Below are positions 1-64,000 of a stretch of DNA of 64,000 nucleotides, one piece after another (position 1 is the first letter of the stretch; each line of letters opens with the position of its first letter). Where the stretch lies: assembly GCA_905221615.1 (NCBI GenBank), contig CAJNDT010005833.1:288501-352500 (forward strand). The letters are read 5' to 3'. Source of the stretch: Symbiodinium sp. CCMP2592 (Eukaryota; Sar; Dinophyceae; Suessiales; Symbiodiniaceae). A model generated the notes under the pieces. It saw nothing but the letters and a program-made list of their open reading frames with translations, was not told the origin of the DNA and ran no database searches. The position numbers and the translations under genes are program-made.

Positions 1-690
1 AAAACAACCCTGATGCACAAACATGCCAGAGGCCGCCCGCCCACCTTGGCATGTCTGAGTCTGGGTGCGGTGCTGGTTATCTACATACGGAGACGTCTCA
101 AAAACTTGCATGAGGGACACCTCTAGTGCCGGAGCTCTTTCTGTGGAGCCGGCAGGCGGGATGAACTTGTATGTGTGTGTGTGTGTGCGCTTATCGTAAT
201 AAATAAAAAACAGATGAGACATAAGTGAATGGTTATGTGAAATGTGTGTATGTACAAAATATTTTTATTTGTACGTTCAGCCTGTGTATATACATACATA
301 CATATATATATATATATAAATATGCATGTATATATATATATATATATATATATACCGATGTTGTACGGTTAGAAGCAATAGCACGTATGCTGCATGCATG
401 ACAAGTTTGCATAGACGACACCAGCAATATCTACAGAAAGACAACATCCGCAATATCTACAACACTGCCTGTAAATCGCACTGCTGGGCTACAGCGAGAA
501 GTAGAGAAGGGTTTCCAAGTTTGGGGTTTTGGGCTGGTTCCCTGTAGGGGTTGGCAAAAATCGGGTGTAGCTCTAGCATATATGACACATGTGTTTTCTT
601 ATTTTGTAGCACACGGAAACAAGCTAGTCCACAACGTAGTTCGAGCTGTCCCCTGGTCACAATTCGACCACAACCCCGAACCCAATTCCC
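1..690. other. Non-coding lead-in with microsatellites
   Basis: No gene is recognisable here. The stretch holds a short GT run near 174-187, a TA microsatellite at about 298-354 and ordinary unique sequence. The open frames in this part run through the TA repeat and are not credible proteins. Confidence 0.6.
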
Positions 691-693
691 CTA

Positions 694-740
694 AACCCTA
701 AACCCTAAACCCTAAACCCTAAACCCTAAACCCTAGACCC
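694..740. repeat. Telomere-type CCCTAAA array
   Basis: About five tandem CCCTAAA units followed by degenerate copies (CCCTAGA, CCCCAAA). The unit is the plant/dinoflagellate-type telomere repeat, here inside a chromosome. Confidence 0.85.
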
Positions 741-1175
741 CAGAACCCTAGATCCCCAAACCCTCAAAGCCGCACACCCCGAAACCCGAAAGGAACCCTT
801 CAAAGGAACCCTGCCACACGAAAGCCTCATCTTCGCTTGAATACTCGAAAACCCAAACCTGAAATGCTAATCCGCAAAACCCTCACACAAGATGAATCAG
901 GATACTGCCCCAAATCCCGGCATCTTAGTTCAACGGGGATCCCAAAATTCAGAACAGGGTTTGCGGGCGAAGCTTCGGCTTTGCGGGTGACATTTGGTTT
1001 AGTTCTTGTAACCACTTACCTACCCTTAGACACCGCATCCTAAATCGTTATCCCGAAATCCTGTAGATCCCCAGTACTAAAAGCATAACCCCCACATCCG
1101 AGACCATTGCACCTAGGAGAGAACCCACAAAACCTGCTAAGCTCCCCACTCCCAGTCCCAAGGGTTCAAAGAGAC

Positions 1176-1202
1176 TTTGGGCACGTTCTTTCCGCCCAAG
1201 AC
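1176..1202 (-). CDS. Candidate micro-exon (VLGGKNVPK)
   Basis: On the minus strand the sequence reads GTGAG|GTCTTGGGC with an AG|G acceptor. Nine codons (VLGGKNVPK) lead to a GT donor, so both edges are in phase 0. The family is not recognised. The segment is short, and the support is only splice grammar plus protein-like composition. Confidence 0.25.
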
Positions 1203-1253
1203 CTCACCCGTTGAAAACTGCTCAGGACTTTTGAGCTTGGCTCTGTGTGTGTG

Positions 1254-1309
1254 TGTATGTATGTACATATATATATATATAACATATATATATATATATG
1301 TACACACAC
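1254..1309. repeat. TA/CA microsatellite
   Basis: Two TA runs arranged almost palindromically (ACATATATA... then ...TATATGTACACACA). Simple sequence. Confidence 0.8.
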
Positions 1310-1437
1310 ATCATGTTTGTCAACTTGTATAATACTGATATTCATTGCTACTAGTGGTGTCCTTTCGTGAATAGAGTATAACAGGGCAAAGGCTTTTCGG
1401 TTCCTTTGCCCTGGGACTCGAGGACTTCAGTTCAAGC

Positions 1438-1712
1438 TGTATAGTCTCCATTGTAGTTCCTTTTCTGGGTTACCTTATAGGATCTCCAATGTCTACCAGG
1501 ACCCTCCTTGTACCCTCAAATAGGGGTATATGGTCCCAAATAAGGGCATTTAGGGTCAAACAGAGGGTAGATGGAGGAGGGTCTAGGTAATTAGCTAAAC
1601 CAAACAAGGAACCCTTAAAGGAACCCTCTTAAAGGAACCCTTAAAGGAACCCTATAGATCCCTTTAAGGAACCCTTAAACCAAACAAGGAACTACAATGG
1701 AGACTATAGGAA
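1438..1712. mobile_element. Inverted-repeat element, family F, interrupted copy
   Basis: The left arm (TATAGTCTCCATTGTAGTTC) is at about 1,439 and its reverse complement (GAACTACAATGGAGACTATA) ends near 1,710. Intact copies at 17,229 and 58,235 are about 110 bp, whereas here about 190 bp of extra sequence separates the arms. The extra sequence is rich in AAAGGAACCCTT units, so a second repeat probably landed inside this copy. Confidence 0.7.
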
Positions 1713-1735
1713 TTTTCTCTCATCAAGCGCCATCT

Positions 1736-1880
1736 TCGGGACTGTAGGGTAGGGTTTGGGGCTTAGGTTGTAGGGTGTGTAGGGTTTGGGGTTTAGGTTG
1801 TAGGGTTTTTGGTTTAGGGTTTAGGGTTTGGGGTTTAATTAGGTTGCAGGGTTTAAGATTTAGGGTTTAGGTTGCAGGGG
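1736..1880. repeat. Degenerate TTTAGGG tract, G-rich strand
   Basis: About 15 imperfect TTTAGGG-like units with drifted spacers (TTTGGGG, TTGTAGGG). The orientation is opposite to the array at 694-740. Confidence 0.75.
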
Positions 1881-1977
1881 TCCTAGAGCTTTCATGTTCT
1901 GTTTCGCTCCATTCTGGGTTGTAGTTTCGGTGCGGAAAGGATGCGTGAAAAGTGTTTATGAACAGGTACCTCTATAT

Positions 1978-2085
1978 GGGAGTTTCCGGAAACCAGGGGT
2001 ACCTTATTTTGGGGTCCTTATAGTAAGGATCCCACTATATTCAGGGTACTACATCAGGGTCCCCTATTTTCGGAAACTCCCATAT
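1978..2085. mobile_element. Inverted-repeat element, family E
   Basis: Termini GGGAGTTTCCGG and CGGAAACTCCC enclose GGGTACCTTATTTTGGGGTC and its near reverse complement, giving one long hairpin. ATAT lies on both sides and may be a target duplication. Relatives are at 11,440, 24,079, 25,362 and 47,775. Confidence 0.8.
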
Positions 2086-2581
2086 GGCCATGAGAGGAAA
2101 TGATGTAGCATCTAGTACTTAGTGTTTCTTGATTAAAGCACGCTGGAGGTTTGGGAGCTTGTGTTCCAGGTGCAGGGGCTTCTATGTGGATGATCAGGAG
2201 TGCTTCCTGCAAGTATCGGGCAAAAGTGAGGAGAGTTTGGGTTAAAGTTAAGGGTTTGGGCATGACTGCAGTGCTACGCAAGGCATGGTGTTGCCATTGT
2301 CCAGCTCCAGTGTCAGTAAGATCAAAATTAGAATACGTGGATCCCTGCAGGACTCGCCTTCGCTACCGGGGCGACATGTAGCGGGATCTGTGTGGAGGCC
2401 ACATAAGAGAACATGAAACCCTAGTTGCTCCGGAACCCCATGAAACCCAAAGCCCGAACAAAACTCAAGGCTGAACCCTGAACCAGTGACATGAACCTTG
2501 TTTGAACCCTAAATTGCAAATCTCAAGAAAGTGTGCAAGTCCTGGACCCTAAACCAAAAAGCCCTGCAGCCCTGGACCTGC

Positions 2582-2614
2582 CTTGATCGCATCCATCGCC
2601 CCCTCCGGGACAAC
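2582..2614 (-). CDS. Candidate micro-exon (VVPEGAMDAIK)
   Basis: The minus strand reads CCGAG|GTTGTCCCG...GATCAAG|GCAGG: an AG|G acceptor, eleven codons (VVPEGAMDAIK) and a GC donor, phase 0 at both ends. It matches the splice style of the Rab gene in this window. The protein family is unknown. It could be a downstream exon of the minus-strand ABCA-like gene, but nothing ties it there. Confidence 0.35.
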
Positions 2615-2907
2615 CTCGGTAGAGCAGCGGCGTAAGAGCAGGGAAAGGGGATTTTTAGTCTTTATAGTGCTTTCTTGTGGTTCATATTAGGGGTTGTGTT
2701 TGTGATTCATACTAGAGTCACTAGAGGATTCTTCGTGGGGCCAGATAGCAAGGTTTCTTGGTGGTTTATGTAAAGGCTATTTTTGGAAGGCGGGCATAAC
2801 GTGCTACTAAACGAAGGTAATACTAGTAAGAAAAGAGTTCGAGACTGTCTTGAACCCATGTCACCATTACGCTGCTCGAACCCTAAGCCCTTGCCCCTAC
2901 ACTCAAT

Positions 2908-3012
2908 GGGTAGTTCTCTAAAACAAGGGTCCCAGTTGAGGCCCCAAAATGGTACGGCACCCGGTTAAATAGGACTTAGGACCCTTCAAAGGGACCGTAA
3001 TTTAGAGAAGCA
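2908..3012. mobile_element. Inverted-repeat element, family I variant
   Basis: Starts GGGTAGTTCTCTAAA, carries the family core TGGTACGGCACC near the middle and ends TTTAGAGAAGCAGCCC. The arms differ from the other copies (TCTCTAAA instead of TGTCAAAA). The fragment at 59,808-59,882 belongs to the same subfamily. Confidence 0.65.
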
Positions 3013-3505
3013 GCCCCATGTTTGGCCCCTGATGCCGAACAGCTATGATGGCCCGTAGCCCAAGGCACTTGCAAAACCCCGGCTGCTGGGAACAAAACCT
3101 CCTAATAATTCCTAACGTCCTGAAGCTGGGACTCCGGCGGCTTGAAGATTCGCTACCAGCGCAATGGAGAATAACGCCTGCTACATGAGCTAAGACTCGG
3201 CGTCAACAGGGTTGCTAGAAGCCCGCGGGTTCGGCAATCCGGCCGCCCTCAACTCCTAAACGCTGAAACACAACTCAAAGTCCCACAATGCCCCTTGAAA
3301 AAAGGCACCGACCCGCCTGTTCGTTATTATTCCTGTAACACACCCTGAGCGCTCAAATGCCTACACCTCCACCCCCTACCCCCCAACCTACAGAAACCCT
3401 TATGGAACCCTTGTTTATGCAAGTCTTGTTATGAAATCCTTATGCGACCCATATCGACTGCTCACAGAACCTTCACGGAACCCTCCTAATTAAGCCCGAG
3501 GGCGC

Positions 3506-3566
3506 CTGGTAGACGCAGACCGTGGGAACAAGCCGGAAGATCGGACCCAGGATCCGATCTGCCAAC
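3506..3566 (-). CDS. Candidate exon, unknown product
   Basis: Minus strand: CCCTGAG|GTTGGCAGATCG opens an AG|G acceptor. Twenty codons follow (VGRSDPGSDLPACSHGLRLP) plus one base before a GC donor. There is no recognised domain. The sequence is poorer in telomere-type repeats than its surroundings. Confidence 0.3.
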
Positions 3567-3674
3567 CTCAGGGCTTCGTTTCAAGTCTTCGGGATTCATC
3601 TGCCAGAGCTCTTTCGAGGTTCCTCATTATAATTGTAGCGAGCTCTTGAACCTCTTTCGAGGTTCCTTATTATT

Positions 3675-3942
3675 ACATATAGTGTCATGGGCCCCGAAAC
3701 CCTATTCTAATTATTACGGCCCCTGTATTAATCACGACTTCCGACACCTCAAATGCCACAACGCTCCCCGCCCACCTCGCTTCTGGAGATCTGCAGTGGC
3801 CCTCTGGATGCTCCTGCCAGGAAAAAGGAGGGACCCTTAATAAGGACCCCTGGGTATATACCCTTAATATAGCTATTATGTACCCATTGTATAGCCCAGT
3901 ATAGGGTAGGGGTCCCCATTAGGGGTCCCTCCTTTTCCCCTT
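3675..3942. mobile_element. Family K half-element and family J element
   Basis: At 3,675-3,735 lies half of a K element (CCCTATTCTAATTATTACGG, then CCCCTGTATTA). At 3,817-3,942 lies a complete family J element. Its arms AAAAAGGAGGGACCCTTAAT and ATTAGGGGTCCCTCCTTTTC are reverse complements, enclosing a TATACCC/GGGTA-rich stem. J relatives are at 33,097 and 41,118. Confidence 0.75.
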
Positions 3943-3949
3943 TATCGAC

Positions 3950-5080
3950 ATCACTAGACAACAGGGGAATCTGCAGCTTGCAAGCGTAGTTTCTAAACCC
4001 TCAACCCCAAGCAATAACCCCCCCATCCCAACCACCCGAAACCGACCATCAAAATTAGTTAAAAGCGGCCCGAAGCCCTACAACCCTAAACCCTCAACCC
4101 CAAACAAACCATCAAAAGTAGACGCGACCTCACAAACCCTAAACCCGTACACACCAAAATCCTAACTAATCTCCAAGCCCCAAACCAACCATCAAAACTA
4201 GAAGACATTCTGTAGGTTAGCAGTTAAAAATGTCAAAATGTCTGCAGTATTGGTAACCCATAGTATGTCGAATATACACAATGAGCCAGGGTGAAACGGT
4301 GAGGCATACATTGAACGCGTGGAATGCCGACCGCTAGCGTGGGATGCCGACCGCTAGGACACACGACCAAACCTGAATCCGAAACCAAACAGTCAGGGTT
4401 GAGGGTTAAGAGTTTAGAATCTATGTAGGCTCGGGGTTTATGAACCCAATAGACCCTAAGCCTAAGATAGTTCGATAAACTCTAAGCATAAAGCAGTTTG
4501 GGATTGCATAAGAGTCATAACCCGCTAAGAGCCTACAGGGACTCAAACCCAATGCTTCAATCTTGGGATGGCCCCGGTTCGCATGTGCACTCCGACTTCG
4601 TCGTTTATGGACCACGTGCATGCCGACAGCTTATAGGATTCGGGGTGAAGGGGTTTATAAACGGGGTTAAGGCCACCGGAATGGAAAAGACCATGAAGAA
4701 ACCACGCGAGTCTGATAAAGGAGAAAAAGCTAAACCCAAACACAATTCCTAAATTCCGAAGCCGCCACCCTAAAGCCAAACCCGAAACACCTATTTCTTT
4801 TTTACCACGACTTGCCAGAAGACCAACCTTAAACACTAAACCTTAAAGCTCTCTGAACACCCCTCATCAAACCCCAATCCAAGCCCTGTACAACACCGAA
4901 CTTCAGCCATATCAAAACCCTAAACCCCTAATGCCGTTTCGAACCCCTATGAATCCTGCTACAAAACAGCTTATCGATTATCAAATGCAACACCAAGCTC
5001 ACCCCACTGACCCTCCACAAATAGAAGTTGAATTCCACGTGTAGAGGATGCTATCCCCTTATAGTCTCAATCAATCAACA
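3950..5080. other. Degenerate CCCTAAA-rich intergenic or intronic DNA
   Basis: Drifted CCCTAAA-like units recur across this interval. At about 4,315-4,355 a short direct repeat (GTGGRATGCCGACCGCTAG) occurs twice. Open frames exist on both strands near 4,420-4,840, but none shows a domain or splice pattern I can support. Confidence 0.5.
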
Positions 5081-5081
5081 T

Positions 5082-5336
5082 ATGTATATATATATATATT
5101 ATATTATATTATATTATATTATAATATATTTCATTATATTATATTATATTATATTATATTATATTATATTATATTATGTTATATCATGTTATAGTATATT
5201 ATATTATATTATATTATATTATATTATATTATATTATATTATATGATATTATATTATATTAAATTATATTACATTATATTTTATCTTATATAATATATTA
5301 TATTATTATTATTATATATATATATATATATTATAC
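5082..5336. repeat. ATATT pentanucleotide array
   Basis: About 250 bp of almost pure ATATT repeat with few interruptions, ending in TATTATTATT and a TA run. It is the longest AT-only tract in the window. Confidence 0.95.
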
Positions 5337-5611
5337 ATAAGATTTACCCAAGACCCAAGTGTTGAGGCCCCTCTTAGTAAACATTGTATATAGAAGCCCT
5401 TATAGAACGCCAAACCCTAAGTAAGCCCTAAGAACACGGAACTCCAAACCCTGAAACAAAGGAGCCCAAACCCTACCTGAACCCTCAGAAACCTACATGT
5501 TCAAGGCTCTTTCTTATGATTTCCTTGTATAGGTCGTTTAACAGGCACCAGTTAGAAAGGCGTTAAGGTAAACCTGGAACCCAAAACCCTAAAAGCCCGG
5601 TTTCGTCCGGC

Positions 5612-5686
5612 CTCAGTAGGATGGTCGCAGGCGGAGGGATACTCATTCGTGGGGTCGTAGTTGATGATGGTCAAAACGAAGAGGAC
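5612..5686 (-). CDS. Candidate exon, unknown product
   Basis: The minus strand has TCTTAG|GTCCTCTTCG (AG|G acceptor), 25 codons beginning VLFVLTIINYDPTNE, then GAG|GCCGG (GC donor), phase 0 at both ends. The protein begins hydrophobic and becomes polar. It lies downstream of the ABCA-like exons on the same strand and could belong to that gene, but I do not recognise the segment. Confidence 0.45.
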
Positions 5687-6100
5687 CTAAGATAATTTCA
5701 GTTTGAAGCTTCGGGTCTAAGTCAATACCTTAAATCCAGGGCCCTTCCCGATATTTAACATATTTAAAATATTTGAAATATTCAAACTTTAAACATTAAA
5801 TATTAGGGGCAGGGCCTCGATAGTTGCAATATTGTTTCGAGTACTTCAGGCTGGAGGATTCCGTGTATTCTCACTACAGTTACAGCTATGCTCCTAGACC
5901 CAAGAGTAACCTAGGAATAAAAAGGGTGCCCTTTTTGAGTTAAAGGGGCTTATAAGGGAACCTGAACCCTAAAATAAGGGAATAAGGGCCTACTCTAGGT
6001 CCTAGGCTCTGTCATGTCAAAGGAGGGCGTGGAAGTTTACTATGACCTGAGCAGGGTTTCGGGGCAGGGGTTTAGGGTTGAGGGCATTTTCGGTTGAACA

Positions 6101-6186
6101 GTACCTAAACCTCCCAAAGTAGGTAAAATAATGGCCCAATGCCCATAAAAGGCTGTTATTCTACACATTTTGGGGGGTCCAGGTAA
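6101..6186. mobile_element. Inverted-repeat element, family O
   Basis: Begins TACCTAAACCTCCCAAAGTA and ends GGGGGGTCCAGGTA, the reverse orientation of the copies at 50,190 and 52,926. The internal stem (TAATGGCCCAATGCCCATAA) is shared. This copy is more diverged than the other two. Confidence 0.8.
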
Positions 6187-6632
6187 GCAACTGCCTTGCA
6201 AATCGAATCCTCGCCTGGCACGCTCATCAGATGCTACGGAGGGTGTGGGTTCTTGTTGACAGCAGGGCGGTTCGTCGTAGCCCCGGAAATCGATATCATA
6301 ATATCCAGAAGCTTTTTCCTTCTCTTCTTGAAAGGGTTATACAGGTTTCAATACTATAATAAGTAGTCTGCGGCTATGGTCCCTCGATCTTGTGGGAGGC
6401 TCAGAACATACCCGGGAAGCACTTTTCTCCTGCTCTTCCTTCAACCCCAAAAAGCCACCTCAACCCACAACCTAAGGTTAAGGGTTTAGGGTTTAAGGTT
6501 TCGGGTTTAGGGTTAAAACCCCAAGGTCTAAATGGAAACCCAAGACCCACAACCCCAAACTCTAAACCTTACCATCAAACAACACAAAGCCCTCAACCCT
6601 AAAGGCGGTCTATGGTCCTTCACTGGGGCCGC

Positions 6633-6690
6633 CGGCGGTTGAGAGTATCGTGGCACCGACCAGGCAAAAGCTGAGAATGGTACTCGACGC
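6633..6690 (-). CDS. Candidate hydrophobic exon
   Basis: Minus strand: CCGGCAG|GCGTCGAG (AG|G acceptor), 19 codons (ASSTILSFCLVGATILSTA) plus one base, then a GC donor. The peptide would form one membrane helix. It sits on the strand and side where later helices of the ABCA-like transporter would be expected, but the match to that family is not specific. Confidence 0.35.
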
Positions 6691-6721
6691 CTGCCGGCTT
6701 TAGGGTCCACTTCGCGCTTGA

Positions 6722-6812
6722 CTTACCGTTGGTGAGTAGGGAATGGAGGAATGGCGTACACTTATAGTTACTATTACGACCATTCTTCCATTCCCTACTA
6801 ACCAAAGGTAAG
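6722..6812. mobile_element. Inverted-repeat element, family N
   Basis: Termini CTTACCGTTGGTGAGTAGGG and CCCTACTAACCAAAGGTAAG are near reverse complements, with a GGAATGGAGGAATGG stem. The second copy is at 31,002-31,095. Both strands of the element end in GGTAAG. Confidence 0.85.
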
Positions 6813-7263
6813 TTGATGCTTGCAGTGTTGTGGGTTGTGGAACGGAATGGTACTATGGAGGCTTTGTACCGGGGTCGTAACTGTTGCGAGGGTTTGATGG
6901 GTGTTTAGAGTTTAATCCCATAAAGCTTGATGGGGATTAAGTTCAGGGTCTAATGTTGTGGGTGGTGGGTGCTGGGCGCTTCGATTTTGCGACATGAACT
7001 AGGAGTTCAGATGTAGAGTTGCGGTTCGCTGGTAGAAGTTGTTCAGGGTTTGGGTCCCTGGCTGCTTCGGCCAAAAACACCGAGAGTATCGACCCGAAGT
7101 TTGATTTTCGAGATTGAAGCGGGCCGGGCTGACGGGACTGAGCATGCCGGGTTGGGTGGCTGTGAGCTCCGTTTAAATAGTGTTATTGTTATTAACCATA
7201 TGGCTAATCTTAATTACTCTTTATTCATACTGCTATTAACTCTCCATCGGCTAACGATTGGCG

Positions 7264-7326
7264 GTTCACGCTACTGCTCCTATCTATCTATCTATCTGTA
7301 TGTATATATATATATATATAGATATG

Positions 7327-7404
<78 letters not shown>
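7264..7404. repeat. TATC/TA/TATG compound microsatellite
   Basis: Begins CTATCTATCTATCTGTATG and continues as a TA run of nearly 100 bp. Several overlapping open frames through it are artefacts of the repeat. Confidence 0.95.
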
Positions 7405-7405
<1 letters not shown>

Positions 7406-7695
7406 GTGTATGTGTGTGCATGTGTGAATATTTGTTTCTGTCCGCCTAGGGGGTGCATTGAAAGACCTAGGCCCCGCAGCAAAAGAATTGGGTTGATCTT
7501 TGGCTGCAGCATGGTGGTGCCAAAGAAATGTAGGACATGCGTTTTTGTTTGGGGTATACGAGATGATGCACCAGTGTTTAGGGTATAGAGATGATGCACC
7601 CGGTCTGGGCCACGGAAGCACAAAGTGCAAGCTCCACTTCAGAACTACGGTTTAGGGCTAGGGAACAGGAGCTGGAATCCTAAACCTAAAGGCAG

Positions 7696-7758
7696 CACGA
7701 AGTCGACACAGACTACTCCGTCTGCGCTTTGGGCTCCGAATGTTCCAACTGTCAGAAG
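7696..7758 (+). CDS. Possible cysteine-rich exon (DYSVCALGSECSNC)
   Basis: After an AG at 7,694-7,695 the plus strand encodes HEVDTDYSVCALGSECSNCQ. From memory this resembles a repeated extracellular motif in dinoflagellate proteins of the form DDGG-GSEYSxCxLGxDCxDCG; here the aspartates flanking the last cysteines are E and N. No upstream CDDGG exon was found. The opposite strand is also open and protein-like, and the neighbouring recognised exons are on the minus strand, so this may be a chance match. Confidence 0.3.
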
Positions 7759-8439
7759 CCGTACTATATAGATAGAATGGCTAATGGGGCATTTGTTGCA
7801 GTGCAACTACAGGTGCCTAGGGGATATAATGGGCCGGGGAGAGTGATCGTATTACGCATTGTTCAGGCCTCTATATCCTAGGGTCCTTGGTTCATTGGTT
7901 TCGATCCTCTCAAGACTCGGTACTCACTACAGAAACTATTGGTCCTGGTAACGTGTCGACTCTTATCTTCAATATGGCATTCGTAGTAGCAAAACTATTC
8001 ATAGTCAGTGTTGTTCTGCTTCTTCTTTTTCTTGCTAGTATTCCGAAGGCGAAGGACGCACAGATGGCCCTGGGAAAAGAAAGATGACGAGCATTCCTAC
8101 CACCGCACGACTTCAAAAACCCTCAACCCCTAAACTCTAACCCCCTAAGCCCTAAACCCCTAGTCCCTAAACCCCTATATAACCCTAAACACTGTCACAC
8201 ACACACACACACATACACACACACAGAGAAGGAACGAGCCTCAAGACCATGAGACCTCATATGAAGCCAGCAACCCTGAAACCCGGAGCCTGCCACTTGA
8301 TCATGCTACGTAGAAATACCCTAAACCCTAAAAATCCTCATATCAAGGAGCCCTGACTAAAGCTCAGGGCAGCAGAGACCACAAGGTGGAATGCTAAGAC
8401 CTAGAGCTCTACGGTGTGTACCCAAGCAGCATCCCTGGC

Positions 8440-8469
8440 CTTAGCATGATCTTTGAAGAAGAAGGACAT
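8440..8469 (-). CDS. Possible ABCA-like exon: MSFFFKDHAK
   Basis: TTCCGAG|ATGTCC leads into ten codons ending AAG|GCCAGG (GC donor), phase 0. It resembles the SFLFxxxxKA segment that follows the fifth helix in ABCA proteins. The acceptor is AG|A, unlike the others. Confidence 0.35.
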
Positions 8470-11400
8470 CTCGGAAGCGGGAAAGGGTCCACTCAGCTAG
8501 CCCCCATCAACCTCTCTTCAGCTGTAGGAAAAAGCCGTAGATAGAACGAACCGTTTGCACCCGAAAGCCTTGGACATACGGTGGATGATATAACTAAACT
8601 ATGGGAATTATGGCATTTTCCTTATTATGGGTAATGCAGGATTTATATCATCGACAGTAGGTCCTCCGAGTGGGAGCACACTCTTGTAACCTCGGGATTC
8701 TGTTTAACGGCAGATCCACGACGCTATTTTCCAGGCTGGCAAAGAGGAACTTATATGCCCGGAACCCTGAGTAGGCCCCGGGTGCTTTGGGGTTGAGGGC
8801 TTGTGCTTTAAGCCGTGGGCGTTTTGGGTGTGGGGCTTTTGCCGGTGGGCTCGGAGAACCTAGAATCTGCATCGAAGAGTGCCGGGCGAGAGCAGGCATT
8901 AAGCAAGAAGAAAGCTTCTAGCGAAGCAGCAAAAGTCAAAATACTGCAGCCCCATCCAAGACCCCCCAAATCCCTTAAACCTTGTAACCCTCGCCCATGC
9001 GTCTCAACCCACATAGAAGCTCCAAAGAGCCCGTATAGAACCCTTTAAGAACCTTCTTGCAACCCTTTCAGAACCCCTACACCCGGAAAGAACCCCCAAA
9101 CGTATAGAATATGAGAGAACCCTTGGCGACCTTTAAAGAGCCCTCAAAGAAGCCTTAAAGACACTTAAAGGGCCCTTAAAGAACCCTTAAGGACCCTCAA
9201 AGGGCCCTTACAGAGCCCGCAAGCAGCCCGAAGAGCCCTCTGAGGCTCTGACAAAGTATGAAAACCCTGCGATCGCCGGGCCTTGGTGATTGAAAACACG
9301 GGCTGATCCAAAAGCCCGATTACACTTCAGGCTACAAGGTTCAGGGTTTAGGGTTCAGGAGTTTAGGGTTTTAGGGTCTTAGCCTCGAGGAGTTGGGATG
9401 ACGGTCTCTTTGTATGCATGCCCGAACCACACACTACGGGCTTTCAGGTTTAGGGCTTATAGGGCTTACAATTGCAGCAGGTTATCTCTGTAATGGAATA
9501 CTCTACAACCGCCTTAGAGAGACCGTAATCTCCTGACAGAAGCAACCGGGCTTGCAGGAAGGGCTGCTGACGACAAGACAGCTGATCATGCAGAAGAAGA
9601 ACACATCAGAAGTTTGTTGCATCGGACTTGCACGCATATCTGCGGGGGATTTGGGCATGTGGATGAGGCTATCGGCCCAGGCCTTCTAGCTCACGGCTGA
9701 CAGGGTTTTAGGATATAGCGTTGTAGAGCATAGGCTGAGATTTTTAAATTGTACTGATCGACATGACAACCCTCTTTTGAACACCAAATTCTTGGCCGCC
9801 AGCCGAATGCCGCAAGCACTGCGAACAGAGCCGCACCGCAGTCACCCTCAAGAATAGTGTGGAACCTCGGACGACTGTCTGTTGCGATGTAAAGCGCTAA
9901 GAGTTCAGATTTCCTGGAGAATATTTTGAGGAGCAATATCCCTTCGCAGCAGCTACAGAAGTAGCATATGTATATGATGTATCCCGAAAGCTCATTCCAA
10001 TTATTCACGACCCTGGGTGAGGGTCGCTAACCTCGAAGAAGCTGTCCTGGGGTTTGGCAGTTAAGGTTTAGGGATTTCGACGCTTCGGGAGGTCGGGAAC
10101 AGGGTTTAGGGTTTGGGCATGGGCCCGAGCAGAATTTGAAAGTCGTCGAAAATCAATGTAAGGGCCTTACCTATTTCAAAAATTCTTACAGGCTTGGAGG
10201 TTTAGGATTTAGGTTTCGCAGTTTCGGCTTTACAGCTGGGACACCCGAAGCGCTTGAGAGCGAAGGGAACGGAGAGCGCCGGGGGCACATAGAGAAGCAC
10301 ATCCTTGGTTCAGTGGCGGGGTTCCGTATGCCGCCTAACAGCCTCATGAGCCCTAATCACTGAAGCGGGAAAGCTTGAACTCTGGCCCATGAACCCTTAA
10401 GCCTCACCTGGAGCATCCATCCACAGACCGTGGCTCAAAAACAGACTCGAAACCCTGCACTTGACGCTGGACCCTACTGCAACTCGTAAGAATTTAAGGC
10501 CACAGGTGTGGTTCTCAACCATCACCCTTGATCGCACACTGACTCTAACTCAATTATAATTTCGAGATAAGGTAGCCGTAAACCCTATTTCAATCATTAA
10601 GGCCCCTACATAAACACCGACTCTACTTCCTAAGCCCTGCACCCTCAACCCTCCCAAAGGCTCCATGTAGCCATGTAGTATATACTTAGGCCTTAAAGGG
10701 GTTCCTATGTGGGTACTTTAAAGCCTAAGTGTATACTATATGGCTACATGGAGCCTTAGGGCCTATAGGACCGGACCTCTTAAATTTTCCTGAGCGGCAT
10801 AGATGAAGTTGGCCAGCCAGTACGCACCATGCGAAGCTCCGCTCAACGCCTTTTCAGACCGGCCGGACTGCCACTACCGTGACGTTTACGATACCTAGTA
10901 CGTATGCACTGTAAGATTCCTACAAGGGTAATACGGCTACTATAGAAGGGCACTGAGGCTTCTGCAACGGTTCGCTTCTAGGTCTTCACTCCAAAACATG
11001 TCCAACGTAGTCAAGGGCTAAAGCCTAAACCCTCAGCCCTAAACCCTAAACCTTAAAAACCCTCGACCCAAACCAAACCCTAAACCCTAAACAAACCCTA
11101 ACCAACGACCCCGAACATTAGCCATGGCCTGAAGCTGCCGAGCTCCGCTGGTGCGCTCCTCTGCAAAAGCGACTCGAGAGAACTCTGGGGTTCAGGGTCT
11201 AGGGGTTTAGGGGTTTAAGTATATATACCTGTGAACTATAGGGGGAGTTATCTGGTCTTAAACGGTGTTTGAAGGCTCAGGCTCCGGGTTCAGGGGTCAT
11301 GGGGTTCAGTTGCGGCTTAGGGCTTCTCAGGGCATGACAGTTTACAGGGCTTGGGGGAAGAAGCATGCAGAACATGGCTGCCGGTTGCAAGGGAGTATGA

Positions 11401-11794
11401 AATAGGAAGGAAAATATGCCGGTAATGGCCAGCCATAATATAGTACCCTAAATAATCGGAACCCTAAATAAGGTACCCCTTGCTTTCGGAAACTCCCATA
11501 TTACACTTCCAGCAGTTGAAGGCTTGAGGCACTTTGGGGTTAACGGGTTAGGCTTGCTTTGGGGCTTTAAATTTCAGGGCTAGGGTCTAGGGTTTTGGGG
11601 GTTTAGGGCTTTAGAGTTTAGGGTTCTATACAGGGGTTGGGGTTCGGGAGTTTACGGCACTAAGGGTGCCAGGTTCAAATAATTGAAAGAGTATACCCTA
11701 GACGCGGAGAAGCTGGCTCCTTCACCAGGTAGTGCGTGATGCCGGCGGGGATAAAGGAGAGGCAGAACGTCATGCAAATCGACAGCATGAAGAC
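8440..11794 (-). CDS. ABCA-type ABC transporter, partial membrane domain (spliced)
   Basis: Three minus-strand exons (11,720-11,794; 11,129-11,158; 10,796-10,849) join in phase 0 to give LSFIPAGITHYLVK, then ERTSGARQLQ, then ALSGASHGAYWLANFIYA. Known ABCA proteins have the same signature in a membrane domain: FxPA near the end of a helix, a YLV-ER loop, AKxLQ, SGxS, then YWLxNFxxD. Such transporters move lipids or related substrates across membranes using ATP. Acceptors are AG|G in all three; donors are GA, GC and GC. Two further exons (9,793-9,846 and 8,440-8,469) fit the next helices less certainly. No ATP-binding cassette was found, so only a fragment of the gene is assigned. Introns hold telomere-type tracts and MITE-like elements. 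Confidence 0.75.
8580..8661. mobile_element. Inverted-repeat element, family A, truncated
   Basis: Reverse-orientation copy: CTAAACTATGGGAATTATGG, then GGGTAATGCAGGATTTATAT and CATCGACAGTAG. Most of the opposite arm is missing; only a GGATGATATAA remnant remains. Confidence 0.75.
9040..9245. repeat. AAAGARCCCT minisatellite, degenerate
   Basis: About 15 drifted units of the kind AAAGAACCCT, AAAGGGCCCT and AAAGAGCCCT. The unit resembles a telomere-type repeat with expanded spacing. Confidence 0.7.
9793..9846 (-). CDS. Probable ABCA-like exon: helix GDCGAALFAVLAAFGW
   Basis: CTTGAG|GGTGACTGC (AG|G) opens GDCGAALFAVLAAFGWRPR in phase 0 with the preceding exon. It would be the helix after YWLANFIY. 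The donor is uncertain; GC and GT candidates lie close together. DCGAA also resembles a C39-type peptidase start, but length and position favour the transporter. Confidence 0.45.
10655..10762. mobile_element. Inverted-repeat element, family H
   Basis: Arms AAGGCTCCATGTAGCCATGT and CATGGAGCCTTAGG enclose TATACTTAGGCCTTAAAGGG and its reverse complement. It lies in the presumed intron after the YWLANF exon. Other copies: 17,588, 34,197, 41,336 and 44,661. Confidence 0.85.
10796..10849 (-). CDS. ABCA-like exon: SGAS..AYWLANFIY
   Basis: AAAAG|GCGTTGAGC (AG|G) starts 18 codons, ALSGASHGAYWLANFIYA, ending at a GC donor (GCC|GCTCAG). An alternative GA donor six bases later is possible. The SG..S...AYWLxNF pattern is the strongest family evidence in this gene. 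Confidence 0.78.
11030..11100. repeat. CCCTAAA tract
   Basis: About eight exact or near-exact CCCTAAA units, in an intron of the ABCA-like gene. Confidence 0.8.
11129..11158 (-). CDS. ABCA-like exon: ERTSGARQLQ
   Basis: A 30 nt exon between GCAGAG|GAGCGC and CTTCAG|GCCATGG (GC donor). It supplies the conserved ER...A+xLQ loop that links the preceding and following exons without gap or frame change. Confidence 0.75.
11440..11502. mobile_element. Family E element, half copy
   Basis: Only the right half remains: TAAATAAGGTACCCCTTGCT then TTCGGAAACTCCC. Confidence 0.65.
11720..11794 (-). CDS. ABCA-like exon: helix and FIPA loop
   Basis: CTCAG|GTCTTCATGCTG starts the exon. Its 25 codons include VFMLSICMTFCLSFIPAG and end HYLVK before a GA donor (AAG|GAGCC). 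Phase 0 at both ends. The helix followed by FIPA and YLV is typical of ABCA membrane domains. Confidence 0.75.
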
Positions 11795-12068
11795 CTGAGT
11801 TGTACTTTGGGGGAGTCGTTCACTAAGTTGGCTTCTCTTCGTTTGGCTGACTTCTCTCTGGCTGGGTTCTAGTTTTGGGGCTCTGAAAAGTATTTCTGAA
11901 TAGGTACCTCTATAGGAACCACAAGGAAAATTAACAAGTTTCCCAAATTGCCACCTCTCTGGGTTTTTGCTTTGAAGGCTTAGTTACCCACATGCTACGA
12001 CCATGATACATCGCATGGCACACTACTACATCCGAATCCTGGCCTTTTGTCTTTGCGGAAAGGCTGTA

Positions 12069-12167
12069 ATATACCCAAAGGCCCCAAAGTAGTTCCTTTT
12101 GGGGGTTCGTATATAGAATCCTATAGGGTAATCCCCAAAAGGAACTACTTTGGGGCCTCTGGGTAGG
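12069..12167. mobile_element. Inverted-repeat element, family G
   Basis: TACCCAAAGGCCCCAAAGTA at the left and TACTTTGGGGCCTCTGGGTA at the right are reverse complements. The core GTAGTTCCTTTT...TATAGAATCC is shared with family F, so F and G look like sister families. Confidence 0.85.
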
Positions 12168-12489
12168 GGCCTTGATACTTAGAGTAGGGTTTTGGGGGCC
12201 CATTATACGAGAAGAATAGTATTGGCTGCATTAGGGGGTTGGGGGCCAGTCAATCCAGGGGCTCAACTTACTTGCCCGCACTCGGAGTCTCAAGAGCATG
12301 CACTGAAAGAAAGATCGTAGCAGCCAGCTTAGCACCTCACGCGAACTGCTGCACTTTACACTGGGGCCCCAGACACACCGATCACTGGCCGCCGGTATTC
12401 GAGCTCGGAGTAATTAGAGATAGTAACAACCACCGCCTCTACTCCTCTACTGAAGACTGAACATGACATGCATCAAAACCCTATGGCAC

Positions 12490-12780
12490 TAAACAATCAC
12501 CTATACTATTTTGGGGGTTAATTATAATTCTAGTATAATGGGCCCCAAGACCCTATTCTAATCATGAAGGCCCCTGTATTATATCCGTATAATAGCCCTA
12601 AAAAGCAGTCCTTATAGACCCCCTTAAAAGGAACCCTATTCTAATTCCTAAGGCCCCTCCTTATAGACTTTAGACACCTTAGTAATCCTTATAGATCCCT
12701 TCAAAAGGAACCCTTTAAAAGGAACCCTAGTCTAATTATTAAGGCCCCTGTATTATGGCCCCACTGTAATCATTGAGGCC
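12490..12780. mobile_element. Cluster of family K fragments
   Basis: Three or more partial K elements in tandem. Diagnostic pieces are ACTATTTTGGGGGTT, ACCCTATTCTAAT and AAGGCCCCTGTATTAT, interspersed with AAAGGAACCCT units. Confidence 0.65.
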
Positions 12781-12837
12781 CAGCTGGGCGAGATTTGGGT
12801 CCCAGGCAGAATACCGTTCGAGGGTCACCTGCTCCTC
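12780..12837 (-). CDS. Candidate exon abutting a MITE (EEQVTLERYSAWDPN)
   Basis: Minus strand: CAACCGAAG|GAGGAGCAG, then 19 codons beginning EEQVTLERYSAWDPN and one base before a GC donor. The AG of the acceptor is the last two bases of the terminal inverted repeat of the family A element at 12,838-13,024. The product is unknown. Confidence 0.35.
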
Positions 12838-13024
12838 CTTCGGTTGATGATATAAATCCTGGGGGTTCCTTTAAAGGGATCTTAGTAAGGGTACCTTTCA
12901 GGGGTTCCTTTAAGAGATCCATAGGGGGTTTGGGGTTTAGGGATATAAATCCTGCATGACCCATAATAAGGAATATGCCATAATTCCCATAGTTTAGGGT
13001 CCTTAAGGTTATATCATCAACAGT
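12838..13024. mobile_element. Family A element with an insertion
   Basis: The left arm CGGTTGATGATATAAATCCT is cut by about 80 bp of AAAGGAACCC-type sequence. Part of it (GATATAAATCCT) is then repeated at 12,942-12,953 and the element continues to TATATCATCAACAG. The insert is therefore flanked by a 12 bp direct repeat (12,849-12,860 and 12,942-12,953). Confidence 0.75.
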
Positions 13025-13029
13025 TCCAT

Positions 13030-15100
13030 CACGATGCTGGTAGGGTTTGATGGGAGGCCGAAAGGAGGGTTTAAGACTCTTGGGGTAGGGATTTCTTCAT
13101 ATGAACCCTATTATGGGAACCCTAACCCCTACTAAACCCCCATAGGCTAAAACCCCTTTTGGCCTCCTATGAGGGTTTAGGGTTCAGGGTTTAGGGGGCC
13201 ATAGGATGGACTGCGGTTCAGGGTTCAAGGTGTAGGGTTTCGGATTTAGGGCTTGCCTTACTGGGGCCTACGGGGTTCGCTACGACGCTACGAGAGCAAC
13301 GGCTCACCGCACCCGCAAAACTTGCTCTGATCGGCTATTGGATCAAAGTCTTGGGCACACGAAATCGCAGTCAAGAGTACTTGGAGAACCAGGGCACTTA
13401 GCAAGGAAGGATGTAGTTGCTGGAGATTTAAGCACCTCGTAACATCTTGTAACCATAGGTTTCTGAGTAGGACGTTTTCCAGCAAATTGTTTGGCTGAAT
13501 TCTTAAGACTGGGTTAGGTTTGGGGTTCAGGGTACTAGGCTTCCTGCAGCTTATCTCGTCAAACTACCATCACCTACTGTTCTGTAGGTTCTTAGTATGA
13601 ATAAACCTCATATAATGCAGACTTCTCAGGTGCCCTGGAAACAAACATGGGTTTTGGCAGTTCAAGGTGGCTTCAGGAGTTGCGAAGAACGGGATCGGGA
13701 TGCAGTTCAGGCAGCTTGCGGATGTTTGGGCTCGATCCCAAAGGGCACCATGTAACTATAAAACCATATCGTAGTATACTTCGACCTTAAAGCATCTATA
13801 CAGGAGCTGCATGAAGGCCAAATCATAGACCACATATGGGTAGTGCGAAGCTCAAACTCCCAATGCTCAATCATGCAATGGTCAACGCCCGAATACCTTC
13901 AAATGCAAGTTACCCTAACGGTCCATATATGGCTCGTGAATTCAAAGGTTCTTTAGCTTCCATGCAATCATCAGGGATGCATTAGGCAGTATCAGGACTG
14001 TCCCAAAAAAGGGACCGAATAACCAGCAGCAGTATCCCCATGTCTGCCCCGACATCAGGTTTCAGAAGCACCCTAGTCCTCAGTCCAATTGCTGGATGTG
14101 GTGATAAGACAAAAACGCTTAACACCCTATAAAATGCTGGTAGACTAATTCTACAAAAGCCGTACACCAAAAGCCCTAAACTTAAACTAACTCTAAACCC
14201 CAAACCCTAAAACCTACATTACCCTAAACCCTAAACCCTAAAACCCTTAAGCCTTAACACCTTAAACCCTTTAAATCCTCAACGGCCTGTATATACAGGA
14301 TCCCCGTCCTTCGTCTGCGGGAACAGATGGATGGTCACAGAAACTGTCCTTTGAATGGTTTAAGGCTCTTTTCTTAGGGTGCAGCATGGGTAGGATCTAG
14401 GGTTTAGGGTATACATAGGGTTTACGGTATGGGGTTTAGGGGGGTTAGTGTTAGAGACTTTGAGGACTTGAGGGTGAAGGAGCCTTAGTCTCTCGGATAC
14501 GTTAGGGCTTAGGGAGTTTGGGGGTTCGGCCTGGAGGACTTTCTAGGTTCCTGAGTAGCCCCTTACTAATGCGGGTACCCTTTTCCTACTGTTCGGGTTC
14601 AATAAGGGAAGAGCCCCCCCCCGCTGCCCCGCTTTAAAAAAAGCAAAAACATGCAATGGGTTACTACTGGGGAACCTACTAAGGGGCTCTAGGACGCTCG
14701 GATTGGCTCCGGAATCCGGAGCAAGCTTGAAACTCCAGCTCCTAGCTTCTTGAGATACTTCGCTCTTCTGCCCGAACCATGGGGGCCTGAATAAGCAGAT
14801 CGGGATCTTGCGGTATACTTTTCTATGATTCTAACAGGGACCTTGATTAGGGAGGTAATTGAATCTCTTCCATCTATTCCGACCCCTACAACGCCTCAAA
14901 CCCTAGACTCTGACACCCCAAACCTTTAACTCGCAACCCGAACAATCTAAACTCAAATTCCTCGTCGGCCCAAAGCCCCTTAAATCTTGTATCCCTGTTT
15001 CGAGCCCCATGATCTACCTTCTTGCCCTGAACCCTGAAATTTCCTAAAACCTAAACTCGCGATTATGCAATAGCCGAGGGGCTTCTTCTTTCCCAATCTC
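13030..15100. other. No supportable gene; degenerate telomere-type DNA
   Basis: Contains G-strand tracts (13,150-13,260), a CCCTAAA tract (14,165-14,275), an imperfect inverted element around 14,546-14,685 (TAGGTTCCTGAGTAGCCCCT...GGGGAACCTAC) and unique sequence. Minus-strand frames near 13,290-13,490 and 13,982-14,203 are open, but I could not place convincing splice sites or domains. Confidence 0.5.
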
Positions 15101-15137
15101 GCGAGCCTGGTGTTGGTCAGTGCGGCCTGGCACCCGA

Positions 15138-15435
15138 ACCCGACTCCCTCATAAGGTAAAAGCCACAAAAGTTGAAATATGCGTATCCTAAACCCTTTAT
15201 GGTAAATTATAGGGTATCCTACCCTGAAACCATATTCCAACTTTCTGGAGTTCCCTTTAAACCCCAAACCCCACACCCTAATTAACCAATATACCCCAAG
15301 CCCATAAGCCCTTAAAGGGAACTCCAGAAAGTTGGAATATGGATTAAGGGTAGGATCCCCTATAATTTACCTTAAGGGTGTAGGATAATCATTATTCCAA
15401 CTTTCTGGCTTTTACTTTATGAGGGGAGCCAGGGG
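15138..15435. mobile_element. Head-to-head pair of family C elements
   Basis: One C copy (about 15,161-15,262) and an inverted C copy (about 15,308-15,420) face each other across about 45 bp. The symmetry continues beyond the elements: CTCCCTCATAAG on the left matches CTTTATGAGGGGAG on the right. Each copy has arms of the type AAGTTGGAATATG / CATATTCCAACTTTCTGG. Confidence 0.8.
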
Positions 15436-16199
15436 TTGTTCATTGTTTCCTGAGGGGCGAAAGATGATAATTCCCCACTAATTGCTCCGACTTCGACCCT
15501 GTACTGGCAGGGTACAAGCTTTGAGTTTGAGGTTTAGAGCTTGAGGCGAGGAATTGAGGTTGTAGGTTCGATGGAGTTCATGCATGCGCTGTACCGTTTT
15601 GGCCATGGGGTCCTTTCGCAGAAGGGACTTGTGGATAGCAGCTTAGAGTCTGAGAGGTTGTGGCAAACAGGGGTCTCAAAAACTTAGTTTTCTGGTTTTG
15701 GGGGCTTACGAAAATTCAGACGCCAAATCCTGTCGGTAAAAACCACTCATTGCATTGAGGGTGCCTGGCACACCTGGGGTTCAAGGACGGGCCGTCGGCT
15801 GATGTCTAGCCTTGAATACTTCGATGTAACAACAGCTATATGAGGGGAGCCAGGAGCCCGACAGTAAAGAGCTTCGTGTTTTGGGCACAGGCTTGGATTC
15901 CAGTTGGGTGCATAGAAGGGACTGGCAGGGTCGTGGTCAGCGATCAGACATTAATGCACATCCTAAACCAAACCCCGACACCTAATGACTTCTACCTGAA
16001 CCTACCGAAACCCATTTGTTGTAGGGTCCCTAACAATTTTATATTAGGGCCTAGACTAAGAACCTGCAAAAAAAGCAGGGTTTAGTATGTTAAGGTAAAC
16101 CTGCACCACACAGACCCGGGTCGTCACAGTCTTACGCAGTCAACCTGCGAAAACACCCTGGGCTCCCTCACCCACACAAAGCACATGAACTGCATTATA

Positions 16200-16262
16200 A
16201 TTATTATAAGGCACCCCCCAAAATAGTATAGGTAACTACTATAATGCCCCTATATTATAGTA
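16200..16262. mobile_element. Family K half-element
   Basis: CCCCCCAAAATAGTATAGGT then AACTACTATAATGCCCCTAT, followed by TATTATAG. The opposite arm is absent. Confidence 0.6.
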
Positions 16263-16694
16263 CCCTTATAGTAGCCAACCCACTCTGCCTGATATACAGC
16301 TGGCGAGTGCTTGCTGGTGGTGTTGGCCTTTCCAGCGCACCAAAATGATAACACCAAAGCAGGTGGGAGGAGTTTGCGCCACGAAACAATGCAGCCATCT
16401 CTGCAGTAGGATCATTGGGACGATGGGTTTGTGGAGAAGCAATATACGTCTATGACCTTCGTACCGATCCCATTCCTGCAACCCTACCGGCAGTTCTAGT
16501 GTCATATAGTGATCCCGGACCCATGCAAGTGTGCCGGAACAGCCAAAAAATACACGAAGACCATGTTAAGCCTAAGCCGCAAACCCGTAACTCGGCCCAA
16601 AACAGCACATAAGCGAAATAGAAAGGATTGGGATATCCCATACAAACCCCTTTATCATGAAGCCCAATAAGGTTTGGGGTCCCTAATTAGCATC

Positions 16695-16744
16695 CTTAAG
16701 CGCAGGGCGAAGACCACGGCGTCCGCCCCCGCCAGCCATTGATC
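16695..16744 (-). CDS. Candidate exon (DQWLAGADAVVFALRL)
   Basis: ATCAGAG|GATCAATGG (AG|G) starts 16 codons, DQWLAGADAVVFALRL, plus AG before a GA donor (AAG|GATGC). Both splice ends follow the local rules and the peptide is strongly protein-like. GADAVVF recalls nucleotide-binding folds, but this is too short to assign. Confidence 0.45.
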
Positions 16745-17228
16745 CTCTGATCCGGTCCTTCTCGGAGTTTGATACAGAAGCCTCCTAAACGGCTCTAGAA
16801 GGCTATGGGGGTTCGGGACAAGGTTTGGGGGTTTAGGGTTTTAGGCTTGGGGCTTTGGAGTGTAGGGTGTCAGGATTTAGGGCTTAGGGCTTCTTCTTCC
16901 TGAATTTAAGCGCATGGGGTTTTGGGGGAAAAGGATTCCGAGATGCAACCACGGCATAGCACAACCGGAGACCGAGCTCAGAGCTCTATCTCGGGCTTTG
17001 GGAGTTCAGGACTTCTGAGGAATTTATGAGTACCCTCAGTTTTAAACTCTTGCAGCTCGAAGCCCCAAATCCGAAAAATCTCTGGAGCCCCATACCACCC
17101 GAACCCGTGACCTGCTTATACGGGCTCCCAGTTAGGCGTTATAGGCCTCTGTTTCTGGAGGTTCCGGCTACCAGGGGTCAAGAGCATTCCGTTCTACGGC
17201 TATGGACTCGTATATGAAGTGACTAATA

Positions 17229-17335
17229 AAGCTACCTGTAGTCTCCGCTGTAGTTCCTTTTTGGGGTTACCTTATAGGATCCTAATTATACAAGTGGTTA
17301 AACCAAAAAAAGGAACTACAATGGAGACTATAGGT
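17229..17335. mobile_element. Inverted-repeat element, family F
   Basis: GCTACCTGTAGTCTCC and GGAGACTATAGGTAGC are the termini, with TAGTTCCTTTTTGGGGTTAC inside and AAAAAAAGGAACTACAATGG opposite. Confidence 0.85.
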
Positions 17336-17429
17336 AGCCTCTTCGTGGTCTCATTCTCATCCCCCTTCCCTTGGATTTTCCAAGTTTTAGGCCTCGGCTG
17401 CTGATCAGCCTCAAAACCCCAAGGTTATA

Positions 17430-17538
17430 TATGGGTGGTCGTCAATGTTATGGTCCCTTTTTGGGTCCCTATTACAGTACGGCACCTAGTATTTAGGGTA
17501 CCCAAAAAGGGGCCCTAATTTTGATAACCGCCCATATA
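17430..17538. mobile_element. Inverted-repeat element, family I
   Basis: GGGTGGTCGTCAATGTTATG ... TTTTGATAACCGCCC with the core CAGTACGGCACC. ATAT-type flanks on both sides could be a duplicated target. Confidence 0.8.
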
Positions 17539-17587
17539 GTTCAGCACAGGGCTGCAAGAAATGAAGTCCAGGTTGAGCCGCTTCACA

Positions 17588-17691
17588 ACCCCCAATGGTT
17601 CATGTACCCATATGGTAGATACTCTCTACCTATACAGGGAGTACTTTGAGGCCCATGTGCATACTATATGGGCACGTGGAGCCTTAGGGAA
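17588..17691. mobile_element. Family H element, diverged
   Basis: AATGGTTCATGTACCCATAT ... ATATGGGCACGTGGAGCCTT. The arms still pair, but the middle is altered (CTCTCTACCTATACAGGGAG). Confidence 0.7.
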
Positions 17692-18138
17692 ACTAAGCAG
17701 CTATCCAGCAACGGCGGAACTCAAGGGCACTCAGATTTGAAACCGAGTCTTTCTGTCGCAACAATGGAGAAAATGAGCGATCCGAACGATCTATACACAT
17801 TATACTTGAACGCTAGAACCTAAAACATACTAAACCGTATCAACCCCAATGACTACAATCTACAATCAGAAACGATGAACTGTAAAACGAGACACCCTAA
17901 ACTCTGCAAAGCGCAGAGTCTATGGGCTATTGGTCGCCCAAAATGACCCGAACCCCCATATTAGTGAGTACTTAGACCCTTGGGGGTAAGGTAACATCGC
18001 AGTATTTTCGGAGAACCTACTTGCGGCTTACGGCTATAATCCTATCATCGGAAGACAAGAGAACCAAACACAAACAAACTTACAAGGCAGAGTCTGCAGC
18101 TAGCAACTTCTATGGGAAGCCGTGCAGTGCGTCCTGGC

Positions 18139-18166
18139 TTTGGCCACGACGTAGTAGGCGCCGAAC
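18139..18166 (-). CDS. Candidate micro-exon (FGAYYVVAK)
   Basis: TATCAG|GTTCGGCGCC (AG|G) gives one base plus nine codons, FGAYYVVAK, ending at a GC donor (AAA|GCCAGG). Family unknown. Confidence 0.35.
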
Positions 18167-18471
18167 CTGATACACTGGGGCTTCGAGGAAGGGGTTTCGG
18201 CCGGGATTAGGGCACGGGTAGGGCTCGGGGCCGGTCTAGTTGGGACGATCGATTAGGGGGGCTTGGGTGCCAGCCTGGAGCTTACCGCTTAGGCGGGGTG
18301 GGTAGGTCAGGGCGATTGATTTTGCTGGCTCTTATGACTGCAACATCTACCACGACTGACTACACATGTTCTTGTTTCTATGAAGCTGCGCCCAAAGCCT
18401 CTGCCGAAGAATCCTCTTATACTTGCAGGACACGACTAAGGCAAGTTCGACTGCATCGTGGCCGCAATTAA

Positions 18472-18575
18472 CTCACTGGCCCAAAACCCAAGGAAATAAA
18501 AGTTGAAACTTTCAGAAACGACTACCTTATAAGAACCCCAAAAGTTGAAAAGTTGAGTTTACAGCCAATAGGTTA
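18472..18575. mobile_element. Inverted-repeat element, family L
   Basis: AAAAGTTGAAACTTTCAG, CTACCTTATAAGAACCCC and AAAAGTTGAAAAGTTGAG mark the family. Copies also lie at 23,866 and 34,482. Confidence 0.75.
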
Positions 18576-18638
18576 AAGGAAAAAATGAGATGACTCGGTC
18601 AATAGCACCATAGGCATGACGAAACAAGACCACGACGC

Positions 18639-18692
18639 CTGCGCATCGGAGGAATCCCAACACTGTGAGGAGAAACAGCTGCGGCCACTGCC
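18639..18692 (-). CDS. Candidate membrane-helix exon
   Basis: AACTAG|GGCAGTGGCC (AG|G) gives QWPQLFLLTVLGFLRCA in frame, then a GC donor. The peptide would make one hydrophobic helix. No family can be named. Confidence 0.4.
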
Positions 18693-18955
18693 CTAGTTGC
18701 TGCATGTCAAACGATGTGACTACTCATGATAGTGCTTGCTTCGCCTTGGACCGGATGCTGGTGTTTCTCCGAATGCGTATCTGTGCTCTCCACAGATATG
18801 CTTCATACCCGAACCCATACACCGACAGATTTCACTTCTAAAGCCTAGAGCCCTAAACTCGTTCTTTAGTGCTTTACGTCTTGAAAGCTCAGGAACCAAG
18901 GTGAGGGCATCCTGACACCTCCGGGCACGGAGGAGAGACTCAAGGGCTGTGCGTG

Positions 18956-19075
18956 TATACAGTAAACCCCATAAAGTTGGAAACCGGATTAAGGCCAAAT
19001 AGAGCTGGGATTCCCTATACATTACTCTTAAGGATTGAGGCTATTGGGTTTCCAACTTTTAGGCTTCTACTGTAG
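18956..19075. mobile_element. Inverted-repeat element, family D
   Basis: ACAGTAAACCCCATAAAGTT ... CCAACTTTTAGGCTTCTACTG. It shares the AAGTTGGA motif with family C. The copy at 31,348 is the same sequence in opposite orientation, with few differences. Confidence 0.85.
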
Positions 19076-19082
19076 TGAATAA

Positions 19083-19172
19083 CGGTTGATAGTATAAAAC
19101 TCCTGCATTACTTAAGGAATAGACCATGATTCCCATGGCTTAGGGTCATTAAGGTAATGCAGGATTTATAAA
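19083..19172. mobile_element. Family A element, diverged
   Basis: CGGTTGATAGTATAAAACTC ... AATGCAGGATTTATAAAATC then AACGG. It lies eight bases from the preceding D element; the same D-A neighbour pair recurs at 54,903-55,150. Confidence 0.75.
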
Positions 19173-20066
19173 ATCAACGGTATCCTAGGTTCCTGAGTAG
19201 CCGTACCCGTTTTGCAACTATTCGGTAACCCTGACAGCCTGCATTTGTGATCGTTTTCTTTCTGGGCTCCTGCTAAGGATTTCAATTGAAGTTACCTTAA
19301 TGGAGACCTATACTAAATTTTATTAAATAGTATAATTTCATCATTATGGTAGCTTATGTGTTACCAGATTAAGGTGACCGTATTGTTTACTATAGATCCC
19401 AATTATGGTAACTTAAACCCAACCCCTAAATCCAATAATTAGCCCTAAACCCCTAAACCCTAAATCCTTGAATCCCTTAACCAGAACCCAGCTCTCTCTG
19501 CAGCTCCCGGTAGCTGAGGTCCCTGGCCGGGAGCTGCTGCTATTGGCATCCAGGATCTGTTGCGAGAAGTGCCTGTCCGGAATTCCGGCACTTTAGAGTT
19601 CAGGGGTTTATGGTTTAGGGTTTCGGCGGTTACGGGTTTAGAGGTTTCGAGTTTAGGGGTTTAGGGCTTCAGGATTTAGGGGATTTTATAAACGGGTACT
19701 GTATGGAGCAGCCGAACATCGGTTTGGATCTACTACATGTACCACCTCTTGTCTTGTAACATCTTGCTTAGCTGCCGCGCGAAACGTCCATTGTGGTATA
19801 TTGTGGTAGGTTGGAGGAGTCGTTGAATCGAAGTTTGGGGTAAAAGGGCGTATGGGATTGGAACCCTACATCTCTAACCCCTGAAGCTCCGTTACGGGTC
19901 TATAAGGCTTACGGATCTGTGAATCCCTCTGCCCTCAACTTTCAACTCTAAACCTAAACGTATCTGCACCCTGGCTGTAGCTGCCTCTAGCTCCTGCACC
20001 CGAGATGCGAACATGCTGAATTTATTGCTTTGGACTTGCGAGCTCCACCCTCATGTTCGACTGAGC

Positions 20067-20136
20067 CTCGGGAGAGTCTTCTCTCCGGGCTATCGACCTC
20101 TCCCTGATCACTTCCCTCTGCTTCTGTGGTAGCTTC
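20067..20136 (-). CDS. Candidate exon, frame ambiguous
   Basis: GACAGAG|GAAGCTACC (AG|G) to CCCGAG|GCTCAG (GC donor). One frame reads EATTEAEGSDQGEVDSPERR. Another, open much further upstream, reads KLPQKQREVIRERSIARRED. Both are charged and protein-like, so a coding segment is likely but its phase is open. Confidence 0.4.
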
Positions 20137-20739
20137 CTCTGTCTCTGCGCTTCGCAGACTGCGCAGAAGCCCAGATGGCGACCCGAGGCTTGGTCGGGAG
20201 GACCACAGAAGCCGGTAAGAAGCCGGTCACCGATAAATAGGCTGTTTACCAAAAAGCTGTGGCTGTGTGACATACCTCTCCAGCCCTACTCCTGAACACC
20301 GGCACAGGGCCCTCCATACTTAGAATAGGTTTTGGGGTATGTTGAGCTATGAGGAACCACCTAAGCCTTCGACTCTGGAGCATCCCCATTCCTTTAACAC
20401 AACTATATATGCGGATCAAAAGGGAAAGTAATGGTACCGTAAGCACCTAAAATCGGATTAGGAGTGCATTATATGACGATGGACGATAACTGTAACTGTA
20501 ACTATCTGTTGTATATCCCTGCTAATTCCCATGAACCTTCTCTTCCTCCCCAAGCTGTCACGACTTTCGGGCTTAGGGCCAACATGCTGCGACCTACGAC
20601 CTACACCCCTAACCCTGAACCCTAAAACGTGAAATCCAAGAGCATCAACATCTTAATTACGCCCTGAGAACCCTAAGTCGATGTTGCACCCAGCCCGGAC
20701 GGATCTTTTTTCTTCGAGCCCGCAGAACCCCCTACTTGG

Positions 20740-20842
20740 AGGATCTAAGTAGGGTTATAAGTACCTTAATTGGGGTTATAAGTAATTATAAGGACAGTTA
20801 CCTTAAGTATAACCCTAGTTACTAAGCCCCATGATCCTTTAA
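20740..20842. mobile_element. Inverted-repeat element, family M
   Basis: GGATCTAAGTAGGGTTATAA ... TATAACCCTAGTTACTAAGC followed by CCCATGATCC. The second copy at 57,940 has better preserved GGATCATGGGACTTAGTAA ends. Confidence 0.75.
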
Positions 20843-21736
20843 GTATGAGCTCGGAACCCTGAACCTCCAATCCTACTTGGAGGTGCGGGAATCGGAAAAC
20901 AACCCGGAGAAAGAGATAGCGTGGGCGCACGTGGCCAGGTCGTAGAAATGGGATACCTCTCGTGGCCGCGTGAAAGATCTAAAGCCGTTTAGGGGTTTAG
21001 GGTTCCGGATTTGGGGTTTTACAGGGCTCTGGGTATAAGGTTAAGGCGATGCTTTAGGCGTTAGGGTTCCAAGTTCGGGATTTTGACTATTCAGGGAATG
21101 CTTACTCTAAGGTGACCTATACTGCTCTACGGCACCCTACCGCCAGGCTTTTGGGACCAAGGACCATACCGTACTATGAAAACGCTTGGGATAGACGAAG
21201 GATTCGAGGTGTTCTTGCTGGTTCGCTTTAAAGGCTGGCATGGTACAACGGTGATTCGGGCAACAGCATTCCCTTTATCACATATTTCTCGCAGAGTATG
21301 TGACACATGCCCAAAACCCCATGCTGCCAGGACCCCCGAAAACCCTGGAATAGAGTCCTTTGAACTCCAAGATCTGCGCTGTTTTCTGACGGGACCACCG
21401 TTTATCGCTCTGGGTCGTGGTGGTTAGACCCCCAAGCGTGCAGTTGCTCGTATAGATCTGTAGTGTATATACTTTGGCCTTGCAGTACGCATGTGTGGGG
21501 CCGGAGTCCATGCTTTCCAGGATGGACCATTCACAAAGCGGAAGCAAAGGCTCTTCCATATTCCTGTAGTTTTACGAAGCCATCTTCAGAACTCTAAACC
21601 CGTTACTCACCCATTCCTGAATTTTTCTGCAATCTGGGAGTGCCAAGGCAAAGTTCGTCATATTAATGCCGTAAACAACAATCCTACTTCCGAGTTTCTC
21701 ACCTCCTAGTGACAGCGAGGAACCTTTGAACTGGTA

Positions 21737-21882
21737 TGAGACCCACTAAACCCAAAGGGTCCCTCTACACACTACCATGATGGAATTAGGTCCTAAAAGA
21801 CCATCCCTACAATGGTTTTGGGGACCTCATTCCATAATAGCAGTGTATATGGACCCTCTTGGAAACCTTTGTGTACTGCGAA
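21737..21882. mobile_element. Single long inverted repeat
   Basis: CAAAGGGTCCCTCTACACAC ... ATATGGACCCTCTTGG and TGATGGAATTAGGTCC ... GGACCTCATTCCATAA form a nested stem. I saw no second copy in the window. Confidence 0.65.
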
Positions 21883-21907
21883 CCCCATGAACTTATAAAT
21901 CGAAAGC

Positions 21908-21957
21908 CCTCTGTTGCTGTCCTCTTCCCGCACGGCACGACCAGCAGCACAGAACTC
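21908..21957 (-). CDS. Candidate exon (EFCAAGRAVREEDSNR)
   Basis: CGAGAG|GAGTTCTGT (AG|G) starts EFCAAGRAVREEDSNR plus two bases before a GC donor. It looks like a charged helix. Product unknown. Confidence 0.4.
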
Positions 21958-22296
21958 CTCTCGCTCTATTCTGTCTTCATTTAATTGGGACTGTCAGGAT
22001 CTCAGCGAAGCATGTAAACAAAAGCACTAAGTTCAGGCAAGCGGGGTACACGAGGGTATACACAGGCAGGGCGATCTTTATGTGCTTTCAAGGGGCTCAA
22101 GTGCTTTTAGGGGATTACCTCCAACCCCGTTTCGGGCATTCTCAAAACTCTCGAAATCTGTGACAGCTGGCCAGCCCTACGTGACGTTAACACGATACAC
22201 AGCGGTAAACCATCAAACGTAAGAGGAACCCCAGTGTCCGTCCTGCTCGGTAATGACTCCATTGCCGTTGCCATCGAAGAAGAACAGAAGTCCATC

Positions 22297-22402
22297 CTAC
22301 GGTTGATGATAGAAATCCTGCATTACCCATGCTAAGGAGTATACCACAATTCCCATAGTTTAGGGTCCTCAAGGTAATGCAGGATTTATATCATGAACCG
22401 TG
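22297..22402. mobile_element. Inverted-repeat element, family A
   Basis: CTACGGTTGATGATAGAAAT ... GCAGGATTTATATCATGAAC then CGTG, with the family centre TTCCCATAGTTTAGGGTCCT. Confidence 0.85.
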
Positions 22403-22781
22403 TGTCACGGATTCCGGGGCTTTCGCATGTTAGATCGTTTCCTTGCGGCTTGAGGATCTACACGAACTAAAATACGAAATCCTGTGGTGAATCCTTTTAA
22501 TGGAATATGCAAGGAGAACATAAGACTTGGAATAAAGATACAAGAGAATTCAACCGATAGTAACAGAGGTAAGCAAGCCCTTCTTTACGACATTTGCTGC
22601 CAACAACCATACCAGCGGCCATGGCTGCCTTGGCGACGAAGCTCCAGAGCTTTGCGGCCCCCAATGCGCTACCAGGGATGCCCGAATTTCGGGAGCAGCC
22701 GAAGCTCTCGCCGTTCCGATTTCCAGGGGGGCAAGACCCAAGTCGATCTCTGTGCAGGTTCACCGACCTTCCGAGCCACAT

Positions 22782-22950
22782 CTTACTACCCCAGGAAGCC
22801 ACAGAAATAAAGGGTTAGACTTGCCGATTCCGACGAAACTCTAAGAACCCAAAACGTTTACAGGTTAGGTATTGGCCTTTCAAGCTTTCTGAGTCCTACT
22901 AAACTATAAGAACCAAAAAAAATTAAACGCTAGGTATTGGGGATCGAAGA
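22782..22950. mobile_element. Family B element, tandem dimer
   Basis: A diverged B copy (CTTACTACCCCAGGAAGCC...TTAGGTATTGG) is followed directly by a second one lacking its left end (GAGTCCTACTAAACTATAAG...TAGGTATTGGGGATC). Confidence 0.75.
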
Positions 22951-22964
22951 CTTTGTCTTCAACC

Positions 22965-23083
22965 CTAACCCCAAGGGTCCAAGTACCCAAATTATCATAT
23001 ACTCTCCAAAATCCTAACCTACATAACTACTATCCTAGAACCGAGTACTTAATTATTGGGTCCTTTGGACCCTTGGGGGAAAC
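22965..23083. mobile_element. Inverted-repeat element, family P
   Basis: CCCCAAGGGTCCAAGTACCC ... TTGGGTCCTTTGGACCCTTG, with ATCATATACTCTCCAAAATC inside. It follows a B dimer. Confidence 0.8.
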
Positions 23084-23865
23084 CCTAAGCCCGGAAGCCC
23101 CGAGCTCCTGCAGCCGAATCTGGCTAAAGCCTCAGACGACTCGAGTGCCAGCGCTCCGAGCACTTTCGTCCGGCGAGGCATCCGATGTTGCCGAAATCGG
23201 AATGTGTAGTCAGTGTAGTAGATACTTCGGATGCTTTCTGTCCGGAGACCTAGAACCCCAAGCCCTGAACTCTAAACTTAAACCGAGTTACGGTTAAAGC
23301 CGATTGGCTCCGGGTCGACTCTGTTCGCAGAGAACAGAAGTTGTTACCGCGGCGGTTCGTCAAAAGGCTTCCAAGTATTCTGATTATAGTTTTAACATAC
23401 CCCAAACCACTGTTGCGATTACTAAGGCCCCCAAGTCTTGCAGTTGGGTTTAGGGCTCAGGGCTCAGAAAGTTGTTCCTATGTCCCTGTGGATAAAGCAT
23501 TGCTATCCCCAATACTGGCCTTAGTCCCGTGGACCCTGATTCTTGCTAAACCAACCCTAAACTCCCAAACCCCGTGTCAGTTTCGAACACTTGAAACCCA
23601 CCAATATTTTGCATTTCGGACCCTTGAAATTAGGGCCTCTGGTTGAGTATGTGGAGGGCCACCCTAAACTTAAACCCTATAAGGCCCTGACCCCGACAAG
23701 CCAAAAAACACACTCAAGCCCTAAACCCTGCAACCACAAAGCCCTAAGCCAACAAAGAAAGATATAGCAACCCTTGTGCAAACACTCCGCCGTTGCGAAA
23801 AGAACCCTTTCGATGCTTGAACCCTGGTAATACTAGGACAACTTCTCCTGTCAAGGCTCTCGAAC

Positions 23866-23966
23866 TCAGTGGCCCAAAAACCCAAGGTAACAAAAGTTGA
23901 AACTTTCAGATTCGACTACCTTATGAGAACCCCAAAAGCTGAAAAGTTGAGTTAACAGCCAGTAGG
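23866..23966. mobile_element. Inverted-repeat element, family L
   Basis: ACTCAGTGGCCCAAAAACCC begins the copy; AACAAAAGTTGAAACTTTCA and GCTGAAAAGTTGAGTTAACA follow. Confidence 0.75.
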
Positions 23967-24078
23967 CACAAAGCACAGTGGCAGAGAACCCTCAACCCTT
24001 GTCGGTTTAGTCCTCCAGGACCTCCTGGACGAGATTGTCCAGTTCCCTTTCGCTCCTTTGTCTTGTGTCCATAGAATA

Positions 24079-24187
24079 CTGGGAGTTTCCGAAAATTGTG
24101 GGTACCTTCTTTTGGGGTCATTACAATTTGGATCCTACTATTTTGGGTACCATATTAGGGTACCCTATTTTCGGAACTTTCCATATC
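24079..24187. mobile_element. Inverted-repeat element, family E
   Basis: TGGGAGTTTCCGAAAATTGT ... TACCCTATTTTCGGAACTTT then CCA. Confidence 0.75.
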
Positions 24188-24628
24188 TACTTTGGCCTTA
24201 AAGTGGTCCCTACAAAGCTAGGCTTGTTCAACGACATTCATACAGTTTTTTATGGGTGTGCTCTAAGGTTTTTACGGGTTTGGTGAAGATGTTGTTCGGA
24301 GTGTTCTAGGGAATTAGCGGGCTAAAGATAGGGGCCTCAATGACTAAAGTAGGGGTTTGACATATGCTTTAAACTGCCTGTTTAGCGACTCTGTCTGGGG
24401 GGACTTTAAGGTTTACGCAGTATAGCCCAAGCTCTAAACCCTAAACCCTAAAACTCTTCGCGACTTAGGGTCATGAGTTACGGCCTGCGTTGTCAACCTC
24501 AATGCCCGTAGAAACCCTTTCAAGATCTTTAAAGTCACTGTAGAGTTTCGGGCTGGATTCGTTTGAAGAAGGATCCTTTTTAGGTTTCTAGACAGTCGCG
24601 TCGGAGGAGTCCCATGTGCCTATATGAG

Positions 24629-24653
24629 AGGGTTTAGGGTTTAGGGTTTAGGG
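24629..24653. repeat. Short exact TTTAGGG array
   Basis: Three uninterrupted TTTAGGG units. Confidence 0.8.
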
Positions 24654-24843
24654 TCTTGACTGGGACATGTGCCGCATACGATCGAAGCCCTGATGCAGAG
24701 CATGCATGGAGCTGGCTCCAGAAACCCAAAGCCCTAAACAAGACTCGGAGGCTCGAGTGACTTGAGAAGCAAGGCTGCAAATGACCTCATCGAGGTCTTA
24801 ATGGACAAATTTTAACTCGAAAAGCTGGTGTGACCAGAGTTAC

Positions 24844-24960
24844 CTTGTTTTTTTCAAATTCTAATTCCGGCCCAAGCTGCTGAATGGGGAAGTCGAGATC
24901 AAATCCCAGCTGCTCCCTCCGGAGCGCTGTGAGGTCATGAGTGGGGAAGCCGTGGGAGCC
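24844..24960 (-). CDS. Probable 117 nt exon, unknown product
   Basis: Minus strand: TTCAG|GGCTCCCACGGC (AG|G) opens exactly 39 codons and closes at AAG|GTAACT, a classical GT donor, phase 0 at both ends. The peptide starts GSHGFPTHDLTALRREQLGF and ends LEFEKNK. Length, open frame, composition and both splice sites agree, making this one of the best unassigned exons. Because it is phase 0 on both sides it could be skipped or shuffled without a frame change. Confidence 0.55.
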
Positions 24961-25187
24961 CTGAACCCCAACCCTAACTTAGGGTTTAGGGTTTAATCCT
25001 CAACTCCAAACCCCTGAACCCTAAACTTCAAAGCCTGAGGCCCTCAACCCTCAGCCTAATGAACCTCTACAAGGTTCGGGGGGATTTTCGCCCAAGGATT
25101 TGGTGGTTTGGGGCCAAGCACCGGGGGCTGTGGGCTGCCGCTCGGCCTAGTATTCCGGATTTGTGAGTGGCGCCGTCGATACTAGAG

Positions 25188-25262
25188 TTATAATATAAGG
25201 AGCCCTCAAAATAGTAATAGCATAGGTAACAATTTAAGCCCCTATGCCCCTATAATAATAAT
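25188..25262. mobile_element. Family K half-element
   Basis: GGAGCCCTCAAAATAGTAAT then AGCATAGGTAACAATTTAAG and CCCCTATG. Confidence 0.55.
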
Positions 25263-25361
25263 CCTTATACATAGCCCCTATCGACCCCTTTAAAGGAACC
25301 CTCTTCTATGTATTTCGAGGACCACTGCACCCTGAGACCTCCATCCGAAAGCTAAATCGGA

Positions 25362-25451
25362 GTTTCTGAAAATGAGGGGTACCTTATTTTGGGGTAGGGA
25401 TCCTACTGTTTAGGGTACTATATCAGGGTCCCCTATTTTCGGAAACTCCCA
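25362..25451. mobile_element. Inverted-repeat element, family E
   Basis: GGAGTTTCTGAAAATGAGGG ... CCCCTATTTTCGGAAACTCC. AAATC lies directly left and, after one extra base, directly right: a probable 5 bp target duplication. Confidence 0.85.
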
Positions 25452-25629
25452 AATCCCACTCGAAACACCCTTCGTCTGCAAGCCCCAATCCCCGACCTTC
25501 TTGAAACCCTTATAAGACTGATGTAGAACCTCGTGCGGAGCCCGTGTGCAATCCTGTAAGAAACCCTTTTCTACACTTCTAGAACCCTAAAAAGGAACTT
25601 TTTGGGCGCGGGCTTACTGGACCCCTAAA

Positions 25630-25690
25630 CCCTGAATCCTATAACCCTAAACCCTAAACCCCTAAACCCTGAACCCTAAACCCCAAACCC
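25630..25690. repeat. CCCTAAA tract
   Basis: About eight units with small drift (CCCTGAA, CCCCAAA). Confidence 0.8.
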
Positions 25691-26137
25691 TAAGCCCACT
25701 CAAGAACCTCATGCCCCTATAACCCAAACCCTGAACCCTCAACTCTAAACCTAACCCAATAGAAACCTGATGACCCACGTTGTAGTACTTTCTCTCGTCT
25801 GCTACCAGATCCCTGAACCGCTTATAACAAGCATACTAAGCATTATTGTTACTATGATTCTCACCAGTCTCCATAGTATTCTGTCTGGTGCGATAATCCC
25901 CACTAATGGTCTCCATCCATAATCCAGGCCCTATTCCGTACTAAGTACTAAGAACATAAGGGTACCCTTTTTCCCACTGTAGGGCTTTACGAAGGGAGCC
26001 CGACAACAAAAAGGGCAAAAGGCTTCTACTCAGGAACATAGCCATACTGCTGATGGTCAAAATCCTGCATTACCCATTATGTGGAAGATACCATAATTCC
26101 CATAGTTTAGGGTCCTTAAGGTCATGCAGGATTTTGT

Positions 26138-26345
26138 CTTACTACCCCAATAAGCCACAGGAATAGAAGGTTAAACTTTCCGATTCCTACTAAACTACAA
26201 GAACTCCAAAAGCTTAAAGTAAAAGCCAGAAAGTTGGAATATGATTATCCTAACCTTTCTATGGTAAACTATAGGGTATCCTACCAAGAAACCATATTCC
26301 AACTTTCTGGAGTTCCCTTTAAAGGTTAGGTATTGGGGAGACAAG
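26138..26345. mobile_element. Family B element inserted in family A
   Basis: CTTACTACCCCAATAAGCC ... GGTTAGGTATTGGGGAGACAAG. The copy is twice the usual 100 bp because a family C element sits inside it. Confidence 0.85.
26219..26317. mobile_element. Family C element inserted in family B
   Basis: GTAAAAGCCAGAAAGTTGGA ... CCAACTTTCTGGAGTTCCC. TTAAA flanks both ends and fits the uninterrupted B sequence (GTTTAAAGG), so it is probably a 5 bp target duplication. Confidence 0.85.
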
Positions 26346-26389
26346 TTGTCCATCAACAGTAGTATTGGTATCCTAAGCCTCCCGGGGGC

Positions 26390-26433
26390 CTCATGGCTGC
26401 GTTCACGGCCGGGTCCGACAGAGCTGACGACAC
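26390..26433 (-). CDS. Candidate exon (VSSALSDPAVNAAM)
   Basis: CCCAG|GTGTCGTCA (AG|G) gives VSSALSDPAVNAAM plus AG before a GC donor (AG|GCCCCC). Alanine-rich helix; not recognised. Confidence 0.4.
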
Positions 26434-26647
26434 CTGGGCGGTACGCGCCCTGCCCCGTTTAGAAGTTAGGGTTAGGGCTTAGGAGTTAGGATTAGGGTTT
26501 AGAGGGTTTTGAAGTTAGGATTAGGGCCGGAGTTTTGAGAACTTGTGTTTTTGGGCTTGTGATTTTGCAGTTTCGCTGGGCTGGGCCGGGGGACTGGCTG
26601 GGCTGAGAAGCGAGGGGCTGGGGCTGGCTTCGGCTGGGCTGGTAGAT

Positions 26648-26750
26648 CTTACTACCCCAATAAGCCACAGGAATAGAAGGTTAAGCTTTCCGATTCCTAC
26701 TAAACTATAAGATCTCAAAAAGTTTAAAGGTTAGGTATTGGGGATCTAAG
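26648..26750. mobile_element. Family B element, intact
   Basis: CTTACTACCCCAATAAGCCA to GGTATTGGGGATCTAAG. AGAT is present immediately before (26,644-26,647) and after (26,751-26,754), a clear 4 bp target duplication. Confidence 0.9.
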
Positions 26751-26784
26751 AGATGGACTGCTGGGAGGCTGGTCTGGTCTGGCC

Positions 26785-26856
26785 ACATTTAATAGAAATT
26801 CCGAACTAATGAATATGGAATTCGAAGGGAAATTCACACAATTTCTATTTAACCGG
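26785..26856. repeat. Small inverted repeat
   Basis: TTTAATAGAAATT and AATTTCTATTTAA form the arms of a roughly 70 bp palindrome that is not one of the numbered families. Confidence 0.6.
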
Positions 26857-27164
26857 CTCTTGAGGGTTTAGGGTTTAAGCTTAGAGTTTACGATTTAGGG
26901 TTTGGGGTTTAGGATTTAGGGTTTAAGGTTCAGGATTTGGGATTTAAGGTCTGGGGTTTAGGATTAGGGCCTGCTTAAGGTTTAGGATTACGGGGACCCT
27001 TGGGAATATATACCCTCTCAGTAAAGAGAGCCAGAAGTAGACATAAGGAGAGCCAGAAGTATGGGTAAGAAGTGTCCCCTCTTCGGTGTCTCCCTGATAC
27101 TACCTACGCCCCGTGATCAATGTCAATGCCTTCGTATGCATGGATGACCTGTGTATAAACTTGC

Positions 27165-27169
27165 ACGCG

Positions 27170-27204
<35 letters not shown>
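27165..27204. repeat. CG/CA microsatellite
   Basis: GCACGCGCACGCGCGCACAC followed by a CA run. A second short CA run lies at about 27,383-27,402. Confidence 0.9.
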
Positions 27205-27455
27205 TTGGGGTTTAGAGCTTCAGGGCTGAGATGGTAGCAGTGCTCTTAGCAGGATTCTAGAAGCATCTCAGAAAGGCCTTCTAACTTCATGGGACCATGT
27301 TTCTATGACGAAAATTCATGGGATCATTTTAATGTGTGCATCGGACTGTCTCACACATGATCAAGTCCACCCTCTAGAAGCACACACACACACACACACA
27401 CAGTTGCCCTGTTGACAACCTAGAAACTTCCTGAGATCCAGAGTTTGAGGCTTAC

Positions 27456-27561
27456 CTTGTCGGGTTTGCACTCAGGGCTTGCTGATTCCTCGCTTCCGGT
27501 TCCTTTTTCGGGCTTCCCACTACTCAGCTCTGCACCGGCTTTGGTGTTGAGGGGCTTGGGT
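27456..27561 (-). CDS. Probable exon, charged linker
   Basis: Minus strand: TTGGAAG|ACCCAAGCC to GACAAG|GTAAGC (GT donor). It gives one base plus 35 codons beginning PKPLNTKAGAELSSGKPEKG and ending ECKPDK. The composition (K, E, S, G, P) is that of a disordered linker. The acceptor is AG|A, less usual here. The plus strand is also open, but lacks a comparable donor. Confidence 0.45.
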
Positions 27562-27587
27562 CTTCCAAGATAGAGACCTAAAGCCCA

Positions 27588-27645
27588 GTTTAGGGTTTAG
27601 GGGTTTAGGGTTTAGGGTAACCCTAAACCCTAAACCCTAAATCCC
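27588..27645. repeat. Head-to-head TTTAGGG/CCCTAAA junction
   Basis: TTTAGGG-type units run up to GGGTTTAGGGT and switch at AACCCTAAACCC into CCCTAAA units, about three on each side. Confidence 0.8.
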
Positions 27646-27677
27646 TGAAACAGCCAAAACACCAAAACACCGATCAG

Positions 27678-27751
27678 GCTGGACGTTCTGGCGCCTCAAC
27701 AAGTACAAGCACCGCTCCATTTCCTTCGAGGACCAATGGATGTACGTCTGA
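27678..27751 (+). CDS. Terminal exon with stop, plus strand
   Basis: CGATCAG|GCTGGACGTTC (AG|G) opens two bases plus 23 codons, WTFWRLNKYKHRSISFEDQW then MYV, and a TGA stop at 27,749-27,751. The density of aromatic and basic residues, the clean acceptor and the stop directly followed by non-coding repeats make this a convincing 3' exon. I do not recognise the family. Its upstream exons must lie on the plus strand below 27,678. Confidence 0.6.
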
Positions 27752-27977
27752 AGTATTTCGGATAGAACAAATGCCAGGAAGAAAAACAAAGGAGTCCCTG
27801 CACTACTCATCCCCAATGCAGACCAAACAAGGCCTTATGAACACCAGAAAACCGTGAAGTGCCCTACAAACCGGCATAGAAACTACAGCTAAACGACGCA
27901 TGATCAACGCTCAGAGCCCTGAAGCCTAAACCGCCATTTTCCACGACTCCGCGACCTCCGAAGCTCCTTCTGCTCAG

Positions 27978-28087
27978 GTGGAGCAGCCTGCATGGAAATG
28001 CCCCTCCACCACCCGGAGCTTCGAATCGTGCGCAAGAAACAGAGGCAGAGGCCCAGCTCAAGGTGGGAGTTCACCGGCATCCTCATC
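27978..28087 (+). CDS. Internal exon, plus strand
   Basis: TGCTCAG|GTGGAGCAGCC (AG|G) gives two bases plus 36 codons and closes at ATC|GTAAGC, a classical donor. The peptide contains MEMPLHHPELRIVRKKQRQR and ends WEFTGILI. The frame was chosen because it alone runs open to the GTAAGC donor. Two minus-strand frames are open too, but lack a matching splice pair. Unknown protein. Confidence 0.55.
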
Positions 28088-28542
28088 GTAAGCCTCAGCC
28101 CTTAGACCTTGGAACCCTGATACTAAACCCCAAAACCTAAACCCCAAAATCCTATCCCCTAAACCCTAAACCCTGAACCCCAAATCCTAAACTAACCTGA
28201 AAAACACCTCGCACTCCAAAGTTTGAAACTCCAGGATCGACTCGGGGGCCTTGGGAGACACATATTTCTTGCAGGGCCCTGATGTTCTTTGCTTCCTTTC
28301 GTGTATGATACTGTATAATATTAATGTATTTAGGGTTTAGGGTTTGGGGTTTGGGACGTTGCGTTGTGCAACCAGACTGCGCTGGCAGCAGGTTTTAAGC
28401 TGAGCGTAACTAGGGTTTAACTACAGGCTGCGAGTGTGGGAGCCAATGCAAGTCCTGGTCTATTGATGGGACAGCACCTTTGTTTCATGTTGTTTCCATG
28501 CTTCTCCGTGCAGAGGCTAAAACTATCTGACCGATCTAAACG

Positions 28543-28752
28543 TCACCTCGCTTCACGACAGGTCGTTGCACTATCGACGTACTGCTCCGCCACTGCTCTT
28601 GGTATTCCATTTTCCAAATTACATACTGTTACACTGCTCATGTCCATGTATTTCAAGATGCTGAACCGGAACACGCACACCTTGACGTCTGGAACAAAGT
28701 GCCCGAAGGACTGTACAGTGTGTGGGGCACCGTGCCGCTCACGGAACTAGCC
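28543..28752 (-). CDS. Open minus-strand segment, possible exon
   Basis: A stop-to-stop frame of 68 codons containing HGAPHTVQSFGHFVPDVK and FRFSILKYMDMSSVTVCNLE. GTCAAG|GTGTGC inside it would be a good GT donor after VPDVK. A plus-strand frame of about 100 codons overlaps it. The region is free of telomere-type repeats, so one strand is probably coding. Confidence 0.35.
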
Positions 28753-28785
28753 GTGTCGCGGCATCAAAACTGCATGTAATCACAG

Positions 28786-28918
28786 GTCCCACCGCCAGAA
28801 GTTCGACAACACCTACTGGCAACAGTTCGTTGCGGAGATCCGGCGTCCAGGTCCCAAGATTGTCCTGAGCAGTGCCACGAAAGCAAGGTTCAGGGCCAAA
28901 GCCGTCTTCTTACATTAA
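28786..28918 (+). CDS. Plus-strand exon ending in a stop
   Basis: ATCACAG|GTCCCACCGC (AG|G) opens one base plus 43 codons, beginning SHRQKFDNTYWQQFVAEIRR, to a TAA at 28,916-28,918. It may instead end earlier at a GT donor (CCAG|GTCCC) after RRP. The phase does not join directly to the exon at 27,978, so an exon between them is missing or they belong to different genes. Confidence 0.5.
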
Positions 28919-29134
28919 AACTTAAGCCCGCCTAAGCCCCTATACCAAAAATTGCCTTAACCCAGAAAGCCTGCCTTTTTAGGGATCCTTAATTAATATG
29001 ATGTCCTTATATATATATATATATATATATGTAAGTCCAAATTAAGGTAATCACTACAACGAAACTTCAATGCGAGGTGTCTCTGCACCCGGGGCGAAAA
29101 GCACCCGAAGCTGCTCTGAAGTCACGGCCGAAAT

Positions 29135-29159
29135 CTAACACCTGCACAGCCCCCGGGGT
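29135..29159 (-). CDS. RAB1: Tentative last Rab exon ending CxC
   Basis: GCACAG|ACCCCGGGG completes an arginine codon, then PRGLCRC and TAG. A terminal CxC is a known prenylation motif of Rab proteins. The phase fits the previous exon, but the acceptor is AG|A and the segment is only 25 nt. Confidence 0.33.
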
Positions 29160-32100
29160 CTGTGCACCCATCCAGCATCTACTTGAACCTCAAAGGGGTT
29201 CCGTTGTAGGTACTGTAGGTATACAGTAATTTTGGTGCAGGGAATCCTCATTAAACTTTCCGATTCCTACTAAACTATAAGAGCTCAAAAAGTTTAAAGG
29301 TTATGTATTGGGGATCTAAGTATATTCGAGCATGAACCCAGCCCTGGCCTGCAACCTCAGCGGAAAGGAAAAGAAGCTCTGAACCCAAATGCGAGCTGCA
29401 GAACATCAGGTGCCCTAATAAGAAATACCTGAGTAGTATCATCCTTCTTCCAAAAATCCGTTCAAGAGGGTCTTGTATAAGCCTACATGGTATTCTCCTT
29501 TTTAGAGTCTTCCAAGGGGCCATTTAGGAGGGACCCACAGCTTTCAGTCAGAAGTCCCAAACTCGCCACTCTCCCCGGGCAGCGTGCCTCGTCGGGGTGC
29601 TCGATGGAGGAGCTTCCTTTGAGACCCGGTCTTTGATCTCCTGCCAATTTTTTGAAGTATGCAGGGTTCCTTATTAATTTATCTTAATTCCTACATATCT
29701 ACTTTCAGGCCACAGCATCCACTTGCCAAGATTTTGAATTATCTAGGCTTACTACCCCAATAAGCCACAGGAATAGAAGGTTAAACTTTCCGGTTCCTAC
29801 TAAACTATAAGAACCCAAACAGTTTAAAGGTTAGGTATTGGGGATCTAAGTAGGGTTCCTTAATCTATCTCAATTCCTACATATGTACTTTCAGGCCACA
29901 GCATACACTTTGTATTGGGGGCCTGCTGTGCATGGAGGTGCTGGTAGCAGTCGGGGTACTTCTTTTGTGTTGCATTGCCTGTTGTCATCCTGAATCGTCG
30001 TCGCTGTCGTCATCGTGGCAGCACGCATTGTCGTCGTCGTCGCGAGGGACTTGTTGTTGTCTCGGTCGCGGTCGTGGTCGTCTTGGCTGTCTGAGTCGTC
30101 ATCAGCAGTACTTGCCAATGGTGCTCGAATCTGTGCTTGGGATCATTCTAGATGTTTGTTGGTCCAGAGTATCTCGTGCTCGATCAGCATTGCTACACAA
30201 TCACTGCTCGGCTAGTGTCATGATACGTTTGGGTTTTTCGGCTTCTGAGGAATAGCTGGCAACCTTAATCACTGTAAGCTGCAAACCCTAGGCCCTAAAC
30301 TAGGCCCTAAATCCCAATCCTCAACCCCTGACAGGGCTGAGCATTTAGCAGCTTTTGGGGATCAGTCGTTCGGGCTTTGTGGCACAGGCTTCAGCCACGC
30401 CGACAAACGTTAAACCCTGAACATCACCCAAGTTCCCTAAGCCCCAAAACCCTAAACCCAAACCTATGCCCTGAATTCTCAACTCAAGATCCCCGGCTGT
30501 GACCAGGCCTTGGCCATCTGCGTGAAGGCCTCGTCGACGTTGTGGGCATGTTTGGCGCTGGTTTCCAAGTATCCTTCGAGGGTGTGTGCGGCGAAGACCC
30601 AGGCGGTATCGACCTACCTAGACATGGCCAGCACTGCAGTGCTTTGTTTTGGATGGCGGATGGTACGGATAGTGCCTTTCAAAAGTTCTGGATGTGACGT
30701 AGGTAAGATCTCTATACCATGAATATGGTGTAAGACCACAAGGAAAGCCTACTACGAAGCATTGCGACCCCTGTTTGACCCACAAGTCTCAAGCCAAACC
30801 ACCAAAACAAAACCAAAACCAGTGAACCTCCGACAGGATCTAGGTTACCGGGCTCCGATTTTCGGATTGAAGGTTTGTTTCGGCCCGGCTCAGGATTTAG
30901 GCTTTTAGGCGGCTTCGAAGGTCGACTCATGCAAAACCCGCGCACTTGAACAGACTAGTCCTCTAACATGGTCCTCGGATTCCAAGCCTGAAATCTTAGG
31001 ATACTTACCTTTGGTTGGTAGGGAGTGGAAGAATGGTAGGAATAGTAGTTATAATTGTACCCCATTCCTCCATTCCCTACTAACCAAAGGTAAGGATAGG
31101 GTAACATAGGGCTTCATGCAGGGGGCGGTAAAGAATCACAAGTGGATTCGGGGTATTACATTCTAATAACCAGTATCTTTGAATAGAGGTATACACGGGA
31201 CCGACACGAAACCATAACCCTTAAACATCCACCGGACACGAGATTTAGTCTTCGGATTTTCTGCCAGCGGAGAGGCTTAGCCCGAGCTCGTCTGCAAGCT
31301 CACGAGCCTTGTGCGACTGCAGGAGCTGTGGCGTCTTGCTTTTAAGGTTTACAGTAGAAGCCCAAAAGTTGGAAACCCACTAGCCTCAGTCCTTAAGAGT
31401 AATGTATAGGGAATCCCAGCACTATTTGGCCTTAATCCGGTTTCCAACTTTATGGGGTGTACTGTAATGGTCTAAGCTTTAAGGATGTAGGATTTAGGGT
31501 TTGAAGAAGCCCACAGAACACCCCAGACAGCAGGGATTCAATATGAGGGCCGAACTATTTTGGGGCTCCGTATTGAAGGGAGAGTATAACATACATCAAA
31601 ACCCAAGTCAAACTATTGCGGCCCCTACAAAAAGCCATTCAAAGAGTAGTCTGCAGGAGCTGAAGCCTGTAAAAATTAGGCACTTGGACCCTCTGCTGTC
31701 GACCCAAAACTCTAAACTCTAAAACCCTGCTACCGGGGTGACGAGTTTCAGCAGCGAGTCAAACCCTCTTAACCACCCCGAGAAAACCTAGTAAAAGCCT
31801 ACACGGACAAGATCAAACCTCGACATTAAAACTGTGTAAGCCAAAATAAAACACTGCAAACACCAAGAACACCATAGGGAGAGTCACGAGTTTAGAGGGG
31901 CGATTGTGGTTCAGAACCCTAAACCCTACAACGAAACCCCACCTCGTCGTAGGTGACTGCTCGCTTGGAAGCCATATCCTGGGTTTCCGGGTGGGTTTGA
32001 AGGCTTAGTGTCACCAGGTTTACTATGGCTTGACAGGGTTTAATGGGATTTATAGGCAGGGTTGTTCAGGGCTCAAAAGTCTTAAGCTCCATGGGCTTAG

Positions 32101-35100
32101 GAAGCATTACCTATTCTGGGTGTCGGAACCGTTCCTTTGGGGTCCTGCCAGGGTTTATAGGGGTTCTATATGGCTCTGCTCTGTGACGGTCTATGGGTTC
32201 AGGGCTTCGGCCTTGGGGTTCTAGGAGAAACATGCGAAAACAGCGAAACCATCTCCAGAAGCCGAAGAAATCTGATGCCAAGCCGGTCGGGGGTCGCACT
32301 TGTTGCCCACAAGCATCTTGTTGATCCCAGGCTGTGAGTACTTCTCAATCTCCTACCCGCATGAAGCAACCGGCTCAGGGCTTCGAGCTAAGAACTTTGG
32401 GAGTTCGCGCCTAGGGCTTATATCCCATTTCGAGTGAGAAGTTATAGGATCTGAGTTTTACAGAGCTAGGCTTAGGATGCATAGGAAGAGGGCTCATAGA
32501 CTCCTTCTCCCAATACCAATAGTAGGCACTAGATGGTTCAATACTACCCTAAACGCTAAGTCTTACACATTAAGAACCTCAGGGCTTGTGCAGTTTAGTC
32601 GGGTCTGGTCTTCTGCTCGCTTCGTTTGCTCCTCTTCCTGCTGATTCGCGGCGTTTTGAGTCCGCATCATTCGGTGTCAAGACGTGCCCGGGCATGTCTG
32701 GGCGTACTCGTGCCGTCACCCACTGCGACCGTCCTTTTGAACGTCTCGTAAACCCTATAAAACCCTACAACTCAAACTCAAACCCTAATAAAGAGGCCTT
32801 AATTATTAAAATCTGGTTTTACACTGCAACCAAATTAATAAGGAACCCCCACAATATAGCATTGGTAACCTTTTTGAAGTTTAGAATTGAAGCTCCGATA
32901 TAAAACCCCAAGCCCTGAAACCATAAGAGTTGAACCCTCAGCTTACTACTCCAATAAGCCACAGGAATAGAAGGTTAAACTTTCCGTTCGGTATTGGGGG
33001 TCTAAGTGAGTCGGCCTCCAACCAGTGGCGTACGTTGTGAAAGGATTCGCGGTCCTCACTCGCACCGTGAAACTTAAGCCTTCGGGTTTATCAAAGGGGA
33101 AAAGGAGGGACCCTTAATGGGGACCCCTACCCTATAATGGGTATATAACGGCTATATTAAGGGTATACACCTAGGGGTCCTTATTGAGGGTCCCTCTGGA
33201 TTTAGGAAGTTTAGAGGTTATAGCGTTTAGGGTCCGGGGCTCATAGGATTGAGGTTTAGGGCTTATCGGCTTATATAGGGTTTATATATTAGGGCTTGTA
33301 GGGTTTAGGGTAGTTCCTCAAAGCTTTCCTAGATCCCCACCGCCAACCTCCATCAGAACCTAGCTGCCCATAATTGGCCATAAAGGCTGCATGAAGGGTA
33401 CCAGGACCTTCATTGAGGGTCCTCGACGATCCCGGTCATGTACGGTTGAGTGGATGACTCATAACCGCAGGACCTATGAATTTGTACTTGATGCTTTGGG
33501 GAGTTACCCCTGAACCCTACACTGGACCCCATCAGCCCTAAGCCTTAAACCCGAGAAGCCCTGAACGCTACAGGCCCAAGACCCTAAACCCTAAAAGCCC
33601 TGATACATGATATACTTTGACCCAGAAGTCCTGAACCCCTAACGACTCAGAGCTTGCACAGGCAACCGAAGCAACCTTCAATCCAGAGCTGAAGGCCACG
33701 GTCTAGGGATTAAGGCGAGGGTTTCGCGTTATACGATGCTATAATAGATGTATGAAGGAACTCTAGGGATCTAGGGATAACTCGAAGGATGTTTCAGGCT
33801 ATCAGATTGAAGTCGGACACGGAATTCTGACCCGGCTAGTCCTAACTCCACATGGAGTGGTTGAGGATTAGCGCGATTCGTTTTGACAAAACCCCAACGC
33901 TACACCGCCGGTGCACCGGCTGAAGGGCAGTAATTGTCTATGCGCAGGGGGTTGCTCGTACTGCTGCATATACCACCTACTTGTTGCAACCACTCTTTCC
34001 CCACGACCCTGGGCCCTCATCTCAACTCTCGAAACCCTGAACGCCAAACCCGAAAGAAAATTTTATGCTCTTAAGTAGAATCCCTAAACCCTAAACCCTA
34101 AACCCTAAAAGTGAACCCGACAGCCCTGAAGGAGGCAGAAGACTGTGAGGTCGAAGACGACGATGATCCCATGTGCACCTCTGTAGTAGCCTCAAATCCC
34201 AAAGGCTCCATGTACCCTTATAGTAGATACTTAGGCCTTAAAGGGGTCCCTATATAGGTACTTTAAGGCCTAAGTATCTACTATAAGGGTACATGGAGCC
34301 TTAGGGAATGCGGTGGTTGTCAAAATCAGGGTCGCTTTTTGGGTCCTTAATATGGTACGGCACCTAATATTTAGGCTACCCAAAATGGGACCTTAATTTT
34401 GACAGCTACCTAAATGCAAACTCCGAGCTCCGCGGGGGGAAAGAGCTCTTGCAAAACCTTGATCTGATTCTAGAAGAAGGCTTTACCTCACTAGCCCAAA
34501 ACCCAAGGAAACAAAAGTTGAAACTTTCAGAATCGACTACCTTATAAGAACCCCAAAAGTTGAAAAGTTGAGTTTACAGCCAATAAGCTACAAGGTGAGG
34601 TAATAAAGATCTGAGACGGGCGTTACAGAGTGTTTGCTTATTCAAGAACCCGGATTATGGTTCGCCAATGCGCTGAAGTCATTTGTGCATCTTCCAGTAG
34701 ACTACCCAGCTATACGAACCCAATAAACTACGTGTCGCATATGGGATCATGGGAGGAAACTATTCGGTGCCCTGAACACAATGTTCAGGATTCTGCAGTC
34801 TGATGTAGGATCCTGATTCAGAAACCCTGGCCCATGACCTCAATATAGGGACCCGTACAGCAAAGGACTCGCCTTTGGTCTATGCTTCTTCTGCAGCAGC
34901 CAAAAACGATAGAAACATTTGTCTAAGGCCCCAAAAAGCCTATAGCGCCCATAGCAACCCGACCCCAGACCCTTACTGCAATATCCTAACTCCAAAAGCC
35001 TCAAGCCCGTAATCCAAAATCCAAAATCATGAAGCCTCAGAGCCTAAATCTAAAATCTTAAACCATAAAGCCTCAAACCCTGAATTCAAAATCGTCAAAC

Positions 35101-35349
35101 ATCATCGCTTCAGCCCTAATCCGAACCCTGAGGCCGTCTTGCCGTGAGGCTCGCGCAAATGGTGCGAAACCGCTCCTGACCTCCCCCGGAGCGGTGCTTT
35201 GAAAATCTGTGTGTGTCTGTGTGCGTCTGTCCAATTCCAATTTAAGTATGTACATGTATATACAGGCATGCATGGATGCATGGATGGATGGACGGACGGA
35301 TGGACGAATGGATATGCATATACAAATACAAATACATATGCATGTGTAT

Positions 35350-35401
<52 letters not shown>

Positions 35402-38400
35402 ATTTGTATATGTACAATTTTATGTTATGTATGTGTGTATATATATATATATGGATACACACACACGTGTGTACTTGTAAGTGTATACCTATCTATCTAC
35501 ACATATATATATATATATATATATATGGTAACCCCCCCCCCCCAGGACCTACCTCCAAACCCGTCTGTCTACATATGATACCACACTTTATTACCCATGC
35601 ACACACACACACCCAAACACGCAAACACATGCAACATGGAATAGGTCTCCGAAGATTCGTGTATACGAACATGACTATACCAGAGGCCCCGCTGCATTAA
35701 AACCCGCATTAAAAAAATAAATTTTAATGCAGCCTGGCCCGTGGAACCAAGAACCAAGAACCAAGATTCCCAGGAGTCTTGAATCCTGAATCTTGGTTCC
35801 ACGGGCACCGGCCGGGTTGCATTAAAATTTGCATTAAAAAAATTAAATTTTAATGCAGCCCGGCCCGTGGAACCAAGAACCAAGAACCAAGATTCCCAGG
35901 AGTCTTGAATCCTGAATCTTGGTTCCACGGGCACGGCCGGGCTGCATTAAAATCTGCATTAAAAAATTAAAATTTAATGCGCTCTGGCCCGTGGAACCAA
36001 GAACCAAGATGCCCGGGTGTCTTGATTCTTGGATCTTGGTTCCGCGGGCACTTGTCGGGCTGCATTAAATCTGCATTAAAAAATTAAATTTTAATGCACC
36101 CAGGCCCGTGGAACCAAGATTCAGGATTCAAGACTCCTGAGCATCTTGGTTCTTGGCTCTTGGTTCCATGGGCCGGGCTGCATTAAAATATAATTTTTTA
36201 ATGCAAATTTTAATGCAACCCGGCCGGTGCCCGTGGAACCAAGATTCAGGATTCAAGACTCCTGGGAATCTTGGTTCTTGGTTCCACGGGCCTGGCTGCA
36301 TTAAAATTTAATTTCTTAATGCAAATTTTAATGCAACCCGGCCGGTGCCCGTGGAACCAAGATTCAGAATTCAAGACTCCTGGGAATCTTGGTTCTTGGT
36401 TCTTGGTTCCACGGGCCGGGCTGCATTAAAATTTGTTTTTTTTAATGCGCTTTTTAATGCAGCCAGGTCGCTGGAAACCATATAAATATTCACGAAACAT
36501 ATCGGTTTGCCATTTTATGTGCCACATGGCCACTCCTGCAGTGAAGATTAGCGAATGGATTGCTGTGCTTGACAGTTTGATCGCATGACAACAAATGTGT
36601 GATGACCCAAGCTGCATCTAATCAAAATCAAGTGATATTGTACTTCCAGTTCCAGTCCTGTCCTTGTGAGCATAAATACAATAAATACTGTACAGACAGG
36701 TTTAAATATGGAACATCAGTCGGAGCCGAACTTGCGAATGTCCAGCTGAGTTATAGCTTATTGAGTAACGGGTTCCCATGGTGGACATCAGGAACCTACT
36801 TGTAAACAGATATCATTCAAAATCCACTATAGAATACCTATCCCTTCCAGGATTTCATAGAAAATACTCAGGTCGTACCGTATAGAGTTTATAAAGTATA
36901 TACTTTGTATAATCTACCTTATGGAATACCCTGTATCTCATGAAACACCTTATAGAAATCTGTCCTATATATACACCCTATAGAATACTTTTTATACGTT
37001 ACAGGTTGGGATACCGTATAAATACCCTATAGACTGCCACATAGAATACCTAGTTTATCTCCTATATACCCTATCTGGTATACTTTACAGAATGTATTAT
37101 AAACGCCCTATGGATGATACTCCCTTTATACCTTATACATGCCCTTGAGAACCCCCATTGGGATACCCGACAAAAGCCGTATAGACCAGGATTTACGTAG
37201 TGTAAATCAGAAGGAGCCCAAGCTTCTTGCAGCTTATTGAGCAACGGACATTTATGCCTGTAGAATACCTTACAGAATACCCTTTTTACAAACCGTAAAG
37301 AAATTCATGTAGAATACGGTAATACCTTATATAATGTTCCTATATTCCCTATACACCTTGCACACCCAAGATCTGAGAGTTCCCCAGTTGAATGTGGTTT
37401 ATTTAGCAACGGATTCATATCAAGGAATTGCGGAATATAGGATCTAGAAATTCCTTGAAAATCGATGCTTGTCTAACAAAAGATACATAACGAGAACAGA
37501 GCTCTTCTGAAACACATGCTGCACATACCCTATAGAATGCCTGTTAAACTGCGTTTTCCACCGATTTACTGTACATACACCTTATATAATACCATCTGTA
37601 ATACCCCGTTGAATACTTTGAAGAAGAGCGCCTCTATTTGATACATCCTGTGTACCTTATGTATGCCATATAGAATACTTGTACAGTACCATTTAGATTA
37701 CTTTTTGAAACCCATTATAGAAAATCCTAACAGTACCTTATAGATACGTGTTTTAAATATGGAAAGCCAGCCGGAGCCCAAGATCTGATAATTTCCAGTT
37801 GACTTGCAGCTTTTGGGTAAAGGGTTCCTATGAAGAAATCAGGAACCAGGAAAACTATCCTTACAACTACCTTATAAAATACACTCTCTATGCACCTTAA
37901 TAAATTTCATAAAACATACACTATAGAATACCTTCCTACATATAGGCCGCAGAATGCCTTTTGTACAATACTTTATGGAGTACCCTCTACAATACATTAT
38001 AGAATGCCCTATAGAATACCATCCTTACAGAAGACCGCCTATGAAATATATCTTTTGTATACCCCAAATATACCTCATAGAATATCCTTCAGAATACCAT
38101 TTAAGATACCGTTTACAATAGCTTCTAACATACCTTATAGATCACGGTTCAAAAAAGGAACATCAGGAGGAGCGCGCCGTTAAATAGCGTAGCATACAGA
38201 GGACAGTAGACAATACTTCATGGTATTGATATGGCTCGAACGGTGTGGCGTCGTCGTAGACAGCGAAGACTACGCAGTATATTGCAGTTTAGTTCGGAGT
38301 GGATTCGTAACGTTGTCTAGACAGTACAAGAAAAGGCTTCGAGGTAGGTCCTGGGGGAGGGGGGGGGGGTAGCATATATATATATATATATATGTAAATA

Positions 38401-40760
38401 TCTGCACACATACATATACCTATACCTATACCTATACCTATACCCATATCTGTGTCTAAGCCTAAATCAAAGTATATCTATGTCTATGCCTATACCGAAG
38501 CCTAACTATACCTGTACGTTTTACCTATATATAAGTATATACATCCATATACATATCATATACACATACGCGCACATACATACTTGGACATATACATATG
38601 CAGAAAACATATACATTTATACATAGCTATGCACAATTATACTTAACTATACAGAACTGTACATATACATATGCATATGCTAATTACATATACATATAAT
38701 TACAGAAAACATATCAGCAAACATATGTTTTCTGCATAGATAGACATGGACAGAATGAGTTTTGTATCAACTGTCTACAAACCGTTTCACTCGAGCGTGA
38801 CTGAGTTGTCTTCGTCCTTTGGTTTCATGAGATGTAAGGTGTTCGGGCGTTGGATCGTTTGGCTTTCGGGCTTATAAGGTGTCGGACAATGGGCAAAGGT
38901 TGAGAGGGATCCCCATGTTACTGACGAGATGCTGTTGCAAGTCCTGTTCCTGTCACTCGAACTAACCTGGTTGCTTGCATGCTTAGACCATTGACACCTT
39001 CGGGCGTGCGCAGATTATTCTGACGGTGTGCCGGTTGCAACTCGGGTTCGTAAAGGGCCCCGGTCTCGGCCATGTTGCTATGGACAGGCAGTTTCTAACC
39101 CGCTTCCTGAAGGAATGAAATTCTTGAGGGCTGTTCTCGCTGTTTCCGGCTTTGCCGGTAGAATCTCTAAACCCTCAATCACATCAGCCGAATCGTTAAA
39201 CCAAACAAAACCCCTATCGCAAACCTAAAGCCTCTGTAAACATACTGTACAGACTCCCAGAACACCACCAAGGGAAATCCCAGACCCTTAACCGCGGCCC
39301 CAAACCCCAAACTTCAAAACGCGGCAGGAGCACCGGCAGTGTCCCAAATCTGCGTCTTGGCTTTCTTGCCATCCTGAGCACAGAGATTTCCAGGGCTTAG
39401 GGCAGCTTAGGGGCTTTTAGAAGCGGCTTCGCGTTTGGAGTATACCTTACCCCAAAATCACCTACATTTTTTAGGACTTATATAAGGCAATCAGAATAAG
39501 GAACCAAAAAAAAGGCAGGTTTTGTCAGGGTTAAGGTGGGGCTTAGGGCTTAGGGTTCAGGGCAGGTTTCGGTTTTCGGGCTTTGGGCTGAGGGCAGATG
39601 AGGGCTTCGTGCTTAGGGCTGTTCAGGGTCTCGGGGCCGTCCCCTTTGGCTCCACTTTGGTGTCCAAAGTGTACAGTACCAATGCCAACTTTGGGATGTC
39701 TGAACCAGGCGTTGTGACGGCGGCTGAAAAGAGCAACTCCATGCTCGGCACGTTCAGGGGCTCTGTTACTTTTGAGTTGTCTTCAGCAAGGTTTCACGTT
39801 TGGAGTTCCAGCGCTAGCAAAAATGAAGATTTCGGGTTTGACTAACATCCTAATCGGACTGCGCAGTCGTGAAGCATTGGGGGTAACAGGTAAAAAGTAG
39901 GAACATCTGGATACAACGTCCCCAGCTATAGGCGGATCCTGAGGAAAGGCAGTTCCTAAATCCTCGGTCCCGCCAAAAACAACAGCGCTTCGAGGCATTC
40001 TTCCTCCAAAACCTTCACATCGAATGGTCTCTGGGGTCACAATCTCCGTGTCGGATCGCAACACACCACTGTTTAGTTTAGGGCTCATTGTCTCAGAGTC
40101 TACGAGTCTAGGCACGGAGGTAGACCCCTATGGACAGAAGCCGCGAAGCCAGGAACATGGTCCGGATGCGGAAGTCGACGCCAATCGTGGCAACGAAGTT
40201 GTCAGAGTAGGTGTCCTCGGTGAGACTGCACTGCCTGCTCAAAGTTGCTAATATAATCCCTATGCCTCCAGGGACCTTATTATGGGGGCCTTAAGGGGTC
40301 TAGGGCCCTAACTATGAGGTCCTTGGAAGGATAGGGTAAGGGCTTAACAACCAGAGTAGGGTTTTGGGGGTATGTTAAACAGTATGTAGGTAAAATACAC
40401 AAGTACAAGCATATACAAACAGATTCCGTTAAAGAGCCCTCAGAAGAAGTGTCGGAATTGCGGATTATTCGATCAACTCTACACCACCCCGAGAAAAAAC
40501 AGTTAAACCCAAAACCCCGGTGGGAACCTTTCTGGCTTGTCACCAGAGGCCCCATCTTGCGATCCCTGACCGCCGAACTCTGGTAATATGGTTGATGATA
40601 TAAATCCAGCATTACCCATAATAAGGAATATACCATTGTTCTCATAGTTTAGGGTCCTTAAGGTAATGCAGGATTTATATCATCAACCGTATCTCGTGTT
40701 GAAAACCCCTCAGCCAAGTCTCGTCTGCGAAACGCAGCAGGAGGCACGACTTGCCGACAC
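29135..40760 (-). CDS. RAB1: Rab1-type small GTPase, spliced over more than 11 kb
   Basis: Rab1 GTPases switch between GTP and GDP forms and direct vesicle traffic from ER to Golgi. The minus strand holds, in correct order, GVGKSCLLLRFAD (P-loop), DTYSDNF...TIGVDFRIRT (switch I), DGKKAKTQIWDTAG (G3), QERFRTICAS, YYRGAHGIIVVFDLT, IEKYSQPGINKMLVGNKCD (G4), YLETSAK...NVDEAF (G5), MAK/EIKDRVSKE, and a possible CxC tail. Exons: 40,723-40,760; 40,150-40,215; 39,334-39,373; 35,151-35,180; 34,144-34,190; 33,981-34,008; 32,284-32,352; 30,509-30,613; 29,588-29,640; 29,135-29,159. Introns range from 135 to 4,153 bp. Most acceptors are AG|G; donors are GT, GC and GA. Phases join through YYRGAHGIIVVFDLT and from ETSAK to the tail. 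Missing: the first exon (start codon to GDSG), roughly DQESF after FDLT, and a few residues after NKCD. It may be a working gene with unseen micro-exons, or a decaying copy. Confidence 0.88.
29250..29320. mobile_element. Family B element, 5'-truncated
   Basis: Starts at ATTAAACTTTCCGATTCC and runs to TATTGGGGATCTAAG. It lies in the last presumed Rab intron. Confidence 0.8.
29588..29640 (-). CDS. RAB1: Rab exon: EIKDRVSKE
   Basis: TTGGCAG|GAGATCAAAG (AG|G) gives EIKDRVSKEAPPSSTPT plus AG, GC donor (GAG|GCACGC). It continues AFTQMAK in phase and matches the start of the Rab hypervariable tail. Confidence 0.8.
29661..29912. repeat. Direct duplication split by a family B element
   Basis: About 62 bp (AGGGTTCCTTA...TTCAGGCCACAGCAT.CACTT) occur at 29,663-29,724 and again at 29,852-29,912 with a few differences. 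The B element (29,748-29,850) lies between them. Confidence 0.85.
29748..29850. mobile_element. Family B element, intact
   Basis: CTTACTACCCCAATAAGCCA to GGTATTGGGGATCTAAG with TAGG on both sides (29,744-29,747 and 29,851-29,854). It lies in the intron between the ETSAK and EIKDR exons. Confidence 0.9.
29995..30105. repeat. GTC-type trinucleotide-rich tract
   Basis: Imperfect TCGTCG, GTCGTC and CGGTCGTGGTCG runs. Open frames on both strands here are simple-sequence effects. Confidence 0.7.
30509..30613 (-). CDS. RAB1: Rab exon: ETSAK
   Basis: AGGTAG|GTCGATACC (AG|G), 35 codons, GC donor (AAG|GCCTGG), phase 0 at both ends. It contains GYLETSAKHAHNVDEAFTQM. The whole exon is antisense to an open plus-strand frame at 30,510-30,722, which should be ignored. 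Confidence 0.9.
31002..31095. mobile_element. Inverted-repeat element, family N
   Basis: CTTACCTTTGGTTGGTAGGG ... CCCTACTAACCAAAGGTAAG, better preserved than the copy at 6,722. In the intron between the NKCD and ETSAK exons. Confidence 0.88.
31348..31467. mobile_element. Inverted-repeat element, family D
   Basis: ACAGTAGAAGCCCAAAAGTT ... CCAACTTTATGGGGTGTACT then GTA. Nearly the exact reverse of the copy at 18,956. Confidence 0.85.
32284..32352 (-). CDS. RAB1: Rab exon: NKCD
   Basis: Reads (E)IEKYSQPGINKMLVGNKCD, the guanine-recognition motif with normal spacing. Acceptor is either GGTAG|GAG (32,352) or GAG|ATT (32,349); the second keeps exact Rab1 length with the WLQQ exon. The donor is unclear; a GC site after NKCDPRP is used here. 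Confidence 0.85.
32944..33200. mobile_element. Family B deletion copy and family J element
   Basis: At 32,942-33,006 a B element lacks its middle (AAACTTTCCGTTCGGTATTG). At 33,097-33,197 an intact J element has arms GAAAAGGAGGGACCCTTAAT / TTGAGGGTCCCTC. Both are in the WLQQ-NKCD intron. Confidence 0.8.
33981..34008 (-). CDS. RAB1: Tentative Rab exon: KEWLQQ
   Basis: GCCCAG|GGTCGTGG (AG|G), one base then VVGKEWLQQ, GT donor (CAA|GTAGGT). It would supply the VKxWLxE helix before the G4 exon. The phase does not join to the FDLT exon, so a five- to six-residue micro-exon is needed in between. Confidence 0.42.
34082..34110. repeat. CCCTAAA array inside the shortest Rab intron
   Basis: Four exact units within the 135 bp intron between the FDLT and WLQQ exons. 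Confidence 0.85.
34144..34190 (-). CDS. RAB1: Rab exon: YYRGAHGIIVVFD
   Basis: TTTGAG|GCTACTACAG (AG|G). It completes the serine codon, then YYRGAHGIIVVFDLT, GT donor (ACA|GTCTTC). YRGAHG is typical of the Rab1 subgroup. A family H element begins seven bases outside the acceptor. Confidence 0.9.
34197..34306. mobile_element. Inverted-repeat element, family H, near-perfect
   Basis: AAGGCTCCATGTACCCTTAT ... ATAAGGGTACATGGAGCCTT, almost base-perfect arms of about 45 bp. It is immediately followed by a family I element. Confidence 0.92.
34310..34413. mobile_element. Inverted-repeat element, family I
   Basis: GGTGGTTGTCAAAATCAGGG ... ATTTTGACAGCTACC. AATGC lies directly before and, after two extra bases, again behind it, probably a 5 bp target duplication. 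Confidence 0.85.
34482..34604. mobile_element. Inverted-repeat element, family L, with outer ends
   Basis: TTACCTCAC at the left and GTGAGGTAA at the right are exact reverse complements and show the full extent of the family, which is not visible in the other two copies. Confidence 0.8.
35151..35180 (-). CDS. RAB1: Rab exon: QERFRT
   Basis: GGGGAG|GTCAGGAGCGG (AG|G). It completes the glycine of WDTAG, then QERFRTICA and one base before a GC donor (CGA|GCCTC). The catalytic glutamine is present. Only 30 nt long, 4.15 kb from the previous exon. Confidence 0.88.
35265..35530. repeat. Compound microsatellite (ATGG, TA, TG)
   Basis: GCATGGATGCATGGATGGAT, then TA, TG and further TA runs. Frames on both strands through this tract are artefacts. 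Confidence 0.9.
35685..36466. repeat. Palindromic hairpin satellite
   Basis: Six to seven units of about 120 bp. Each unit contains CCCGTGGAACCAAGAACCAA, CAGGAGTCTTGAATCCTGAA and TCTTGGTTCCACGGGC, itself a hairpin, joined by AT-rich palindromes (GCTGCATTAAAATTTGCATT / TTAATGCAGC). Units left of about 36,085 and right of it are in opposite orientation, so the whole block is one large palindrome of smaller palindromes. Confidence 0.88.
36700..38180. repeat. Degenerate TATAGAATACC array with longer spacer copies
   Basis: Motifs like CTATAGAATACC, TTACAGAATACC and CATAGAATACC recur more than 15 times. A longer spacer (TTTAAATATGGAA.., CGGAGCCCAAGATCTGATAA, CAGCTTATTGAGCAACGG) recurs at about 36,701, 37,205, 37,365, 37,751 and 38,148. 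The open frame at 36,599-36,805 lies across this repeat and has no recognised domain. Confidence 0.7.
38396..39330. other. Intronic DNA with TACCTA array; no gene seen
   Basis: TACCTA repeats at about 38,408-38,450, drifting TATACATA-type simple sequence to about 38,720, then unique sequence. The frame at 39,028-39,228 lies in the Rab intron, is antisense to it and has no recognised features. Confidence 0.55.
39334..39373 (-). CDS. RAB1: Rab exon: WDTAG
   Basis: GCTCAG|GATGGCAAG (AG|G), 13 codons (DGKKAKTQIWDTA) plus the first base of glycine, GT donor (CCG|GTGCTCC). Spacing from RIRT to WDTAG is the same as in known Rab1 proteins. Confidence 0.9.
40150..40215 (-). CDS. RAB1: Rab exon: switch I
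   Basis: ACCGAG|GACACCTAC (AG|G), 22 codons, donor GC (CTG|GCTTCG). It reads DTYSDNFVATIGVDFRIRTM then FL. The threonine of TIGVDF that contacts magnesium is intact. Joins in phase 0 on both sides. Confidence 0.9.
40590..40692. mobile_element. Inverted-repeat element, family A
   Basis: ATATGGTTGATGATATAAAT ... GGATTTATATCATCAACCGT then AT. Intact, about 30 bases beyond the donor of the Rab P-loop exon. Confidence 0.9.
40723..40760 (-). CDS. RAB1: Rab exon: P-loop
   Basis: CTGCGAG|GTGTCGGCAAG (AG|G). Two bases complete the glycine codon, then VGKSCLLLRFAD. The donor is GA (GAC|GAGACT). The lysine-serine of the nucleotide-binding loop is present. Confidence 0.88.
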
Positions 40761-41117
40761 CTCGCAGAACTCCCAAGCCTTGACCCCTGTAGGGGGCCTA
40801 AAGAATCACCAATACTAGGGATTAGGGTTTAGGATTTAGGGATTTAGGGTTTAGGGGTTTTGGTTTAGGGTTCAAAAGAGGTCTTATAAGGGCTCCACTT
40901 TATCAACTCTCGGAGATAACTTGTCGTTGGCAATCACAGCACTCTTTGGAGGCCTCAACAGAGAAAGCTTGCGTGAACACTAACTTGACCAGGAAAACTG
41001 CAGTATCACATAGGCCTCAGCTCCAAACCTGAACCCTTTATTTGTACACATGGGATCGGACTACCAGTTTGAGGGTTCGCTGGCATGCGCCGCCGTAGGA
41101 TTTCACAAACATTCAAT

Positions 41118-41242
41118 GGGGAAAAGGAAGGACTCTTAATAAGGACGCCTAGGTAAATACCCATAATATAGCCATTATATACCCATTATATAGCCCATTA
41201 TAGGGTAAGGGTCCCCATTAAGGGTCCCTCCTTTTCCCCTTT
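41118..41242. mobile_element. Inverted-repeat element, family J
   Basis: GGGGAAAAGGAAGGACTCTT ... AAGGGTCCCTCCTTTTCCCC, with a TATACCCATTATATAGCCC centre. Confidence 0.85.
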
Positions 41243-41335
41243 GAAACATGCCAGGGCTTTGGGTTTGCTGTTCTGGTGCCTGTGGCTCTGAAGCCTTAGA
41301 CTGCCGTAAGAAGGCGGCGGTCCAAGGCTCTGGGC

Positions 41336-41527
41336 CCCAAAGGCTCCATGTACCCATAGGCCCCAAAGTAGTTCCTTTGTGGGTTCATATATAGAATCCT
41401 ATAAGGTAGTCCCAAAAAGGAACTACATGTACCCTTATAGTAGATACTTAGGCCTTAAAGGGGTCCCTATAATATAGGTACTTTAAGGCCTAAGTATCTC
41501 TACTATAAGGGTACATGGAGCCTTAGT
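41336..41527. mobile_element. Family H element containing a family G insertion
   Basis: H is interrupted after GGCTCCATGTACCC by a G element (about 41,352-41,418) that lacks its last arm bases. ATGTACCC is present on both sides of the insert. H then continues TTATAGTAGATACTTAGGCC to ATGGAGCCTTAG. Confidence 0.8.
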
Positions 41528-42059
41528 GGGTGGGGCTACATAGAGTGAGCCCCCAGATCTACGGAGATTCGGTGGCCGGGATATGCGTCAAAAAGCATGA
41601 AGTGCAGCAATGCATACCACAAAGGCATCAAATGTGGAGAAGGCACCGGAATCCCCTATCAGCAGAAGGCGGAAGAGGTAGTCATGATCCTTGAGACACG
41701 CGAGGGCTCTGAGTTTATTGCTGGAAGTTTGGGTAATATCAGTGCACTAACACTAGAATGGGCTTCGGAGGGGTACGCTATATGAATCTCCGTGTTGTGG
41801 CTTTCCAACTCTGCCTATGTTGTACACCAAAACATGCTGCTGTAATTGCTGAGGCCAGGAAATTCCCACATGAGACCACAAACCCGTCAGCGCTTGCCAC
41901 CCGGTCGAACTCAAACCTGCAGACAGTATAACCTTACACCCTGACCCTCGGCCCGAAAGCCTCAAACCCCTCCAAACGCCCTGAAGTCCTACACTTGGCC
42001 CTGAACCTGAAACCATGAACCCTCAAACTGCTTTAACACCTTAACGAAGTTTGAGCCCT

Positions 42060-42170
42060 AAAACCCGAAACCCTAAACCCCCAAGCCCTAAAGCCCTAAA
42101 GCCCTAAACCCCTAAACCTCTAAACCTCTAAAGCCCTAAACCCCGAAACCCTGAAACCCAAAAACCTGAA
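42060..42170. repeat. CCCTAAA tract
   Basis: About 14 drifted units (CCCTAAA, CCCTGAA, CCTCTAA). Confidence 0.75.
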
Positions 42171-42984
42171 ACCCGTGTGCCATGATCCGACGACCAAAAA
42201 GTCGAATCGAGGGATGATCATCTAGGTGTCGATTTTCAACAGTTCCCAAACGGTTCCATGTTAAACCACAAGGGGGGTATAGGGTTCAGGGGTTGTCGGA
42301 ATAAGTTTGAATACGTGGACGTTAATACAAAAGCAGAATGGGGCTTATAATGGAATATTTAAACTATGTAGTTCAGGTCGATGCATGTCATATAGAGTAA
42401 AAGTATATACGGACTAGAAGCAAGATCGCACTGCTAATTACTGCGTCTATGTTGCCCAGGGATGGAGACTTACCTGGTCCTCGGAATGTACAGCGCCACA
42501 GAACTGCAACCACAAAGCTATTGACTAATGTCTCTCCCTTCATATAAAGGCTGTAGTTCTATTGTGTAATGCTTGGAAGAGGGTCTAGGGGTATACTACG
42601 AGATTCCAATAGAATCGGCGTCTACGTACACACGAACATCAGCATATAATTATACAAGAACTGGCGACATCAGTTCTGAGGGGCTGGTTAAAGTTTCCCT
42701 AGCGCTCTAAGGACTCATATATTAAGGCTTTTGGGCCCAAAGACCACACTCTATAAGGCTTTTGGGCTACTTTGATCCCCAGGGTTTGAAGGGCTACCGC
42801 CGAGGAATTTTTTCCCTTGTGAAGGAGGATACCAGTGCGTCATCTAAGGGCCTGAACAATTCTAAGTCTATGTCAAGACCCCCACTACCTACCAAAACCT
42901 AGGTGTTGTAAGGCCAGGGCGCCCAACAACAACATACAAAAACATGGGTCATAAGAGTTTCAGGTATCGCAGGGTTTCAGTCGA

Positions 42985-43081
42985 AGGGCGCTGGAAGCGG
43001 GCAGCAGAGCGTTGGCCATGGCGTCGGCGAGGGGAAGTGGGGAGATTTCTGCGCTTGCCGGGCTCTGGCGATCCGTGGGCC
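42985..43081 (+). CDS. Possible exon, strand and frame uncertain
   Basis: On the plus strand GTCGAAG|GGCGCTGG to GGCCAG|GTAGGC has an AG|G acceptor and GT donor and is open in more than one frame. The minus strand is also open and contains MANALLPASSALRL. The block is GC-rich and repeat-free, so coding on one strand is likely. Confidence 0.3.
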
Positions 43082-43137
43082 AGGTAGGCTGCAGCCATGC
43101 ACGCTTTGTAGAGGGTTTAGGGTTTATATGGTAAGGG

Positions 43138-43234
43138 TCCCAATACCCAATATTCCTATACTCTCCCAAATATTTACCTGCTAAACTGCATCATCCAAAA
43201 TCAGGGTACATCATTAGTCGGACCCTTTGGGTCC
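43138..43234. mobile_element. Family P element, diverged
   Basis: CCTATACTCTCCCAAATATT ... GTCGGACCCTTTGGGTCC; the left end is degraded. Confidence 0.6.
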
Positions 43235-43544
43235 ACTAGGTTTCTGTCACAAGAAGTTGCCCGCTTTATGGTTCCACAAGTGGGTCCCTAAGCTTCCATG
43301 AAGGGCCTTAGAGGAATATATCAACGATCTACAGGGTTCTGTAAAGGTTGTGACTTGTAAGCTGGGCTGCAGAACCAACTAAGGGACCCTGTTAGGGGCA
43401 GTTTGTCAAGAAGGAAGCCACTCCTGAGGGTCTGTGTTTGGCTCCCGTCATGTCTGAAATGTGAAATGCCCCTACTACCCGATATTCACATTTACGCCAG
43501 AGAGTGGCTTTCCAGATTTAATGCGTTGCTTTCTGTTGTGTGTT

Positions 43545-43550
43545 AGTCTC

Positions 43551-43611
<61 letters not shown>

Positions 43612-43694
43612 CTCAGTCTCTCTCTCTCAGTCTCAGTCTCTCTCTCTCTCTCTCTCTCTCTCAGTCTCAGTCTCAGTCTCAGTCTCTGTCTGTG

Positions 43695-43744
<50 letters not shown>

Positions 43745-43750
43745 TGTCTT
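43545..43750. repeat. CT microsatellite
   Basis: About 200 bp of CT repeat with regular CAGTCT and CTGTCT interruptions. Serine/leucine-repeat frames here are artefacts. Confidence 0.97.
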
Positions 43751-44004
43751 TCTGTAGTCCCCAACCGGTCCTCTGTGCCAGGGACCCTGTAAAACCAGCC
43801 GCAGGCCATGCTTTAAGGCTTACATAGGGCTTCAGGATTCATGTTCCGGTTGAAGGGCGTTGCTCTCGATGCCTAGACCACTCCTGACACGTACGATCAC
43901 CTGCTCCAAAACTCCAGACAAGTACAATGTTACAATGTCTTCTGCGTGGACCATACAGCCAAAGACCATAAACATACCCGCCACAATAAACCTTAGACCC
44001 CACT

Positions 44005-44232
44005 TAAAGCCCCTTATACTAAACTCTTATAGTAGCCCCAAAAGACCCCTTTAAACAGGAATCCTACTCTCATGAATTAAGGCCCCAAATACACCTTCGG
44101 CACACCGCCGGCGAAAGCCGCAGTAGGGTTCTGAAGTTGTGCAGGGGTTAACTTACCACCCCAAGCATAACGTTCCGATTCCTACTGAACTATAGGAATC
44201 CAAAAAGTTTAAAGGTGTATTGGGGATCTCAG
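44005..44232. mobile_element. Family K fragment and diverged family B element
   Basis: K pieces lie at about 44,005-44,092 (TCTTATAGTAGCCCC; CATGAATTAAGGCCCC). A B copy at 44,152-44,232 has lost part of its left half (CTTACCACCCCAAGCATAAC). Confidence 0.6.
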
Positions 44233-44660
44233 TTAATGAGGCACAATAAGGGCGTACAGCCCAGCCTGTATTTGTAGCCGAAAAGACCTAACTTTCTAGG
44301 GTTCTTTGGGCCACGGGTATGAATCTCTAATATAGGTGAGGTAAAGGCATCCGCTATTGCAGGACATCTTCCACCAAGGATTCATGTAGGAATGTGAATG
44401 GTAAATAAACGGTCCTAGTATAGGTACAATAGGGTCTACAAGGCTTAATGTTTGGGGTTAGGGGTTTGGGGTTCCTGGGCCTAGCATTTCCGGGCGGTTA
44501 CCACGCGGGGGTTGACCTAAGGTACAAGGTGTGCATGTACCTCATAAACCTGCAAGCCAAATCAACCTGACAAATTAATCTTAGAAGTTAAGTGCGCATA
44601 TCTCATTAGCTTGTACGCAGCTCATAGTATACGTAGATCATACTTATTATTCGATGTAAG

Positions 44661-44776
44661 AAACCCTATAGGGGTCCATGTACTCATATAGTATATACAT
44701 TGGCCTTAATGTAGTCCCTATATAGGTACTTTGGGGCCCATGTATCTTTATATGTGTACATGGACCCTTAGGGAAG
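44661..44776. mobile_element. Family H element, diverged
   Basis: GGGGTCCATGTACTCATATA ... TATATGTGTACATGGACCCT then TAGGG. Confidence 0.75.
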
Positions 44777-44779
44777 TGT

Positions 44780-46330
44780 AATACACTTCAATTTGCTAAG
44801 CTTGCTGCTGAGAAGTTCTGCTGTACGCCGACCTGGTCGCTGCCGAGGAGTTTTCACAACAGACATGGGGCCTGGGATTCTTGCATGTTATGCTTCAGTA
44901 TTAAGTTTTGTTTGTTTGGTTTTGCGTTTCTTGGGCACTGTAGGCTAAACACCTATGCAAATGTAATATATAGACTATAGAGTTAATACACATGCCCAGG
45001 AGACTGTATGAATATCTTAATGCCCTACATACGCTTGATTACACGCGCACAGGCATACATTCCCACACTTCTAAAGACATACATGAGCACATGCGCGCAC
45101 GTGCCTAAACACATACTGTTTATGTGTTGATCATTGATCATGGTACGGATAATGACTGCTAGTTCTGGTACACTGTACACAGCACACACCAGGCCACTTG
45201 CCAGCGAAATGACAGAACACGAGGCATTTCATGCAACGCTCATGATTATTCTACAACTTGGACTCCCGAAAATCTCTGGCGCAGTGCCGCCTGCCGTTTT
45301 CTGATTTCCTGGTGTTTCGAGTTGGCGCATGTCTGTGCGTTTCCACTTTTCTTCTCAATTTGTAGCATCGCCGCATTACCTACCTATGGGGGCTTAACAA
45401 CAGCACACAACAGTGCTGACAATCGCAGGACGATATGCCTGCAAACTGGAAACATGTACATACATATGGTTTATGTAGTGCCGTCACAAATATTGTGTCA
45501 GGGGTGTAAACTGTCTGTGTGTACGCAAATCAGTGAGTAGTGTATTTTCACTGTAGTTTGTATTGTGATGCAGTATTACACTCGGTAGTATCCCCGCTAA
45601 AGGTAAACGGTGCAACCACATCATAAGCGTGCTAACCAAACGCTAACGTTATCCTTGGACCGACAGGGTTGGGCACTTCGTCACCTCCCTGTACCCCTTG
45701 CCCCTGGGCCAAGCGCGGCAATCCCACCAAAGGGAGAAAAGGCAATGGTTAAAGATTCACAAGAGGGTTTAGGACCCCCTGCCGTATGATCATAGTTTAC
45801 TGCTTAAGAACCCTTACACCGCACCGAGGCGGCTCTGCCTCAAACCCCAAACCTCGCCGAGCCTGGGCCACACGCAAAACCTACACCGCCAACCTGATAT
45901 TTGTAGCCTAACTATCCGTGTTCTCATTGAAAAAGGCTTAACTGCATGTCCTCTCGAGTAGCGAAGCCATGCTTTCATCAGTTTATTGAAATGCGAAAAC
46001 CAAGCCAAAACAAGCAAAGCCAATCCCTAAACCCTCAACCCTAAACCCCGAACATGAAGTCGGAACTCTGACAACCCTCGTCTCTCGTCTGTCGGTACAA
46101 GGGCCGCATCACACGCGGGCCCTGAAAGCCTCCGTGTAAATCCCTGAGCCCGTAAACACCCACAAGCTGCAACAACCCTCAAACCCTACACCGTCAAAAC
46201 AGCTCAGCCCTTTGTAAAGCTTAAAGTAATTCAACCCTAACTCCTTAAACGGCCTTACCTCAAGGCCTCAAACACCGGACCCCCTGTGTAGAAATGAACT
46301 AAGCAAAACGTCAGCCCTCAGTTCGGAACA
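44780..46330. other. Repeat-poor interval, no assigned gene
   Basis: Between about 44,880 and 45,620 telomere-type units are absent and sequence is of mixed composition, with one plus-strand frame (45,322-45,540) of unknown meaning. From 45,760 onward CCCTAAA-like units return. A minus-strand frame at 45,814-46,023 has no recognised domain. Confidence 0.45.
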
Positions 46331-46334
46331 TGGC

Positions 46335-46394
46335 CTTCCCTTCCAAGTCCCGCAAGGCGAAGCGGATGTCCTTCAGGGCGGACAATGTACGGGC
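46335..46394 (-). CDS. Probable exon (ARTLSALKDIRFALRDLEGK)
   Basis: A T-rich tract and TTTTTTTAG|GCCCGTACA (AG|G) precede 20 codons, ARTLSALKDIRFALRDLEGK, then AAG|GCCATG (GC donor). Phase 0 at both ends. An amphipathic helix is likely. Family unknown. Confidence 0.55.
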
Positions 46395-46739
46395 CTAAAA
46401 AAATACATGTTGGAGGTTCCTGTTGCCAAAGCCCTAATGAAATTCTTATTGCACCTACATTAGGTTGTCAAGGCCGCTGTTAAAGGCTTCGAAGAGTTTC
46501 GTACAGTGTACAGGTGTTTACCACGGGGCTTTTGACAGGCTCATAAGGCCATCCTTCGGGTTGAAGGAGGGCTCTGCATGGTGTAAGTGTATATGGAGGT
46601 TTGAGAAGGATTTCGTTCAAGTTTAAGGAAGGGCTTAAGCTTAAGGTTAGGGGTTTGAGGCCAAGGGCAAAAGGTGTCAGGGTCTCAGAGTTGTTTATGC
46701 TTCTCTGGTTTTGACAATGAGTCTCCCAAAGGACCACTT

Positions 46740-46912
46740 AAACCCTAAACCCTAAACCCTAAAGGGGTTGAGGGTTCAGGTAGGGTTCTGAAATCTCGCA
46801 GCGACTTTAAGACTCCAGGTCCCCTGCCCATGCCTGATACAAGCCCTTGGGTTTGGGGTTTTTGGTTTAGGGTTGAGGGTTCAGGGTTTGGGGTTTTTGG
46901 GTTTTAGGGCTT
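46740..46912. repeat. Telomere-type tracts in both orientations
   Basis: CCCTAAA units at 46,740-46,762, then TTTAGGG/TTTGGGG units at 46,848-46,910. Confidence 0.7.
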
Positions 46913-46915
46913 CTC

Positions 46916-47018
46916 CGTACTACCCCAATAAGCCACAGGAATAGAAGGTTAAACTTTCCGATTCCTACTAAACTCTAAGAACTCAAAAAGTCTAAAGGTT
47001 AGGTATCGGGGATCTAAG
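46916..47018. mobile_element. Family B element, intact
   Basis: CGTACTACCCCAATAAGCCA to TCGGGGATCTAAG. TCTC is directly before and after (46,912-46,915; 47,019-47,022), a 4 bp target duplication. Confidence 0.9.
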
Positions 47019-47113
47019 TCTCAACCCCCAACTCCAACGTAAATCCCAAACACAACCGCAGCCCGAAGGCCGCAACTAAACTCACAAGCCCGCCATCCTC
47101 AACCCTTCATACC

Positions 47114-47276
47114 TTACCAGAGGCTCCATAGTAGTTCCTTTTTGGGATTACCTTATAGGATTCTATGTATGAAGCCCAAAAAGGAACCATAGTAGCTCCT
47201 TTTCGGGATTACCTGATAGGATTCTAAGTATGAAGCCCAAAAAGGATCTACTATGGAGCCTCTGGGTAAACCGCCA
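47114..47276. mobile_element. Family G element with internal tandem duplication
   Basis: ACCAGAGGCTCCATAGTAGT ... ACTATGGAGCCTCTGGGTA. The middle (AGTAGYTCCTTTTYGGGATT to AAGCCCAAAAAGGA) is present twice in tandem. Confidence 0.8.
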
Positions 47277-47312
47277 CATCTCAGGACCGAAAACCCAAGC
47301 CCGTTCTTGGAC

Positions 47313-47364
47313 CTCGGGGGAGAGAACACCGTCGGCATCATGGTCGAGATAGAACCAAATCATC
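47313..47364 (-). CDS. EF-hand-like exon (DHDADGVLSPE)
   Basis: Minus strand: CAAGAG|GATGATTTGG (AG|G), one base plus 17 codons, MIWFYLDHDADGVLSPE, GT donor (GAG|GTCCAAG). The loop has D at positions 1, 3 and 5, G at 6 and L at 8, as in EF-hand calcium-binding loops, after an aromatic FYL helix end. The exon stops before position 12, where a glutamate would be expected in the next exon. Probably a calcium-binding protein; nothing more can be named. Confidence 0.55.
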
Positions 47365-47774
47365 CTCTTGAGGCATTATGTAGGGGTTTCGGGTTTAGGA
47401 AAAGTTGATGCGTTTTTTTCAAAGGAGTTTTGCGTTTCTTTTAAATCGCCAGGTGTTTCAGGGCTGGTGCTTACACGTTTGTGGAGGGGGCATCGGAAAA
47501 TGTTTATCGGGACTATCAATGGGGGCGTACCTAGAAGAAGGTTTCGGCTGGCTAGGATGTGGGTTCCTCTACTGTTTCAGATTTCCCTCTGTCTGTGTGT
47601 GTTTGTCGGGTTTGACACGATAGGGATGTGGGTCCCTCTACATGTCGGTCTACAGCTGTGCGTTAGGGCTGTTGGGTCCTAAAACGCTGAAGGCTGCCAG
47701 AGTGTGAACTATGGGCTTGAGGTTTGAAGATATTCAGGGTCGTAAACACTAGAACTTGGTTTTGGGTGCATCAA

Positions 47775-47879
47775 TGGGAATTTCCGAAAATAGGGGACTC
47801 CAAAATAGCACCCTAAATAGCTGGATCCTTGTTATAAGGATGCCCCAAACAAGGTACCCCTAATTTCGGAAACTCCCAA
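47775..47879. mobile_element. Inverted-repeat element, family E
   Basis: GGGAATTTCCGAAAATAGGG ... GGTACCCCTAATTTCGGAAA then CTCCC. Confidence 0.8.
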
Positions 47880-48099
47880 GTCCTATCAAGTGAAACCCGC
47901 TATGAGTCCTGAATTCTGTGCCCCTAAACTTTGCTTTGCTGGGAAGGTACCCAGCAAGCCTCGCAATCCGAGAAAACCCCGCAGGTCAAGCCAGATCAAA
48001 ACCTCAAAATCTCGAATCCTAAAGTCCTCAACCCTTGCTACATTCCCAGATCATCTCTAACCCTGAATCTCACACACCAAACCCTAAAACCCGTAATAT

Positions 48100-48185
48100 A
48101 GGGGCCTGAATAATTAGAACGGGGTTTTGGGGGCCCAATATACTATAATTACAATTGGGAACCCCCACCGTGGTAATTAATTTAT
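48100..48185. mobile_element. Family K element
   Basis: ATAGGGGCCTGAATAATTAG, GGGTTTTGGGGGCCCAATAT, then GGGAACCCCCACCGTGGTAA; the right end is altered. Confidence 0.65.
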
Positions 48186-48224
48186 TGGTAATTAGTTAAG
48201 CCTGTATGTTAGTCTAACCGCATA

Positions 48225-48410
48225 AGCCTATAACCCTGAACCTTGAACCCTAAACCCTATAAGCCCTCAAATCCTAAACCCTAAACCTTGAACAAAAATC
48301 CTATAAGCCCTCAACCCCAAACGCCCTCAACCCCAAACCCTAAACCTTGAACGCTCAATCCTGTAAGCCCTAAACCTTGAACCCTAAATCCTATAAGCCC
48401 TCAGCCCCAA
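48225..48410. repeat. CCCTAAA tract with CCTATAAGCC spacers
   Basis: Higher-order pattern: CCCTAAACC, TTGAACCCTAAA, then ATCCTATAAGCCCTCAA, repeated about four times. Confidence 0.7.
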
Positions 48411-48951
48411 ACACCCAAAGCCTCTCAGCCCCGGTCCTTTCCACGCTGCTCGCCCCAGGACAGACCCTGGAGCCGGGAAAGTTCCCAGACCCCATGAAAC
48501 TAGACCTAAGGGGTCCTTTAAAGGGTACCTCAAGGGGCTCCTTTAAGGGATCTATAGGAGTTTAGGGTTGAAGGATACGTTCGGGTTAAGGCCCTGGGGG
48601 TTTAGGGTTGAGGGTTTAGGGGACGGTGTAAGGTTAGGGTTATAGGGATGTGTAACGACTGGGCTATAGAGGTTTAGGGTTTAAGCAACAGTTTAGAATT
48701 AGGGCGAAACGGTTAGGTTATAGGGACATTTAGTTAGGGTCAAAGGGAGTAGGAGTCAGGGCGTAGGGTCTGTGTGTGTGTGTGTGCGTACATATGTAGA
48801 AAAATGGATCTGTAACATCTGTATTAGGCCTTCTGAGCTTCAACATGTTTTCTGATCACTACATCCACGCCGGTTCTCGTCCGTTGAAACTTATCTTGCG
48901 CAGCACACATAGCTGTAGACAAACCAGACTAACGACTCAAAGTCTTTTTAT

Positions 48952-49054
48952 CTTCCTACTCCAATAAGCCACAGAAACAGAAGGTTAAACTTTCCGATTC
49001 CTACTAAACTAGAAGAACTCAAAAAGTTTACAGGTTCGGTATTGGGGATCTAAG
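48952..49054. mobile_element. Family B element, diverged left end
   Basis: TTCCTACTCCAATAAGCCAC to GGTATTGGGGATCTAAG. No clear target duplication. Confidence 0.8.
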
Positions 49055-49213
49055 TCATTGAAGGGACTTAGACACTCCTGGCCCCTACTTTCGGGTCCAG
49101 GAGTTTAGCACTCATGGCTTGTGGGTTCAGGACTTAGCCGTTGAGGGGATTATAGGACTTTACAGGTCCAATTGTGGGGCTCAGAGGTTTGGTGTTGAGG
49201 GGAATCTGTCCTA

Positions 49214-49214
49214 T

Positions 49215-49246
<32 letters not shown>

Positions 49247-49311
49247 GTAGATGTAGATGTAGATGTAGATGTATATGTATATGTATATGTACATGTACAT
49301 GTACATGTATG

Positions 49312-49399
<88 letters not shown>

Positions 49400-49510
49400 C
49401 ATGTACATGTATGTGTATATTTATATGTATATGTATATGCATATGTATATGTATACAAGTAGTATATATGTATATATGCATATGTGTATATGTGTATATG
49501 TATATCGCTG
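49214..49510. repeat. TATATG / TAGATG hexanucleotide array
   Basis: TA run, four TAGATG units, then long TATATG and TACATG arrays. It generates long frames on both strands (up to about 216 codons) that are not genes. Confidence 0.97.
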
Positions 49511-49804
49511 TGACGACAGGGCCGCTGAATACTCTTGCCATCGATGCACATGCTGGTGCGGAATTATGCAAGAGCAGGCAGCTCCATTGCCAAATACAGT
49601 ATACACATAGAATACACACTTTCGTCAAATCGTTGTATAGGTACGTTACACTGGGCAGACCCTTGATGCTGCTAAGGCTTGCTGTTGCAAATTCCTCAGC
49701 TCCGAGCTCTTGCTGGCGCTTGCTGAAACAGCTACTACGATGATGGTGACGGAGAGGAGCCTGGAAACAGTGACGACTATACATGACTATCCGTAAATAG
49801 AGCC

Positions 49805-50110
49805 ACTGCTACTGCGGTGCCGCTACTGCCACTGCCCCCGCTCCCGCTCCCGCTACCGCCACAGCTACGGCTACTGCTGCTGCTACTGCTACTGCTGCCG
49901 CTACCACTACTGCTGCTGCTGCCACTGATGCTACTTCTGCTCCGCCTGCTACTATGCCTGCTCCTCCTCCTCTATCCTCCTCCTGCTGCTGCTGCCGCAA
50001 CTACAACAACAACTACTACGACTATTATTATTACTACTACTATACTACTACTCCTACTCCTACTATTTAGCACTACTCCTACCCAGCTCCTGCTCCTGCT
50101 TCTGCTTCCT
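49805..50110. repeat. CTG/CTA/CTC trinucleotide-rich tract
   Basis: Imperfect GCTACTGCTGCTG, CTACTACTA and CTCCTCCTC runs. A Leu/Pro-rich and an Ala/Val-rich frame cross it. Both are simple-sequence artefacts, though a short exon at the right edge cannot be excluded. Confidence 0.85.
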
Positions 50111-50189
50111 ACGAGCTTTCACTGCTGCCACGACGAAGACAACTGCGGCCGGTGCTGCTACTGCTTCTATGTCCTGAACGCCAGAACTA

Positions 50190-50275
50190 ATACCTGGACC
50201 CCAAAAGTATGTAGAATAACAGCCTTTTATGGGTATTGGGCCATTATTTTACCTACTTTCGGAGGTTTAGGTACA
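50190..50275. mobile_element. Inverted-repeat element, family O
   Basis: TACCTGGACCCCAAAAGTAT ... CTTTCGGAGGTTTAGGTA. It differs from the copy at 52,926 by about one base in 85. Confidence 0.9.
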
Positions 50276-50754
50276 TGAAACAGTGGAAGCTGGGGCCGCT
50301 TGTGCCCCAATTTTTCCAAAACCCTGTTAGTCCTAACAGCCTTCAGACCCTAAACCATCCTGTATCCGTAAGCCCCAAGAACCCTGGGCCTAAATGCCCG
50401 AAGCCACATACAAGCTAAATGCCTGAACCTCGAACCCCAAGCCCGAAAAACAAGAACAGCGCCTCCAGTCCAATTCTGTAGCACTGTGGGGGAAAAACCG
50501 ATCCTGGGCGACCAGGATCAATGGGGCAGAGGTTTGCCTGGTCAACCCTACCAGAACCTACTTGTTTGCAGGTTCGTATTATGAACCCTACATTGAGTTT
50601 TATACGCGGACCCTATAAGGTAAACCCCAAATCCAAATCGGTAGCTCAGACACCACGGGGTTTTAAGCGCAGGTGCTCGACCCTAAACTCTAAACACCCT
50701 AAACCCTAATCCCTAGCTAGCCCTGAACACGTAAAATTAGAATAGCGTTTGAAG

Positions 50755-50826
50755 GGGATATATTACACTATAACTTTCAAAAACACCCACAATAGTATAG
50801 GTAATTATTGAGGCCTCTACAGTATC
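50755..50826. mobile_element. Family K half-element
   Basis: AACACCCACAATAGTATAGG then TAATTATTGAGGCCTCTACA. Confidence 0.6.
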
Positions 50827-50829
50827 GGG

Positions 50830-51890
50830 CTCAGGGCTTCGATTCTTGCAGTTCAGTTAATATCGACCTCAGCCCCAACGACTCAAACCACCAGTCATCA
50901 GTCCTCCTGAGGTTTACAAACCGGGACTTGAACGGTCATGGGTCTTAGGGACCATGGGATTTTTGGGTTTAGGGTCTAGGGGTTTAGGGTTTAGGGAGAG
51001 GAACCACAGTATTATAAGGCATTCATAATTGGAATTGGATATAGAACTAAGGTACTTCTAATTGAAAACCTTACTCACTAAGTCCCCTGATCCTCTTCGA
51101 AACCTTACAGACCCCCAAACCTTAACACCCTAAACCTTTGACGAACCCCAAGCAGATACCTTACAAAAACCCTGTAGAACCCTCATAGAGTCCCAAAGTA
51201 ACCCTTGAAACCCGAACCATGTCCCCCGTAGAGCAACCCCCTTCAACTTAACCTCAAACCCCCAAATTGAAAAACTTGAAACCCCAAACAACAAAAACAC
51301 ATAAACACTGCATACAACCTTTGTAGAAAAAGCCCTTAATCCTTGGCTGCTGGAAACAATCTACACTGGGGACCGAACATGCACCACTCGAAACTCGGGC
51401 CGGCGACCCTGCGAGTGATTTGATCTAGTACCCTCAGGGTTTCGCGCCTTTGAGGGCCGCGTCTTGGGGATCTCTGAGGGAGTCTAGGGTGTACGTAGGG
51501 TTTAAGATTTATGGCTTCAGAAAGTCTCGGGTTTAGGGTTTAGAAGGACCCAAATGATACGGTTTTGAGTCCCAAATACTGCGCTCTGAGTGGTTTGTGG
51601 TACCGAACCCCAGACCCGAAACCCCTAAACCCTAAACTCTCAACCCTAAACCCGAAACCCTCAATGAGTACTTGGACCCTCTGGACCAGGATCTCCAACG
51701 CCCTATAGGAACTGATGAAGTCCTCCTATATCCTTGATATAAACTACTTTTGGGTTTAGGGTTTAGGGGATATAGCCGCGTCTAGTAGAATCTTTGTTAA
51801 CGTGAGAACTAGAGTGCTGGGTATCTAATATATAGGATGTAATGAGGCTTTCAGGTCTGCTTTAGGGTTTAGGGAAACCGAAACCTGAAA
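50830..51890. other. Telomere-type DNA, no gene seen
   Basis: G-strand units near 50,965-51,000 and 51,520-51,545, C-strand units near 51,610-51,665, a weak family M relic at 51,040-51,096 (CTCACTAAGTCCCCTGATCC), and unique sequence between. Confidence 0.5.
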
Positions 51891-51892
51891 AT

Positions 51893-51976
51893 AGGGGCCT
51901 TACTACTTAGAAGGAGTTTTGGGTACACTATACTTGTAATAAAGAACCCCAAGATAGTATTGGAAATTATTTAGGC
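51893..51976. mobile_element. Family K element
   Basis: ATAGGGGCCTTACTACTTAG ... ACCCCAAGATAGTATTGGAA then ATTATTTAGGCC. Confidence 0.7.
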
Positions 51977-52128
51977 CATTATATTGAACCCTGATTTGTC
52001 GGGTTTAGGGCTAGCCTGGTTGACCGGGCTTGTCACGGGCTTGTACTGCTGGGGGATTCCTCGCTCTCGGCGTTGCGAGTTGATGCGTTTAAGGGGCGTG
52101 CAAGAACCGCAGTACTCACAAAGCACTT

Positions 52129-52230
52129 GGGTAGTTGTCAAAATTAAGGTCCCCCGTTGGGTACCCTGAATATAGGTGCCGTAGAATGATAGGGACCCCA
52201 AAAAGGGACCTGAATTTTGACAACTACCCA
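52129..52230. mobile_element. Family I element inside a coding-like segment
   Basis: GGGTAGTTGTCAAAATTAAG ... CTGAATTTTGACAACTACCC. CACTT lies on both sides (one extra base on the left), a 5 bp target duplication. It ends the ART-like frame at 52,224. Confidence 0.88.
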
Positions 52231-52567
52231 CTTGTATTCGGCCCACTCTTCTGCCAGCGGGGCTCGCCATGGACCGTAGTCCTGGCTCCAGACCCAGCGA
52301 TGCCATACACGACCGTTACAGATCTCACGAGGTTGCCTGCAGATTCGAACCTGAATTTGCAGTCGATTGCGTATGATCGCAAGCACGTGGAAAGAAGCGG
52401 TGAAGTGTATAGCGCCGGGGCATTAGGCGACCCTGCGCCCCCAAAGCTTGGACGCAAACCTTCTTCTCGGATCTTCTCGCAGACATGAGGAGTGGTTGCG
52501 TGAAAATACGTTGTATCTTCTGGCGAGGGGGACTCCACGTTGTTCCAATTGATATTCACAGCACTGC
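52224..52567 (-). CDS. ADP-ribosyltransferase-like fold fragment, interrupted
   Basis: From CCAGCAG|GCAGTGC (AG|G, 52,567) the minus strand is open for about 110 codons. It contains TYFHATTPHVCEKIREEGLR and LYTSPLLSTCLRSYA. The order H-x-T, a helix ending EGLRPSxGG, then (V/L)Y(T)SP resembles PARP/ART-type folds and related dinoflagellate proteins, from memory. The frame ends in the family I element. Near the end a different frame reads DYGPWRAPLAEEWAEYK and also looks coding, suggesting a frameshift or an undetected junction. Removing the element and one duplication would give EYKCFVSTAVLARPL in that frame. Probably a damaged or intron-containing gene. Confidence 0.4.
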
Positions 52568-52735
52568 CTGCTGGTATCGTCGTAAGGCAACAGCGCAGTC
52601 GATGGATGGCAGCCTGTGTCAGATAGAGCGCAGGAGGCGCCTATCCGTGGCGGCTTCCGGCCGATGCGTCATCGTTGAGCTTCAGGCCACTGGACCAAAA
52701 AAGGGATCTAGCACCAAGGAGGAGACCAGTTTAGG

Positions 52736-52866
52736 GTATCAGGTTTCATTGGCTATACGTACTACCCCAATCAGCCACAGAAATACAAGGTTGAACTTTC
52801 TGCTTCCTACTAAACCATAAGAGCCCAAGTATTGGGGATCTAAGTATCAGGTTTCTGTGGCTATAC
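52736..52866. mobile_element. Family B deletion copy within a direct duplication
   Basis: The B element (52,758-52,844) lacks part of its right half. GTATCAGGTTTCATTGGCTA at 52,736 and GTATCAGGTTTCTGTGGCTA at 52,844 flank it directly. Confidence 0.8.
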
Positions 52867-52925
52867 CCGGAGCCCTGGACTCTACCGGCGTGCCTTTAAA
52901 AGAGTTCAGGCTGGCGTTACAGTAT

Positions 52926-53011
52926 CTACCTGGACCCCAAAAGTATGTAGAATAACAGCCTTTTATGGGTATTGGGCCATTATTTTACCTACTTTGGGAG
53001 GTTTAGGTACC
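52926..53011. mobile_element. Inverted-repeat element, family O
   Basis: TACCTGGACCCCAAAAGTAT ... CTTTGGGAGGTTTAGGTA; the near twin of the copy at 50,190. Confidence 0.9.
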
Positions 53012-53269
53012 TTGAGAAACCTAAACCTTCAAACGGACAGCCCTCGAACCCAGGCCTTAGACTCCACAGCCTTCAATGCACGGCACTAAGTCTTTGGGAA
53101 TTGGGGCTTTGAGGATTTTGAGTTTTTGGGTATATACGAGGGCTAAACCTAAACCGTACAAGCCCCAAACCCCAAGCCTTTGGATGTTTGGAGAGCCTCC
53201 TACCTTGCTGTGAACCTACCACTATTTAGCCCCTACAGCAGCTCCGAAAGAACTCTAAATCCTAAACCC

Positions 53270-53645
53270 TATCCACAATCCATAACCTTCATAGACAGTT
53301 GTATGGGAACCCTAAACCCTAAACCATATAATCCCTAACCTAATCCCTAAACCCTTATATAGGAACCCTAAACCCTAAACCATATAACCCCTAATCCCTA
53401 AACCCTTATATATACGAACCCCTCCTCACTACCCAGCCCAAAGATTCCTGGGACCAGGTCTCTCGGAGGCGACGTGCAGGAGAAACCTCGCTGGAACCGG
53501 GGTTGCAGGGCTTCATCCGGCCATGACGGGTTCAGGGCGTCAGTTTAGGGTTGAGGGTTCAGGGTTTAGGGTTGAGAATTTGGGGTTTAGGGTTCAGTGC
53601 GTCAGGGTTCAGAGTTTACAGGGTTTAGGGTTCATGGGTGTAGGG
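53270..53645. repeat. Telomere-type tracts
   Basis: C-strand units with TATAGGAACCC/ATATAACCCC spacers at 53,305-53,430, then G-strand units at 53,530-53,640. Confidence 0.7.
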
Positions 53646-53726
53646 CTTTAGGGCTAGACTTATGAGGTTTGATTAGGACTTTAGCGTGTTTGGCTTCGGG
53701 GTTTACCCCTAGGCTGCATATACAGG

Positions 53727-53912
53727 GGCCGTAATAATTGCTAATACTATGTTTTGGGGGGCTTCCTTATGAAAACTAGAGTACTAAACCCTAAGATTGG
53801 GGCCTTAATAATTAACAATACTGGTCTTAAGTTTTTTTGGTGGGTCCTTACAGTACTCAGAGTACGATGGATGGGCCCCAAAACCCTATTCCAATTATCA
53901 AGACCCCTAAAA
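53727..53912. mobile_element. Two family K elements, partly overlapping
   Basis: ACAGGGGCCGTAATAATTGC opens one; a second starts at ATTGGGGCCTTAATAATTAA (about 53,796) and ends CCCAAAACCCTATTCCAATT then ATCAAGACCCCT. Confidence 0.65.
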
Positions 53913-53959
53913 CCCCAAACCGCCGGACCCCTACACAGCATGCTTGGAGCCCTAACCCT

Positions 53960-54060
53960 CGGGGTCCAAAGGACCCAATAATTAGGTACTTAGGTTTCGG
54001 ATAGTAGTTACGTAGGTTACTATTTTGGAGAGTATATGATAATTAGGTACTTGGACCGCT
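53960..54060. mobile_element. Inverted-repeat element, family P
   Basis: GGGGTCCAAAGGACCCAATA ... GATAATTAGGTACTTGGACC. Opposite orientation to the copy at 22,965 and closely similar. Confidence 0.82.
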
Positions 54061-54792
54061 ATGACACTCTTGAGCTGTGACCACCAAGCCTGCACTAGCT
54101 ACTGTAGGAACCTGATTAAGAAACCCTGGGCCTATACCCCCCAAACTAGTAGGACCCAAATAAGGAACCCTAATAAAGGCCCAAGGTTTCTTAATCAGGT
54201 TCCGACATTACATCTTAGGCTAGGATTTGGGGTTTCGGGTGTTCAGGGCGCAGGAGTCCAGGGTTTAAGCTCAGGGTTTGGGGGGTTAGGGTTTCGTTCG
54301 GGGTCACATGCTGACGGTGAGCATCCAAAGCTCACGCAAGCCAAACCGCCATCTTGCAAGACCCTAAACCCTAAACCCGAACGGAACTTGGGGCCTGCTA
54401 AACCCTAAACCCTACAAACCCAAGAGTTAAAAGCTTCTTACACCCTCAAGCCCTGTCCCCCGCCGAATCCGCAGTGACCGAAACAGGGTGAAATGAAGAT
54501 ACGTTGGATGAAGGATCCCGTATTCAGGTTGAAGGTGCATTGTTTAGGGCTTTCATTTGGGATTCTCCCACCTAGCTAGCCCTAACACCCAAATGGTCGA
54601 ACCCCAAAACCCTGACGGCCTTTGCCACCGTCAGACTAGCAGCCTTCTCCAAGTACCTGCTTGTTGGGTCCTTTGGCGCTTGTTCTTAGGGGCTGAGTAC
54701 CCTATGTAGCCCAAAGAAGGTTAAGCTTTCCAAATATAATAGGCTTACATAATCCGCAGAAAGATACAGGTTTCCTACTCAACCACTTATTA

Positions 54793-54890
54793 CCCTAAGG
54801 GTCCAAGTTCCTGATAATCATATACTTGCCCAAAAGCAACCTACATAACTAAAACCCGAAACCTACCCAATTGTCGATCTTTTGACCCCC
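54793..54890. mobile_element. Family P element, diverged
   Basis: CTAAGGGTCCAAGTTCCTGA ... TCGATCTTTTGACCCCCATA. Confidence 0.65.
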
Positions 54891-54902
54891 ATACCCCATA
54901 GC

Positions 54903-55042
54903 TACGGTAGAAGCCCAAAAGTTGGAAACCCAATAGCCTCAATCCTTAAGAGATCTTAAGAGCAATGTATAGGGTAGTATAGGGAATCTCAGCACTAGTT
55001 GTCCTGAATCCGGTTTCCAACTCTTTGGAGGTTTGCAGTAGG
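54903..55042. mobile_element. Family D element with short internal duplication
   Basis: CGGTAGAAGCCCAAAAGTTG ... GGTTTCCAACTCTTTGGAGG then TTTGCAGTAG. TCTTAAGA and TATAGGGTAG are repeated internally. Confidence 0.8.
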
Positions 55043-55150
55043 GCTACGGTTGATGATATAAATCCTGCATTACCCATAATAAGGACTGTGCCATAATTCC
55101 CATAGTTTAGGGTCCTTAAGGTAATGCAGGATTTAGATCATCAGCCGTAG
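55043..55150. mobile_element. Inverted-repeat element, family A
   Basis: CTACGGTTGATGATATAAAT ... GGATTTAGATCATCAGCCGT then AG. It directly abuts the D element on its left. Confidence 0.9.
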
Positions 55151-55166
55151 GGTTTCACAGAAGCAC

Positions 55167-55211
55167 CAAGCGCCGTGCATCAGCCGCCCAAGGAAGTCCC
55201 ATAGAAACTGC
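55167..55211 (-). CDS. Candidate exon (QFLWDFLGRLMHGA)
   Basis: TTGCGAG|GCAGTTTCTATGG (AG|G), one base, QFLWDFLGRLMHGA, two bases, GT donor (TTG|GTGCTTC). Both splice ends are good. The intron that follows on this strand begins only about 16 bases before the family A element. Product unknown. Confidence 0.45.
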
Positions 55212-55257
55212 CTCGCAAGCAGCCCGAAGTCGGGTTCGTCTTACAAGGATGTCACGT

Positions 55258-55450
55258 AGGGGCCTTAATATTAATAATTAGAACAGGGTTCCCTTAAGGG
55301 GTTCTTTAAAGAGTGCTTTAAGAGATCCATAAGAGGGTTCTACGATGTAGGGGCCTTAATAAATAGACTAGGGTTTTGCGGTATGTTATTCCATATTTAG
55401 AAGAAGGAACCCCCAAAATAGTATATGCAATTATTTAGGCCCCTATATCC
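55258..55450. mobile_element. Family K fragments
   Basis: A short left end at 55,258-55,290, AAAGGG-type filler, then a K element at 55,344-55,450 (GTAGGGGCCTTAATAAATAG ... ATTATTTAGGCCCCTATAT). Confidence 0.7.
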
Positions 55451-55607
55451 CTGGAAGGGGTTCCATGAGGGTCTATAAGCCCTAAACCCTTTGGTACGGA
55501 TGTTAGAAGGATTCTAGAACGAGTCCTGTAGCATTTTTTGCTTGTGATGTGTGCAATCCGGGGTTTTGGGGCTCAAGGGAGCCCTAAACCCTACACCCTA
55601 AACTTAT

Positions 55608-55690
55608 GTGTATTTATTTATTTATTTATTTATTCATTTTGCTTATATATATATATATATATATACACATACATATATATATATATATGC
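55608..55690. repeat. TTTA and TA microsatellites
   Basis: TTTATTTATTTATTTATTCA followed by two TA runs. Confidence 0.9.
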
Positions 55691-55849
55691 GGTGCCTAGA
55701 GTTTGGGGTTTTAGGATGTTTCGGGCTCAGCCTCCGAGTCTTCATGGCGATCTTGAGATTTCGTCTGTACATGTGCAGTGTAGTATATACCAGACGCAAT
55801 TATACGTATAGTCTGTGTATCTAATTCCTATGGCATGTTCTAGTAGAGA

Positions 55850-55854
55850 GAGGG

Positions 55855-55908
<54 letters not shown>

Positions 55909-55966
55909 CAGAGACAGAGACAGAGACAGAGAGAAACAGAGAGTGTGTGTGTGTGTGTGTGCGTGC
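55850..55966. repeat. GA / GACA / GT compound microsatellite
   Basis: GA run, then GAGACA repeats, then GT and GCGT. It is the strand-reversed counterpart in type of the CT array at 43,545. Confidence 0.95.
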
Positions 55967-56497
55967 GCGTGCGTGTGCTCGTTCGTTGGCGGTTTGGGTT
56001 CAGAGCGTTCGAGATTCTGGCAAACCTAGACCCTTGAAAAGCTCCATTGAACCCTCAACCTGAAGCCCTCAACAGCTTGAACGCCGAACAGTCAACAGCT
56101 AAACTAAACTCTAAACCCTCGTATACCCTGATTTCTCAAAAAATCTGACCCCTGCAGCCTGAAACTGACAACCCGAAAGCCCCAAGACCCTAACAGCCCC
56201 AGAAGCCTCGAACCCTAAATTCAAACCGAAACCCTACCTTAAACCCGAAACCCCAAACTAGACCCTAAACCCTAAGGTCTATCTCTGGAGGCCGTTCTGG
56301 TCTGCCGAAGGTCTGCATGGGACGTGAGAAGTAAGGTCCTGAGTAATATAGAATAACTAACTACATTATTCCTTATTAGGGCTCGGGTTTAGGTTTAGGC
56401 CAGTGATCTCGGAGGCTCCGGCTGCAGCTTCGCCAGAGGATCAGACCCCTATGATAACTGTCGTCACCTCAGTTATAACCCTGGTTGCTAGCAGCCA

Positions 56498-56548
56498 TAA
56501 CCCTAAACCCTAAACCCTAAACCCTAAACCCTAAACCCTAAACAGCAT
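56498..56548. repeat. Longest exact CCCTAAA array
   Basis: Six exact tandem CCCTAAA units flanked by partial ones: the most telomere-like tract in the window. Confidence 0.9.
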
Positions 56549-56592
56549 AGGCCCTTAACCTCAAACACGAAACTATCCCCAACCCTAAACTC

Positions 56593-56647
56593 CCGGAATG
56601 CAGCCTCGAGCGCCCCCTCAAGGCGAACGTGGGCCGAGTGGAGAGAC
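56593..56647 (-). CDS. Candidate exon (SLHSAHVRLEGALEAAFR)
   Basis: AGACAG|GTCTCTCC (AG|G) gives one base plus SLHSAHVRLEGALEAAFR, then a GA donor (CGG|GAGTTT). Helix-forming peptide. The plus strand is also open here (ECSLERPLKANVGRVERP), so strand is not certain. Confidence 0.4.
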
Positions 56648-57199
56648 CTGTCTTGTGGCGATGTAGGGCTTAGGGTTTGCAATTTTCGGGTTTAGTTTGG
56701 GGTGTCTGGGCTGCGTGGCTCCTACAGCTACAAGGGTGTATAAGGAAGAACATGCGCTCATCATATCCTATTTGTGTCTTCCCATCCGCGGTCTGCCTCA
56801 GACGTCGCAATGGTCAGGTTGGACTTCGCAGGATGAAATTTTGGAGCTAAACCAGCAAGGACTTTGTAAGTTGGGCTATGAAAACCCCTGCATTCGGGTG
56901 TTCAGGCCCTGGAGTTGAAAGCTTATGGTTGATTTTTGCGATGGATAGCAGCGTCGACAGACGCATCCCAAAATTGCATGCATTAAAATCAAGTGGCGAC
57001 ACACAGATTCGAGCCCCGCACGTTTTATGCGGCTATACAGTCTGTGGCCGCAGGCAAATCGCCTTTGGAAGTAGGGCTCAACCTGCTCGTTGATGCCAAA
57101 AAGATGTGACCTCTACTCTAGGTAGCTCGACTGTACGATAGCTCGCCTCGTCCAAAGCCCAGCAAAGCAGGGTTAAGTCCACAGGCGGATCATTCAGGA

Positions 57200-57638
57200 G
57201 TGAGAGCGGAGCATCTTCGGCAAGATAGTCCCGTAGTTCAGCCCTGGTGGGCTGGGAGGGACCCGCAGCCTGGATGGCAGGTGGGGCCGCAGCATACAAC
57301 TGCCATTGGCCTGCTCGAAGTCCAGTCAGACATGCCGGCTGACGCTGAATCATACTACGCATGCCCGTTTTGTGATGCCCGATTTCCCCTCCGCAAACAT
57401 CGCGGCGTTCACATCCCGCGGCGCCACGGGCCATGCGCGACTCTACGCTTACCATGCCACATGCCTTGCCTGCTTGCGACATTTCCACACCGTTGCACGT
57501 CTTCAGCGTCACTTGAAGGGGTCGCATGCCTGCCTTCGGCGCACTTGCGGCCTGATCCCGCCCATGGACTTGCCGGCCGTTGTCGCAGTTGAGACGGAGG
57601 ACACCAAGCGTCTCCGTGCTTATGGTTCAACCCTATAA
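57200..57638 (+). pseudogene. Two C2H2 zinc fingers in different frames; retroelement-like remnant
   Basis: One plus-strand frame (open from 57,122) carries CPFCDARFPLRKHRGVHIPRRH, C-x2-C-x12-H-x4-H, at 57,362-57,427. A second frame carries CLACLRHFHTVARLQRHLKG then SH, again C-x2-C-x12-H-x4-H, starting at 57,462. A shift of one frame between about 57,430 and 57,460 separates them. Paired fingers of this kind, with FHT..RL..HL in the second, are what I recall near the ends of LINE-like ORFs in dinoflagellate genomes. Reverse transcriptase motifs were not seen here. An antisense frame (57,078-57,527) is also open. I read this as a frameshifted fragment of a zinc-finger retroelement protein. 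Confidence 0.55.
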
Positions 57639-57829
57639 ACCCCAAACCCTAAATTTTAGAGCCCTGCTCCCCTGATCGGGATCTTGCAAGGGGGCGGAGG
57701 AGGAAAGTCTTCATGCCTGGACCGTCGAAGGCTCTGACGGCCCCTTTTTCAGATTCGGATTCGAGTTTAGGGCGTTTTTGGGGGGGTTTCGAGCCTGGGG
57801 CTTCACACCTACGGCTTAGAACGTTTTAT

Positions 57830-57950
57830 AAAGGGTTTAGGGTTTAGAGGTATAGGGTTTAGGGTCTAGGGGTTTAGGGTTTATAAGGTTTTGGGTTGAG
57901 GGCTTAGGGTTTTGGGCTTACGGCTTAGAGTTCAGGGCTTACTTAAAGGA
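57830..57950. repeat. TTTAGGG tract
   Basis: About ten drifted G-strand units ending just before a family M element. Confidence 0.75.
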
Positions 57951-58056
57951 TCATGGGACTTAGTAATTAGGGTTATAACCACTTATAACCCCAAGTAAGG
58001 TACTTATAACCTACGTATAACCCTACTGACTAAGTCCCATGATCCCCCAAGTAGGG
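57940..58056. mobile_element. Inverted-repeat element, family M
   Basis: ACTTAAAGGATCATGGGACT ... AGTCCCATGATCCCCCAAGT. Inner stem AGGGTTATAACCACTTATAA. Confidence 0.85.
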
Positions 58057-58234
58057 TTTTGGCCTCAGGGTTTGGGCTTGGGGTTCAGGGCTCGGAGTTT
58101 AAGGCTTAACACCTTTCAGTGTTTCGAAGGTTTCCTTAAGACGTCTGTCTTCGGAAGCTCGAATCACCACTGAGAGCTGCGGACTACGAGTCAACCCCAA
58201 CGAAAAAAAAACAAACCGGTCTGTAGGGGCCTTG

Positions 58235-58346
58235 ACAACTACCTATAGTCTCCATTGTAATTCCTTTTTGGGTTACTTTTTGGGATCCTTAATAGAAAAT
58301 GGGTTAAACCAAAAAAAGGGAACTACAATTGAGACTATAGGTAGAA
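58235..58346. mobile_element. Inverted-repeat element, family F
   Basis: CTACCTATAGTCTCCATTGT ... CAATTGAGACTATAGGTAG. Confidence 0.85.
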
Positions 58347-58378
58347 CTGGGCCTTGGTTTTGGGATTTCTTGGGATTG

Positions 58379-58453
58379 ATTATATATATATATATATATA
58401 TTGCTCTTAAGGATTGAAGCTATCGGGTTTCCGACTTTCGGGCTTCTACAGTG
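58379..58453. mobile_element. Half of a family D element fused to a TA run
   Basis: A 22 bp TA microsatellite leads straight into TTGCTCTTAAGGATTGAAGC ... CGGGCTTCTACAGTG; the other arm is missing. Confidence 0.75.
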
Positions 58454-58544
58454 TGATTACATTAGTCACTAACAATTACTGGCACCCCAAACCCTGAACT
58501 GAGAGCCGAAAGTGTCCCATGATCCTGTATTGGCCGAGTCACAG

Positions 58545-58591
58545 GAGCATCGACGCGAGGCGACGGTGCGCCTCCGGGACGTGCTGTCTAG
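58545..58591 (+). CDS. Candidate exon, plus strand (EHRREATVRLRDVLS)
   Basis: GTCACAG|GAGCATCGACG (AG|G), EHRREATVRLRDVLS plus AG, GC donor (CTAG|GCCG). Charged helix, family unknown. A longer frame (58,512-58,712) in the same phase continues past the donor. Confidence 0.4.
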
Positions 58592-59266
58592 GCCGTTCGT
58601 ATGGTATGGGGGTCTCACCACCAGAATAAAGTCTCATAAGGTCTTATGGCGTTATAAAACTTCTTATAGAGACCTCGCTGATCGGCTTTGTGGGGTGTAT
58701 AGGGTTGTGTAGGGCATTACCGGGCTATTGTTGGTGCTTCCATACTGCTACTCTACACCGACGGTTACGACGGCGACCACAATTATCCATTCAACCCAGC
58801 ATAACAAAGGTACTAGTGCTGGGAATGAAATGGCATCGTAAAACAATGAGCACTATCAGTCACATACACAGTCGTCCCAACAGCATACCTGCAGCCAAGG
58901 TAACAACTCCCTAAACCCTAAGCCATAAATCCAGCATGCCGAGAGTAACAAAAACAACAACCACCCATGCGAGGCGATTCTGTAGCAAACAAGATAGCTG
59001 GCACAGCTAATCTTAAGCACTAAACCTCTGAGAACAGCACGGAGAATAATCAGAAGAGTCGTAGGTGCCGATGGGATAAGCCCATTGCTGGTGTCCTTTT
59101 CTATTCAAGTGCACGCAGCGCAGCAGTGTCATTTCTCTCTTTATCCGGGGAATCTCTGAATATCAGAGCTTTTCCTGCCAAAGACTTTGGTAGCCCCGGT
59201 ATAATCACTGGAGGTAGTCCTTACATTCCTTACTCCACTCTCCCCTGAACGCAGTAAGTCACATAC

Positions 59267-59380
59267 TATAGGGGCCCCGAATTAGAATAGGGTTTTGGTG
59301 TATTCCATTATTCCATTCTAGAATGATAATAAGGACCCCCCATAATAGCATAGGCAATTATGAGGGCCCCTATACTACAC
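59267..59380. mobile_element. Family K element, intact
   Basis: TAGGGGCCCCGAATTAGAAT ... AATTATGAGGGCCCCTA with TACTA on both sides, a probable 5 bp target duplication. It gives the best view of K termini. Confidence 0.85.
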
Positions 59381-59481
59381 CCAACATGATTTAAAGTCGT
59401 GTCTAGCAGCGGGTCCACAGCCGTGTCTAGGAGCATTTAGAGCTCCTGGCGCGTGGGAGCTTATCAATCCGATTGGGGCTT

Positions 59482-59580
59482 GGGGGGGGGGGGGGGGGGG
59501 GGTATACTGTAGCATTATTACAACATACCACAAGCGCAAATATATACGTACATACATACATGCATACATATATAATTTGA
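59482..59580. repeat. G21 run followed by TA-rich simple sequence
   Basis: Twenty-one G, then TATACTGTAG and later TATATACGTACATACATACA. Confidence 0.95.
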
Positions 59581-59807
59581 CAGATAAATGCGACAAGAAG
59601 TGAGCAACCGAACCAGCAGCAGAATAAACAGTGTGTATATATCTGCACATACACGCAATCGCATGTACAAATACTAAGATGCAGACGTAAGTATGGGTAT
59701 AGATGTCGATATGGATATCCCTTGCTGTTCCTGGTTATACTTAAAAACTACCTGAAAACCCTATTCTCAGCATGACGGCCCCCCCACATTAATCAGGAAT
59801 CTGTGTG

Positions 59808-59945
59808 TTTAGGTCACCAAAATAGTGCGGCACTCTTGTAAAAAGGTCCCTACAAGGGGTCGTAATTTAGAGAACTACCCACACATTCGACCAAACAGCA
59901 ACTTACATGACTACTATGCGAAACCCAGGTACCTAATGATTGGGT
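59808..59945. mobile_element. Fragments of family I and family P elements
   Basis: CAAAATAGTGCGGCACTC ... GTAATTTAGAGAACTACCC (I subfamily as at 2,908), then AGCAACTTACATGACTACTA ... GTACCTAATGATTGGG (P). Confidence 0.65.
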
Positions 59946-60119
59946 TGGGTTTTGCCTGCTTCTTGACGACATAGGAAAGGGTTCCTGTATCCCCAAGCCC
60001 TACAAAATAGTAGGTCATGACCCCCCGCCCCCCAAATTATAGTTATAGGATATATGATCCCTAACACAGTGGGCTTTTGGGATTTCCAGGAAGGGCCCAA
60101 AACTAGACGTATAGGGGTT

Positions 60120-61100
60120 GTGAGTCGAGGGTTGGATGCCTGGCTATGAGGGTGGGGTTAGGGTTTAAGGTAACTAGTGCTAAGGTTAAGGGATTTTTTG
60201 GTTTGGGGTTTAGGGAGTAAGCTTCGGGTTTAGGGTCGTTCGAGGATTTAGAGCTGGATCAATCGTGTCGACGTAGCAGGCGTGCGACAACAGGCACACT
60301 GGCATCCAAAGATTCCCCAGCTAGCAGATCATTCGGAAACCGTCACAGTGTCGCCCGCTCCATCAAATAAGCCGAAATGCCTCAAACCACAACTCGTAAA
60401 TAAACTTCAATCTGCAGTTTGCGAATCCAACCCCTCCCCCCCCGCAACGCATCGAAACATCCTACGAGCCCCAGACTATAACTATTGCTGCCAAACTACC
60501 CTATTCGTTGCTCTTGCATCCGACCACCCACAACCCACCCTAAACCCTAAACCCCGAAGCGGGAAACAATGAAACCCCAGACAAGCGATACCTGGAGGGT
60601 TCATAGGCTGAAGTCTTATGCCTCGGGGCATGGCACATTCAAAACATCTAGCTTAAACAGGCAAAGCCTGTGGGTTGAACTGCTTCAACGCCTGCTATGT
60701 GAGAACTCCACCACGATCCACAAATTACTCCCGGCCCCTGCCCGATGCCCCCACGACTTGTAGTTCATTTTTCAACCTTAAACATTGAGCAAGTACTTCC
60801 CCCAAAGCATATGCCGAACAACTCAAAATCCTAAAATAATACACGGCTAGCCAGCTCCTACCCGTTGTCCCGATCTGGCATCCCATATCCATACCCCTTA
60901 ATAAGAAGCCTGAACTTTAAAGCCCTTAATTCCCCAAATTCCCTAAACCCTGAACCCTAAATTCACTAAACCCTTAAGCCCTAAACCCCAAATTCCCTAG
61001 ACCCTAAACCCCCTAAAGTCCTTAAACCCTAAATTACCTAAACCCTAAACGCTAATCCCTAAATTCCATTTCCTTAAACCTGAACCCTAGAAAGCCGGCT
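60120..61100. other. Mixed unique and telomere-type DNA
   Basis: G-strand units at 60,150-60,235 and C-strand units at 60,930-61,090. Plus-strand frames at 60,282-60,572 and 60,569-60,763 are open but carry no domain I recognise and no clear splice pair. Confidence 0.45.
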
Positions 61101-61156
61101 GATCTCAGCGGACCCGGTGCTCTCTTTGGCAACGGACGGCGACCAGGGAGCAGGGA

Positions 61157-61440
61157 TAATACAGGAGCCTTAATCTATACTTGTACTGTTTTGGTGGTTC
61201 CTTGTTCTATTTAACAATACAATGGGGCCTTGATAGATACCTGTACAGTTTTGGGGGTTCGTTATTGTAAGTACAGTATAATGGGCCCCAAAACCCTATT
61301 CTAATTATGGAGGGTTACTTCTAAAAGCCTAACTACCTGGACCCTAAAGAACCTACCTTTTCAGGGTTCCTTACTATGAATTCTTTTAGACTGTGGTTTT
61401 GGGCCAAAACGTGTATGTAATTAAATATTTAAGCCCCTAT
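61157..61440. mobile_element. Family K elements, two or three fragments
   Basis: ACAGGAGCCTTAATCTATAC, TGTACTGTTTTGGTGGTTCC, GGGGCCTTGATAGATACCTG, GGCCCCAAAACCCTATTCTA and ATTTAAGCCCCTATATG mark successive ends. Confidence 0.65.
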
Positions 61441-61534
61441 ATGTTTGGGGTATGACCGGGCATACACAGGATCTCACGCTACGGGCTGGGTTTCACTAGG
61501 TGTTACAACTGCGGCGCTTAATCTCTACGGGTCT

Positions 61535-61621
61535 CAATATCTCGGCTGTAAAGGGAACTTCCTTCTGGCCAATCAGGCCTTTGTCTGTATTGTCCCCCGT
61601 CGGTCGTCGCATCATCGCATC
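61535..61621 (-). CDS. Possible exon, strand uncertain
   Basis: Minus strand: TGCGAG|GATGCGATG (AG|G) leads into DAMMRRPTGDNTDKGLIGQK and further open sequence; several donors are possible. A second minus frame and a plus frame (YLGCKGNFLLANQAFVCIVP) are open across the same bases. The block is repeat-free. Confidence 0.35.
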
Positions 61622-62535
61622 CTCGCACTACAAATTCACTCGTGCAGTAGATCCGTCAGTGGCGCAGGCGCATGTGCATCCCATCGATGGTCCTAGCTCT
61701 GCATCCCATGCTAACCACCCGTGCATATTCCACCTTGTGTCCTCACCATGGACCCTAAAGCTTCAACCATCAGTCCCTACGCCCATGGCTGGCTGTGAAC
61801 CTAGGTCCACCACCCAAACCCTCCAAACGACTCATGCATTTTAGCTCTACATCCTTGAACTCTAAACCCTAAACCACTGTTTTAAACCCGAAACTCTGAA
61901 CCCTGAACCCTTCCATCTTTTGCTGCCTAAGCCCCAAATCCGTGACCCCGACCAGCTTCGAAATTCCCAATTTAAAGGTTCCTTTGAAGGGTCCTATAGG
62001 AACCTTTAAACAGGCGAAATATTAGACTGGAAGCGACTTGTAAGGACCTTTTAATACAGTAGTCAAAATAGAGGGTTTGGGATTTAGCATTGAGGGCGTG
62101 TGGGGAACAGGGCTGTGCTATAACAATATTCGGGCCTTGGCAGGGGGGCGGGTGTAATGCTAGAACTATAGCTCGAAAATAAGAAACCCTTCCGGAACTG
62201 TTTATCTAGTAGTCAGCCACCACCACAAAAATCTTTTTCGACAGTGAAGCTTAGCTTATTTTTAGTTTGATCGCAAATAGCCGAACTCTAAACCCCAAGC
62301 CACACATAAAGCTTCAGAAATTCCAACCCTAAAATATGTGGATCCTTGCGTTTAAGGTTTATGGGCTTTTTGATCTAGTGTTTGGTGGTTTTGGTGATGT
62401 CCTCTGACGCTTGAGCCCGAAAGTGGTTCTTGGCAGCAGCGACGGTCGGACTTGCTATGCAGCAATGCCACGAAGTCGAACGCAGCTGAATGTGAGATTC
62501 CGAGCTTGAGGCCTGGCCTTATGGATCACAGTACC

Positions 62536-62637
62536 TGATAACCATCCACCCTGCCAAATAGTAACGTACATATCTAATTACGATGTAGCCGAAGCCCAAT
62601 TACTTAATTTTTTGGTCCGTTGGACCCGTGGGGTGGT
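62536..62637. mobile_element. Family P element, diverged
   Basis: CCACCCTGCCAAATAGTAAC ... TTTTTTGGTCCGTTGGACCC. Confidence 0.7.
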
Positions 62638-62835
62638 CCGGGGTTCGAGATCTAGCTCCACGTAGCGTTTGGCTTTGTTTGGGGTCTGGGGCCTCAAGGT
62701 TCGAACCCTCAACTGAAACCCAAACGAAACCTTGAACCTTAAACCCTAGACACTAAACCTGAAACCCTCAACCCTAAACATTGAACTCTGAAACCCCGCA
62801 CCTAAACCAAGGCATAGGGCATCAGACGCTCTACT

Positions 62836-63118
62836 GAGTCTGGGGTGCAGTGCTCCGACCTGACTGCTTCTATGCTAAGCTGCTAAACCCTTATACAAAA
62901 CTGATCCCTAAACATCCCTAAACTCCAACCCTCATAGAACAGAACCCGGTAACGACGAATGTGCGAACTCTCTGCTGAGTCTGGGGTGCAGTGCTCCGAC
63001 CTGACTGCTTCTATGCTAAGCTGCTAAACCCTTATACAAAACTGATCCCTAAACATCCCTAAACTCCAACCCTCATAGAACAGAACCCGGTAACGACGAA
63101 TGTGCGAACTCTCTGCTG
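62836..63118. repeat. 141 bp tandem duplication
   Basis: The unit starting GAGTCTGGGGTGCAGTGCTC and ending GACGAATGTGCGAACT.CTCT occurs at 62,836-62,976 and 62,977-63,117 with no difference I could see. The unit has some CCCTAAA-like bases but is otherwise unique. Confidence 0.95.
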
Positions 63119-63151
63119 ACACACTCCGAAGCTCAATCTCTCACTTGCAAC

Positions 63152-63634
63152 ATGACCGAAGAAAATGGGGCCTCCTTGGGAAGAGGGCTTTGGGGTACAC
63201 TAAAGCACGATTCGAAGGGAACCATAAGGGGATACTATTCCCGGATAGCTCCGACTCCCATATTAAGGGAGAGCAGCCTGCCATGGAGCCTGGGCTTTTG
63301 CAACCCAACTGCTTTGGCGGAACTTCGTAGCACTATATGCATATATAAACACACCTACATATCAAGTAGTCCGGGATGCTGGATGACATACTCCCCGTTG
63401 ACAGACCTTAGATGCATCGAGTCCGCAAGCGGTGCAGACAGTGCATGGGCATGTTGGCACGTCTCCCCTCGACGATGCAACTTCTCAGACGTTACTTGCT
63501 TGACGCTTCATGGCCCTTGTGTCTCAACCTCAGTCCGCTCGGTCTGCCGACTGTGCATGCTTGACCGAGGTCCGTTGGAACGGATGAAATCGAAGCCTAC
63601 GGTCGTCATCGACATGCCGGACACTTCTTCATAG
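63152..63634 (+). CDS. 160-codon open frame of unknown meaning
   Basis: The longest non-repetitive frame in the window, in repeat-poor DNA right after the tandem duplication. It has many cysteines in its second half (CWHVSPRRCNFSDVTCLTLH) but no regular zinc-binding spacing and no recognised family. On the minus strand a 27-codon segment at 63,529-63,609 (MTTVGFDFIRSNGPRSSMHS...) ends at a GT donor (GAG|GTTGAG), a competing interpretation. It could be an exon, a decayed mobile-element ORF or chance. Confidence 0.3.
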   Translation: MTEENGASLGRGLWGTLKHDSKGTIRGYYSRIAPTPILRESSLPWSLGFCNPTALAELRSTICIYKHTYISSSPGCWMTYSPLTDLRCIESASGADSAWACWHVSPRRCNFSDVTCLTLHGPCVSTSVRSVCRLCMLDRGPLERMKSKPTVVIDMPDTSS

Positions 63635-63722
63635 CAGTCTTCTGCCACTTCATGCTACAGCTGTATGCCTTTGGGGTAAACTGGCTGGGGTAGCCAGGCC
63701 TCCCGCGCCGACACACATTTTT

Positions 63723-64000
63723 ATGCAACTTACCGAGCATCAAGACTTTCAGATGATGCCGGTGCGGGGAGAGTTCATTGAGAACTCGCTAGCATGCTGG
63801 CGGATCCAGGAAAAGTCCTATTCCGTTGTCGGAGTGTTTACATTAGCAAAGCCACGGGCAAGGCGACGGACAGGTTGCAAGGGCAGTGGTCACAGTCTGT
63901 GGCACCGTGGAAATAGCCAAGGCACCAATAGCCCACCTGCGCAAACTTCCTGGTGCTCTTTGCATAAGGAACGAAGGAAGGCACAAGCCCTGTCCATGCC
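63723..64000 (+). CDS. Open frame running off the window edge
   Basis: From ATG at 63,723 the plus strand stays open for 92 codons to the last base. It starts MQLTEHQDFQMMPVRGEFIE and contains LACWRIQEKSYSVVGVF, with a basic, serine-rich second half. No repeats occur in it. No domain is recognised. The real extent depends on sequence beyond the window. Confidence 0.35.
   Translation, partial: MQLTEHQDFQMMPVRGEFIENSLACWRIQEKSYSVVGVFTLAKPRARRRTGCKGSGHSLWHRGNSQGTNSPPAQTSWCSLHKERRKAQALSM

Follow-up and report, generated by a model that had tools for sequence, protein, structure and literature searches.

A Rab1-type small GTPase gene in fourteen small exons and its intronless retrocopies in a dinoflagellate-type nuclear genome

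In three Symbiodiniaceae the introns begin with GT in 23.6-36.6% of cases, with GC in 43.6-58% and with GA in 17.4-19.8%, and the acceptors read AGG in 96.1-97.1%, as given in the excerpted part of PMC10666404. The same excerpt has GT/GC/GA at 28.8/52.7/18.5% and AGG at 96.9% for Polarella, and it records differing patterns for Amphidinium (GA 0.1%), Prorocentrum (AGG 79.7%) and Amoebophrya (GT 99.9%). The exons are small: two Symbiodiniaceae have medians of 51 and 53 nt and a third has one of 81 nt according to part of PMC7789003, the species of its exon table being assigned via the quoted intron lengths. Dinoflagellate retrogenes are described, in the section of PMC6050394 used here, as carrying a leader relict at -50 to -100 before the start codon, and an intron-bearing relative was identifiable there for only 6.4% and 9.8% of the retrogenes of two species.

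The window analysed here is a stretch of 64 kb (positions 288501-352500 of contig C4971) from a genome of 1,098,105,373 bases in 5,383 contigs. We are highly confident that its minus strand carries an intact, intron-rich gene for a small GTPase of the Rab1 subfamily, in a nuclear genome that resembles those of dinoflagellates in its leader relict, its splice sites and its size. The acceptors are AG|G in all 13 cis introns and the donors are mixed (seven GC, four GT and two GA), which agrees with the preliminary description of this DNA, where nearly all acceptors were said to be AG|G and the donors to vary. In this the gene is like those of Symbiodiniaceae and Polarella, with their GT, GC and GA donors and about 96-97% AGG acceptors, and unlike Amphidinium and Amoebophrya in its donor pattern, going by the excerpted figures. 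Its median exon of 41.5 nt fits the Symbiodiniaceae with medians of 51 and 53 nt; its mean exon is 45 nt, compared with means near 100-120 nt in the published Symbiodiniaceae tables as excerpted. The intron density, which comes from a single short gene, is 20.7 per kb of coding sequence, about twice the published values of ~8-9.5 (introns per gene divided by mean coding length, from the same partial sources). Tiny exons, GC and GA donors, AG|G acceptors and pairs of parent gene and retrogene are already published for dinoflagellates in the sources excerpted here, and the novelty implied by the preliminary description finds no support, these features matching the gene statistics of Symbiodiniaceae and Polarella. 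The window gene is real and ordinary for its lineage. Among the titles and abstracts listed in literature searches, none dealt with this particular gene.

When human RAB1A was aligned to the minus strand of 25-45 kb by spliced protein-to-DNA alignment (any phase, introns of at least 40 nt, GT, GC and GA donors favoured, AG acceptor), a score of 544 was obtained and the product ran DHDYLFRLLLIGDSGVGKSC...ETSAKHAHNVDEAFTQMAKEIKDRV with the order kept. The controls lie far lower: at most 168 for 30 shuffled RAB1A proteins, 156 for the reversed protein, 157 for RAB1A on the plus strand, 150 for reversed DNA, at most 176 for 20 block-shuffled DNAs, and 139-171 in six runs on both strands of three other, partly overlapping 20-kb stretches. 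The gene is therefore present and not an artefact of permissive alignment, and the earlier claim of GTPase motifs that follow one another in order on the minus strand, with joins that keep the frame, holds. The motifs G1 to G5 are read in the spliced protein in order as GDSGVGKS, the T of TIG, WDTAGQE, NKCD and ETSAK, and an early spliced model, with a wrong tail and without exon 1, already matched Pfam Ras at E 9.7e-64.

A genome-wide search for the Ras family gave 44 matches (E <= 0.001), the best of which is an intronless gene on contig C4334 (L001) that shares 93% amino acid identity with the window protein over 208 residues. With this 208-residue protein as guide, the spliced score on the minus strand of the window is 886, against at most 187 for 20 shuffled versions of it, 162 on the plus strand and 157 for the reversed protein. 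In blastn the C4334 DNA matched all 14 window exons one by one, with the order kept, and the match extends about 24 nt upstream of the ATG and about 146 nt beyond the stop. Over the coding sequence, 12% of the bases differ between the C4334 gene and the window gene. It might be argued that Rab-like fragments have been strung together by chance, given that, with exons this short and introns unconstrained, any protein reaches about 140-187 here. We attach negligible weight to this possibility, as the true score is three to five times the chance level and an independent intronless gene with identical joins already refutes it.

Guided by the retrocopy, we place the gene at 43019-28813 on the minus strand (14.2 kb), in 14 exons of 30-66 nt that amount to 627 nt of coding sequence with the stop and encode 208 amino acids in an intact frame. 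Exon 1 (42990..43019, 30 nt) begins with the ATG and encodes MANALLPASS; it was placed by a blastn match and by the spliced alignment of the retrocopy protein, and it differs from the C4334 DNA at three of 30 positions. Exons 2 to 12 were each obtained by spliced alignments and blastn, and exons 4, 9 and 12 also by a search with the gene's own protein. The first part of the P-loop is in exon 2 (41647..41689, 43 nt, DHDYLFRLLLIGDS(G)), which is followed by exon 3 (40723..40760, 38 nt, VGKSCLLLRFAD) with a GA donor after it, by exon 4 (40150..40215, 66 nt, DTYSDNFVATIGVDFRIRTMFL) with switch I, and by exon 5 (39334..39373, 40 nt, DGKKAKTQIWDTA(G)). Beyond the longest intron (4153 nt) come exon 6 (35151..35180, 30 nt, QERFRTICA(S)), exon 7 (34144..34190, 47 nt, YYRGAHGIIVVFDLT), exon 8 (33016..33054, 39 nt, DRESFHNVRHWLE) and exon 9 (32296..32352, 57 nt, EIEKYSQPGINKMLVGNKC), the last of these again with a GA donor, and then exon 10 (31943..31978, 36 nt, DMASKRAVTYDE), exon 11 (31277..31307, 31 nt, ARELADELGL(R)) and exon 12 (30509..30573, 65 nt, YLETSAKHAHNVDEAFTQMAK). 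Exon 13 (29588..29640, 53 nt, EIKDRVSKEAPPSSTPT(R)), whose donor was fixed via the retrocopy, and exon 14 (28813..28864, 52 nt) were each placed by spliced alignment and blastn. Exon 14 encodes TILGPGRRISATNCCQ-stop and ends in NCCQ, with two cysteines that are predicted to be prenylated; the tail of the C4334 retrocopy is of the identical type.

The preliminary description was right about the many tiny exons and fell short of their extent, with at least nine exons of 28-105 nt and about 400 coding bases spread over 11.6 kb. The gene that it called complete-looking at 29135-40760 misses the exons at 43019-42990, 41689-41647 and 28864-28813 and includes a false one. This is the tail exon at 29188-29135 (VQVDAGWVHRPRGLCRC-stop, with a CRC end), which falls within the final intron; the counterpart of the retrocopy tail LGPARRISATNCCQ is instead the TILGPGRRISATNCCQ-stop of exon 14. 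A start exon that we had considered at 43845-43834 (AACATGAATCCT, from similarity to human MNP) was displaced by the retrocopy-guided model. Both of the rejected exons are plausible against human RAB1A.

The introns measure 317-4153 nt (median 776) and have an overall GC of 0.41-0.52, compared with a third-position GC of 0.727 in the gene. With the splice preferences switched off, 12 of the 13 junctions obtained with the retrocopy guide allow G[TCA]...AG|G with the coding sequence unchanged, and the last junction is off by 3 nt. Under human RAB1A as guide the same signal-blind run covers ten junctions among eleven GTPase-domain exons, the eleventh junction having reached a wrong exon; seven of the ten allow this pattern and three cannot. 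Pairing between intron ends was considered as a splicing aid and set aside, the ends of the 13 corrected introns pairing no better than shuffled ends (P 0.19, 0.37, 0.67 and 0.54).

Like the introners of Amoebophrya and other dinoflagellates, the window introns contain hairpin-forming (MITE-like) repeats with further copies in the window; these differ from introners in that they have no ends at splice sites and show no excess of end pairing. Repeats recurring in the window are present in 11 introns and absent from two; none of their limits falls on a splice site, the nearest being at 6 nt. For repeats of this kind, found more than once in the window, introners as whole introns were rejected. 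A hairpin-forming repeat at 34197..34307 (minus strand), in the intron before exon 7, stops 6 bases short of the 3' splice site and has relatives elsewhere in the window. Inside the longest intron, at 35685-36474, there is a cluster of about 790 nt of nested direct and inverted repeats, with units containing GCCCGTGGAACCAAGA, which is adjoined by AT-rich microsatellites. One short repeat family occurs in two introns of the gene (41120-41250 and 33087-33196), at 3820-3943, and also in the sequence shortly before the C4334 retrocopy, where the identity is 87% over 132 nt. The heptamer TTTAGGG was counted in 233 scattered copies in the 64 kb (94 plus, 139 minus) and resembles an interstitial telomere-type repeat.

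The copy on C4334 is a retrogene, being intronless, with a single intact frame from MANAVLPASS to SATNCCQ and with a spliced-leader relict upstream. The relict, TTTTGGCTCTAG, ends 72 nt before the ATG, inside the -50 to -100 range given for retrogenes in the part of PMC6050394 cited above, and has one mismatch in 12 to the leader core and five in 21 over its full length. The core at one mismatch or fewer occurs once in 55,830 bases (eight loci on both strands, some overlapping) and is absent from the window's 128,000 bases of both strands, where simulated sequence gives 0.65. The single match is this one, on the correct strand and at this distance from the start, and it is by its place that the relict was judged. 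Within the 3.5 kb of the C4334 locus, the coding strand has no run of eight or more A. The intron-bearing relative of this retrogene is identifiable, unlike that of most retrogenes in the same excerpt.

A second intronless copy lies on C1702 (L003, C1702:104817-105443), with an open frame and 73% identity over 208 amino acids. Its GTPase motifs are altered (GDYGVGKS, CGIDF), and its dN/dS is 0.27 to the window gene and 0.41 to the C4334 gene; it may be a retrocopy on which constraint has weakened or changed. No leader relict was found at this locus at up to two mismatches of 12.

The closest described proteins are those of the Rab1/Ypt1 group (human RAB1A, yeast Ypt1 and Cryptosporidium rab1a, 2rhd), which have in common with the window protein all G motifs, the stretches TIGVDF, WDTAGQERFRT and YYRGAHGIIV, and the tail cysteine pair. 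Compared with the human and Cryptosporidium proteins, the window protein has KTQIW for KLQIW, FRTICAS for FRTITSS and FDLT for YDVT. Against solved structures its best matches were Cryptosporidium rab1a with 273.9 bits and human Rab1A with up to 270.7 bits, followed by Ypt1 with up to 248.6. The weakest Rab1/Ypt1 chain among the matches listed had 247.4 bits and the best Rab8 220.0, and this order of scores places the protein in the Rab1 subfamily.

However, the genome has a closer Rab1 than the window gene. Another gene, on C2458 (L029), encodes a protein that shares 73.4% identity with human RAB1A in an alignment of 203 residues, compared with 58.6% for the window protein, and that reaches 323.6 bits with the human Rab1A structure. 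This gene is also a Rab1 gene with many small exons; the two proteins are 65.2% identical and have the tail pattern LGPG-R...CC in common. The acceptors of the C2458 gene are AG|G in ten of 11 cases, and its introns differ from those of the window gene in measuring 53-348 nt, except for the first of 1285 nt, which depends on a tentative first exon. In an unrooted tree of eight sequences the window gene and its two retrocopies form a firm clade (100/100), and C2458 groups with them at moderate support (84/85); three of the five inner branches of this tree are weak. Judging from these comparisons, the reading that fits the window gene best is that of a diverged Rab1 paralog. The earlier name was thus correct as to type and too plain as to identity.

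The existence of the other copies can also be turned against the window gene, by supposing that it is decaying or silent and that the intronless C4334 gene or the Rab1 gene of C2458 does the work. The first offers an intact intronless version and the second a better Rab1, but we consider such a relic improbable. The 208 codons are intact across 14 exons, every one of the 13 introns has kept its G[TCA]...AG|G ends, and the window and C4334 genes, at dS 0.547 and dN 0.039, give a dN/dS of 0.072, which would be higher had the window gene long been dead, although a pairwise ratio cannot apportion constraint between the two genes and could be low partly through constraint on the C4334 copy. Moreover, the higher dN/dS of the diverged C1702 copy means that a relaxation or change of constraint shows up where there has been one. 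The preliminary description had named a better Rab1 locus elsewhere, with only a genomic copy here, as the outcome that would speak against it. A better Rab1 does exist on C2458; the reading of the window locus as only a genomic copy is not borne out by its intact frame and low dN/dS. The window locus is accordingly taken as an intact gene, of which the C4334 retrocopy could still be the main expressed version.

The introns of the window and C2458 genes were compared over a core of 168 codons, in which the former has 11 and the latter nine. A single position is common to both, between exons 8 and 9 of the window gene, before EIEKY and in phase 0. When introns were placed at random before G, the mean number of common positions was 0.49 and at least one was found in 40% of 20,000 runs; with uniform random placement the mean was 0.20 and at least one was found in 18% of runs. 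The common intron may be ancestral or due to chance. For the other core introns, which differ, either both genes have turned over their introns or one of them had an mRNA stage.

If it was the window gene that had such a stage, it could be an old retrogene, a Rab1 mRNA having been reverse-transcribed, inserted here and re-cut by about 13 introns gained afterwards, with its message retroposed again to give the copies on C4334 and C1702. The two genes are alike in their tail residues and 65% identical, yet only one of 11 core introns matches, which is within what random placement before G yields. A gained intron may be seen in the Rab gene L002 on C2201, uninterrupted but for a 90-nt insert (1860-1949) that is bounded by GC...AG|G, includes a stop codon and occupies a site that is continuous sequence in an intron-rich relative on C338 (L031). 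We nevertheless hold this history to be tentative and rather unlikely: uniform placement makes one common intron less expected, so that it may be ancestral, two old paralogs with independent intron gains and losses give the identical pattern, no leader relict lies near the gene start or anywhere else in the window at up to four mismatches of 21, and none of the repeats detected in the window has an end that coincides with a splice site of the gene. If it were true, one gene family of one genome would have lost its introns, regained them and lost them again in a complete cycle.

The C2201 gene may itself be a retrogene with one gained intron. It has TGTTGGCCCAAG 45 nt before its start, two mismatches from the leader core, a resemblance that is weak alone because simulated sequence gives 8.5 such matches per 128 kb. 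Besides the C338 gene, two more intron-rich Rab genes with small exons were found on C3669 (L030) and C5287 (L032). These three, the window gene and the C2458 gene have at most one exact intron position in common per pair in core models guided by RAB1A. A Rab1 gene with other introns, an intron-rich paralog and retrocopies together make a small test case for the gain and loss of introns.

For the diverged paralog in the window, splicing as read from these sites would ask little of the spliceosome beyond an intron that opens with G (as GT, GC or GA) and an AG|G acceptor, by which 13 introns of such varied length would be removed from between exons of a few tens of nucleotides. The message is probably capped by trans-splicing of the spliced leader at a candidate acceptor AG at 43089..43090 on the minus strand, which would leave a 5' UTR of 69 nt to the start codon. 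This AG aligns with the end of the leader relict in the retrocopy, in an alignment that is weak, only about 25 nt before the ATG aligning well. A gene of the window type was reverse-transcribed at least once to give the intact intronless copy on C4334. With its GTPase motifs and two-cysteine prenylation tail, the protein should serve early secretory traffic as a GTP switch. The exon structure, the intact frame, the retrocopy with its leader relict, the low dN/dS and the pattern of splice sites are results of computation; the expression, the trans-splicing and this cellular role of the window gene are what we infer from its sequence.

The earlier statement that methods based on open frames miss this gene is largely correct. 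Searched frame by frame over 29135-41689, Pfam Ras gave one match just over the cut-off (E 8.7e-6), one at 0.0013 and nothing in the third frame, the first of these being the exception to the statement. The window locus is absent from the 44 matches of the genome-wide Ras search at E <= 0.001, and the gene's own protein at the same threshold finds only three of the 14 exons (exons 4, 9 and 12, E 2e-6 to 4e-4). Elsewhere on the minus strand (1-29134 and 41700-56699, three frames) nothing exceeded a Pfam family cut-off. The strongest lines below threshold were YxzE (E 0.00095) and the FGT1 zinc ribbon (E 0.0011), the latter judged to be noise when inspected by eye. No Rfam family reached its gathering score in the window.

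An intact and conserved gene can therefore be nearly invisible to frame-based searches in this genome. Transcript-guided pipelines adapted to such splice sites already exist, as described in the excerpted part of PMC9412976. A remedy without RNA is to use the intronless retrocopies of the same genome as proxy transcripts for the joins and ends of genes, an approach that corrected both ends of the window gene model.

Further members of the Ras family were noted in the genome. On C1001 an open frame of 618 amino acids (L005-L007, C1001:821115-822800) holds three Ras-like domains in tandem and looks like a polyprotein gene, and a single-domain Ras-like gene follows about 5 kb beyond it. Clusters of open frames that match the Ras family, all on one strand within a cluster, lie at C4888:103841-107210, C4896:944042-959939 and C4512:227062-230322 and resemble tandem arrays; the matches are evenly spaced, at about 1.45 kb on C4888 and 0.97 kb on C4512.
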